The notes beneath the pieces were generated by a model. The model was not told the origin of the DNA, did no database searches, and saw nothing but the letters and a program-made list of their open reading frames with translations. Of a stretch of 64,000 bases of DNA, positions 1-64,000 are shown piece by piece (the stretch's first letter is position 1; every line of letters begins with the position of its first letter). The DNA comes from Antennarius striatus (lineage: Eukaryota > Chordata > Actinopteri > Lophiiformes > Antennariidae): positions 12,955,001 through 13,019,000 of the forward strand of contig NC_090784.1 of assembly GCF_040054535.1 (NCBI RefSeq), given 5' to 3'. The position numbers and the translations under genes were made by a program.

Positions 1-3000
1 TGTCCTGACACACTCAAGGTCTCTGTTGCTCTCTTGTATAGGAGAACAATCCCTTTTTTGTTCACTTTTGTCTATGTCATCCTTTCTATTTACAAACACT
101 TCACTGATACTGATCAAGCGTCTGCGCCGAGGTGAGTGGTCCAGCGTCCTGATGTTGGTGCCCAAGATGTCACTGCAGCTCTTAGATCGATTTATATTAT
201 CTGCAGGCTTTACTTTATGTGCTGTGGCTCCAATCTCCTTGATAACGGTGCTGTAATCTTCCTCTTTTGGGAAATCAAAAATGTCAATAACGGTCGGATG
301 TTCGTCTGGGCTGTGCTTATCCTTTAAAGGAAGGGGGTCTTCCTCATAGAAATGTCTGTGTCTTTGTCTTCTTTTTTTCTTCAGTACCTTGTGAGCTTCT
401 ACCACCATGTTGACATTCCAACTGAAGAACAGAGACAGCCAGGCAAGGCCCATGTAGATCCACAACTCAGCAAATACTTTGTACAGTCGGGGATAGTCTA
501 TATTTGGATTTACACCTGAAATGGGAATTGACAACAAGTTAAGATCTACCTATCATCTCAGAAATATACAAATGAAATGAGATTAATATATTCATCCCAA
601 ACTGGGAATAAGGTAACTGGAAAAGTAGATACTCATAATTAACAGCATGAAATACAAACATCAAGAAAAACAAAGAATTAAGTATCACAAAGAACATAAA
701 TACTTCATACCTGCCACATAATCCCCAAAACCAACTGTTGTGAGTGTGATGAAAGAGTAGTAGAGGCCTTCCAGGTAGCTCCATCCTTCCAGATACATGA
801 AAACAATCGGAGGGATCAGCAGATGCACCAACAGTCCCCACATCAGGAATAAGACTGTGCAGGTTAACTGGACCTTTTTCTGGCAGAAAAGAGAGCAGTA
901 ATATACTGTATATATTTAAACATATTTAACTTGATTGAGTTGCATTTTAACAATGAAAATGACAAAAACTAACTTAGTATGAACTTACCACAGACACACC
1001 TTTACGGATCAGAACCTGGGACAAACGTTTGGCTCGGTCTCCAAAAAATGAGCCTAACTCGCTTATCCATACCAGACATAGGGGGATTCCACAGAGACCA
1101 TACAGGATACAGAACACGCGACCGCCTTTAGTCTTAGGAGCAACATTACCAAAACCTGATGAACACAGGAGGAAGCATTAATGCACAACACAGAGATATT
1201 TAATAGTTAATAGATAATTAATAGTTTTCACACGTAAAAACAGGTGTTATCATTTTCATCTTTATCCTTCATTAAAAAAGTAAGAATATAATTTGGGGTT
1301 TCCAAGTTGAAAAACAACTGATTGCTGATGATCATCGTTGGGAATAAAGAGTTTTATTTCTTTAACTTGCAGCTATTCATTTCAAGATCTCAAAATTGGC
1401 TACTTGAAAATAACTCAGTCACAGACATGTCAGTCTTGAGATGCATTGACTGCCTTGAATATTTTACTTTTGATCTTGTAAGGTATCAAATGTGTAGTTA
1501 TTGATGTTAGTCTTTTAGTAATCAGGATTGTGGTTTTGGCATTTTTTTACCAGACTTTAATAAGGTATTAAGAACTGCAAGTTGTTTTTATCGTTGCATT
1601 AATGAAGTAGTATTTCAACACTCTAAAAGTCTTTTTTCTGTTAGTCTTTAACATGTGATATAGTAGACATAGTTAGATGGTGATTGTGGTGATTAATGCA
1701 AAACTCTTTTTGCAGTAATGGCCATCAGGAAAATATTTTGTCAAATATTGTTAAAGGTAGAAGGTAATAGAACGACACAGATTTAAAATGTGAGTTTAAC
1801 TGTATTTTTCTGTAGATTTAAGATATTGATAAAGGAACTGAATAGACTTTTAGCTGTCTTAAATCATTTAAGACAGTAATGTACATTCTTCTTTAAATTG
1901 TGTGTCCCTAGTCCTTTTGATAAAATCAAGAAGCAGTTAAAAAAAGGTACTGAAAATTAATTAATTCAACTTCCTATCCCCTTCTTCAGTTTTTATGGGT
2001 CACAAGGGTTGCTGGAGCCTATCCCAGCAGACTTACTGGCATGAGGTGGGGGACACTCCGGACACAACCCCGGTGCACTGGGGAGCCACAAGAAAAACAG
2101 ACAATCACTCACATACACCTACGGGCAATTTGGAATGATCAATTCACCTGAAGCGCATGTTTTTGGAGGTGGGAGGAAGCTGGAGAACCCAGAGAGAACC
2201 CACACAGTCATGGGGAGAACATACAAACTCCGTTAGTCACTAAAAGTGACTAAATGTGAACACAGGACTAAAACAGGAATTACTGCCTTTAAAGGAGACC
2301 AATTATGGTTGTAACATTTATTGCTTCAGCACCCATAATTTGCTGAATTTATGAGCTAGTTCATGTTTATATGCGTCAATCTCCACAATAATTTTGTATG
2401 CTGAGTCTGACATAATGAAATTGTTTTCACATTTATGAATAGTTTCCTCTGTGGTAATTTCAAATCTGATTTGAAAGAAGATAAATCCACTATCATGATA
2501 ATCTCCAAATGGACTGATCCTGGTCCACTATTCAGCAGATACATGTTACTATACAAATGTCTCTCCCTTTTCATGCTTCACCCTTCCCTACTTGTGTTTT
2601 TGTCTGCTGCCTGTGGATGAACACACTGGGTGTGTTGCACTCTCCACTTGATGACCTGGAGCTGTGGCATTCCTCTCACCTTGTCCCAGTGCCTCTGGAG
2701 TTACCAGCTAGATCATTGATTCTTTGTGTCAACCTGCTCAAACTTGCTCTGCTCCCTGCCTGCACCCCTCTGCCTCCAGTCATCTGTTGGGTCCACAGTG
2801 ATTTTTTATTTTCAAAGTAAAGTGTTCCATGTGCATAGGGGGATGGTTGTAACATTGTCAAAGATGTGTTACATCCCACCCCCACCTCTGTCAGCCATTG
2901 TTCAGCTAACTGTATTAGCATAAGCACCCATTCAGCTGCTCCTTTTATTTAAAGAAAAGGGGTATCCACAGCAAGCCACACTCTTGTCTTGACTAGTTTT

Positions 3001-4837
3001 TATGCCAGATGTCCTTCCTGTCACACATCAGATTAGAACCCAGGTCCCTCACACTTAAGGCCAAAACTTAGTCCAATGCACCACAAGGGGTGATTTGCTA
3101 AATTGTGCTACATAATGGTAAATAAGAATGGATAAAGGGAAACTTCTGCAATTTTTTCATAGTAACCACCCATGAAACTTGTCATGTGAGGGGATGTGGA
3201 CAGGTTGAGCTAATATATAAAAACAAAAGGCAGCATAATTACCCCATGGAGATCAACATTTAAGAGCATTATATCATAATGTATTATTATTTATATGGTG
3301 TATTAATTTGAATTCAATGTGTTTCCCATTCATTTGACATTATTTGAGGTGAATGTAGTTTCACCTCAATATACAGTAATAGATGTCACAACCTAACCCC
3401 TTGTCAATCAATGTCTCCTCTTCCTAGGCCCCCATTACCCTTAATTACCCTTGAGTAAGTGGTAACAGCATTACCCACTCGTTGGCAGTTCTGGCCCGTA
3501 CAGTCTATATGCCAGTATATCCCTAAGCAAGACACTAAACATTGTTGTCATGTCCCCACTTTTAAAACATCTAAACTAATCTGCCTCCAGGTAGGTTATT
3601 TTGGGATTTAAAAAAACACTTTCATACCTGTAAATTTGGTTCTTTCTCTACAGATTACAGCGATCATATATCAGTATAGGGAGGAAGTAGGTAAATTATG
3701 AATTGATGACACAATTTCCATATTTTCCTTGAATCAATGGTGCTATAACTCACTGTGTTACAACCACACCTGGTTTCCTCTATATTATTGCACTGTTATA
3801 CAGTTTTGGTCAAAGCAATAATGGACAGTGTACCATGATGGGTGTTTGTTTGTTCTGTCTGACAGACAGGGGGAGGAGATACAAAACCTTAGAAGTATTT
3901 TAAAAAAAAATCAGTATCATGATATAAAATCTCGTTAGTTTTGCAACGACTGTGAATGTTACTCAAACCAATAGTGGTGACAATGGTCGAGGTGAAGATG
4001 ACCGAGTTGGCCCAGTCCCACGTGTTGCGGTGAACGTCCCCGGTGATGGCGACACCCTGGCCCGCAGCTGCAGACACAATCTGGGCGAGAACAACAGATC
4101 CGTCTGAACACGACCCACTCACCAAGCTCTCACTTCACCCTGGCGCTCTACGTCAGCTACCTAGGTGGTACACACCTTTGGACAACATTCATATACCTGT
4201 GGCTGAAGGTGAACCTTCATGTTTTGTTCACCAGCATGTTTTGTTTAAACCACAGCTGCTTAACTTGTCCTGTTTAAAGGCGCAACAAACACGTATGGTC
4301 ACTTTGAAGGATGTATTTACATGAGACGCGATCCGCGTCGGGTTTATTTATCCTGCCTTTCCTAAGCAGGAAAAACAGGTTTGGAGAAGTTCTGACTTGA
4401 AAACATAACAAACTTCTTTTTCTTTTTCTTTCTTTTTCTTACATCGAGAACAAACCTAAACCAGATAAAGCATACACATGGCGACGTCTATGTAGCTCAC
4501 TTAATTCTGTCTATCCTAGAAACATCGTGGAGTTCTCTAGATGGTCAACTAGTCTCCTCAAAGTTTCTCTTAGTAATTTTTTTTTTAAAAACACGAGTAA
4601 TCTCCAACAGTATAAAATGTATCTGTCGTATTCAAACAGATAGATTCATACCTCCAAAATGTCCTCGAGATTGTCTTTGGTTAAACAGGGATAGTTCTTC
4701 AATATAGTTTCCTTTTGAAGCTGATATTTGTCTCTGGCTGATTTCCAGTTAGGTTCTTCCAGAATTTGGAATATTGCAGCCCCGATTGATAGATAAAATA
4801 TGATACAAGATGTTAAAAACGGACCCTTATCTGCCAT
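1..4837 (-). CDS. kcnk5: Two-pore-domain K+ channel TASK-2, five coding exons, C-terminus cut by window edge
   Basis: Plasma-membrane background K+ channel, pH-sensitive in the known family. Coding exons on the minus strand: 4837-4652 (62 codons, start [10 protein letters not shown], first membrane helix), 4080-3969, 1155-989, 879-711 and 515-1. Each has an AG acceptor and GT donor and the phases join (0,1,0,1). The joined protein has a first pore TTIGFGN after W-D-W-A-N, the GLCGIPLCL helix, a second pore [11 protein letters not shown], and the last helix [13 protein letters not shown] followed by a basic K-K-K-R-R stretch and an acidic tail still open at base 1. Order and exon pattern match vertebrate KCNK5. 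Teleosts carry kcnk5a and kcnk5b; I cannot tell which this is. Its 5' end faces the putative first exon of epb41 across about 2.6 kb. Confidence 0.93.
1985..2240. repeat. Common teleost dispersed repeat in kcnk5 intron 2
   Basis: Contains the phrases 'gctggagcctatcccagc', 'cacctacgggcaatttgg', 'catgtttttggaggtggga' and 'ggggagaacatacaaactcc', which recur through fish genomes as a non-autonomous interspersed repeat. No coding capacity. Related fragments lie near 12.6 kb and 41.0 kb. The family name cannot be given from sequence alone. Confidence 0.7.
2945..3095 (-). repeat. Degenerate tRNA-related SINE fragment
   Basis: The stretch with 'ttatgccagatgtccttcctgtcacac' and 'gattagaacccaggtccctcacac' resembles the RTE-tail plus tRNA-box arrangement of the better copy at 51.6-51.9 kb, but is eroded. 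Called from similarity of order and of a few short blocks only. Confidence 0.45.
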
Positions 4838-7468
<2,631 letters not shown>

Positions 7469-7475
7469 TATAAGA
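7469..7475 (+). promoter_or_regulatory. Candidate TATA box upstream of epb41 first exon
   Basis: TATAAGA lies about 30 bases before a C/G-rich stretch that ends in a good donor. Together these suggest a TATA promoter on the plus strand. The assignment to epb41 is inference: it is the next plus-strand gene, and 4.1R genes are known for several far-upstream alternative first exons. Confidence 0.4.
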
Positions 7476-7498
7476 GCTTTGAGCGATGCAGTGAGGAG

Positions 7499-7682
7499 TA
7501 GTGCGTGAGGTTTTCGGTCACGCTCCCACCTCTGATCTCCACCCAGCGCTACTTATCCCCGTCACTGCTGCGACAGCGCCTCTCGCCTCCCCCCTCCGGA
7601 CACCCGATAGACCCTGGAGGGAAACACCGGAGTTAGGGCGTCAAAAAGAGAGGTGGAAAAATAGGAATCGGATACAACTCAG
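7499..7682 (+). other. Putative 5' non-coding exon (epb41)
   Basis: The end is set by 'caactcag|gtagg', a good donor. The start is set only by distance from the TATA-like site. The interval is purine/C-rich compared with its A/T-rich surroundings and contains no ATG-led reading frame joined to the epb41 protein, so it would be 5' UTR spliced to the acceptor just before 20959. It could instead belong to an unrelated non-coding transcript. Confidence 0.4.
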
Positions 7683-8531
7683 GTAGGACTTGTCCATGCA
7701 GGAAATGTTGGTTATTTTACGTGTCCATTTCCCTGACGCGTCAGTTCGTCAGGAGTTGATGGCTCCGCGTTCAGAGGGGTCTGACCAGACAGGACGAGGT
7801 CGGATTGTTTGCGCTGTTGGTAGAAGAGAAAAGCAGAGACTGTAAAATTTGACCGTATGAGAACGTAGTTTGTCAGTCGGGTGAAGCTGCTTTTCTTTTT
7901 GCGCAAAGTCAGCTCATGTTAATTACCAGAAGCAGAACACAAGGCATGTTAATCCTAAATGTATGTTGGATTGTTCCATTAGGAGAGCAGAAGTAGAAGA
8001 ACACCTGCTGTGAATGTTTGTTTGACGTGACCGATCGTGACCGTGGGGCTCGGATCAGTCTGCTGTTGTTTCCCCGTTGTCAAGGTGTGCTAACACTGTG
8101 CGCGCTATGCGTCCGCGTCTGCACGGTTCCATGAAGCAGTTTAGTAAAATATGAAACAATTTAGAGCCCCATTGGATCCCAATGACCCCGTGTGCTGTCA
8201 GACTTTGAATGAAATGTGTATAATCACATATATGAAATAAATATTTTACTGAATTGTGTCCATTTCATTCCCCTCTCCCTGTCTGACCTGTCCTGGATCG
8301 GGCCGTGGGATCCGCACTGACCTACATGGATGTGACGTAAGTGTCAATTACTGTTCATTGTATGACAAGAACAAAATCACAATGATGTCATTGAACCATT
8401 GCACACATGCTTGTGTTTAGGAGAGGACTATAATTTGTTGCATGCAGGACAAACGGAGTGATATTTATTTTACTTATAAGCATGCACGTACAAACAGACC
8501 ATCTTAATAAAAGGGTACACATTAATTATAG

Positions 8532-8570
8532 TTTCATGTTGCTACCCACTGACAAGGTAGCAACATGAAA
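8532..8570. repeat. Perfect 15-bp inverted repeat, 9-base loop
   Basis: Left arm TTTCATGTTGCTACC at 8532-8546 and right arm GGTAGCAACATGAAA at 8556-8570 are exact reverse complements around the loop CACTGACAA. It lies in A/T-rich DNA with no gene. Confidence 0.9.
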
Positions 8571-9414
8571 ATGGTAACATAAAAGGGTAATATAATAAAA
8601 AGTTTTAAAAAAAGTGTAGATATTTTACTTTATAAATGCTTATCTAACCTATTTTAAATAAAATCCATCTGTACTAAGTGTTTAGTGAAGTGCAAAGTGT
8701 ATATTACATGTGAAATCTGCAGGTTGTAAACTATAGACACCATATATTCACTCACGTTGTTTGAATATACTGTGCAATGTGCTGTTTATATATGCACCAC
8801 AATATGCTTTACAGGTTATGAAGAGTGCAATTGATCAACCGCGCTTTCAGCTGCAAAGAATCTTTTAATTTATAGTCATGCAAGATTCTATTAAGTCATA
8901 TCCCATCAACCTTTTTAGAGACATAAAATATTAATGGTCGATTGGACAGTCAAGTGTCTCTGACATATGATTGCAGACTGCAAATATTCTGCATACATAT
9001 TTCCCATGTAGGTGATTATTTGTTTTTCTTCATGTCTGTACAAAAAATAAGCTACTTCTCTCTGTTAAAAAACGGTGTTATGTGTCTTATTTTATGATTG
9101 GGGTATGTTATTATTGATTGATAAATATTGTACAATATCTCTTTAATCAATCAGCATCAGACCAATCTAGAAACAAGATATTCCAAAGGAATTTTGTAAC
9201 ATGTTGTCTTCCTTGTGTCTGTATGAAACTAGTTTTGGGAGTGGTAGTATGACTGTGTCAGCCTGAGACGTCCCGGAGCAAAAACATCTTTATCTGTCTG
9301 GAACACACGCTCCCAGCCTGCCTTATATCTCCATGTGTCGGTAGATTAGTGGTGGGGATTCCCTCTCACCAACAGCAAATAATTCATTTAATTTTTAATA
9401 TTTTTTTTTAATTT

Positions 9415-9790
9415 TATATACTGGTTTGATCCCCGAAGGGAAATTAAGAAAGCACACTCTAGCTACTGATTACAAACGCATGCATACATATTTGTGAGTA
9501 CAGGCCCCTGTATCACACACACACACAAAGGGGCCCGTAGGCATGCAGGGGAGGTAGAGTGGCAGGCAGCTCCTTCTTGGTGCGCCTCAAATGAGCAATT
9601 TGTAAAGGGGACGGCACCTTGCTCAAGGGTGCCTCGGCAGTGCTCCGGAGATGAGCTGACACCTCCCACTGTTAGCTCACCTCTGGGTATTTTTGGGGGG
9701 GCGGGAGCGGGAATCGAACCGCCGATCTTAAATCATAGGACGACCCGCTCTACCGCCCGCTTTACCACTGAGCCACTGCCGCATCCTTAG
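9415..9790 (-). repeat. tRNA-related SINE-like element
   Basis: The right end on the plus strand reads 'gcgggaatcgaaccgccgat' and then 'ccactgagccactgccgc'. Its complement carries a tRNA-like A-box region (AGTGGCTCAGTGG) and B-box region (GGTTCGATTCCCG). The left part 'tggtttgatccccgaaggga' and 'gggtgcctcggcagtg' is a familiar fish repeat body. Spacing between the boxes is too disturbed for a functional tRNA. Confidence 0.6.
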
Positions 9791-10831
9791 TGTTGAAGGA
9801 TGCCCTGTTTTCAAGATAAAATTTAAAGTGCACATACAGTATTTACATTTGGATGAAGCCGTATCTTTGGCTTAAAGATGATTACTTCAATGCTTAGTAT
9901 ATGTAGAGAATTTACATTTACCGGTAAATATTTTTGAATCTTGACTGACATAACCAGAATGAGTCATTGAACATGTGTCCAGCAGAGGGCGATGTGAACT
10001 AAGAAGCGTGGTCACTCACGGTGGCATCAGATCAGGAACAATGTTCCATTACTGTATCCACGTGGTACAAGATGTCCACCTCAATTTGTTCAAAGCACTG
10101 TGAGCTCCAGGGCTTTTTCTGCTGTGAGACCTCAGATGACATCGAAATGCAGGCATATTAATAGAAGCATTTCACTTGTAATCTGCTTTGGATTCGCCCT
10201 GGTAACATGCATTTCTGAGAAATTTTCCAGCTGCATACAGAGACAACAATGCATTTGGGAAAGTTTGTCTTCAATTCTCCATATTGCATTATCGCACAGA
10301 GTGCATTTAATGTACAGCATTTCCTGCCGTCTTCCGAATATGTATTTTAAATTGTCAGAAGAGTTTGGTTGAGAATTTGTTGTTGGCCTAAAAGGGGGGA
10401 AAAAAAGGATGGCAACATGTCTGCCGGTTGAAGGGGCAGAAACATGGAACAGTCCTGGTTCATTAATTCTTCATAGCTTAATGGTACGCTATGAATATTG
10501 ATGTGTTGCTACCATCTATCCCGTTAGTGCTTTTGAGAGCTCAGATACTGAGCACAAATAACTGCAAACTATGCGTCCATCAAAGGCACGAAAAATTCAT
10601 ATTTAACACATTTCTACCTCGGTACAAATAATTTTACATAAGATCTGGGCGGGACATCAGCACATTGTGTGATGTGTACCCAGATGTTGTATTGAAACTC
10701 AAAGAGATGAATTGGGTGCAAGTGGTATGGCATGTTATATAATCAGTGAATGATGGAGCCAGAGAGGGATAAAGATGTTCCAAACAAACATAAACCCCTT
10801 GCACTCAGCTGGAGTAATGCACTGCACTATA

Positions 10832-10944
<113 letters not shown>

Positions 10945-11825
10945 GCATGTGCTTTTGATAAAATGAGGAAGAGTGTCAGGGGAAGTACTGTAAGTGAGGG
11001 GCATTGTTCTGGGTGTGTTTCCTGTGTGAACGGCTCATCCCAGAGTCGGTGGTCCCTGCCTGTCAGGGTCTCCAGGGACTGTGAGTCTATTAGGGCTGCT
11101 CCTCTTCTCCTCCCATCTCTTCTGTCTCCTTCCTCTCCTGGGTCCAGATCAACACCTGCTCCTTGCTGTAAATACAGGGCAGGGCAACTGTTCCTAAGCA
11201 ACTGACAGCTAAGCGTGTACTCCATATAATTTTTGTTTTTCTTCCTCTTTCTTTTTGTTATCAACCCAACTCACTTATACAATCAGAAACGAGACAGAAA
11301 TGAGCTATATTCAAACTTGTTGTATTCTTGTGGGATTCATCAGATTCTTTCTGTTTATGCAATACGTTTCAGTAAAAGTCAAACACCACCAGTGTGTGCT
11401 GATGTGCTGCTAATGTGTCATCGTAGTGTACACTGTTCAAAGTCCACTGAGGAAAACACGATTACTGTATTGACTGTGACTGTAGTAGACAGACATTTTC
11501 TGTTCCTGGTGGGTGGCTGCTTCGTGATATGTCATTGGCATTTAATGACAAGATCTGCTGAGCTGCTTTTGCACTGGTAAGAATTTAAATTAAATTCATA
11601 GCACATTAATTGGGAAGAAATGACATGTGACCCAGATGTGTGACAAAGACAAAGGTGATGGTTCTTTTACCCCATGTGGCTTTAAGGATAATGAGCCCCT
11701 CTACTCCCCTCTTTTGCCTGTGAGCCATATGACCTTAATGGGGTCAGGCAGATGGGTGGGGACCATAATGGAGTGCGTGAAAACATTAGACAGATATATG
11801 TGAGCTAGTTTGAGCTATTAGAATT

Positions 11826-11940
11826 TTTAAATAAGATGTGGGAGTGGGTCCAGTGTCGGACTGTTTTATCCTCCACCAGGAGGAGGGCTAGTGGGATACT
11901 AAACTCAAATTCTGGCAGCATTCAATAGGGTTCATTCGCA
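11826..11940. repeat. Direct repeat copy A (about 110 bp)
   Basis: Shares 'gatgtgggagtgggtc', 'tgttttatcctccaccagg', 'aggagggct' and 'aaattctggcag' in the same order with copy B at about 12326-12436, with scattered differences. Not coding. Confidence 0.8.
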
Positions 11941-12325
11941 AGCGTTCATTCACAAGCGTTCTCAGAAACTGTAACACTTTGAAATTTTGCTTGTAAGTCG
12001 CTTTGACATATCTAATGAGGTTACAAAGAAGCCTGTTGGTGCCTTGACCTAAACCAAACAATGTTTTTTCTTCACAGTTAACAGGTGATGTATTTTCTCA
12101 CCAACTTAAGGATGAAAAATTGCATAAGACTTTATCTTAACTTGAATGGTGTGACCAATGGCAGTGTTGTAAACTGCAGTGTTTTGCCACAAAAAAGGAA
12201 GCTTCCAATCATCTGTCGTCCAAGCTTTGAGTTTATTTCCAATGCTGGCCAGATGTCATGCAGTTACAATGATTCAATTAAATTTAAAAAAAAAAGCTTT
12301 ATGTGTGAGATATTTTGTATTAGAA

Positions 12326-12436
12326 TTTTTAAACGAGATGTGGGAGTGGGTCTGGTGTTGGGCTGTTTTATCCTCCACCAGGAGGAGGGCTGGTGAGATA
12401 GTAAAATCAAATTCTGGCAGTCTTCAATAGGGATAA
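12326..12436. repeat. Direct repeat copy B (about 110 bp)
   Basis: Second copy of the element at 11826-11940. It is followed at once by a hairpin and an AATG microsatellite, while copy A is followed by unrelated sequence, so the two may be separate insertions of one dispersed family. Confidence 0.8.
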
Positions 12437-12442
12437 CTGGAT

Positions 12443-12549
12443 GAAGACAAAATGATCACAATCATTTTGTCTTCAAGATGAATGAATGAATGAATGAATG
12501 AATGAATGAATGAATGAATGAATGAATGAATGAATGAATGAATGAATGA
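12443..12549. repeat. Hairpin followed by (AATG)n microsatellite
   Basis: GAAGACAAAATGAT pairs perfectly with ATCATTTTGTCTTC after a short spacer, and (AATG)n follows from 12478 to 12549. A diverged second copy of the same hairpin plus AATG arrangement lies at about 12725-12790. This is typical of the 3' end of a dispersed element with a simple-repeat tail. Confidence 0.8.
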
Positions 12550-12603
12550 GTGATAGCGCCACCCTCTGGCACTAAGTCTACTCTGTGCGACAAACATCAT
12601 TTG

Positions 12604-12790
12604 ATTCATATAAAATTATCCTGGCCCTGGGATGAGCTGGAGAATTGGGCATGGTGTACCCCTCTTTTTGCTCATAGTCAGCTGGGATAGACTCCAGTAT
12701 AACCTGCAACCTTTATTTAAGTGGATGAAGGCAAGATAATCACGATCATTTTATCTTCGAGAAGATGAATGGATTGAATGAATGAATGAA
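12604..12790. repeat. Diverged dispersed repeat with hairpin and GAATG tail
   Basis: Contains 'cagctgggatagactccag' (the same family phrase as near 41.0 kb) and ends in a hairpin (GATAATCACGATCATTTTATC region) and short GAATG repeats, parallel to the copy at 12443-12549. Confidence 0.6.
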
Positions 12791-13239
12791 AAATTTCACT
12801 GTTTTAGCAGCATATAGCTAATGGACAATCTGTGATGCTGCACTGTGAACACAGTATGTGATTCATGCTTTCAGATGAGTAAGTTTTCAGGAAAAAAAAA
12901 AAAACGTTCCTCAGACTGACACGAGATTGTGTTCTTGACACTCAGATAGGCTGCAAATGATTTCAGGTGGAGGCCTCCTCTATAGACAGGGTATTTCCTC
13001 AGCGCTCTCTGGACATTGTACTGTGTTAATGATTGCTCTGCTTGGCCCGCCTTATTTCAGTCCTCCAACATAGTGACGAGTTGTGGAATGAATGAAGCAG
13101 TCCTCTACACAACTATAGGTACTGTTACTAGTCCGATATCTGCTACTTTTAACACTTGTAGTTTTGTTTTCTTTAATTTGATTGTCGCTGCACATAGTAA
13201 CTGTGTAAACGCTCACATAATGTAACCCAGCCGTGTATG

Positions 13240-13495
13240 TGGAGCAGCACTAAGAACAGACAGCCGATGTGGAAACTGTCCACCTTGCATTCTGCTGTCA
13301 GGCGCGCGGGCCGGTCGGCCAACTGCGGCTCGAGCCTCGGAGTGAGGCTCCACCCCTTTACGAGCATCAGACACCTTCGGCACAACAAAGCATGTGCCGC
13401 TCCGCAACATTGTTTCTCCTCTGAACGAGCGGAATATAGGATTTTGTCGGATTTTGCGCCATTTTCTTTCCCCGTTGATGCTTTTCATAGAGTAG
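13240..13495 (+). promoter_or_regulatory. CpG-rich island with possible alternative first exon
   Basis: The stretch around 13290-13400 ('caggcgcgcgggccggtcgg', 'tgcggctcgagcctcggag') is rich in C, G and CpG compared with kilobases of A/T-rich flank. A donor-like 'gagtag|gtaag' ends at 13495. This fits an alternative CpG promoter and non-coding exon within the 5' part of epb41, but no transcript evidence is available. Confidence 0.35.
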
Positions 13496-15637
13496 GTAAG
13501 CTCCATTTAAGATTCACGCTTCCTGAGGGGGCGAACGAGTTCATGTTTATTTGTTTTGTTGTGCATTCGGCGCCATTTTCATACACAGATTGTTTAAATG
13601 CCCTGGCACGTTGACCGGCGCAGCTTCTATATGGTTTACAGTTTAGTTGATAAAAAGTAAATTAAAATCGACAGAGACCGTGTGTCCGTACAGTATTTCA
13701 ACGGCGATGTGTTTCAACAGATTGAACCTGAACATCCTCCGAGTTGCCCGAGTATAACAGACGCGTAACAACAGTCTTACTACATCCCATAAATCAAAAG
13801 CGCTCCATAACAACGGAGGCAGCGATGCGCGTCGTTTTTTGAAAAGAAAAAAAAAGAAAAAGAAAAGAGGGCTTGTAAATTACCACTCTTTTGGCGCCTA
13901 CAGTTTAAACAGATTAGGAAAGGTACATTTTCAAAAATCCTCCTTGTTTTTATATTAAGTGATTTTATGTTTGTGAAATGTAAATAATAAATGTAGGAAA
14001 TATGGAAGAAAAACTTGATACCTTTCGTTTATACAGAGAATGGCTCACCTTTAGATTACAGTTTCGTTGATAAAATAGATGAAATAAGTTAGGATATTAA
14101 CATTTGATCAGGTTTATATAAAATTGACCCATCTGTCACAGTTACCTAAACCTTCCGCATTTTAAATACTACTTGTTCCAGATGATGCTCCTCCTCATTG
14201 TTTCATTGTTAGTGGTCCTAAATGCTTCTTTTAGGTGTGCTACAGGTGTTTCCACGAATGCCTCTGCTCAGATGTTCAGTTACTGTGTCTTCAGCTGCTG
14301 TTTCAGACATGGCGTTCCTTTTGGATTGGATTTTTATGCTTCAGAGAACTTTCCTTTTTTGCCCAATAGGGACACAGGCTAAAAATATCCATCTTTGCTG
14401 GAGGGTGACATATGTGAATCTGTGTCTGTTCCTATGAGTGTATACAAGCATGAGCTACAAATGAGTCAGATAATCGTTTTATGAAGTGCGGCAGATTTGA
14501 CGTAGGGAGGATGAGGGAAAGACAGGGGCAGTATTAAGGCGATAGTGCAGGCGGGCACACATTTGAGGTGATGATGTAACCGTAGAGGTAAAAAAAATGA
14601 CAGATAAAACCCAGGTGATTGGAGGGTGGAGGGGTCTGATTGACTGACGAATCAGCAGTGTTTTGAACACACACCTGCTGAAGTTATGCTGAAGGATGTT
14701 TTTGGCTCTACTCTGAAAGAGTGAGGTCAAAGAGGTCCCAGAAGAGCTTGCTGGTGTTAATCCTCTTTTGGGAGTTATGATGCATTTGTGCAGTTAGACT
14801 ACTACTCTGGACTGTCAGCATCACTAAACAGGAAGGACTCTGTACACTGTTGTTTGTGCTTATTTATTTATTTATTTTTGAGGGAGTCTGCAGATTTGAC
14901 TAGGTTAAAAACCATGAGAGCAAAAATAAACAAAGTTGACGTATTATCTAAATAACAAGGAATTTACTATTTGAATTCTGATTAAAGAACACGTCTTTGG
15001 TAATGGACACTACTGCATCATATTCTGTCAACTGAGGTAATGTTGAAAATGGATCCTGAATTGCTTTCAGGCTAACCACACTAAATCAATCAAGCTACTT
15101 CACTCTTTTCCCATGCCAGTTCATGTTACAGCATCAGGCGCTCGGACCATCTGTGTGTATCGATCAGTTGGGAAGTGGGTTTAGGATGGTTTACACAAAG
15201 GACTAGACTATTGTAGGCCAGAGCCCAATATACACTTCATGTTGTCACATAATTCACAATTTCCCACAATTTTTTGCAAGAAAAATATGAAAATAACTTT
15301 GAAAGTACGCAGTGTTATATTACATCATAGAATCATTTAATATTTTGCATCTGAGCGTGCATATTTTTTTCATTTATTCATGATGTTGCTAGGCAGGGTT
15401 TGTGAATCCAGTGAACGTGCAAGCAGTTAAGCCGACCGTGTGTTAGTTAGCATGCATGTTGGCTTCCGTGTCTGTGCTTTTCCAAGAGGTTAGCTGGAAC
15501 CACCATGTGGCCGGAGGACAGATATGTTACCGTTGAGTTCATTTTCATTTCTGCTGATTTTCAGCCAGGTAGGCGGGTCTCCACATAAAGCCATGAATCA
15601 GCACAGCTGATTACAACTTACGCCAGCTTTTCTTTCA

Positions 15638-15767
<130 letters not shown>

Positions 15768-17405
15768 TACACCCAGAGATGTGCACCGAGAGACGTAGAG
15801 AGAGACCGAGAATCCTATTGGAGGAAGATAGTGAGGTAGATACTGTAGGCAGGTAGATGGATGGAGATAATCTCTCTTGGTCCCTTGGGGGCTGATTAAC
15901 TCTAAACTCCTTCTAATTCCTTAAGCCCGCTCTCAGTACCCAGGAAACATGCTTTCTTTTTGTCTCAGTATTCCTATTGGCCAGAGTTATATTGGCATCT
16001 CATGTTGTTGAGGACGGTTGTGAATTTACTCTAAAATAATTTTCTCTCCTCTGTAAATGTACTTGCATCGAGTAGCATATGTATTTTTATCTCTGCACAA
16101 ACGTCTGATGTGCGTGATGCGTGCAGTACTTTGGACACAGAAATAGATAAGAGCTCATCTGTAAAGGCTACATAAGGAGTCCTTCCATTCTCAGCAAACA
16201 TACGTACCTATTTAAATGATGTAACTCTTCCCCATCCAACCCCCTTATCTGATTTCATCACAAAGAACAACATGATCTCTGACAAATAGTACGAAAGCAT
16301 TGCTATCTGGACAAATTCATAAAAGTGTCTTTGAAAGTAAAGATTGTGATTGATACTGAATTTGAGTGAGTTGTGTTGCCTTAATTTCTAAGTTTAGTAT
16401 CAAATCAAACTCAACCCCTAAGAACCGTCATCCATTTATCCTTAAAAGAAATTGTGGATCATGTGGGTTATAACAAAAGCCAAGTGGACCACATAGAAAA
16501 AGGACATTCAATGTACGTTTCACACTGGCGTCACCGTGGGTTCTCTAAGGTTAATATTGAAGTCATACTTTTAACTTTACGTTGATAGAACGATTGTCCC
16601 TTAAAATAACTGCTTCAAAATAATTTTGATCATACACGGAGAGAATTTTTTGTCTTAAAGGGGCGGGGCAGGACAATATTGAAATCATCATGCCATCATG
16701 ACGTTAAGGTAAACTTTAGCTAGCCATTTTGTGTCTGAACGGTCTCTGACTGCGAGCTGCATGGTCATCAGAGCTGATATGTGAATGGACACTGCATTTA
16801 GCAGCAATTAAGTGTTTAGAGAATTATTTATTTATTTATTTTTCATTTATTTCATTGCTGGTCACTCGATCTCCTGAAGTCAGTACGATGTAATATTTCC
16901 TTTAAATTTCAAATTGTGTTCTTGTTGGAATATTAAATTAAAAGTAAGAGTTGCAGAAACTCTAAATTCTTATTTAATTCCTTCCACGGTGTTTGCACCA
17001 TGGCCAGTAGCTCTTATAGTGAGCCAGCCCTGGCTCGAGGGTGGCCTACTTCATCCATAATTTATCTCATTACAGACACTAATTAGGTAGAATAGAGGAT
17101 AGTTGATTTTTTTTATGTATAGCAGTATTTCATCCTATTACTTGTACTTCTCTAAAATAAATAGCCTTTACATCAGAGGAGATGGATGCTGTGTTCAATG
17201 ACACTGTGGTGCCGCTATCTCCATCACTCAGGACTCAGGTTGGCTCTGCTCAGCTGGCGAACGGCAAAGATTTTAGATCAGTGGTGCAAAATGGAGGCGG
17301 CAGCAGACACAAGCTCAGCTGGTCCATTAGATGCTTGTCTGTTCCCTGACAACCACGATTGAGATGACAGAGCATTAAAAGACCCAAAGGAGCTGATGGG
17401 CACCA

Positions 17406-17406
<1 letters not shown>

Positions 17407-17448
<42 letters not shown>
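17407..17448 (+). repeat. (TG)n microsatellite
   Basis: About 21 uninterrupted TG units followed by 'gtgacccaggg'. Confidence 0.97.
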
Positions 17449-17449
<1 letters not shown>

Positions 17450-18461
17450 TGACCCAGGGAATAGGCCTATGGGGGTCTTGTGGGGGGGAGGGTAGCGAGG
17501 ATTAGTCATAGCACATAGCAGCATAGTTATTGGTCACTAGACACAAACAATGGGAGGGCTGACGAGGATTTGGTCTCTGAGCGTACCCCCCTCCCCGTCC
17601 TGCTGTCCTGCAGTGCCAGTGGGATGTCCACAATATAGAGGACCAGGCCGCACCCTTTGGGGGCCGTTCCGTACATCTGGAAGACTGGCCTGTGTCCCTG
17701 TCTGCATGTCGAGCATCTCCCCTCCCCCACACCAAACAGGGCATGGTGGGACTTGAACTACATATGGAAGAGACAAGCAGGGACTCATTAGTCACCAATT
17801 TAGACAGGGCTTCCTCCAGACATGATGCAAATATGTCTCAAAATTAAAAGCAATGTGAGCAACTCCAATTGTGGTTGTGTAATACCTGTGTGTGTTTTAG
17901 TCAGTGGTGTGTTGCAGTCAGCTGGTTAGAGGTTTCTAAATATAACAAATCTGTCCTCTTGCTGCCACACCAGCAGATCAAAAGATCTGTCTTTTTTTTT
18001 CGTTATTCTGGATCCCAAATAAGCAATTGAAGCACATTTGGACTATATAGAGAGAAAAGCAGAGGGAATACACAAGAGTGGAAGAGTTCTTTGCTGCTGA
18101 ATTTAAATGGGGATCACTGATTAATGTGTAATATAATTTGAGTGGACTTAGTATGATTAACATTATGAAGTCAGTTTTATCTCCTCACTCTTCCTCGACT
18201 TGTGAGCTGATTTCAGAGGGAGTAATGTGCGTTTAACTTCCATTGAAAGCGGACAGCTGGGGTGAACGAGAAGTTGCGTTTGTGAACTGAGATGAGGAAA
18301 TTTAATGCAGACTTGTGAACCCGCCTTGGGAAAGTAGATAACATTAATAACATTTGAATGTTGTGTAACATGTAGACTAGCTTGCTTGTGGCCAAACTTG
18401 CAACTGCAAATGCTGATGTGGGCGGGATGAAAAATGCAAGTGCATTTGTCACAAAAATAAC

Positions 18462-18466
<5 letters not shown>

Positions 18467-18533
<67 letters not shown>
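18467..18533 (+). repeat. (TG)n microsatellite
   Basis: About 33 uninterrupted units. A (CA)n array lies 420 bases downstream, so the two could pair as an imperfect inverted repeat. Confidence 0.97.
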
Positions 18534-18534
<1 letters not shown>

Positions 18535-18950
18535 TGCGCGTTCCAAGTCAGTAATTTTGCATTGTTCGAACACCAAAGAGCGTATGGTAATGATGTAACT
18601 AAATCACAAAAGTTAACATTTTGACTGAGATAATTTATAACTGGAGGACATGAACAACATGCAGCAGAACCTCTTTGCCAGCAACTAGCGGATGATATTT
18701 TGCATACCTGCCTGTGGTATTACCTATACATAGACTTAGTTTACTCTTTACAATTTTAATTCATACATTTGTAACTTGTGCTAAAATATTTCTGAATGAG
18801 ACAACAGTGCAATTTTTTGTTTTTGTTCATCTGAGTACAGCAAAAACAATTATTTATCATATTTAGAAATGCTAATTTCTAAAAGAAGTCCTGGTTATTA
18901 GTTTGGGTTAGATTTATTCACACTGACCAAATACATATCAAAAGTCGATA

Positions 18951-19076
<126 letters not shown>

Positions 19077-20103
19077 GTACTGTATGTGCATATACTGTAT
19101 ATATATGTGCATATATGCTGTATATTGTTTAGTGATCTGTAGGTGATTGGCTTGCGTGAGATTGGCTTGCGTGAAGAGCTGGGCATGTTTGGCAAAGATG
19201 GTGCAGCTGGGGCTAATACGCAGCTCTGGAACAGAATGCCTCCTTTGTGACAGTGAGATTTAATGACTGATCGGCCATATTGTGTGCTCACCCACAAAAC
19301 TCAGACACACTCTTCAACAAGGAAGGCTATTGTCAAATGAAGTGGTGTTTGTATATTGTGTATTCCAATTGAATATAATCTCTGGGTGGTGGTCGAAAAT
19401 AATTCCTAATGTCCGTCAGGGTGGGCAACTAAAAATAACTGAAAGTGGTACTTCAGATGACATTTTTTTCGGTAAATTTATTTAAAGTAAATTGCTCTTA
19501 ATTAATGCATCTATTTGAATGATCAAATAGTAAATGAGAGTCATGCAGCATGCATTTAAATTACCTAATTTGCATGATAAAATGTTTTTCATTCAGTCTC
19601 AGGTGTGTATTAATGAAAATGATGAAAGGGTGTTAACTCATTATGTTGTTAGAATTTAAAATGTAACTTCAGAGCTCAAGATCTTCCATTTGTTTGGGGT
19701 TTTTTCTCTTCAAAATTCAGAATAATGAAAGATATTCACAAAGTCATTAACATAAAACGGAGAGGAAAAGAAGGGAAGTGAAATTAAGTTCTTTGCTTGG
19801 AAATTGTCATTTTCTGAGTTACAACTACTTTACTTTCTTATTTCTTTATTTTTCAATTACTATAACTAACCAAGATAACTATTGACTAACAACACAACTA
19901 CCACCCAACATTAGTATGCTTTTCCTATTTTGACAGTATGTCCATATTAACGGGAAACTTGTTCACTTAAAAATTGTGGCTTTTCTCCTTTTCATTTTTC
20001 TCCATGTTCTTCAAACTATTACTTTCTTATTATTAATGTTTATACAAACTCTTAAGGATTGTTTAGTCTTTTAACCAGATGTCAGCTCATATTGTGAATT
20101 AAC

Positions 20104-20395
20104 CATCAATCAACCTTTATTTGTATAGCGCTTTATCACATCAGCAGGTATTTCAAAGCCCTTTAACAGACAGAGAAACCTACAGATTCCAAATTCTAAG
20201 ACTCCAGTACACTAACTTGGGATTTATCAGCTCTGGCAACTTCACAAAAGTTTGATTGTAATAGACTATCTTTTATATTAAAGTCTTTCACTCCATCTTC
20301 AACACAAGATGAAGTGGGCTCATATTTACAGGCATATGTGCAAATAATACTGCCACTAATAGCTGCTGATCCACTGTAAGGCTTAAACACTCCAT
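20104..20395. repeat. Teleost dispersed repeat of the 'TTTATTTGTATAGCGC' type
   Basis: Begins 'catcaatcaacctttatttgtatagcgcttta' and continues 'atttcaaagccctttaacagac', a phrase pair found throughout fish genomes at one end of a short non-autonomous repeat. The far boundary is uncertain. Confidence 0.6.
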
Positions 20396-20958
20396 GCTAG
20401 TGAGCTGCAACAATTCTCTAGGGTAAAATTAAAAATTGAAATGTCACTGCTGTTTTTTAAAATGCACTATCTTGCAGCTTGAAGTTGTTATATGTCTAGC
20501 GATGCATTTTTTATGTTTCAATTGTTCTTTCAGTACATGGTACTGTGTTGTGTAGTCAGTATTCGTCTCCCTTAGATTATTACATAGTTTTACACTGTTT
20601 CATATATACTTGGTATAGAAATTGCTTGCTCAATTTGCTCAACTTCAAGTAGAATGGGTGGTAAGCTAACAGTGCATATTTGTGCTGTGTAAAGTTTTTA
20701 ATCATAAAATGTGTTTTAAATTAATTTGAAGTAGCAATGATGCGGCTGTCAACTAAAAATTGATTCTTTTTTTGTAAATGTGACTTATGATGCATTGTCA
20801 TTGCCAGTGTTAAAACAACATTTAGAAGTAAATCAAATTGTAGTGTTGAATCACCATAGTTGTGTTCTCACAACAGCAGGTAATCTCAATACATGTCGAG
20901 CGTATTGTGACCTTTGTCTATCTCTGACTCTCTTCTGTTGTCCTTTCTAGTGGCTACC

Positions 20959-22248
20959 ATGACAACAGAAGCCAGTGCAGTGAGTGAGGCGGACACTAAA
21001 GGCAAGCAGAAGGCCATCAGTACTCAGACTGAACCTGAAGAGAACCTGCAAAAGCCAGAAGCAGCAGCATCTAAATCTGAACAGGAGCAGTTGAGCAAAA
21101 AGGTCCAGGAGCAGGCCTCTGATCCTGGGCCTGCTGATGCAGCTACCTCCCCCGGGGAGGACCAGCTGAAGCCCCGTACACGGACGTCAGCTGGCAAAGG
21201 CCTGTCTCGCCTCTTCTCCTCTTTCCTCAAGCGCCGCTCGCAGTGCTCTGAAGGAGAGGGGTTTGAGGCAGAGAAAGCCAGAGAGGAAAAGGCTGACAAA
21301 GAAGCAAAGGCTGACAGAGAAGAGGAGAAGGAGAAAGAAGTGAAGAGTCAAGAGAAGGAGACTAAAGTGGAGGAAGAAACTTCTGAGGTAAAAGAAGTCA
21401 GAAAAAAGGAAGAGAAAGAGGTAAAAGAAGTTGAAAATAAAGAAGAAAAGGTACAACCGAAAGAAGCAGAGAAAGTCGAAAAGAAAGGAAGTAAAAAGAA
21501 AAAGAAAGAAACCAAGAAGAAAGTTGAGAAAAAGGATGAGGAAAAAGTGAAACAGGACGAGGATAAAAAGAAAGACAAAGAAGTACAAAAGAAAGAGGAG
21601 CAAAAGGAAGATGAAAAAACGCAGTATGTAGAAAAGGGTGAGGAACAACTGGAAACAAAAGAAGAAGCAAAGAAGGAGACTGCTGAGGTTAAAGACAAGG
21701 GAGCAGCAGCTGAAAAGAAAGAAACTAAAGAGGAGGCAAACATTGACAAGAAGGTTGCGAAGAGAAAAGAAAAGGAGGACAAGGTAAAGAAGAAGGAAGA
21801 AGAAAAAGCAAAGAGAAAGGCAGAGGAAGAAGGAAAAATAAAGAAGAAAGAAGAAGAGAAAGCAAAGAAGAGAGAGGAGGAAAAAGCAAAGGAAGCAGAA
21901 AAATCAAAGAAGAAACAAGAGAAGGCCAAAAAGAAGGAAGAGGAAAAAGCAAAAGAAGAGAAGACAAATAAGAGAGATGAGGAGAAATTAGAGTCAAAAA
22001 AGAAGGAAGAAAGGGCAAATGAAGAGGTAAAGAAGGAAAAGGAGAAGGAAAAGGCAGAGGAAGAGGACAAGGAAAAGAAAGAAGACGAAAGAGGAAAGAA
22101 GAAGGGGAAAGCAAAGGAGAAGGTGGTTAAAGGGCAGAGTGAGGAGCAGGTGAAAGCACCGATAGCTGCTCCAGAACCAGAGCTGAAAACCGAGCCGGAC
22201 GTCGAACAGGCTCCCGACCAGCACTCAATCAGCAGCGGCGAGACGCAG
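20959..22248 (+). other. epb41: epb41 headpiece exon with expanded Lys/Glu tract
   Basis: One 430-codon exon. The start ATG follows 'ctttctag|tggctacc' and gives [10 protein letters not shown], like the mammalian long-form start MTTE. Residues about 84-93 are [10 protein letters not shown], which in mammals lies in the Ca2+-dependent calmodulin-binding headpiece segment. Residues about 118-400 are almost only K, E, A, D and Q, predicted as charged helix or disordered. The exon then returns to the conserved [12 protein letters not shown]...SSGETQ block. The charged stretch is far longer than the human headpiece. The 310-aa minus-strand open frame here is only the mirror of this tract. Confidence 0.9.
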
Positions 22249-25200
22249 GTCAGTGAGACACTGATGATAACTTCTGACAATTGTGACCATCACAATAAAG
22301 GAGACTTGCTAATCTTGATATAATGCAAAGTGTTAGAATTGTATCAGCTAGTTAGCTTAGCATAGCATAGAGACCATAAACCGGCTGAAGAGCTTTGCAA
22401 CTCCACTTACCTACCTATATGTATATTTAATATGTATATTTCATGTGTTACATACATGTATGTATTTATTTATCTGCGTATGTATGACCCCCCCCCCCTT
22501 GCTGCCGCCGTCGTACAAATTTCCCATCTGTGGTACTATTAAAGGCTTATCTTATCTTAAAATTCTTTGAACCATCTGACAGAGGCAGGATGACTATTTC
22601 CTCCCACTACATATTTCAGGGATGGATAAGACAGACATATACCTCAAGGAGAGAAATTGACGAAACATATCACAATGTAAAATGCTTCAGTAATTGTCAG
22701 TGTGTGAGAGGGTCAAAATTTAATTGCCATTGCACAAGCGTAAAGTACAGGAGAAAGTCTCCTGTGAATATTTTTATGCTGCAGATTGACGGAGTAGAGG
22801 AACACATGTTTTTCTCTGTCTAATTAATTTTTTATGAGTTGGACAGCTTGGTCAGCAAAAGTAACTCCTGCTTTCAGCTGAAAGCCTGATCTGAAACCAA
22901 AATGATCCGTGCTAGTGTGAACTACAGCTGGCATCAAAAGCTGCACATTTATTCTTAACTAAATTGTATTAATTGTGGTTCATTGGAAAAACAAAATTGT
23001 TTAATTCGTTCTGTTTTGATCTCTGTTTGACATGCCTTCTAATTTTCTTGACTATACCAGCCACCTCAAGAAGAACACAAAGAAGCAGCTAAAATAAAGG
23101 AGCCTGAAATAGTAGAAGTGAGTGAGGATACAGAGAAAAAAGAGGAAGAACCTGCAGAACAGGAGACAGAAAGCAAAGGAGAGAAGAAAGCAAATGAGGA
23201 AGGGAAGAAGGGAAAACCTGTAAAGAAGACAGAGAAGAAGACAGAAGAGGCTAAAGGCTCCAAACATCAGAAAACCATGCAGTGTAAAGTCACCTTACTG
23301 GACAACACTCTGTTTGAGTGTGAGCTGGATGTAAGTTATATCCCACATTGTGAAATTTAATTTTAGCTTATAGTAATTATATGACTAAGGACTGATTAAA
23401 TCTCTTTCCCATTTTTCTGGCTTCATCTCTGTTGTGTAGAAACATGCTAAAGGCCAAGAACTTTTGACAAAGGTGTGTGATCATGTCAACCTGCTGGAGA
23501 AAGATTACTTTGGCCTCACTCATTCAGAAACTCCAACAAACAAGGTACTCTGACTTCATTTCCTCCACTTTTTCTGTCCCAGTGATTTTAGGTTCTTTAT
23601 GCAAGAAAAACAAGATATACAGCCCTGACACACTGAACGCTCTGTGGTGGTTTGAGAGCAGCTGGTTATATATTTGCACCTTTTTCCTCAGTCATGGTTG
23701 GAAGCCACCAAGGAGATCCGGAAACAAGTTTCTGGTGCTGTGTATGAGTTTACATTTTGCATCAAGTTTTACCCTCCTGATCCAGCACAGCTTACTGAAG
23801 ACCTCACCAGGTGACTGAAAATGTCTATTTCTTAGAAATATGACATGTTCATTCATGATCCCAAAGCCATCCCTGGCCTTTTCTTCAGCTGTCAGTGTTG
23901 ATTATTGGCTGTGTGGCTTTGCTGTTATGTCTTCTGTAGGTACTTCTTGTGTCTGCAGTTGAGGAGAGACATCATGCGTGGTGTTCTTCCTTGCTCGTTT
24001 GTCACACTGTCCCTGCTGGGATCCTACACTGCCCAGTCTGAACTAGGAGAGTATGATCCAGAGCTCCATGGAACAGACTATGTTAAAGATCTGAGTCTGG
24101 CCCCTGGGCAGAGCAGAGAGCTAGAGGAAAAGGTGATGGAGCTACACCGTACATACAGGTAATCAATGGAGATGGGTATATTACAGCGACGTGGTGATAG
24201 CAACTTTTAGTTAATGCAAGACTTTCATCAAGTGTGAGTCATCAGTTAGTCAATGTAATAAAGTGATAGATGATTTGAGAAATTTTTACAGTGAAACAAA
24301 ACTCTGAAACGACCTGTTTTATCTGTTTGTTGAGGTCAATGAGTCCGGCCCAAGCAGACATGTTGTTTCTGGAGAACGCCAAAAAGCTCGCCATGTATGG
24401 AGTCGACCTGCACAAAGCCAAGGTTGGTTTCAGATTACGTTTGAGATCACTGTTGCGTGGTTTAACAGAGGTGTAAGTTTTTCTTGGAAATTCTAGAATT
24501 CCAAAATTCATAGTCCAAATATGTACTAATATCCTTTCAATTTGAAATTGTTTATCACTGTTTGTCAATGTCATGCTTGTATAACAACAATAGAATTCAA
24601 AATGTAATTATGAAATTGATGTCAGCTCCCCTTTAAAAAAAAAGTAGAGATTAATAGCATTTCATACTCCGTGACCTAAAAATCCACATCTTCATAGTAT
24701 TAAAAAATCTGCCACCCAGTGGCAGCGAGTTGTAAGTACAGGGGTAGGTTGCACTGATTCAGTTTTAAAATTGTTATAAAATAATAAAATAATACTGTTT
24801 GTGCATGCAGGATCTTGATGGTATCGACATCACCCTAGGGGTTTGTTCCAGTGGTCTAATGGTTTACAAGGACAAGCTGAGGATCAATCGTTTCCCCTGG
24901 CCCAAAGTGCTGAAGATCTCCTACAAACGTAGCAGCTTCTTCATCAAAATTAGGGCATCAGAGGTAAATGTGCATTTTCATTATCCACATTTTGTTTATA
25001 TAATTGAATTCAATTTGTTTATGTGTATTATATCCTATCTCACAGCACCTGTCTGTTGCTTTAGTTTTAAATACTAACTTTTTACTCAGACTTAGACAAG
25101 TGTTTGGCATTTTGAGATTTGAGATTATTTTTATTTTTCAAAACGGTCTGTTTTCTGTTTTATATTATACACGACGACAGTGTACATTGTTTTTAGGTAT

Positions 25201-28200
25201 TTGTCCCAAGGCGTAGGTTTTTGATGAGGAATTTGCTAGACATAACCCCACTAGCCCGTCTGCATTTTAACAATATGGCTGTGACACACTCAGAAAATAC
25301 TTTTATTTATCTACTTCACTGTAATGTTCACATGATGCAGCTTCCTCTCTTGTTCATTCTCCTGCTGTTTGTCTCTTTGTGTCTGTTGTGTTAAGATAGA
25401 GAATAATTTTTTAATAACTTTTTCACAAACAGTAAACCAAAAAATCAGAAGTGAAATGGCATCATTAGTTTTCAGTAATGACGATTATTTTAACAACATA
25501 GAAATATATGATGGAATCCCCTGTAATTTAGTGTCTTCTAGTACTGACAGGATGCTAATTCATTCTATCTGGAATGTATATTTAATGTCATGTCTCCATA
25601 AAATCACCAACTCTTTATTTCTCTCTTCATCTACAGCAAGAGCAGTATGAGAGCACGATTGGCTTCAAACTGCCCCATTACAAAGCCTCCAAGAAGCTGT
25701 GGAAAGTTTGTGTTGAACACCACACGTTTTTCAGGTACGACCAGTCACTGTCACGTCTTTTCCTTAAGGACTTTTCCCGACAGGTCAGCACAGGTCACTC
25801 TCAGAAAATCTACAAACCTGTGGTTGTGACATTAGAATTAAACCCCAAAGCTTTTATCCGCATCAAAATATAATCTTCAATGTTGTTGCTGATCTCGTTG
25901 CAAAACACTGATAATTTTATGGAATTTTAAGTCTTTGTAATGACCTGTGATCTGTCTTGTGTTTGTACACCTGGTATGGGTTAGGTCCCCTTGACGATTT
26001 AAATGGCATGGAGTTGGATAGATGAAAATGAAATTATTGTGTCTGTCCTTCAGAGTGCCGTCTGTGGAACCTCCATCATCACGTCGCTTCCTGGTGTTGG
26101 GCTCAAAGTTCCGGTACAGCGGACGCACACAGGCCCAGACCCGCCAGGCCAGCTCCATGATTGACCGCCCAGCTCCTCGCTTTACCCGCTCTGCTAGCAA
26201 GAGACTGTCTCGTAACCTAGACGGAGGTATGCGCAATTGTGTGAACCCATGTGGGAAACTTTGCAGCACGCATTCACGTTCGATTCCCTATTATCTTCCT
26301 TATTTCGCTCGTTTAGCTGGAGATGACACTCTCCAGTACCTGCAACGACTCGCAGCATCAACCAGATCTGGGGTTGATGATTGGTCTCTAATGCTGATGT
26401 CTGACAAACACCAGCCTCCTCCTGAATTCCCAGGTACTGGGAGTTGTGTGGAACTGCAATAGTGCTCTTTGCCTTGTATTTGCAACGTGTGTTTTACTCT
26501 CGCTTGCAGGCAGCATTATCAAACCATTTAACTTCCTCTTCTGCTCTGGATCATTTGCCTTTAAGCCATTGAAAGGATTGCTTGTCAACTATGCCTCAGA
26601 TGGTTGACTTGCTTGACATGTTCTTTCCCTGGCACAATCCCAGGGTACCATTTGTCGCTGCCTATGAGGAGGAAGTTGTATCCTCTCATGCTTAACTGTC
26701 TAGGGCTGCTTTTGAGCATTTCTTAAAAGATTATGAGTCACTCTTTGGTTTCTGTTGCACCCCGGCTCTCATTTGCTTTTCGCTTCAGCATCTTGACTGA
26801 CTTGCATCACTGCTATAGTGACTTATTCAAACTGGATAAATCTGGAACACTGAAAAGGTAAGTATTTTACCCTTTTCGTCTGTTCTTCTTGTCGATGCAT
26901 CGTTGAGCTTCATACTAACTTCAGCTTACTGGACTTAAATAGTCTGGTGCAAATGCTTGACCTTAAATGTTTTTAAAATCTTGCTTGGAGCACTATGAAG
27001 TATTCAAAGTGGCCGTCATCTCTGCAGCAGAACTATTATCTCTCAACAGTCAGAGAGGAGTCTGAGCAGACTTTTGTTCATTCATGGGAGGAGGGGCAGT
27101 CTGTTCAAATGGTAAGAAAAACCTGGCAGGATACTGTGACTGGGCAAACTGCCCCTCAACCCATCACCCAGACAGCCAACCAGACGTGGAAGAAACTGGC
27201 ATCAGATGAGCAGCAGGAGAGGAAAGAAGATGAGTGGTCGTCTTTGCTCCACCGTCACCACCCTTTTCCTTTTGTCTCTCCGTTTGATTTTGTGAAACAG
27301 CCAGGTATTTGCAGTCATAACGCTCCTCATTGGTTATCTGTCAGTTGTTAGACAAAATGGTAACCCAGAGTCTTAAAATCTTTTTTTGGCTTTGATTTAA
27401 AAGAAACTCCATCTAATCCTTAATTGAATAAAGCATGCTTTTCATGAATGATATCTTTACATGCACATACACATATATTTTTCTATAAAACCAGCTGGTT
27501 GTTTTCAAGGATTTGCAATTCGACATTTGTTTTTCTGCTGGTCTGGCATAAAAATTGATGACTGTTGTTTCTCTGATATTGCCAGCTATAGTGAGCTTGG
27601 CAAAAGTGACTTCTTTGGACAGACTATTGCAACAAGCACTGACACAGCAAGATGATTGGTACCTTTACTTCAATCGAGAATTCAGCAGAACTCTGTTACA
27701 GCATGCTGACAAACCACGTGAGTTATTTTATGTTTGGAAATAAACCTGCCAAATGAAAAACGTTGCAAAAAGGCATTGACAGGCTGATTAGTGAATCAGT
27801 CTCATTGTTTTGCTTTCCACTTTACTCCCAGCTTCTCCCATAGCTCAGCTCCAGGAGGATGAAGTGAACATGTATATGACAGAGCAGGTACCAACCAGAC
27901 AAGAAACCATTGAAAGGCTGCAGGAAATGGTGACCTTGATAGACAAGATGACAGAGATGGAACTTTTGGAACAACAGCTGAAAGAAGTTAATGATTTAGA
28001 ACAAATGCTCCTAGAAGTGAATGATATGGCAGAGGAAGTAGTAGATGCAGTAGAAGATGAATTGGGCAAGGAGGAGGTGGATAGAATGAAAAAGGAAGAG
28101 CTAGCTAAAGATGTGGTTAAAACAGTGTTGGAGAGGTCAGTCAGAATAGTCGAGACAAACGAGGAGGAAGCAGATGAACTGGAAAATGAGATAAGACGAG

Positions 28201-31200
28201 TGTTTTTAAAAGGCTTGCTGCCTGAAGAAGGGGATGAGGCAAAGCAAGAGAGTGGAAAAGTTGTCACAAATGAGAGTCTTTCTAATGAAGGCTTGCAAGA
28301 GAGGGTATGGGAGGTCGACAGAAAATGGCAGAATGAGATTGAAGAGAAGTCCAAGTCTTCAGAAATCACCAGCACCGTGTCTGTAGCAGCTTTTGAAAAG
28401 GTGGAGCGCAGGACTAAGAAAAGGGTGACCATAGTAGAAGAGATAGGGAAGAAGCAAGAAGAAACAGAAGATGTCCAGGTACAGGCTGTGATGTCAGAGG
28501 AGGGAACAGAAGACAGGGCATGGTGTCAGACAGAAGCACAGAGGGAAGCTGTCAAAATCACGGCAACACATCAGTCCGAGGACCCCTCTCAGGTGACGGG
28601 TAAGGATGCCTGGTTCAGACTTTTTGACCGTTCACCATACAAAGAAGTTTTCATACCAGGTAGAGTATGCCATCACGCAAAGAGCTGAATCTCAAATACA
28701 GCAATATCACTACTATTTCTACTTCCTCACTTTGTTTCTAGACAATTGAGCAGTTACATTGACTTAATGTTAAATAGAAATTAAATGAGAAGTAAAGACT
28801 TGCTCTCAGCAAATGTTTTTTTTTTTGTTAACAACATCTGTGCATTGAAGTAGGTTTTTGTTAATATGTGTATGATTCCAATTTACTGTCAATAGCTACC
28901 ATTATGGAGTATGCTCAAATGGATGAAGGTGAGATTTTCACCCCAGTAGCTGAAGTTGAAGAGAAAGTGGAGGTCATAGAAGAAGAAAGACAATTTAGAG
29001 AAGAAGCATGGCGTGTTCCACACATCTCACCACGGCGAATCATTGCAGAAAGAGATGATGTCTGGTTTGTGCTGCTAGATGTGGCTTCCAGGCAAACAAT
29101 TTATGTACCAGCAGGTACGAAAACAACTTTTTAAAACTGGTTAGGCTTTGAGAATTTGTTTTGTTTTTGTTTGTTGGGTTTTTTTTGTTTCTTATTTTGC
29201 TTTATTGTAATGTAGGACACATGTGTTACTCCTTTTGTTAAAATACTTTCTCCTGACTTCACATTAGTTAAGATGAAGGAGAGTGACCCAGGGGACACAG
29301 AAAGTTTTATCTCTGAGGAAACAACTGGTGCAGGTGTGGAGATTAGAGAGGTAATAGCTCAAGAGTCAAAAGCATTAGAAGACGCGCAGAGAGAACCTCC
29401 AGAAATCCCACCGACAGACACAGCTGATGACTGGTTTGTGCTGCTGGATGTTGCTCCCAAAAAAGCCTCATTCATACCACCAGGTATTACTAATGTGTCA
29501 GGCACTGCTCTCACAAGCGAGCCAGTGTCCCAAACCATTTAGATCCTGTCATTCTTCAGTCCCCTGTGCTGTCTACAGCGTCTGAGGATTCATTATCTCT
29601 TTGTTTCAGTTGTTGCACAGCCTGTTGACGTGTCCCCAGATGAACGGGTCCTTTCAGTTGAAGTGACAACCACTGCAAGGAAAGAAAAAAGAGTGGATGT
29701 TGTGGTAGAAGACACAGATATAAAACAAGTGTCGGGTGAAAAGGAAGTAGTTATTCCCTCACTCTCTGTGAGGGAGATTGAAGATGAATGGTTTGTGCTG
29801 CTGGATGTTGTTCCCAGAGAGACTTCATACGTATCACAAGGTATTACTCATGTCTCCTGCACTGCTTCACAGAGCGAGCTTTTGCAGATGCTGTTATCCA
29901 GCGATGCCCTGTGTTGTCCACAGTGTCTGAGGATAAGTTTTCTCTTTGTCTCAGTTGTTGCACAGCCTGTTGAGGTGTCCCAAGAACAACATGTCCCTAC
30001 GGTCGAAATGACAACAGCTGCATGGCCACAAAAAAGAGGAGTTATTGAGGTAGAAGACACAGAAATTAAACAAGTGCAACATGAAAAGGAAGCTCTTTTT
30101 ATGCAGCCTGTTGTGAGAGAGATAGATGATGACTGGTTTGTGCTGCTGGATATTTTGCCCAGAGAAACCTCATACATGCCGCCAGGTATTTTTGCTTTCA
30201 GTTCTAATAAGCTTACGTTGGGGTTTTTGTCTCTAGTGTCTAACAACACTTGTTAACTATGTTTGACATCAGTTACCACGATCGAGTCCATTCTGGTTGA
30301 TCCTGAGGAAAGTGTTTCTACAAGCATCGAGTACAAAAAGGAAGTTGTGGTGGTGGACAAGCTCCTCCATGAACAGATTTTCAAAATGCAGAAAATATCC
30401 CAGCCTGTCAGAGAAAGAGATGATGACTGGTTTCTTTTGCTGGATGTTGTTCTAAAAGAAATGCCATATATCCCACCAGGTATTATTGGACTCAGTCGTG
30501 TTGAGGTTATTTAGTATTTTTTCTGTCCCTATTATCTTACAACACTCATTGACTCTGTTACACAGTAGTTACCAAGGCAGAGTCTACTCAGGTAGACCTT
30601 GAAGAAACCGTTTCTTCGATCATGGAGTCCAGGAAGGAGGTTGTACTTGACAGGATTGTGTTGTGGAAAGAGGACAAGAAGCTCCTCCATGAGCATCTTT
30701 TTCAAGAGCAGAAAATTTCCCAGCCAATCAGAGAAAGAGATGATGACTGGTTTCTTCTGCTGGATGTTGTTCCGAGGGAAATACCATATATACCACCAGG
30801 TAATGTTAGATTCCATCCCATTGAGGTTATTTTGTAAAAAAGTTTGGCTCCATTATCTTACAACACTTGTTGACTCTGTTTCACGTTAGTAACCAAGGCT
30901 GAGTCTACTCAGGCTGAAAGCATTTCTTCGGTCATAGTGTCAAAGAAGGAGGTAATTCTTGACAGGATTGTGGTGTGGAAAGAGGACAAGCATCTTTTTC
31001 AAGAGCAGAAAATATCCCAGCCAATCAGAGAAAGAGACGATGACTGGTTTCTTCTGCTGGATGTTGTTCCTAGGGAAACAGCTTCTGCCCCTCAAGGTAC
31101 TCACTGCCTTCAATTTTTTTTAATTTATTATTTTAACCCACTTTATCACATCAAGGAAAACTTTTCAAAGATTTTTTGTTTAAGTCAGATTCTTCACTTT

Positions 31201-34200
31201 TAGCTGAAGCTACAAATTCTGTTTGATTTCAGTTTCTCTGACAGGTCCAAGTGAAATTTATTCAAGTGTTCAACCTGAACTCAAAGTGGTTCTGTTAGAG
31301 CAGTTTAAGGTAGATTCTGACCAAATGAGGTTGCAACCTCCCCAGCCAATGCCAGAGAGAGAGGATGACTGGTTTGTGCTGTTTGATCGTCTCCGTGAAA
31401 AATGTGTCATAACACCACCAGGTATTCAGTTAATATTTCTTTGCACCTTATAAGAATGAACTCTTTTTCCAGTTGTTATATCCATGTACTTTTTGATTTA
31501 CTTTGTGGGAAAGACATATTTCTTGATGTTCTGGTGGCCTGCAGCATTTTTATTGTGTCTGTTTGTGCCAGTAGCTCCTGTTAAGATTGTTCCGGATATG
31601 AGGGAATCATTTGAGGTTGAGGTGAAAACCACAGAGACTACAAAGTGGAGAGAGATGATAATTGATTCGGACAGCAAGCGAGACGAGACACGCCTGTCTG
31701 AAATTAGACTGACTCAAATTGCATCACCGTCAGAGAGAGAAGGAGGAGATGATTGGTTCGTCCTTTTTGACGCTATCCATGAAAAGTCCGATTACATACA
31801 ACCAGGTACTATTTAATTTCAGTTAAGTGGAGACAATAAGCCAGAATTCAAAGATGTTTCACACTGTGATTGCCTCTAACATAGATAAAATATTGAATGT
31901 GTGGCATTGATAGCACTTTATTTCTCTATTAGTTTCTGTGGTTGAGCATATTGTGGATAAGGTGGCCGTCTCTGAATCCAAACCGAGATTCACAAAGGAA
32001 GATGTGACGCCACCTGTGAAACCTGTGGAGATTGAACCCCCCATTCCAAAAGAGGTGGATGATAACTGGTTTGTTTTGCTGAGTGTTGCAGCAAAAGCAC
32101 CAGGTATTATGTTATGTGTGTGACCTTTACCTTGACATGGGAGAATAGCGTTCTATCTGTTAAAGAGTTAATAGTTGAGAATATGCGGATTTTCAATTCA
32201 ATAATAGTGCTGTGGCTGAAAAGGTTATGTTTATCATGCAGCAATGGCTGTGGACAAACCTATCCAGGCGCTTCCAGCAAAAGACTTTACAGCCGTAGAG
32301 CAGAGAGTAAAGAAGAGAATCATTGTAGCTGAGGAGATGTGGCAGCAGGAGAAACCACGGCCAGCAGTGAGAGAGATGGAGGATGATTGGTTCATTCTTC
32401 TAGATGTGGCCGCTAAGAAATCAGGTATTATCAGAATCATACAAACATATATATGCAAACATTTCTATTTAAATGTATGTGAATATGATCTACCCTCTTA
32501 TTATGTGTATTGACCTGTAAATACAAGTATTCTAATATATTTTTCTGATAATAAAATACTCTTTATTTCCTCAACAATGCCTGGCGTTGCGTCATTAGTG
32601 GCCGCTCCCAAACGTAAGCAGGTTAGAGTTCCAGCAGCTGTGGCCAGACCTCGGGTTGGCATTTCTGACACAAGACTACAGTTTGGGAAACAGATCCTGA
32701 AAGAAAGACATCCACCTTTACATGTCAATCATGACTGGTTTGTTCTACTAGATGTTGTACCCAAAGAGTCAGGTATTCTTCTTAACTATTTGGTTGGTTA
32801 TCGTGCTTGTGTTTTTTTCTACTCATGCTTATTAACATTTGCTGCTTGTTTGCAGGACTCAACAAATTCTCATTAAGAGAGACAGTGTACACTGATGGCT
32901 TTTCTCCTCTTCTGCTATTCAACAAACTCACGCCGTGCTAAAAGTCATCTTGTGAAGAAAAAAACACTTTCTTAATTTCAACATGTCACCCGTTCAACCA
33001 TGTTGAGCTTAGGCCTGCAGCCTCATCCAACTTTGCATCTGTCATCTTTTGCTCTCTTTCTAACGTGTGGATCTTTGCTTCTGACACTTGTAAGGCTTTT
33101 ATCCTCGTAGAGATTAAACAAAGAGTCAGGTACAGTATGCCCCTGCAAAGTGTGCGCTCATCTTATCACAATGACGCTTGAGACTCCCAAGTTTTGAGGA
33201 TGTGACTTTGACCCTCCATAACGCATTGAGCTAAAATATATTTCCTTTTTTTACTAATATTTCCATTTTGCCTTTCTATTTTATTTGTATAGTGGTGAGC
33301 ACACAGAGAGGCATTCGACCTGTCAGCGCACCAGTCTTCTCCCAGGCTGCCCTGGCAGAGGCAGGGATCCCCATGGCGCCGCTCGATCAGCCCCAGACCT
33401 CGACTCCAATCAAGACCATCCGCAAGGAGGAGAGAAGGCTGGAGGTCACAGTGGAAGCTGTGGAGCCCTCAAAAATTGAAGTTGTAGCCGAGGACAAGGT
33501 ATTCTGTGTTTCTACTCCCAAGTTTACACACGCCTTAATTTCAGTATGTACCTGAATGCATTCAGGCAGGAATAATTTATATTTAGGTGAACTATAGAGG
33601 GCTTACAGGACGTCTGCTGACAGTGACAGAAAAACAAGTTTTTTAATGTGTCCTGGTGTTTGCCTGGATATTAAATGTAAATGTTAACCATTAAAACATA
33701 AAGAGCTTTAATAGCCTTAAACAAGCATATGCTATAGCAGTAGGCACAGGTTGTTCTGAAATGTGAACTGTGCTTCTGTTACTGCTGTAGTCAGCAGTGT
33801 GGAGGGACCAGAGAGATGTAAGCTCTTCACTAGTACCCACCATCAATGGGGATATTCAGGTTAGTGTCAGACACTGACCGCTCGCTCGTCACCCCTCAGA
33901 AGTGTGAGTTTTAAATTAAACAAGCAGAGGATGATAATGTGTGTCCCTCTCTCCTCCCTGGGTTAGCACGCCACTGAGCCTGTGAGCATGGAGGTGGTGC
34001 GAATGCGAAAGGTCAGATTCTGAGCTCTGTATTTGTTCCTTCAGTCATCTCTCCACCTCCATCCTGCTGCTGTCAGACTGTCTCGTCCAAAATTCTAATC
34101 TCACCTTCTCCCCAGGTTGAGCCTCCACGTAGACAGGTCTTAAATTAAATCAGATCTAATACAGGTACTGTAGAATTTAAAAGGTATAAGATGTAGGAAT

Positions 34201-37200
34201 GGATAAAAATTTTAAGTTTATTGGTATTATACATCAGAGACTAGGCTTGCCTCTGTATAATTTTAATTATATAAGTTTCCACAGCCATTCATTAATTTTC
34301 ATTGCTTGCTGTTGTCAAAAACCCTGGAATGTATGTATGCATGGTTGTAGATAAAATGCACTTAATTCAAAATAGCATGGTAACTCTTGTTTCATCACAC
34401 TCCTGTTGCTTCTCCATTCTTTATATTCATTTTGTCGTTATAAAAATAGAAATCTTTAGTCCTGACATTCTCTCCTTTGTTAAGAACTACTGTGTTATCG
34501 TCACTGCTCTCTGTGTCTATGGTATTAACACTGTAATGAACTGTGTAGTGTGCATGCCAAAGATTTGGCAGATAAAAGCCTGCACGCAGAAAAAAAAAGA
34601 AAGAAACAAACCCACACTCTTTTTTTTCTTTTCATTTTTCACAGAAAAGAGCTAAGAAAATTGAGGGTGACTCAATTTATATCAGACATAGCATTTTAAT
34701 GTTGGAGGTTTGTATCCCTTCTGGAGACGCCAGTCTCTGTTTGTATTTTCTCGCTCTTTGGCACAACATCTGCTGCTTTTAACGTCACGCTTGCATGCAG
34801 CATGATTCACGCTCTTTTCATCAACGTGATTGATTGGTTATGGATTATGTGGTAAGTGTTGGTGTGTGTTGCAGTGCAACTTTAATCCAAATGTTTCAGG
34901 AGAGTGCTGTCGAAGCATTGGGTTTAGTCAGGAGTCTTACACCGGTATAGAAAATGCTGTACTACACAGCGTCCTTATCCGTCCCTTGTGAGGGGGCTGA
35001 TCATTTAGCTTTCACTTAATTGGGGAAAGCAATGAATCTATTCTTTGCACCAGTTTTCACAAGCAGCTGTTGTTTTTATGTGATATCTTATTTTCTTCTT
35101 GATCATCAGTATTCTCCTGTTCCTGCTTTTGCTCTTTCCACTTCCATCTCACTTTTTAACTTGCCCATAATTATACTGTACTTGTAATAATTATACATAT
35201 ATGCTGCTGTAAATGAACGGTGCTGCTACTGTTGCTTTTAGTCATTTGTGTTAAATGAACAGATTCATTCTTACGGAGGCTTCATTTTTGATCACCTCTA
35301 CTGCTCTTTGATTTGCAGCCTGTTTTCACGTCTGTCATTCCAAGCCTCATGCTGTGATATTGACCCTTAATGCTGTGTTGTAAAGCTCAGATTCTCTAGT
35401 CATTCAAAGTCATAAATCTCTGATAAATGTTGCCATTTGTTGTTATATATGTAATCTGTCAAGAGCCTGTACCATCTGATTATCTAAATTAATGGCTTCC
35501 TCTAATTGCCCCAAAGAATCCCCACTTTATTGTGCTGCTTATCTCCTCTGAAAGAAATTAACACAATTTATACATAAACAACAGAATGAAACATGTTTTG
35601 ATTATTTTCTTTATTCTCTCTTTCTTTATCTCACCTGCCCTTCCTTTTCCATTTTCCCCATCCAAAAATTTTCCCACTTCTTACTTCTCCACCACTTTTT
35701 ATTTTCCTGAATCACCTGCCTTTATCAAATTTCCTTGCTCTTTCCTCCCCTGTACCCCATCACACTTGCCCTTGACTAGGAGTTTGATAAGCCTCAGGAG
35801 GACTTGCTGAAGCATCATGCCAGTATCAGTGAACTGAAGAGGAACTTCATGCAATCTTTACCAGAGCAGAGGCCTAGTGAGTGGGACAAGCGCTTGTCAA
35901 CCCACTCTCCTTTCCGCACTCTGGGCGTCAATGGCCAGCCTCTGGCCAGTGCAGATGGGGTAAGACTTCAACAGGCACCACTCATTATGAATTCTGTTTT
36001 AGTTGAGCTGGAGCTGTTAACTAAAAAGTATTTCAGTTGAATTAGATGTCCTGATCCCTGAGGATACACATGCTCCATCATGTGTGTTTTCCATGCCTCT
36101 GGACTAAGATTACTGCAATGGAAACATTGAGTGTATGCATGGCTTTGTGATGGAACAGAAGGGCTTGAGTTTCTCCTTTTACTGTTTGTTTGTTTGTTTG
36201 TTTTTTAGTATTTTTGACATTTGTGTAACTTTGGACATTGAAATGCAACATGCTGCTTTTACATGATTTTAAGAAAGTGAATGAAACTTATAGAAAGGAG
36301 ATCAGGCTCTGCTCGGGTTCTTATACAGGTTAAATGTGATGCATTGTGTGCATGGACGGACTGATTCAAAGTGATGGCATGTACTCTGCAGCACATGCAT
36401 GTGTATGAAGAATGCAGCTGGGCTTGATGAAGGGTCTGTACTTCTAGTCTCTCACTCACTGATGAGGGTTGAGGCATCTTTGGGACAGATTGTCTGTTCT
36501 TTGAGAACCTCTTTGGTTCCACTCATCTGCACTGAATGCCTCTGACCCCTGACATCCTGACGTGTTGCATGACTGACAGACCTGACATTGACCTTAAACT
36601 GCATGACATAAGAGATTCATTTTTGCACGCATTTTTGTGATGCTGAGCCGAATTGATCTTTGCCTCATTCTCTTCTACCCCTTTTTCACGAGCTTCCCTT
36701 TTTTAAACCTTCTTTTCACACCACCTTTCACCTTTTTCGTGTGCTTGTTAACGTGAAGAGACCTCATGTGTATCTGCAGCCCTACTCCCGCTATTGTAGA
36801 TGATAATATAACTATATAACTAATATACAGTACTTGTAATCAATACTGGTTTTATTCAAGACAAGTATATGAAAACTCAAATGCACTGGTGACAAAATCC
36901 ACTTTATTGGAGCTGCTGTCATACGTAATAAGTCTCATTGCTCCTGCCAGTGCAGATAGACTTATATGGCGAGGTTCATAATTAAAGTAAGCTGCAGTTT
37001 CTTTTCCTGCTATGGGCTTTAAAATACTGACATTGTGAAGCACCGTCACCGCTTCAACTTACTTCAGACTGGAGTTCATTTTGTCGTTGACATCCAGCAG
37101 CTTCAGGCACAATAGCATCTATTTCTTGTTGAAAGAAAAAACACTGCGCATTTAATGAGAAAATTCAACCCCACAGATATATAAATGGTATTATAATGTA

Positions 37201-40200
37201 ATACAATGCTACAAGTGTGAATGGCCTTCTGTTCAAATGCATGAGCCAATAACATTTCCAACAAAATTGCTATCCAAGTCATACTTTAAAAAATAAAATA
37301 AAAAAAAATTCATACATGCTGATGCAGCTGGCATTTTTTATTTATTACTTATTTTATTATTTTTTATTATTTGGGTAATCAGCTGTGCACAACTTTTTCA
37401 GTTCATTTTTCGTCATGGCAAACATTTCAAATTCCTCCCTCTCATCTCTTGTCCCCCCCCCCCCCCCAGTTTGTCATCCGCCTGCCACGCGGCCCCCTGC
37501 TAGACTTCTACTCCAAACGCAGCTGAGGGGCCGTGTCCACCTTGCGGGAACCCCACACAGGTGTGAGTGTGACCTGTGGAGACTGCACCATCTACTGTAG
37601 CCATCAACCTGTCTCTAGCTTTCTCTTCTTCTCTCCTTCCTCGGGCTCCTCTTCAGCATCACTGTTACATCCCTCATCTCTCATCCACTGCAGAAGCTAC
37701 CCTTTCTTTCAGTCCTCCATGGAAACAAGACTTTCTTTTTCCCACCATAACACAACTTATAAAGACTGATTTGGACAGGAAATGACAATCAAGTCGCTTC
37801 TATTTTGGATTTTCTCTTCCGTGTATTGGACTTTAAATGAATCAGTTTTAACAAGCAACTGACTTTTATCTGGACTTTTTTTACCGAGTCACTTTGAGCC
37901 TGATTTTATACACAGTTTTAGGTATATTTATATTATTGGTTGTCTAAGGGTATTGTATTTGAATGAACTGATCACTGTGATGTGATTTTTTTAATATAAA
38001 GTAGAAACTATGATTTAAGCTCTAGAAAAAAGCACTTTTGTTACTGGGAAATTTATCAGTACTTCGTCACAACAGAAGTTCCTGTGTTGGGAGACCCTGA
38101 GGCAGCCTATATTTAATTCTTCTTAACCTCTCTGTCTTCACCATTATTTTGCAAGGCGGTATGCAGGAACTGCAAGACATTCCTTGTTGCATGGCTTTTT
38201 GATCATCAGTTTTGACCAAAGAATTAAAAGGCATTCCAAATACCCTTCATATGATTGCCTGTTACTTTCAGGGACCCTGGATTTTAACCTGGTTTCAGAT
38301 TCATTTTTTAATGATCAGTCTGAACGGTCTGTTAAAACAGATATGGCTTGTAGTTCTTCCATACTGAGCAGTACACATATTTAGCATATTTGGAAACCTA
38401 AAGGAAGTGTCTCTTCCTGTGGAGATTCAGCATCTTAAAAAATGGTACTTTTTAGCATGCATACATTTTAATGTACAGGATGTAACTGACCTCCACTACA
38501 CACCACGTCAGTAAGAAACATTTCTCCTGCTGATCACACAGTGACTATGTTGTGTCTTTTTTAGAGCATGTGTATTAGCCCTGTGTGCAATGGTTCAGAG
38601 ACAAAGACTGCACACAAGGAGTACTGCAACACATCGGGAATTTCATGCATGCCAAGTTCCACCATGAGCCACATGAATGAACCTGGTTGTGACGGAGTCC
38701 ATGGCGCAGATGCTCTGCTTGAGGAAGAGTCATGTGATCAGGAAGAGATTGTAGGTTTTGAGACTTCCTTGGTGCCCATCATAGAGGTGGAGATGGCTCC
38801 GTCTCTTGACTCCTGCGGTAGAGCTTTAAATGAGACCCCAGAAGAAGATGAATCCTATTTCAAAGCTTCAGAGCTCTCCAGTAGGATAGCTGAACCTTCC
38901 TCAGCTTCCTATTTAACGATTGGTGGTCCACTGGTCATACGCTGCTTCCAGGTAGCCTCCCGTCCCCCTCGGGGTGATGCTGATTCTGTCTCTGCTTTGC
39001 CTCCATATGATTTTCAAACATGCCAAATTGCTTACTCCTTTGCAGCACAGTTGAACGTCACATTTGGGAATCTCTAAGGAAATTCACTGAGTCCTTGCTG
39101 GTGTGAATTATGTTCATCATATTTATAGATAACTAGTTGCTGCAGAGGTGTTGCATGGTGGTGTGCTGACTTGGTGATTGGGTCACTGCAACACTAGCTC
39201 AATCTTCTCTGCCACACATTGACACAACTCTCCATTCCATTTATGGCTTGATGTTCCCCATTCCATCTTGCATTTATAATGGTCGGTGGTGGGATGGGAA
39301 ATGAGGTGATTCTGGTGATTCCAACAGTCATAACAGAAACAAATCAAGTGGGAACAGCTGCTGTGGTGAGGCAGTGGTTTAAGAAGAAGTGCTTGGTGTG
39401 AAACAAGGTTGCTGTGAGGTGTGGTGTTGGGTTAAACAGCTGCTCATGGGGCTGTGCTCCCATCCACAGCCCCCTCTGGTGCAGACTCAGACAGTCACCA
39501 TCACAGCTGCCTCCAACACCTTACCCAGTTGCATCTCTACCACAGAGGTCCCCATCGTTCCAACCAAGACCTTCATCTATAAGTCTCCAAAGGTAGGGGC
39601 TCCAGCACCTGGCTAGCCCAGATCTGTGTCAGGTTTAGGTAATCAGTTAGCACGGTGGGAGAAGTCATCATTGTAGTTCCACCAGGTCTGAGAGGATCTA
39701 AGGGCAGCAGCTCAATATAAGGCAGATCAGTGTCTGAGGAAGTGCTCAGGGTCGCAGTTTTCAGAAATAATTATTCACACCACCATTGCTGGTCTTTATA
39801 TCACAGGAAACAGATGACAAAGATAGCACGACTGTGTCCAGCTCCAAGAGTGTTACCTCAGAGATCACCAGTGGCACCACCGTCACCACCACCACCACTC
39901 ACATCTCAAAGGTCAGCAATACAATCATGCTGTGGGTGTAGTCACTTTATTTCGTCTGATTGTCTGTTTCATACATTTACTTTCCTCTACCAGGTAGTGA
40001 AAAGTGGATCATCGGAAACTCGTGTGGAAAAGAGAATTGTGATCACTGCAGACTCTGACCTCGACCTCGATACGGTACAAATTGTTTGCCCATGACACAA
40101 AACAGTCATGGACACAATTTTAAAAGATTGGTTTGATGTTGTTTGTTCTTGCTAAGATCTAGTTGAGGTTATACATATGATTTGAAGGAACAACTGGTTG

Positions 40201-41316
40201 TTCTGGTAGTAGCCATTCTACTTACGGTTTTTGGTATTTTCTTAATGAAGTAAAATAACAGTGAAGAGAAAATGTTGTTCTATATCAAATTGTTACTCTG
40301 TCGTTATACTTAGTATGTTAAGTAACCTACTTAATATATACAGTATTTTCCGCACTATAAGGCGCACCGGACTATAAGGCGCACCATAAATAAGTTGTTT
40401 GTTTTATAATTTATTTCATATAGAAGGCGCACCGGATTATAAGGCACACACAATAAAAAATAAAATTTATTTGACAAACTGCAGCGGCTGTAGTTGCGCA
40501 ATCCGTCCACTAGATAGAGCCGCGCTGCTCAGGCAGTAATGATTGCATTCATGGCCCCTGTTATGTCAATAAGCCATTCTGAGCCTCATCAAGGAAACCT
40601 GATCACTTGATCACTTTGCCATCTTAAAAATAAGTCAACACACATATTAAAAAACCTGACATTAAAAACTGGTTAAATTCATTACGAGTGCAGTCAGTGT
40701 GAACAGAGCGCATTATTTCCTGATCTGAAGTTCGAAGCAGATATTTAAGCTCCGACATTCGTCTTCGTTTATTTATTGTTTCGATGGGTAGTCCAGTCGG
40801 AGGTGAGGTGCAGCTATTTGCTGCTGTGTGTCCTAAACAATTTTTTAACTAGTTTTTAATGTCAGGCTGCTAATTTACTGGAAAATGCGACGCTGTTTTA
40901 CTCCTAGAACTGATTTTAACGTCGGTGTCTCACCGCCGTGAATCTCACAGCACGTCACTGCAGACAGAGTGTCCCCTGCCTCACGCCCCCGGTTGGCTGG
41001 GATAGGCTCCAGCACCCCACCACCCGCGACAGCGGATGAAGCGGCTAGAAAATTTATCAATATTATTATATTAAATATATGACAATATATAATATAACAT
41101 CTAATAATATATTATTATATACCTAATATGTTAAGTGTTATGAAGACTCCATAGTTAAAGAACAAACATGAGACACTGTGTGATTTGAACTGCATGCTCT
41201 CACATTTTTCCCTTTATAACAATCTAATGAAGGATTGAGTCAGTTCACGCAAGGCTAATACAATTCCACGTATTCTTTGTCTGCAGGGGAAGGATGGAGG
41301 AGCATCAGCATTGTAA
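20959..41316 (+). CDS. epb41: Protein 4.1R, greatly enlarged
   Basis: Membrane-skeleton adaptor linking spectrin-actin to band 3 and glycophorin C. Exons: 20959-22248, 23061-23330, 23440-23544, 23692-23810, 23940-24158, 24335-24422, 24811-24963, 25637-25734, 26054-26226; then 16 repeat exons (26317-32772, separate entry); then 33293-33498, 33791-33859, 33967-34011, 34116-34136, 34645-34707, 35780-35959, optional 38565-38951, 39470-39592, 39807-39911, 39994-40074, 41287-41316. Every junction has AG/GT sites and the phases agree, giving 2,420 codons without the optional exon. Identity as 4.1R, not 4.1N/G/B, rests on the headpiece motif [10 protein letters not shown], the block [12 protein letters not shown], the FERM core and [10 protein letters not shown]...[18 protein letters not shown]. 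Human 4.1R is 864 aa. The exons at 33967 and 34116 are the least certain. Confidence 0.92.
23277..23279 (+). other. epb41: Internal ATG at the FERM start, like the 80-kDa 4.1R initiation codon
   Basis: The ATG of [10 protein letters not shown] is in frame with the exon 23061-23330 and corresponds to the downstream start MHCKVSLLDD used for the 80-kDa erythroid isoform in mammals. Use of this site would omit the whole charged headpiece. Confidence 0.6.
23280..26226 (+). other. epb41: epb41 FERM and FERM-adjacent domains
   Basis: Seven to eight exons encode a complete FERM domain: F1 from CKVTLLDN to the KEIRKQV region, F2 ([68 protein letters not shown]) and F3 (DIILG-like [49 protein letters not shown]). 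The FERM-adjacent segment follows ([39 protein letters not shown]). All residues in the membrane-protein-binding core look intact. The last exon ends in phase 1 and joins the repeat array or, by skipping, the exon at 33293. Confidence 0.93.
26317..32772 (+). other. epb41: Array of 16 tandem phase 1-1 exons with a WFVLLD core
   Basis: Exons: 26317-26433, 27050-27304, 27586-27717, 27832-28659, 28896-29114, 29268-29483, 29610-29840, 29955-30185, 30273-30479, 30569-30799, 30890-31096, 31233-31421, 31575-31805, 31933-32103, 32242-32424, 32599-32772. All are split after the first base of a codon at both ends. Each ends with an acidic stretch, W-F-V/L-L-L-D or a variant, about 10 residues, and usually P-P-G whose last Gly codon spans the splice site. 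Variants are DDWSLML (unit 1), DEWSSLL (2), DDWYLYF (3) and DAWFRLF (4); units 5-16 are much closer to one another. Unit 4 is 276 codons with a long acidic predicted coiled coil. The array adds about 1,274 residues between SRNLDG and the [11 protein letters not shown] block. Function is not known to me. Confidence 0.85.
33293..35959 (+). other. epb41: epb41 spectrin-actin-binding region, including the 21-residue exon
   Basis: After the linker exon ([13 protein letters not shown], compare the mammalian R-P-T-S-A-P block) come small phase-0 exons. The exon at 34645-34707 encodes exactly 21 residues, [20 protein letters not shown] plus E, matching mammalian alternative exon 16, which is induced in erythroid maturation and needed for strong spectrin-actin binding. 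Exon 35780-35959 supplies the rest of the domain ([32 protein letters not shown]). The 21-residue exon lies in a long intron context and is a good candidate for regulated splicing here too. Confidence 0.85.
37470..37526 (+). CDS. epb41: Possible alternative 3' terminal exon of epb41
   Basis: A strong polypyrimidine tract (15 C) and AG precede an open frame in the right phase (0) that reads [18 protein letters not shown] and then TGA, followed by about 1 kb without an open frame. Joining to exon 35780-35959 would give a short form ending before the C-terminal domain. It could equally be chance intronic sequence. Confidence 0.35.
   Translation, partial: FVIRLPRGPLLDFYSKRS
38565..38951 (+). CDS. 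epb41: Candidate 129-codon cassette exon of epb41
   Basis: The acceptor 'ttttttag|agc' and donor 'ttccag|gtagcc' bound 387 bases that are open and phase 0 at both ends, so the segment fits between 35959 and 39470. It is acidic and Ser/Cys-rich ([11 protein letters not shown]..., [25 protein letters not shown]). If not spliced at 38951 the frame continues to a stop at 39077. Mammalian 4.1 genes have alternative exons at this position, but I see no sequence match to one. Confidence 0.5.
40350..40465. repeat. Dispersed repeat with internal 'ACTATAAGGCGCACC' direct repeats
   Basis: 'ttttccgcactataaggcgcaccggactataaggcgcacc' followed by a third, diverged copy at 40430-40448. This motif is common in fish genomes as an end of a non-autonomous DNA element. 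The complementary other end was not found, so the copy is a fragment. Confidence 0.65.
40970..41055. repeat. Fragment of common fish dispersed repeat
   Basis: 'ggttggctgggataggctccagcaccccac' and 'cagcggatgaagcggctagaaaat' are characteristic phrases of the repeat family also seen at about 1985-2240. Confidence 0.65.
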
Positions 41317-42940
41317 CAGAGTCACCACCTGCTTTTAGTCCTTGAATCTTCACTGTTCAACCTTTCATGAGCGCAGCACTCAACACACTGAACAGCATTA
41401 TCTCTGCACACATATCCAAAAAGAAATGTGATGAATTAGCACCTACAATTATGCATAACTAAGTATGCATCGTAGTCAGTTCTTTGTTTTATTTAGTCGA
41501 GTCTTTTTCTTTAGGTAGAGGATGACTGCATCACTCTAGTTTGATCAAGTGCTTCTCATCCACATTTGAAAGCTTAGAGTATATTTTTATTGGTTAAACT
41601 AAAAGAATTTCAGTTTAGTCGTACTTTTTTTTTTGCTTTGAAGTACTTTATCTTCCTGTTGGTTATTACAACTTTTATTTTGTACAAATGCACTGTTTCC
41701 TGTCTAGTTTAGACACCATTATAAGCGTTCATTCCTTTGGTGCTGCTAGGGGAACGTTAAGACTACATTCAAGGGAACTCTTTTTTATTGTTGTTTGTCT
41801 ATTTAATTGAGCAATTTTTTTAATGCAATGACATACCTCTTGTCACTATGTGAACATTAATATTCTGTGCTCAAATTTGGACAGCTGTTTGGCTTTGTTC
41901 ACTGCTCAGGTACAAAAAGAAAACAAAAAATCTTCACCGTCGTAATCAACCAAGAACCAGAAGTCTACATATTATTGTAAAGTTTGAATTACAAAGGAAC
42001 CTATTTTGAAATATTTCTCTATTTTATAGAATGCTTTTATAGTATTTGTACAAAATTTGAGGTTTAAGTTATTCATATCCATCTGCGTATTTAATTATAG
42101 GTTGTCGTGCCGATTACTGAATTGTGCGGTCTCCATTGAAGACCTACCTACCCATCTTGCCTGACACCCTGAATCATTCTTATTCGTTTCCTCTTGTAGT
42201 CCACCAAGCTTAGCAAAACTTACACAATTCACACATCAATGGAGTGCTTCCCTCAGTCCTGTATTTATTCACTAGCATAGAAGCCATGTTTTCTTTAAGT
42301 ACACTTGGCTGTTAGTTTTACAAGCTTTGGTCTACTCATCTCAGGTTTTGATATTCTAAGACTCCAGACCTCTGTATGATTGTATGAGGAGTGTCCATAT
42401 ATGTCCACCCTTCTTAATGTATATTATGTTATGTGATCAATAAATACAGTTTGTCACAACAACTGCACGAGGAAGAGGTAAAGGCAGCTGTCCCAGTATA
42501 TGTGACTTTTCTCTTTTAGCAGCACAAGGTCTTTTTTACATGTTCTACTATACAGTAATTTATTTGTAAAGTAGGAACCGTTTTGTGTGATTTGATGTAC
42601 TGTGATGTTTCAACACAAGCTGGTTCCCAAGCTTCCATTAGAGATGTCACATTGTTAAATATTACATTCATTATCAACCGAGTTTGTAAAGCCTTTTTAC
42701 CATAGTTGAGTAGATTGTTCTGTCCTTTTCAATAGAGGAGAAAATTCCTTTTAGATAGCATGTCTGTTAGCTAATGTTTTTAAATGAAAAAGAAGCCATT
42801 TGCATTGTAGCCACATGGAAAACAACAGAAACCTCTCCTGGAAAAAAATGTAGAATTTCACATGAAGAAATAGTTTTTAGAAAATGGAAAATATTGTTGC
42901 TTTGTGACCTATCCCTGTCTTTTTATGGAGAAAATAAAAC
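41317..42940 (+). other. epb41: epb41 3' untranslated region with two poly(A) signals
   Basis: No open frame of interest follows the stop at 41314-41316. AATAAA occurs at 42439-42444 and again at 42933-42938, so alternative polyadenylation is possible. Downstream, 43.0-43.75 kb lies between this end and the csnk2b stop on the other strand and would hold the csnk2b 3' UTR. Confidence 0.6.
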
Positions 42941-43760
42941 CGCATTATTTTAAATTTTGCTGAACTGTCTTTGTGTGAACATATAACCTAAAGTGAGGAA
43001 TGAGTTCTGGATAATATGTATTTAATGCCATTCACTTCCACAGTATATGTTGCTACTTCATTTAACACCAAACTTTTAAGAATGTCAGTCCAGAGGCCAA
43101 CACAAGAATGCAACTGCTAATATGAAGACTATTAGTAAAATAGTAACAGAAAAAAAATGAAACATAGGTCAATTTTTAACAAAACATTGTTCTTTATATC
43201 ACTAATTTGTAGTCATTATTTACTAGCAATAGCACCATAACACAGTTACACATATTGCTATTTTCAAATAAAATCCTACTTTTCAAACCAAATCAAATAT
43301 TTTTTTTAAAGCAGCTCTGCAACACCAGTAAATGATTTGAAGTATCTGAATGTTAAATCTGAAATACTGACAACTATCACAGATAGACAAATCTGTCTGG
43401 GGGCTGGTGGCAAGATTTCCTGTTAACATTCAATCCCTTGCAACTGATCCATGAAACACATGCAACCCGCCTTGAAAGTGCTTTAAAGCCACTGTTCAGA
43501 GTATGAAAAGATGGTTTGACATAAATTTAGGTTGAAGACTACATCAGAAGGACCAGACGATACACATATTGAATGCGGGGAAAAACTAACCTGAACTGTG
43601 AGCATCTCACTAAAGGAGTGGATTTGTTTGAATCTGGAACTGTCTTAACAACACAGAAGTGAGTTTTGGGTAACTGCACAGGCACTCACTGGGATTGTAA
43701 AATCCACTGCTTCATACAAGTCCTAAACACCTAAAAGACTGAGTTCCTCAGAGCAGATTT

Positions 43761-46089
43761 CTAGCGAATTGTCTTGACTGGACTCTTGAAGGTTGACGCA
43801 GCCTGAAGTTGAAGTTGATACGCCATCGGGTGAATTTTAAAACCATATAGCCTGAAATTAAAAAGAAAAACAAAATTACTCTTGACACCAATAGGACCAA
43901 TATTCATTCAATGACCTTCTCAATTGGACTCTAACCTACAGTGGTATGAATTTTTTTTCAAAATTTTCTTCTATAAATCATTGGTTGTTCGGACCAGCAA
44001 TTTCAGTTGATTACATCATATAGCAGACAAACACGGTGATGTTTGAGAAGTGAAATGAAGTTTATAGGATTAACAGAAAGTGTGCAACCAATGATTCATA
44101 AAGGAAAATCTTGAAAATGATCAAGGGTGCCCAAACTTTTTCATACCACTGTATGTTTTTGGTGACATACAACATACAATTAGAGGTCTATGGTATTTCT
44201 AGTTAATGAATGAGCGACATTGTGAGATGAAACACACCTTGGCACAAACTGGTTGGCAGGACGCTTTGGACGATACTCTGGGTGTACCATGAACAGCATG
44301 TGAGGGAACCCTGTTCCAAAATAAGCCCCATCTGTGTGGTGATGCCTGGACGATTTAGGGGTGTAAACGTCCATGCACTTAGGGCAATAAAGCTTCACCA
44401 TTGCTTCTCCAGGGATGTCTGACAAACCTACATCAAATGATGGAGATGGATGAAAGTCTAGTATTGCTTCATATCCACTGACAAAGGGCAAAAGTGCATT
44501 GTGAGGTTTAAGTAAAAGAGAACTTGTTCATTGCAAATGGAAAGTAAAAGATTTACCAATAGGAAGCATTTGTTGATTCTCACAATAAACTCTGGGGCAA
44601 TAGCCAAAATCCCCTTGCTGATACTTTTCCAACTATGGAGAGGAAAAAATTGAAAATGACTGCTACTGTGATGAAAAATATAAGAATTTTAAGTTATGAA
44701 GAAGCATTCTTACCATCTGTGCAATTCCTCTGTTTGTGAGGATGTAACGTGCATGTATGAGACCATAAAGCATCTCAGCTGCTTGTTCTATCAAGTCACT
44801 CTGATTGGGGTTGTCTTCAAGTTCCTCATCTGTCAAATTCAAGTGTTTCAGTCAGTTAAAGCATTGACTCCACATTACTACTAGTCAAAACGGCTATTTC
44901 AATATTCTCACCTGGCTCCAAGTCAAGAATCATGTCCAGAGCCTGGCGATAGTGAGGCACCTGCTCATTCAAACCAGTGAGATTAAACTTGTCCTGTATG
45001 TAGTCTTCATCAACCTGTAATACACAATTAAAAACGCAATGAACAGCTATTACCAAGATTAATTACAGTAATGGTGCATTGCTGCAGAACACCAATCATG
45101 CATTACATGAGAGCTTAACAGGATTAGTCAGACGCTTCCACTGATGGAAGCAGGGGTAAAATTAGAAATGGACTGCATGTGTGCAGAAAAACCAAAGTGA
45201 CACACAATGATGCTTACGATTTGTAGGATTTTTATAATGTATTTTTCATTTCACATTTTTTCCCATGGCCAACGGAACAGTTTAGCAGCAAACAACAGGT
45301 GGCTTTAAAGGCAATTGTTATGAGTCTGAATGTGAAACCATTGAATTCTGCATGTTATCTAGTATCAGTGAAGTAACTTGCATGAAACTGAGTCATCTCC
45401 AGGAATGTTAAATTAAGTGTGTAAAATCACATGATTTGCAATTTCAGCCATAAAAATTTAGCTGAGATTCCACAAAGATTCTGTGGAACCACAACATACA
45501 AAATTAGAATAAAAAAAGTTAAATCCATGTGTACATCAATGAACTGATACTTAAAATATATGTTAATCTGATCTCATAAATTGCTTTTAATGTATTTCAA
45601 GACACATAACTCATTTTTTGGCAAAAAAAATATTGTCTACATCCGAGTCTGACAACCTTGCTGTGCTGATGGGACGCCATCGTTAGATTTCTCTTTATTC
45701 AATTTCTAATGGAAAATGACGTCACACTTTTATACTGTACTGGATGTTAATGGGCCGTGATCTAAACACCAGTGAAAAGCTCATAATTCTTTACACAATT
45801 GGTGTAAACACCTATAAACTGGCTTGTGATCATTATCGAGACGTCAGTTTATACCTAAGGATGAGGTGAACGACCTAAAAACTAAGGTGTACCTGTACTC
45901 ATTTGTCCTCAGGGTATAAGTAGCTGAAAATTTGTGTAATTTAATGGGTTTTTTTTAAAAAGTTAAAATGAAATCACGTTGAAATTCTTAGGTTGAAATC
46001 AGGTTGACTGAACTAACCTCACAGAAGAATTCATTTCCCCTCAGTCCACAAAACCAGGATATCCAGGACACCTCCTCGGAGCTGCTCAT
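43761..46089 (-). CDS. csnk2b: Casein kinase 2 regulatory (beta) subunit, complete
   Basis: Regulatory dimer of the CK2 Ser/Thr kinase, cytosol and nucleus. Exons on the minus strand: 46089-46018 ([20 protein letters not shown]), 45014-44912, 44829-44714, 44632-44557, 44427-44238, 43851-43761. Phases join exactly and give 215 aa, the human length. The acidic loop [15 protein letters not shown], the Zn-binding cysteines in CPRVYC and LYCPKC, and the C-terminus FKSPVKTIR are present, with almost no change from mammals. The start is set by the conserved N-terminus. An acceptor-like TTTCACAG just before the ATG points to a non-coding first exon, probably ending at the donor near 46440. In human this gene is in MHC class III. 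Confidence 0.97.
43939..44151. mobile_element. 213-bp MITE with terminal inverted repeats and TA target duplication
   Basis: CAGTGGTATGAA at the left end is the exact reverse complement of TTCATACCACTG at the right end, and both are flanked by TA. The inner sequence includes 'caagggtgcccaaacttttt', a phrase shared by a widespread fish Tc1/mariner-type non-autonomous element. It lies in the last intron of csnk2b. No transposase remains. Confidence 0.85.
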
Positions 46090-46676
46090 TCTCCTGTGAA
46101 ACCAAAACGGAGCCGCAATGTGTGAACGTCTTGAAACGGTCATTACCGAAGGACACAAAAACGTAGAACCAACATTCTACTCCATAAAGGTTCATCAAAC
46201 TATACCTTTTATGTAAGACATTTTGATAAGAGTGCGTCTTAACTGTATTTAATAGTTCATTATTATTTAGCTACAGCCTATGCAGCTACGTTAGCGTTTC
46301 ATTGCATGCTAGCTCGCTTAACTTAGCATGATTGCGTAGCATTGTAGTATGTAATTCATTTAACGGAACAGCAAATCAACGTTACAGGTATTTTCTCCCC
46401 TATATATATATATAAACTATAAAAGTCATGTTTACTCACGTTTCTTTATAATAGTTACCACATCAACTTAAAAGCTGAACTGATTTACATTTGCTTCCGG
46501 GATAGCGAATATTATCCGGTCAAATCCAAACATGTTCCGGTTAACAACTGATTTCAAAATAAAGCTCCTCATGAAAAGAGCGCGCGAACGACCAAGCAAA
46601 TGTGTACAAATAAATAAGTAAAATGAGATAAAATCAAATTTTACACACTTTTCCATCCATCCGCGTTTTAATTACA

Positions 46677-47170
46677 TAAAGTTTCAGGATACATCAAGTT
46701 TCAGGATACATAAAGTTTCTACATATCCAAACCTACCCTAACCCTAAACCCTACCCTAACCCCAAAACCTAATCTCTGAACCTAACCCTAATCCCTAATT
46801 TAACCGAACCTTAACTAACCTAACCTGACCTAACCTAATCTAATCCTTTAACGCTAACCCCAATTCTAACACAAAACCTAATCGTAACTCTACCCTGGCC
46901 CTATCCTTAACCCAACCTTAACCCCCAAACCTAACCCAACCCCTTATCCCTGACGCTAAACCTAACCCCCAACCTTTAACCTAACCCTAACCCTGACCCT
47001 AAACCAAACCCCAGTCCTCTTACCCGAACAATAACCACAACCCCTAATGCTAAACTAACTCTAACCCTGACCTCTTACCTCTACAGTATTACCCCTAATC
47101 CTTAACTCTACCCTACCCTAACCCTCTCCTAAACCTAATCTTAACTTTACCCCTACCCCTGGTCCTTAAA
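46677..47170. repeat. Interstitial telomere-like (CCCTAA)n degenerate tract
   Basis: After two or three copies of 'aagtttcaggatacat' (46677-46720), about 440 bases consist of degenerate C-C-C-T-A-A-type units (accctaaccctaaccctg and many variants such as cctaacct and cctaatcc). Reverse strand reads TTAGGG-like. It lies between the 5' end of csnk2b and the 3' end of aif1, far from any chromosome end in this contig. Confidence 0.85.
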
Positions 47171-47470
47171 CTCAACCTTATAAAACATGTCAGTAAGCCT
47201 AACAAATTCCCTTAATGATATCTGGTTGTACACTGTGTTTATGTGTAATGTTTGTTCAAGTGTTTACATATTAATGTTTTTAAAAATGAACAATTGTGGT
47301 CATATAAATTCTAGTACTTTATTTAAAATTTGCATAGGTTGTTTTTTTTTTCTGATTACCAAAAATGTGAGAGGATATGATGTTTACTATACATTTACAA
47401 TAAAATGAAATATACAAGGAAACAAACAAACAGAGATCTAGATAGCCAATCAAGAGGGATTAGAGATCCT

Positions 47471-48353
47471 TCAGGGCAAGTCTGAAAAGGTTTTGCGACA
47501 AGGTGGAGCCATGTCTTTTGGGTCCTGTTCCTTTCCCATGCCTTCAAACATCAAGATTCTGAAATGATGAAAATCCATTGTTAGCAGCTAGAAAACTTTT
47601 ATGTGAAGGCACAGAATACGTACATGGAGAGGACATCATTTGTGATTTTTTTTGTATCAGAAGGCTTCTATTGTACCGTACATCCTAAAAATTGAGACAT
47701 TAAAAACATTTCTATTTGCTTTTAGGTCACATTATTTTTGGCATCTGAATATTTGATTGATCAGAAAGTTATAGACTAATGAACAAAATTATTGCAAGTA
47801 GTTTCAAGGAAATTTCTACCATCACTTGCTTATCCTTTGATAATTACAGTAATAATGTTCCTTCAACCTTAATTATACCCAGCCCCAATATTGTATAATT
47901 CACTGAAGTACCCAGTATTTACTCACATTTTTAGAATTGCATTTCTTTTTCCTAGCATCATATTTACGAAGTCATGGTAGCCAATAGTGTCCTGCGATGC
48001 CCCTCCAACCACCTCTGACATCATCTTTTTTAGCTCCAAGTGAGTCTTGGCCATTCCCAGTTTTTCCAGCATCCGTTTTAACCCCATTATATCTGTAATA
48101 AAAATAGTTCAACAAAAACAAGTAAGTAAAAAATGTTAATGTTCTTAACTTAGGAAGATAATTTTGTTGTACATCACTAGAAGCAACATTATTGATTGTA
48201 GCTGAAAATACTTGAGTAATTTAGACAGGTGTAATTTTACCTAGTTCTCCTTTGTCATTGAGGTCAAACTCCATATATTTACCTGTAACATAAGCATAAT
48301 CGCAGTTAAGTGTTTAAATGTAATTTACTATATACTGTACACACACACACATA

Positions 48354-48385
<32 letters not shown>

Positions 48386-48742
48386 CTGTATATAAAGTAC
48401 TTACTGTATATGAAGCACTTACTTTTAAACATTTCAAGTTTTGAGCTAAGCTCTTCCTCTTCTTCATACTGGGGATCTGAGAGAAAAGCCTTAAAAAGAG
48501 ATAATTAAATAACACAGATAATTTTAAAAGGCCATCTAAAATGTAATGTCTGTCCTAAGCCCAAATATATCATCTTACCTCATTGATAGAGTTCAGTTTT
48601 TCTTCCTGATGACTCTTGAGAAGACCATACGCTTTTCCTCCTGAGATAAACAAATAAGAAATACATAGAAGTATCCATCAGATGAGCAAAAAAATAATAT
48701 GTTAAAATAAAATCCAAACCGACCTTGAAATTTTTGGTCCAT
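47471..48742 (-). CDS. aif1: Allograft inflammatory factor 1 (Iba1), complete
   Basis: Calcium-binding, actin-bundling protein of macrophages and microglia. Exons on the minus strand: 48742-48724 (MDQKFQ), 48640-48579 ([20 protein letters not shown]), 48489-48423, 48282-48241, 48092-47927, 47558-47471. The phases agree and the total is 147 aa, the human length. The first EF-hand loop is [12 protein letters not shown], followed by [20 protein letters not shown], a second degenerate EF-hand ([18 protein letters not shown]) and the tail KTFSDLP. A poly(A) signal (TTTATT on plus) is at 47318-47323. Next to csnk2b, as in the mammalian MHC class III region, though in mammals other genes lie between. 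Confidence 0.95.
48339..48387 (+). repeat. (AC)n microsatellite with ACGC interruptions
   Basis: 'acacacacacatacgcacgcacgcac...' in an intron of aif1. Confidence 0.95.
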
Positions 48743-49641
48743 TTCTATGCGCAGAACTGAGAGGCTGTGAAAACAACACTGAGAGTGTTCAAATCTTAGT
48801 TCCTGTAAACTGACGAACAAGAGGAAGTGAAGTATCAAAGTTTTGTCCAGCATCAGTGAGGTTCGTCTGTAGTATTTAATAGCAAAGGTTAGCTGAAGAT
48901 GCACGTCACACCATTCACTCAGTTTTAGAATTTCACCAAAAATGAGGAAATTAAGTAAAAACACAACTTTATTGCTCAGTAAGAGAAATTTGTATACTGT
49001 ATAGCTGCTGTGAAATGGCCAGAATGACCTCATTCAGATGTCAACTCTGATATAGTGAACTGAGAAAGCAACGTATTTCCCCTGTTTTTGAAGTAAGTTG
49101 AGATTTCATTTTGAGGAAGGAAATGTGATGCCACAAGGAGAACTGCAATTTGGGAAATGTCATAAAAGTTCGGAGTACGTGTGTTTGGAAATTTATTGTT
49201 CAGAAAACTTTTATTGAGAGTGATGTCCTCCTTTTCATGTAAGTTGCAGACATCTTCATACCCATCCAGCTTCCAGTGCAGCCACAGTCAGGTCCACAGA
49301 CCACACTGCTGAGCAGTTATGGTGTGCCTCATGCCACTTCCGTGGCAGTAGTGAGTGTGAGTCAAAGACTGATCTGTCACTTGCCCGTTTCACATTGAAG
49401 TGTGAGCCCATTAAATAACCCTTTATTATGATCTGCCAGCAATCCTGATGTAAGACCTTTAGGTCTTGCCACACGGTGGCAGAATTAACCACAAAATAAC
49501 TTTGAAAAATTGAATCGACTGCAGCAGTTAGTTTCATGTTGACACCTCTATACTATTTACAGAACTGAGAATTGGTGTATACATAACAATATCCAAGTCA
49601 ATGATCTTTTGTCACTTCGCTATTCTACGTTACACCAAAAA

Positions 49642-51165
49642 ATGGCACATTTTTATCTGCAGGTTCTCCTGTTATTAGTTGTGTTAACAGTCATATCAGA
49701 ATGCAGAGGTGAGTAGGTATATTTCTTCTACAGGTTAAATCAAAAGATATCATAAATGTGTTTTAATTTTTATAAAAAGCAAATGAGTAAATTGTGACTG
49801 AGCACAACAGAGTGCCAAACCAAATATCTTCCAGTTATTGAAGAATTTTTAATTATTTGCCCTGCAGCTCTGAAACTGAATGATTTATCGGATTTGATCC
49901 CAATATGCCAGAATAGAATATGTATTTTGGGTCTTCTTTCCAAAAATTGTAAAAGCATCTAACTAGAAAATAAGATATGGATAGTTAAATGGATAAAGTG
50001 TGCTACAGACAAACAAAAGACTATCTTTGGCTTAAAACACCTCAGATTCTGGAACAGTAATGTGTGTTGAAAGTGATGGAAATAGATAAATGTCTCTTTT
50101 TCTGACAATTACAGAAATGTCCAGCTGTCAAATTTAATGGGGTTGGTTGTGATTGTGACACGTGTGATCACATAAATCTCTTCTCTTTCAGAGTGCAAAT
50201 CCCCTCAGGTAGTGCAGGCGGCGTCTGGCACAGTCATTACCCTGAGCTGCCCTGTGAACATAACATCAGAAAAAGAAACATCCCAAAATATCTCCTGGGT
50301 AATGCTGAAAGGAAACGGCTCAAGACATATCAAGTCTACAAGCATGAAAATTAATGGGACGACATTAGTAATCGACTCTGTTCAGGACTGGGACAGCGGT
50401 TGGTACAGATGTAAGGACATGAATACACTGCTCTGTTTTGATATTTTTCTACAAATTCAAGGTAAGATTTTAACTCTTTGAGGTCATTATAAACTCAAAA
50501 TGAGAATATACACATCTCTAATATACCTTCTCCATCTTTCTATTTCTTTAATAAATTACAATGTTAAATGCAATGTTATCTTTTTTTTTTACTGTGCCTC
50601 AGTGCTGACAACTAGTGAAATGGATTGGAACACCAAGAAGGAAGGGAGCAGAGTGATACTTCCTGTAGTTGTCATTTCAGTCAGTGTTATGGTTGTTATA
50701 ACTGCTGCTCTGATAGGACAAGCAATCATTTGTAGACTTAACACGGGGAGAGCTGCTCACGAAACCCAGAACCACTCAGCAGGTTTGATATACCTAGGGA
50801 CAATTTTCACATTTTGATAGTGAAGCATTATCACAGCCCTATGTTCTTCTCATTAGATATTCATATGGAGACTATTGAGGATATTCTGATTACCACGCAG
50901 TCACAGGGTGAGCACTGTCTTTCTTTCATCTACATTACAAACATTCTGGCTTTCTTTCTTTCCATGACAAATGTCAAATATTTCCCTTCGTCTCAGATCT
51001 TACAAACCACCAAGTCGACAGTTTGTACCAACAATTCCAGGAGGAAAGCCTGCATACATGTAAGTAGCAGATTATTCTTTCTGCTATTATAAAATCTAAT
51101 TTTATCTCTGGCTTATTAAAATAGCCAAATGACTATTTCTTTTTATCATTGCAGTCCATTATTAG
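49642..51165 (+). CDS. Single-Ig-domain type I transmembrane receptor, unidentified
   Basis: Exons 49642-49708 (22-residue signal peptide, hydrophobic LLLLVVLTV), 50192-50461 (one Ig V-like domain: LSC, ISWVML, DSGWYRC), 50603-50782 (stalk, then membrane helix VILPVVVISVSVMVVITAAL with no charged residue), 50857-50907, 50997-51059 and a short last exon from 51155 with stop TAG at 51163-51165. All junctions are phase 1. The product is about 213 aa. The tail has tyrosines (SLYQQF) but no clear ITIM or ITAM. The last exon is the weakest part. Divergently paired with the aif1 gene and facing the four-Ig gene. The position near aif1 recalls mammalian class III receptors (NCR3, LST1, MPIG6B), but similarity is too low to call orthology. 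Confidence 0.7.
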
Positions 51166-51624
51166 TTACTGTGACCCTACTCAGGTAAAAGAAGATTGAT
51201 TGCTATCATTTCTGGATCACCTGATTCCATCTACACTTCCAATAACATGCAATATCTACACAACTGTAATATGCATTTATCTTGTCTTGAACAAAGAAGC
51301 AACTATAGTTTACACTGAGCATCATTTAACAGTTCACACAAATATAACATGAAAAGTCATACACTTTGTGAACTGCTGAAATGAAAAAAACAAAATATTT
51401 TATCTGATTTGAACAAATAGTTGTATGATGAAGAAGTCATGATGAAGAAATTGTAAATTCTATATTCCTAAATATGAATGCTTGAATCTCTCTTCTACTA
51501 CTCTATCCTATTGCTGTCTATCCTTTTCTTCCACCCTCTCTGAATGCTGCTGCTGTGATCGCGTAAATTTTCCTACCGTGTGAAAAATAAAAAGAATGAT
51601 CTTATTTTATCTCACTTTAAGTCA

Positions 51625-51880
51625 TAACCCTGCCTTCCTTTCTGCTTATCCCATTAGAGGTCGCCACGGCATGTCATCCTTTTTCCATTTTTAGGGAAAG
51701 CTCATATTTGTTTGACCAAGTTTTTTACACTGGATGCCCTTCCTGCCGCGACCCTCTGCATTTATCCTTGCTTGGGACCAGCCTGCAGCTGACACTGGTT
51801 TGTGCCCCTGTAGAGCTGCAAATGCCAGGGATTGAACCCGGGGCAGCATACGCTCTACCACTGTGCTACATCCCCAATTA
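51625..51880 (-). repeat. tRNA-Ala-like SINE with an RTE-LINE-related body
   Basis: Read on the minus strand: a tRNA-like head 'GGGGATGTAGCACAGTGG' with B-box GGTTCAATCCC, then a body with 'GGTCCCAAGCAAGGATAAAT' and 'AGGGCATCCAGTGTAAAAAA', and a tail with 'GTGGCGACCTC'. The body and tail phrases match the 5' and 3' ends of the RTE LINE at 60.2-62.0 kb. That is how a SINE would borrow a LINE's machinery. Confidence 0.75.
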
Positions 51881-51979
51881 ATAAAAAAAATCATGAACAA
51901 AAGTCTGTTTTACTATCCCTTGCACTTAACGTTTAAGACATAATTCAGAGTAATGATTGACATTACAAACAACTGTGAA

Positions 51980-54609
51980 TTAATTCTTGTTAACAGCTTG
52001 TAATAAATCATAGAAACTGGTAGCTTCTTGTTTGGTTTCTCTTTGATGATGTGGTTCCTCATAATATGCATCTTCGTAGGAATCATTAATGTGAATCTGT
52101 GAACAAGAATTCCAAAGTTACAAAAAGGAGCAAAATCTAATGTGACCCTTTAAACTGAAGTTTGCTTCCTAGGTGTGTCCTCTTACCATTCCTATACTTG
52201 ACAGGTCAGTTCCTGCAAATAGAAAAGCAGTGAAACATCAGCCATTTGGGTGTCATTTTATTTTGTTACGCTGTATGCTAGATGTTGCCTTACCAGATTC
52301 AGCACCTGCATCCTTGTGCCTCCTCTTTATGTACATGTAGAGTCCGAGCGCAACGACACATATGAGCAACCCCAGAATAAGGGCTGTCCATGCAGCCGTT
52401 TGTAGAGCTGCAGATATGAAGTTATTAACATTTAACTCAGAAACCACAAATAAGAGTGCTATTTCAAGGAAAAGGCAACAATACCATCAAGAATACGTAC
52501 AGTTAACCATGCGCCACTTCTTAGATACCACCAAATCACCCTCTCTGTGCACCGAACAAGTGAATTCTTCTGATGTCTCTGATAAAACCGAGAGACACAG
52601 ATTATTTCGGAGAGTGCCATTATCATTAGATTCACCACACCGCCAGCTCGATTGGTTATTTCCAGACCAAATTAGATTGAAATATCTTTCACATATCTTA
52701 GCACAGGTGAGCACACAAGTCAAGGTGAGGTTGTCTTTCCCTGGCTCGTATTCTGAAATAACTACAAAAATAAACACAGGTTGAAATTTATAATCAGCAT
52801 TGATATAAAAATTAAACATAACAGAATTCAGCCTGTGTTTTCTTACCATCTAGAATATGCAGCCTAATTGTCTTCACCACTTTTTGCTGGCCAATTGACT
52901 CTGAACACTGGTACTCCCCAGCATGCACAGCGCTCACCTTGCTGATAAACAGTGATGAATCTTTATTCATATGAAATGTTTCTGTTTGGTCTTTAAATGG
53001 TAGGATATCATCTGTCCTTCCACGTAAAGTCCACTCCACACTTCTACCACCAACAAGAGAAGTGTTACCACAAGTGAGTGACACTGACTCACCCACCGCA
53101 GTGAATACTTCCTCTACACCATCTGGGGAAAAGGCACCGCTAATTACACTGTGTGCATGTTGAACCACAATTTCATTTGGAGGAAGTGCAGTGTCATACC
53201 TTCGACTGTTGTTGCATAGCTGATGGTGGCTTTAATGGTGTTATTTAGAAACAGCTGGCATTTCCATTTTCTGTGGTGATCAGTCAGTTTTTTATTGATA
53301 ATTAGTTTAGAGAAACATTCCGAGGGACTTTCAAAGTGGAATCTGTCTCCTTGTAATGGTGTATTATCTTCAGTACTCCACTCGATGTGAATCCCTCTGT
53401 TGTGACAAGGAACATATCCCATGTATGTATTGAGGAAACACTGGAGCTCTATCGTGCCATCCATGGGAATCAAGCTCTCTGTAACTAGTGAATGAAAGAA
53501 GTCTTTCATCAGATCATGTGACAACAGATATTGTCCTCAACTTATTGGAAAAAAAAAGAGGTGTGAGGCACCCGAACTACTTACGTTCAAGAATCTGGAG
53601 AGAAATACTCGCACTAAATGCTCCACTGTCACAAGTGTAAAGCCGTGCATCATTTAGCTCCAGGTGATTAACCACCAGGGAGCAGTCCTTTTGGAGACTG
53701 ATGGTGTTTGGAGCCTCCACCCTTCCAGCCTTCACCACCTCAATAATTGACCCAAACTCTCCAGCCATGATCCAGTTGACAGAGGAGCAGGATGTAATTG
53801 ACGGTATTTCACATGGCAAAGAAACATCATCTCCTGCTACAGCAAACATCATCAGACTGTCTGATGGGAAGGATATCAAACGATCAGGTTGTCCTGTTCC
53901 ATAACAATATTCACTAACAATAAATAACAATCACAGATGTTTGTGACCAGCATGATAAATCATCGTAGAAATCATCACTTTCATCTCATAATATACCTTG
54001 TCTAACATTGTAGTCTTGTCTAACATCTCTTTTTTTTACCACATGATCAGGACATGGAAAGGCTCACAACTTTCATGAAAAGGAACTCCTGCACACTTGC
54101 ACAATAATTTTTATTGCAATATTTCTATGCTCAACCATAGAGTACCATACTACAACACATTAAATACAATACTATTAGTCTTGTGTCATTAAAAATTTTT
54201 CTAAATAAGGTGAGGGAGCTTATCCCTTTAAAGCCAAGTGTATCATATTTGATACATTTGGTCTTTCCAACCCCCCACCACCACCACCAAAAACAAAAAA
54301 ACCTGATGTACCCAAAAACACACATGAATCTTTATTTGTCATGCCAGAAAATCTGGAGTTTGCAAAAATTATACAAATTACAGCTCATATTACTAGGTTA
54401 TGTATTTTTGACACATTTTCCAGAAGGTTCCATTAATAATTTTTCTGCAATTACAGTATTTCAGGTTTTAGGCTTTAAATAATTATTGTTATTATGTCAT
54501 ATTCCAAGAAAAGATATAAACCAAACTATTTTTCATAATTACCCAGTGACTGGAGTCTAGCCGTTGTCAGAGAAAGAAGACAGAGTCTAACCATTAAAAA
54601 GGAAGCCAT
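51980..54609 (-). CDS. Four-Ig-domain transmembrane receptor, unidentified
   Basis: Exons on the minus strand: 54609-54543 (signal peptide MASFLMVRLCLLSLTTA), 53893-53585, 53484-53200, 53122-52847, 52761-52501 (one Ig domain each; cysteines in SLPC/LYTC, LQC/WKC, LTC/YQC, LTC/FTC), 52407-52294 (membrane helix TALILGLLICVVALGLYMYI, then KRRHK), 52212-52187, 52096-51980. Phases agree throughout, 484 aa. Cytoplasmic tail carries SYEDAYYEE and SFYDLLQAV; the latter fits the ITIM pattern S-x-Y-x-x-L. Domains 1 and 3 look V-like; 2 and 4 are atypical with extra cysteines. It looks like a teleost-specific surface receptor of immune or adhesion type. I recognise no named orthologue. Confidence 0.8.
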
Positions 54610-55842
54610 TCTCCTCTTCGATGTCTTGCAGATTTTTTTGTTTATTGCTAAATCTTCTGATAGCAGAAGCACATTCAAAACACATTTTCAGGAAATGGGA
54701 TTGAGCAAATCCTTTTTAGTTTAAGGCCAACCAATGAGTGTGACCCATTCTCATCTTCCCTTTTAGATCCTGTAATTTTGCATAAACATGTGACCACTGC
54801 ACAAAGCATTGCATCATGCTAACTGTCTATTGTATGTGCTTACATGTGATGGTATTCCTGTCCATCACATGCACAATCTAGAAGTGCAGTAACACAAACC
54901 TTTGCCAAGGCTTATAGTTCACTCCTCTATGATATGCAAATCTGCAAATGCAAAAACTGCATGTCTGGATTTGTTGTGCAAAGGGATTTACATTACAGTA
55001 GTTGAGGTTTTGAATGTAGCCGCATTGCAACAAACAGAAAACAGCTCTATTTCCCCAGCCATCATCTCTCCCTCTAATCATTCATTGTTTTGCTCACTCG
55101 ACCACAGTTGTTCTCTTGAGCTGAGAGCAGGGTGCCAACTTGAAACTTTGTTAATGTGTGTATTTGCAGTGTGATGTGGTTCCACTATGAAACATAACAG
55201 TTTGTTTCTTAAACCGAGCTACACCAATCCATCAAGTCTCATGAAAGCAGGGCATTAGTTGTTTTTTTTCACAATCCTGTTGACAAATCAACAAACTGAA
55301 TTGAAAACATGCTCTCCATAGCACTGTGGTCTATCATCAGATTCTGGCTGATGATATCAATGCAAACACTTTTTCAAAATGCCCTTTTAATGAAGAGTAG
55401 GCATAAAGAATATTTTCCGAGGGATCGTTTTTTTTTCACCTTCATCCATATGTCTAGCATTTCTCCTCTGGATGCTGCTGCCAAACTCTCTGACTCATAT
55501 TACTCTTCTTGAAAACTTGCAGGTATTTGATCAGTTAAAGGTTACAGTTAGTTTTACAGGTTTTGATTGATGATTCAGATGTTTCTCTGGAACAGAGTTT
55601 ATAATGCATCACTATATAGTGGTTATGTAAAGCCATGGCTTGGAAGTAGACAGTTTATGAAGTGTTAAACAGATATTAGACAAACAAAATAAATGATTAT
55701 TTTGAAGCATTTATATCATATTAAAGACAAATTGAGTATTTGTGAGAAACATTCATGTGAAGGATCTGTTATTATTCTGTATTTACAGTAAAATTTTATG
55801 TCATTTATTCACGGGACATTATAACAGCTGGCACTCTGCAGC
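54610..55842. other. Intergenic, no gene seen
   Basis: Lies between the start of the four-Ig receptor and the 3' end of cyp21a2. No splice-supported exon or conserved frame was found on either strand. The upstream part probably contains the receptor promoter. Confidence 0.5.
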
Positions 55843-59271
<3,429 letters not shown>

Positions 59272-60045
59272 GACGTGGCTTCTTGCTGGTGTCCCACTTC
59301 AGAAAGCTGTTCAACACTCTGCTGTCCACATTTATAGTGCTCACATCAGTCCCAAAGCCTTTCAATATGATGTAATGTTTATTTTTTCAAATCAAGGAAG
59401 GTCTAAATATCTTTTTAGGTCAGCATAGCTGAGATAAGGTGAACACAACAAACCTAACAAGAGACAGCTAGATAAACTTGGCTGGAACTTGGTGAAGGGC
59501 AGGATAACACATGAAAGTTTTCCAGTGCTGACTGTGAATTGACTTCATTTGCCACTGCAATCACTCATTCCGACATTTGTTTATCTCACAGACAAGGAAA
59601 GAAACTATTATCCATTAAATGATATGGGTGTTTGATTTAGTTTCAGAAAAAAAACTCCACAACACAGACCCACATTACCCACATTTATTTCAATTGAGTG
59701 AGACAGTGCATATTTAGTTACAGTAGTAGTGGGGTGGCATACCATGTTGGTGCACAAGAGAAGGTATCAGAGACATAGGAAAAATGTGGTGAAAAAGAAT
59801 GGACAGCAGAACAGTATGAAAAATGCTCCATTAACACACTTCTCTATTCTTTGTGTATATTTCCAGAAAAATTGTGCACTTTGAATCAAATGTACCGATA
59901 GCGTTCATCATAGCCATCAAAAACACTACACATGTAATTCCCGTTAGAAAGAGTAATGCAGCAGCTCTGATATCCACTGTCTTCTTTATTTCTGGAGCTG
60001 TAACTCTGTCAGATGTAAGGAGGGAGAACCCCTGATAACTGACAT

Positions 60046-63000
60046 TTAGCCATGAGTTGCAGGAGAGAACCTTGATGGCCTGAATTTCATCTCAGTGAAG
60101 GGAATGGAGGCGTCTTTACCTTTCCAGTCTATCCAGACTATTCCCTGTATTGGAACAAAAAGGTAATTGTTTTTGTTATTGCACTTCATCAGAAAAGATA
60201 AAAAGAGAATTAATCTATGGCCGTATTTATTCAACTTTTTTTTTCTTCTCTTCTTCCTCCTCCTCTCGGCTTTTCCCTTCAGGGGTCGCCACAGCGAATC
60301 AGTTGCCTCCATCTAATCCTGTCTTCTGCATCCTCTTCTCTTACACCAACTACCTTCATGTCCTCTTTCACTACATCCATAAACCTCCTCTTTGGTCTTC
60401 CTCTAGGCCTCTTGCCTGGCAGTTCAAAACTCAGCATCCTTCTACCAATATATTCACTATCTCTCCTCTAGACATGTCCAAACCATTTCAGTCTGGCCTC
60501 TCTGACTTTATCTCCAAAACCTCTAACATGTGCTGTCCCTCTGATGTACTCATTCCTGATCCTATCCTTCCTGGTCACTGTCAAAGAGAACCTCAGCATC
60601 TTCATCTCTGCTACCTCCAGCTCTGTCTCCTGTCTTTTCCTCAGTGACACTCTCTCGAGACCAAACAACATCACTGGTCTCACTAGTTTTGTCCACTTTT
60701 CCTTTCATTTTAGCTGAAACTCTTCTATCACACATCACACCTGACACTTTTCCCCACCCGTTCCATCCTGCCTACAGTCGTTTCTTCACCTCTTCCACAC
60801 TTTTCATTGCTCTGGACTGTTGACCCTAGTACTCAAAATCCTCCACCTTCTTGATCTCTTCTCCCTGTAACCTCACTCTTCCACTTGGGTTTCTCTCATT
60901 CACACACATGTACTCTGTCTTACTGCAGCTAACCTGCATTCCTCACATTTGTAGGACAAACCTTCGCCTCTCTATCTTCTCCTCCACCTGTTCCCTGCTC
61001 TCACTGCAGATCACGATGTCATCTGCAAATATCATAGCCCATGGACATTCTTGTCTAACCTCGTCTGTCAGCCTGTACATCACCATAGCAAACAAGAAGG
61101 GGCTCAGAGCTGATCCCTGATGCAGTCCCACCTCCACCTTGAACTCCTCTGTCACACCTACATCACACCTCACCACTGTCTTACAGTCCTCATACATGTC
61201 CTGCACTGCTCTAACATACTTCTCTGCCACTCCAGACTTCCTCATACAATACCACAGTTCCTCTCTGGGCACCCTGTCATACGCTTTCTCCAGATCTACA
61301 AAAAGACAATGCAGCTCCTTCTGGCCTTCTCTGTACTTCTCTATCAACATCCTCAAAGCAAATACCGCATCTGTAGTACTCTTTTTTGGCATGAAACTAT
61401 ACTGCTGCTCACAAATGCTCACATCTGCCCTTAGTCTAGCTTCAACTATTCTTTTTCATAACTTCATTGTATGGCTCATCATCTTTATTCCTCTCCTACT
61501 CCATTACTCTTCCTATCTACACCATGGTAGAACAACTTGAGCCCTGCTCCTAAAGTTCTAACCTTGCTACCTTTCCACCTCATCTCCTTGACACACAGTA
61601 TTTCCACCTTCCTCCTCTGCATCATGTCAACCAACTCTCTACCTTTTCCTGTCATAGTTACAACATTCAACATCCCTACTCTCAGTCCTATACTCTTGGC
61701 ATTCGTTTTCTCTCTTCCTACGAGCACACTTTCCTCCTCTCCTTCTTCAACAAACAGTAGTTCCACCGTCACCCGGTAGGTGAACAGCACTGATGGCGGT
61801 CGTTGTTAATCGGGATCTCGTCCGATCTGGTATGGATGTCATACCTTTGATTTGCATGTTTGATTTGGCAAAGTTTTTACGTTGGATGCCCTTCCTGACA
61901 CAGCCCTCTATATTTATCCGGACTTGGGACCGGCAGAGTAAGACACTGGCTTGTGCCGTCTTGCAGCTACATTTTATTCACCACAAATGAAGTTCTAAAT
62001 TAAACAGATGGTCAAAATGCAACAAAAAGTTTCTTCTTTTTTTTTAACACTTGTGTTAAAACTTGTGTGTATGTGTATTGTACCTGATTATTACTGTTGA
62101 TTCCATGAAGACCATTCAGGTTGGTCTTGTAGCAATTCTTGTACCACCAGCCTCCCATGTATGCCCTAGAACAGTGGATTCCTAAAGGATCGGGGTCCTT
62201 GTCCCGGGTTGAGAATGGACGGCCATTGTGATACCTCATAGAATCACCTGAAAGAGATGCACTGTGTAGTCAGGCATTTACTGTGTAGTTTGTTGGTGTT
62301 TTGTTAGATTGCAAGATGAGATAACCTACTGATAAGGTCAGAGTTGGGACTTATGTGTATCTTTAGGAGTAGGAGACACTACAGACTTGTCATAGAAATA
62401 TAAGAGTATTATGAGAATGCTAAAGGTAACACTGTGACTCAATGATACTCTCACTGCTTTGTGATATGTTGCTCCTTTATCATGAGCATGACACCGCTGT
62501 ATAAAGTACTCCAGTCTAGAAATGATCATATTTAGAGAATAGTATTACACGTCCATCAGCTTCTTCAGCAGTATGGATACACATCACAGTTTGTCTCGAC
62601 AAGTATTTTAAAGTAATGGACAGGCGTTCCTGATGATAGATTAATGGAGTAGGTAAAATCCCATTCACCATACTGTAGTTCATTCAGCACATGGTCAGAG
62701 ATGTTAAAGTTTTGCAGTTGTTGTTTTTTTACCTGCAGTTCCAGTGTAGCCAGAAACTGTAAGAGTATAGTGCCTTTCCACTGAATCAACGGAGAAGTTG
62801 GCATAGTAAGCGTAAGCAGTATCATTTCCAGACTGCATATCCACTCTCAGACTCACAGGACCAATGCTGGTCAGGTTGTGAAGAAGCTCATTTCCTAATA
62901 ATAGCAATAGTGACAAGTGAATAGTTCAACATCATTTTTGAAAATTGCAAAACAAAATTGAAAATGACAATTTGTTGCAAACTGTACCAAGCCAGAACTC

Positions 63001-63323
63001 TTCACTGAGGTTTCCAAAACCATTACTGTATTCATTCCACGTTCTGTAAAAATCTGTCTTCCCATTCATTCTTCTCTGGAACACCTAAAAACACATATAA
63101 AATTCTGTTGCTTAAATCCATTCAGACATTTGTCTAATTCAAAGTTTGGTTGAGATCATATCCTTTCTCACCGTCCAACCGCCTCCATCAGTCTCCATGT
63201 CACAGTAGACGTTGACTGCTCGTCCCTGTTTTCCTTTTGGATAGATAGTTACCTCTCCTGAATGCAGAGCTCCATTCAGCAGCTCCTGAGAGCACTCAGT
63301 AGGGAAAGGGAAACGTAGTTTGC
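60046..63323 (-). CDS. tnxb: Tenascin-X-like, C-terminal fibrinogen-like domain (gene continues right)
   Basis: Secreted extracellular-matrix glycoprotein. Exons seen on the minus strand: 63323-63172 ([25 protein letters not shown]), 63084-62988 ([25 protein letters not shown]), 62894-62733 ([20 protein letters not shown]), 62247-62084 ([34 protein letters not shown]), 60144-60046 ([20 protein letters not shown], stop TAA). All phases agree. These make one complete fibrinogen-related domain with its Cys pairs. Upstream FN3 and EGF repeats are outside the window. Tenascin is certain from the domain's sequence; the X paralogue is chosen mainly because TNXB neighbours CYP21A2 in human. An RTE LINE lies in the last intron. 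Confidence 0.8.
60236..61990 (-). mobile_element. RTE-clade LINE, internally deleted and broken
   Basis: Minus-strand order, all within one intron of the tenascin gene: a 5' segment (61990-61790; GGACTTGG-type phrase shared with the SINE at 51.6 kb), an endonuclease N-terminal piece (61790-61485; [31 protein letters not shown]), then reverse transcriptase (61422-60943; [31 protein letters not shown], catalytic FADD), then the C-terminal part (60683-60468; [18 protein letters not shown]). The rest of the endonuclease is missing and frames are interrupted, so it is not active. The 3' end is near 60240-60290 with a simple (GAA/GGA) tail. Typical of the abundant RTE elements of teleosts. Confidence 0.88.
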
Positions 63324-63394
63324 CTGAGGAATGACAAGGAAGACAATTTTAAGTGATTAAGCCTAAGAATGTGATTAAGAAGAAGTGATTAAGC

Positions 63395-64000
63395 TTGAGA
63401 CCTAAGTCGAAGAGAGAGGTTACAAGGAGAAGAGATCAAGAAGGTGGAGGATTTTAAGTACTTAGGGTCAACAGTAGAGAGCAATGGATAGTGTGGAAAA
63501 GAGGTGGAGAATCGTGTACAGACAGGATGGAACATGAGGAGGAAAGTGTCCGGTGTGATTTGTGATAAAATCTTTTCAGCTAAAATGAAAGGAAAGGTGT
63601 ACAAAACTGTGGTGAGACCAGCAATGTTGTTTGGTCTAGAGACAGTGTCGCTGAGGAAAAGACAGGAGACAGAGCTGGAGGTAGCAGAGATGAAGATGCT
63701 GAGGTTCTCTTTGACAGTGACCAGGATGGGTAGGTTCAGGAATGAGTACATCAGAGGGACAGCACATGTTAGAGGTTTTGGAGGTAAAGTTAGAGAGACC
63801 AGGGTGAGGTGGTTTGGACATGTCCAGAGGAGAGATAGTGAATATATTGGTAGAAGAATGCTGAGTTTTGAGCTGCCAGGCAGGAGGCCTAGAGGAAGAC
63901 CAAAGAGGAGATTTATGTAGTGAAAGAGGACATGAAGGTAGTTGGTGTGAGAGAAGAGGATGCAGAAGACAGGGTTAGATGGACGCAAGTGATTCACCGT
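63395..64000 (+). mobile_element. RTE-clade LINE 3' part, opposite orientation
   Basis: Plus-strand open segment with KVEDFKYLGST, a stop, then RVQTGWNMRRKVSGVICDK, KTVVRPAMLFGLETVSLRKR and [12 protein letters not shown]: the region after the reverse transcriptase of the same element family as at 60.2-62.0 kb. It has no RT or endonuclease part at its left end, so it is 5'-truncated, and its 3' end runs off the window. It lies in the intron upstream of exon 63323-63172. Confidence 0.85.

Follow-up and report, generated by a model that had tools for sequence, protein, structure and literature searches.

The window, a 64,000-nucleotide stretch of the Antennarius striatus genome (contig NC_090784.1, positions 12,955,001 to 13,019,000), carries on its forward strand a gene of the protein 4.1R type, whose parts outside the exon array are as follows.

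20959 to 41316, plus strand: whole 4.1R-type gene model from start codon to stop, 34 coding exons, 2,414 residues, matching P0001 over model residues 1-2302
23061 to 26226, plus strand: exons 2 to 9, FERM domain and FA region, the last one (26054-26226) ending in phase 1
33293 to 33498, plus strand: first exon after the array, part of U2, entered in phase 1
34645 to 35959, plus strand: exons 29 and 30 (34645-34707 and 35780-35959), spectrin-actin-binding part with the SAB match
39470 to 41316, plus strand: exons 31 to 34, part of the C-terminal domain and the stop codon

Residues 1-2302 of the model are 100% identical to an NCBI protein of the same species (P0001, named 'uncharacterized'), in which all 16 array exons are present without difference. 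The array and the 4.1 domains therefore belong to one gene, which had already been predicted. The domains of P0001 follow the order known from 4.1, namely FERM_N, FERM_M and FERM_C, then FA (795-837) and SAB (2243-2291). Against solved structures, the FERM domain scored 510 bits with 1gg3 (4.1R) and 445 bits with 2he7 (4.1B), and is thus closest to 4.1R among the matches listed, which include no 4.1G or 4.1N chains. These comparisons support the assignment of the gene as a protein 4.1 with FERM, FA and SAB. The 4_1_CTD profile has no match in the P0001 isoform, while P0120 and P0058 match it at positions 5-79 and 5-77 of 107, respectively. The conserved tail of the C-terminal domain was not found in the window, with only the first 18 residues of the gar tail matching at E < 0.01, and the window gave no Rfam match at the gathering score.

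The array had been placed between the FERM-adjacent region and the spectrin-actin-binding part, which agrees with our analysis, as it starts four residues past the FA match, with about 125 residues separating its end from SAB. Human 4.1R has a short linker at this site and, to our knowledge, no such array. All of the 16 consecutive exons reported at 26317-32772 were recovered, each with a length divisible by three, in phase 1-1 and flanked by AG and GT; they comprise 3,828 nt or 1,276 residues, a slight correction of the earlier figure of about 1,274. W codons are given by their position in the window.

26317 to 26433, plus strand: R1, divergent, core VDDWSLMLM, W codon 26382
27050 to 27304, plus strand: R2, divergent, core EDEWSSLLH, W codon 27235
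27586 to 27717, plus strand: R3, divergent, core QDDWYLYFN, W codon 27657
27832 to 28659, plus strand: R4, long, 276 residues, core KDAWFRLFD, W codon 28611
28896 to 29114, plus strand: R5, core DDVWFVLLD, W codon 29063
29268 to 29483, plus strand: R6, core ADDWFVLLD, W codon 29432
29610 to 29840, plus strand: R7, core EDEWFVLLD, tandem copy of R8 including the intron, W codon 29789
29955 to 30185, plus strand: R8, core DDDWFVLLD, W codon 30134
30273 to 30479, plus strand: R9, core DDDWFLLLD, W codon 30428
30566 to 30799, plus strand: R10, core DDDWFLLLD, W codon 30748
30890 to 31096, plus strand: R11, core DDDWFLLLD, W codon 31045
31233 to 31421, plus strand: R12, core EDDWFVLFD, W codon 31370
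31572 to 31805, plus strand: R13, core GDDWFVLFD, W codon 31754
31933 to 32103, plus strand: R14, core DDNWFVLLS, W codon 32067
32242 to 32424, plus strand: R15, core EDDWFILLD, W codon 32388
32599 to 32772, plus strand: R16, core NHDWFVLLD, W codon 32736

Apart from R4, the units are 39-85 residues long. The preliminary description had assigned a WFVLLD core to the whole array; this literal string is confined to five of the 16 units (R5-R8 and R16), the others carrying WFLLLD (R9-R11), WFILLD (R15), WFVLFD (R12-R13) and WFVLLS (R14) or diverging further, as in R1-R4 (WSLMLM, WSSLLH, WYLYFN and WFRLFD, respectively). The P-P-G motif said to span the splice site proved to come from translating on into the donor site. 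In the spliced message the split codon encodes V or A, and a unit ends in PP only in R6, R8, R9, R10 and R12 (five of 16). Twelve copies of a 47-nt core repeat, spaced 294-384 nt apart, argue together with the identical database protein that the array is not a product of chance. R7/R8 and R9-R11 are tandem copies of exon plus intron.

Each unit consists of one D-D-W-F-x-L-[L/F]-D motif and a variable spacer, with identities of 0.839 for the motif core and 0.524 for the spacer (25 acanthomorph proteins, after 3 of 28 had been dropped). Core statistics were collected from 831 cores of 73 hand-picked proteins, and a shuffled-linker control of the core scan returned one match in 73. Position 0 is aromatic in 829 of the 831 cores, a scan that leans to W because it was seeded with W-bearing cores, and at least one acid is present at -3 to -1 in all 831. 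D at -2 is nearly fixed (663/680 acanthomorph cores), a stricter constraint than plain acidity. L, I or V occupies +3 in 702 cores, whereas +4 is L, I, V, M or F in 809 and hence constrained at least as much; +2 is free. Beyond an acidic-W-x-x-hydrophobic pattern, F at +1, a hydrophobic residue at +4 and D at +5 are conserved. No Pfam model matches the unit, and no solved relative was found by sequence at E up to 10, although the latter is weak evidence because the query is short. The Uversky measure (0.436 vs 0.441) makes disorder a narrow call, and an AlphaFold2 model of one unit, of low confidence (mean pLDDT 61.9), has the core as coil and the spacer as a weak helix.

We were curious about the origin of the spacer. 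From 503 non-redundant spacers, taken from proteins of salmonids, smelt, early teleosts and acanthomorphs, the first 150 were made into a profile. It scored 19.5 against the hairpin of the 4.1 C-terminal domain, whereas none of 300 column-shuffled controls exceeded 14.6, with the reservations that the HHalign probability is only 13.8% and that column shuffling destroys strand periodicity. The profile did not match FERM, U2 or headpiece profiles. Derivation of the spacer from this hairpin may be taken as a lead only.

Relatives are widespread in ray-finned fish, with the same layout in many fish proteins, so that the array is not peculiar to A. striatus. Unit counts differ between proteins: at least ten units are present in 49 of the 55 acanthomorph proteins scanned, while short arrays occur at the same place in gar (3 units) and in sturgeon and paddlefish (4 units). 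As these three carry 3-4 units, the array in its short form predates the teleost genome duplication, and it grew in teleosts. Array-bearing relatives are named 'uncharacterized', 'titin-like', 'titin', 'trichohyalin-like' or, in cyprinids, 'protein 4.1b'. An earlier description of the array was not found in the open-licence papers searched, in line with the preliminary description. Among candidate papers, the passages on carp and salmon splicing concern epb41l3b and an RNA-binding protein, the 'titin-like' entry of a halibut vesicle proteome is a killifish accession that is not assignable to the array gene, and a zebrafish circular-RNA paper matches only inside its reference list.

The expectation that the array can be shortened or removed without frameshift is borne out by predicted isoforms that lack complete units, or the array altogether, with the frame intact. 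The array differs in 12 of 31 isoform comparisons (9 species), mostly by whole units or in its entirety, and is unchanged in the remaining 19; like most of the database proteins, these isoforms are computational predictions. This also leaves room for an annotation artefact, in which the exons would rarely or never be spliced into the transcript, since some predicted isoforms lack the array. We regard such an artefact as highly improbable, because open frame, splice sites and phase are intact in 16 of 16 exons, the layout recurs in many fish with the motif conserved at the protein level, and dN is lower than dS between recent copies (0.100/0.303 for R10-R11 and 0.187/0.791 for R9-R10; R7-R8 is weaker at 0.279/0.395).

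Of the two functions previously offered, the much stronger conservation of the short motif than of the spacer favours a multivalent scaffold over an elastic element. We favour, with some reserve, the view that the array serves fish 4.1R as a multivalent docking segment, tunable by splicing and probably disordered. Each symmetric exon would supply one copy of the motif on a variable spacer, so that many molecules of a partner with a single pocket for it could assemble on the stretch that links FERM, the anchor to the membrane, with SAB, the anchor to spectrin and actin. Inclusion or skipping of entire exons would adjust both valency and reach while keeping the frame. The W-seeded scan, the few xLIR matches, the constraint at +4, the lack of L/I/V at +3 in R1 and R3, the near-fixed D at -2, the narrow disorder call, the low-confidence structural model and the unchanged isoforms are points against this reading.

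As the core fits acidic-W-x-x-L, our leading, if quite tentative, guess for the partner class is the ATG8 family (LC3/GABARAP) or, related to it, the FIP200 claw. It is conceivable, though rather unlikely, that the array consists specifically of LC3-interacting regions in series, which would tie the membrane skeleton to ATG8-decorated membranes in the manner of the giant ankyrins, for instance in nucleated red cells. The LIR core [WFY]xx[LIV], in agreement with the consensus given in PMC7615515, is found in 700 of 831 cores and in 14 of 16 in the window (R1 and R3 have no L/I/V at +3); W, which that text ranks as the strongest residue for the pocket, stands at position 0, +2 is free, and the modelled core is non-helical at low confidence. 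PMC7297954 lists validated LIRs in the sister skeleton proteins ankyrin-2 (WVIV) and ankyrin-3 (WIEF), describes RTN3 as working with six LIRs, and gives in Table 1 one LIR with F after W, ataxin-3 WFNL. Nevertheless, few validated LIRs have F after W, and the stricter xLIR regular expression is matched by just 16 of 831 cores, because F at +1 falls outside it. Moreover, the LIR consensus makes no demand at +4, so that the conserved hydrophobic residue there is not accounted for by ATG8 binding. A 4.1R-ATG8 link was not found in the open-licence papers searched.

The residue at +4 speaks instead for a short helix, W-x-x-L-[L/F] (phi-x-x-phi-phi), docking to another partner, possibly spectrin, a FERM or coactivator pocket, or the gene's own FERM. 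In 15 of 16 window cores both +3 and +4 are hydrophobic, and the near-fixed D at -2 resembles a helix cap. However, the low-confidence model has the core as coil, and many units have a proline around +6 to +8, which leaves little space for a helix; we consider this a serious but still doubtful possibility. The acidic dileucine signal [DE]xxxL[LI] for AP adaptors fits 9 of 16 window cores and 471 of 831 overall, but it has no need of the W at 0 that is the common constraint, +4 is often F, and some units have V or N at -1. Dileucine sorting was thus rejected as the shared constraint and is very unlikely to explain the array. A spacer that gives elasticity or sets length, after the manner of titin PEVK and with the W motif incidental, would agree with the many symmetric, skippable exons, a feature of the PEVK segment too, with the charged chain and with the name 'titin-like' given by NCBI to several relatives. 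Yet P+E+V+K make up 37.5% of the array as against about 70% in PEVK and titin domains are absent, for which reasons the titin-like naming was rejected. As the motif is also conserved far above the spacer, elasticity appears improbable.

If the docking motifs were LIRs, which we hold to be a doubtful proposition, fish 4.1R would be a multi-LIR scaffold with about 14 ATG8-binding motifs, their number set by splicing, joining the spectrin-actin skeleton to ATG8-coated membranes. Such a scaffold would have begun in early ray-finned fish and been amplified in teleosts, and no natural protein known to us would then be richer in LIRs than fish 4.1R. Among red-cell proteins, 4.1R is a textbook case; should an undescribed motif array account for about half of it in many fish, studies of fish 4.1R isoforms need to be read anew. 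Many fish genomes label the array-bearing gene 'titin-like', 'titin' or 'uncharacterized'.

Among known systems, ankyrin-2, ankyrin-3 and RTN3 share the acidic-W-x-x-hydrophobic core, and RTN3 also several LIRs per chain. The giant ankyrins have one strong LIR each, whereas the array would offer many candidate LIRs, one per exon, with conserved F at +1, hydrophobic +4 and D at +5 in addition. From titin PEVK the array is set apart by one conserved W motif per exon. FERM, FA and SAB stand in the order of 4.1R (EPB41) and its fish co-ortholog epb41b, but in the frogfish protein an additional stretch of about 1,276 residues separates FA from U2. According to PMC10245139 and PMC6765189, zebrafish epb41b, identified in the former as merlot/chablis, underlies an anaemia model. 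The closest parallel in exon history is piccolo b, one zinc-finger exon of which is tandem-duplicated 8-16 times in teleosts; its author stated at the time that no other strong exon amplification in one of two ohnologs was known to him (Nonet 2012, PMC3484663). In both genes one exon type was amplified in tandem, with gains and losses of single exons, here with the recent copies R7/R8 and R9-R11 and with varying unit counts. Piccolo b carries a Pfam zinc finger, whereas the present unit is a short motif without a Pfam model, so that a Pfam domain-count survey would miss it, and the 4.1 array is already present in gar and sturgeon. After piccolo b, the 4.1 array may represent a second duplicated teleost gene in which an exon was strongly amplified.

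Rebuilding the gene from the window sequence gave 34 coding exons in a single open frame of 2,414 residues, of which the sixteen tandem units R1-R16, each built around a tryptophan core (D-D-W-F-x-L-[L/F]-D), take up exons 10-25:

Sixteen-unit array in the gene model
26317-26433 (first) to 32599-32772 (last), + strand, units R1-R16

The preliminary description of sixteen consecutive phase 1-1 exons in 4.1R was borne out, with lengths divisible by three, phase 1 in and out, and AG/GT ends in 16 of 16 units, and the extra length it noted stands as well, the exact figure being 1,276 residues instead of about 1,274. The flanking exons match, that at 26054-26226 leaving and that at 33293-33498 starting in phase 1, so that any subset of these symmetric units could be skipped without a change of frame. 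Scored against solved structures, the FERM-FA part of the model reached 510 bits with 4.1R (1gg3) and 445 bits with 4.1B (2he7). The top database match to the model was P0001, isoform X2 of an Antennarius striatus protein annotated as uncharacterized, in which a Pfam search placed FERM_N, FERM_M, FERM_C, FA and SAB on the flanks of the array and no domain inside it. P0001 begins three residues earlier and differs at the 3' end, while no difference was found across model residues 1-2302, array included. On this sequence identity the array is already present, within one gene, in public predictions, and P0001, although itself a prediction, speaks against the separate gene that had been named as one case that would overturn the description.

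Isoforms predicted in databases were compared within nine species, a difference being scored when more than 15 array residues changed. Such a difference appeared in 12 of 31 comparisons and was absent from 19; for the most part whole units were involved. Two units differ in the predicted isoforms P0022 and P0050 of Larimichthys, two or three in those of Toxotes and Etheostoma cragini, and the whole array is absent from those of Echeneis (P0162), Myripristis (P0168) and Scleropages (P0172). The cuts are less regular in the predicted Scleropages isoforms P0171 and P0175, the latter also being without part of U2.

Identity to the window units was 0.839 in the nine-residue core vs 0.524 in the spacer, measured on the 25 acanthomorph proteins left after 3 of 28 were set aside for having no anchor. 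With W as position 0, a scan of 73 hand-picked proteins yielded 831 cores, from seeds that bore W and thus with a bias towards it. Of these, 829 had an aromatic residue at position 0, 721 had F or Y at +1, 702 had L, I or V at +3, 809 had L, I, V, M or F at +4, and all 831 had one or more acids at -3 to -1; +2 was the freest position within the core. An identical scan of 73 shuffled linkers gave one match. Among acanthomorph cores beyond the first four of each protein, L, I or V stood at +3 in 434/460 and a hydrophobic residue at +4 in 454/460.

The array is a tandem exon amplification within a known protein. A 47-nt core repeat occurs 12 times at spacings of 294-384 nt, and longer repeat families, R7/R8 (78%, 207 nt) and R9-R11, span intron and exon, which shows that exon-intron segments were duplicated in tandem. 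Among recent copies, dN was below dS for R10-R11 (0.100 and 0.303), R9-R10 (0.187 and 0.791) and, with a weaker contrast, R7-R8 (0.279 and 0.395). W, F and the L at +3 are unchanged in all 12 units of the R5-R16 alignment; R1-R4 are divergent. In Lampris incognitus P0116, the long unit that is the counterpart of R4 holds an additional internal tandem repeat, GSSDLEGxSPEVVVQRIEKR. Compared with the hairpin of the 4.1 C-terminal domain, the spacer at 29268-32103 (pooled fish units) scored 19.5 in HHalign, against a 300-shuffle maximum of 14.6, at a probability of just 13.8%.

In the database search 312 proteins matched at E <= 0.001, and the species among the matches listed (best 120 of 312) are ones we take to be acanthomorph fish. 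A shorter query (50 matches) added salmonids, smelt, cyprinids, a loach, a catfish, Albula, Anguilla and Scleropages, and a further search (8 matches) returned Scleropages, Lepisosteus, Acipenser and Polyodon. Since short W units lie at the matching place, between FA and U2, three of them in gar and four each in paddlefish and in one sturgeon entry out of two, the array, judged from sequence, arose with short units before the teleost genome duplication; it was then enlarged in teleosts, given that 49 of the 55 acanthomorph proteins scanned have at least ten units. No tetrapod or shark match was found among those listed in searches restricted by length and shared words, limits under which a restriction of the array to ray-finned fish is tentative at most; the human 4.1R linker is not known to have a unit of this type. 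The array is not uniform among the fish proteins: FA is directly joined to U2 in the goby proteins P0161 and P0165, and no core was counted in P0167, P0168 and P0170 (goby); these missing units may be losses or isoforms. Few units are present in P0081 of Brachionichthys, presumably a fellow anglerfish.

The cyprinid and loach matches carry the name protein 4.1b, and by the names of its cyprinid relatives the frogfish gene is a candidate epb41b co-ortholog. The zebrafish epb41b promoter is reported to label red cells (PMC10493226), and epb41b is given as merlot/chablis (PMC10245139).

The C-terminal domain appears shortened (39994-41316): of the 51 C-terminal residues of gar 4.1, used as a tblastn query, only the first 18 match, at 40018-40071, and for the remainder no match in the window fell below E 0.6. 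The final exon translates as [13 protein letters not shown]. Candidate alternative exons lie 3' of SAB at 37470-37526 and 38565-38951; one would terminate the protein at ...LLDFYSKRS, and the second codes for [10 protein letters not shown]..., used by P0001 near its end. The first coding exon (20959-22248; 1,290 nt) is very long and K/E-rich, with many short imperfect repeats. At 46735-47011, inside the window, some 277 bases form a degenerate (ACCCTA)n tract that resembles telomere repeats, among the following neighbours:

Neighbouring features
44180-44527, - strand, casein kinase II beta exon
50176-50481, + strand, immunoglobulin-domain ORF
52812-53231, - strand, immunoglobulin-domain ORF
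55843-56115, - strand, cytochrome P450 exon
60943-61455, - strand, reverse-transcriptase ORF (RVT_1)

By a small margin the array falls on the disordered side of the Uversky limit (0.436, with the boundary at 0.441), and an AlphaFold2 model of one unit (mean pLDDT 61.9) shows the core as coil; by these predictions its chain is probably disordered. Because the motif outlasts the spacer, the copies are many, the chain is probably disordered and the placement is between two binding domains, the array is best interpreted as a multivalent docking segment between the membrane-binding and spectrin-actin-binding domains, whose valency splicing would set. We consider a docking array, for a partner of any kind, somewhat probable, and its partner is a testable question. 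Known motif classes were compared for the partner. One sub-case, which we hold to be rather unlikely, takes the units as candidate LIR motifs for ATG8 (LC3/GABARAP); just 16 of the 831 cores fit the stricter xLIR pattern, and +4 is constrained no less than +3, a helical motif being the other sub-case. Yet acidic-W-x-x-[LIV] is described as the LIR core (PMC7615515), common also to FIP200-binding FIR motifs, F follows W in the validated ataxin-3 LIR WFNL, and several LIRs can function on one chain, as reported for RTN3 (both PMC7297954).

The array is real, conserved, widespread among ray-finned fish and unnamed. In the open-licence literature on 4.1, fish and arrays we found no prior description of it, and a 2024 review of 4.1R contains none of the terms 'fish', 'zebrafish' and 'teleost'. 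Its nearest analogue is piccolo b, in which a zinc-finger exon is reported to have been amplified 8-16 times in teleosts (PMC3484663).
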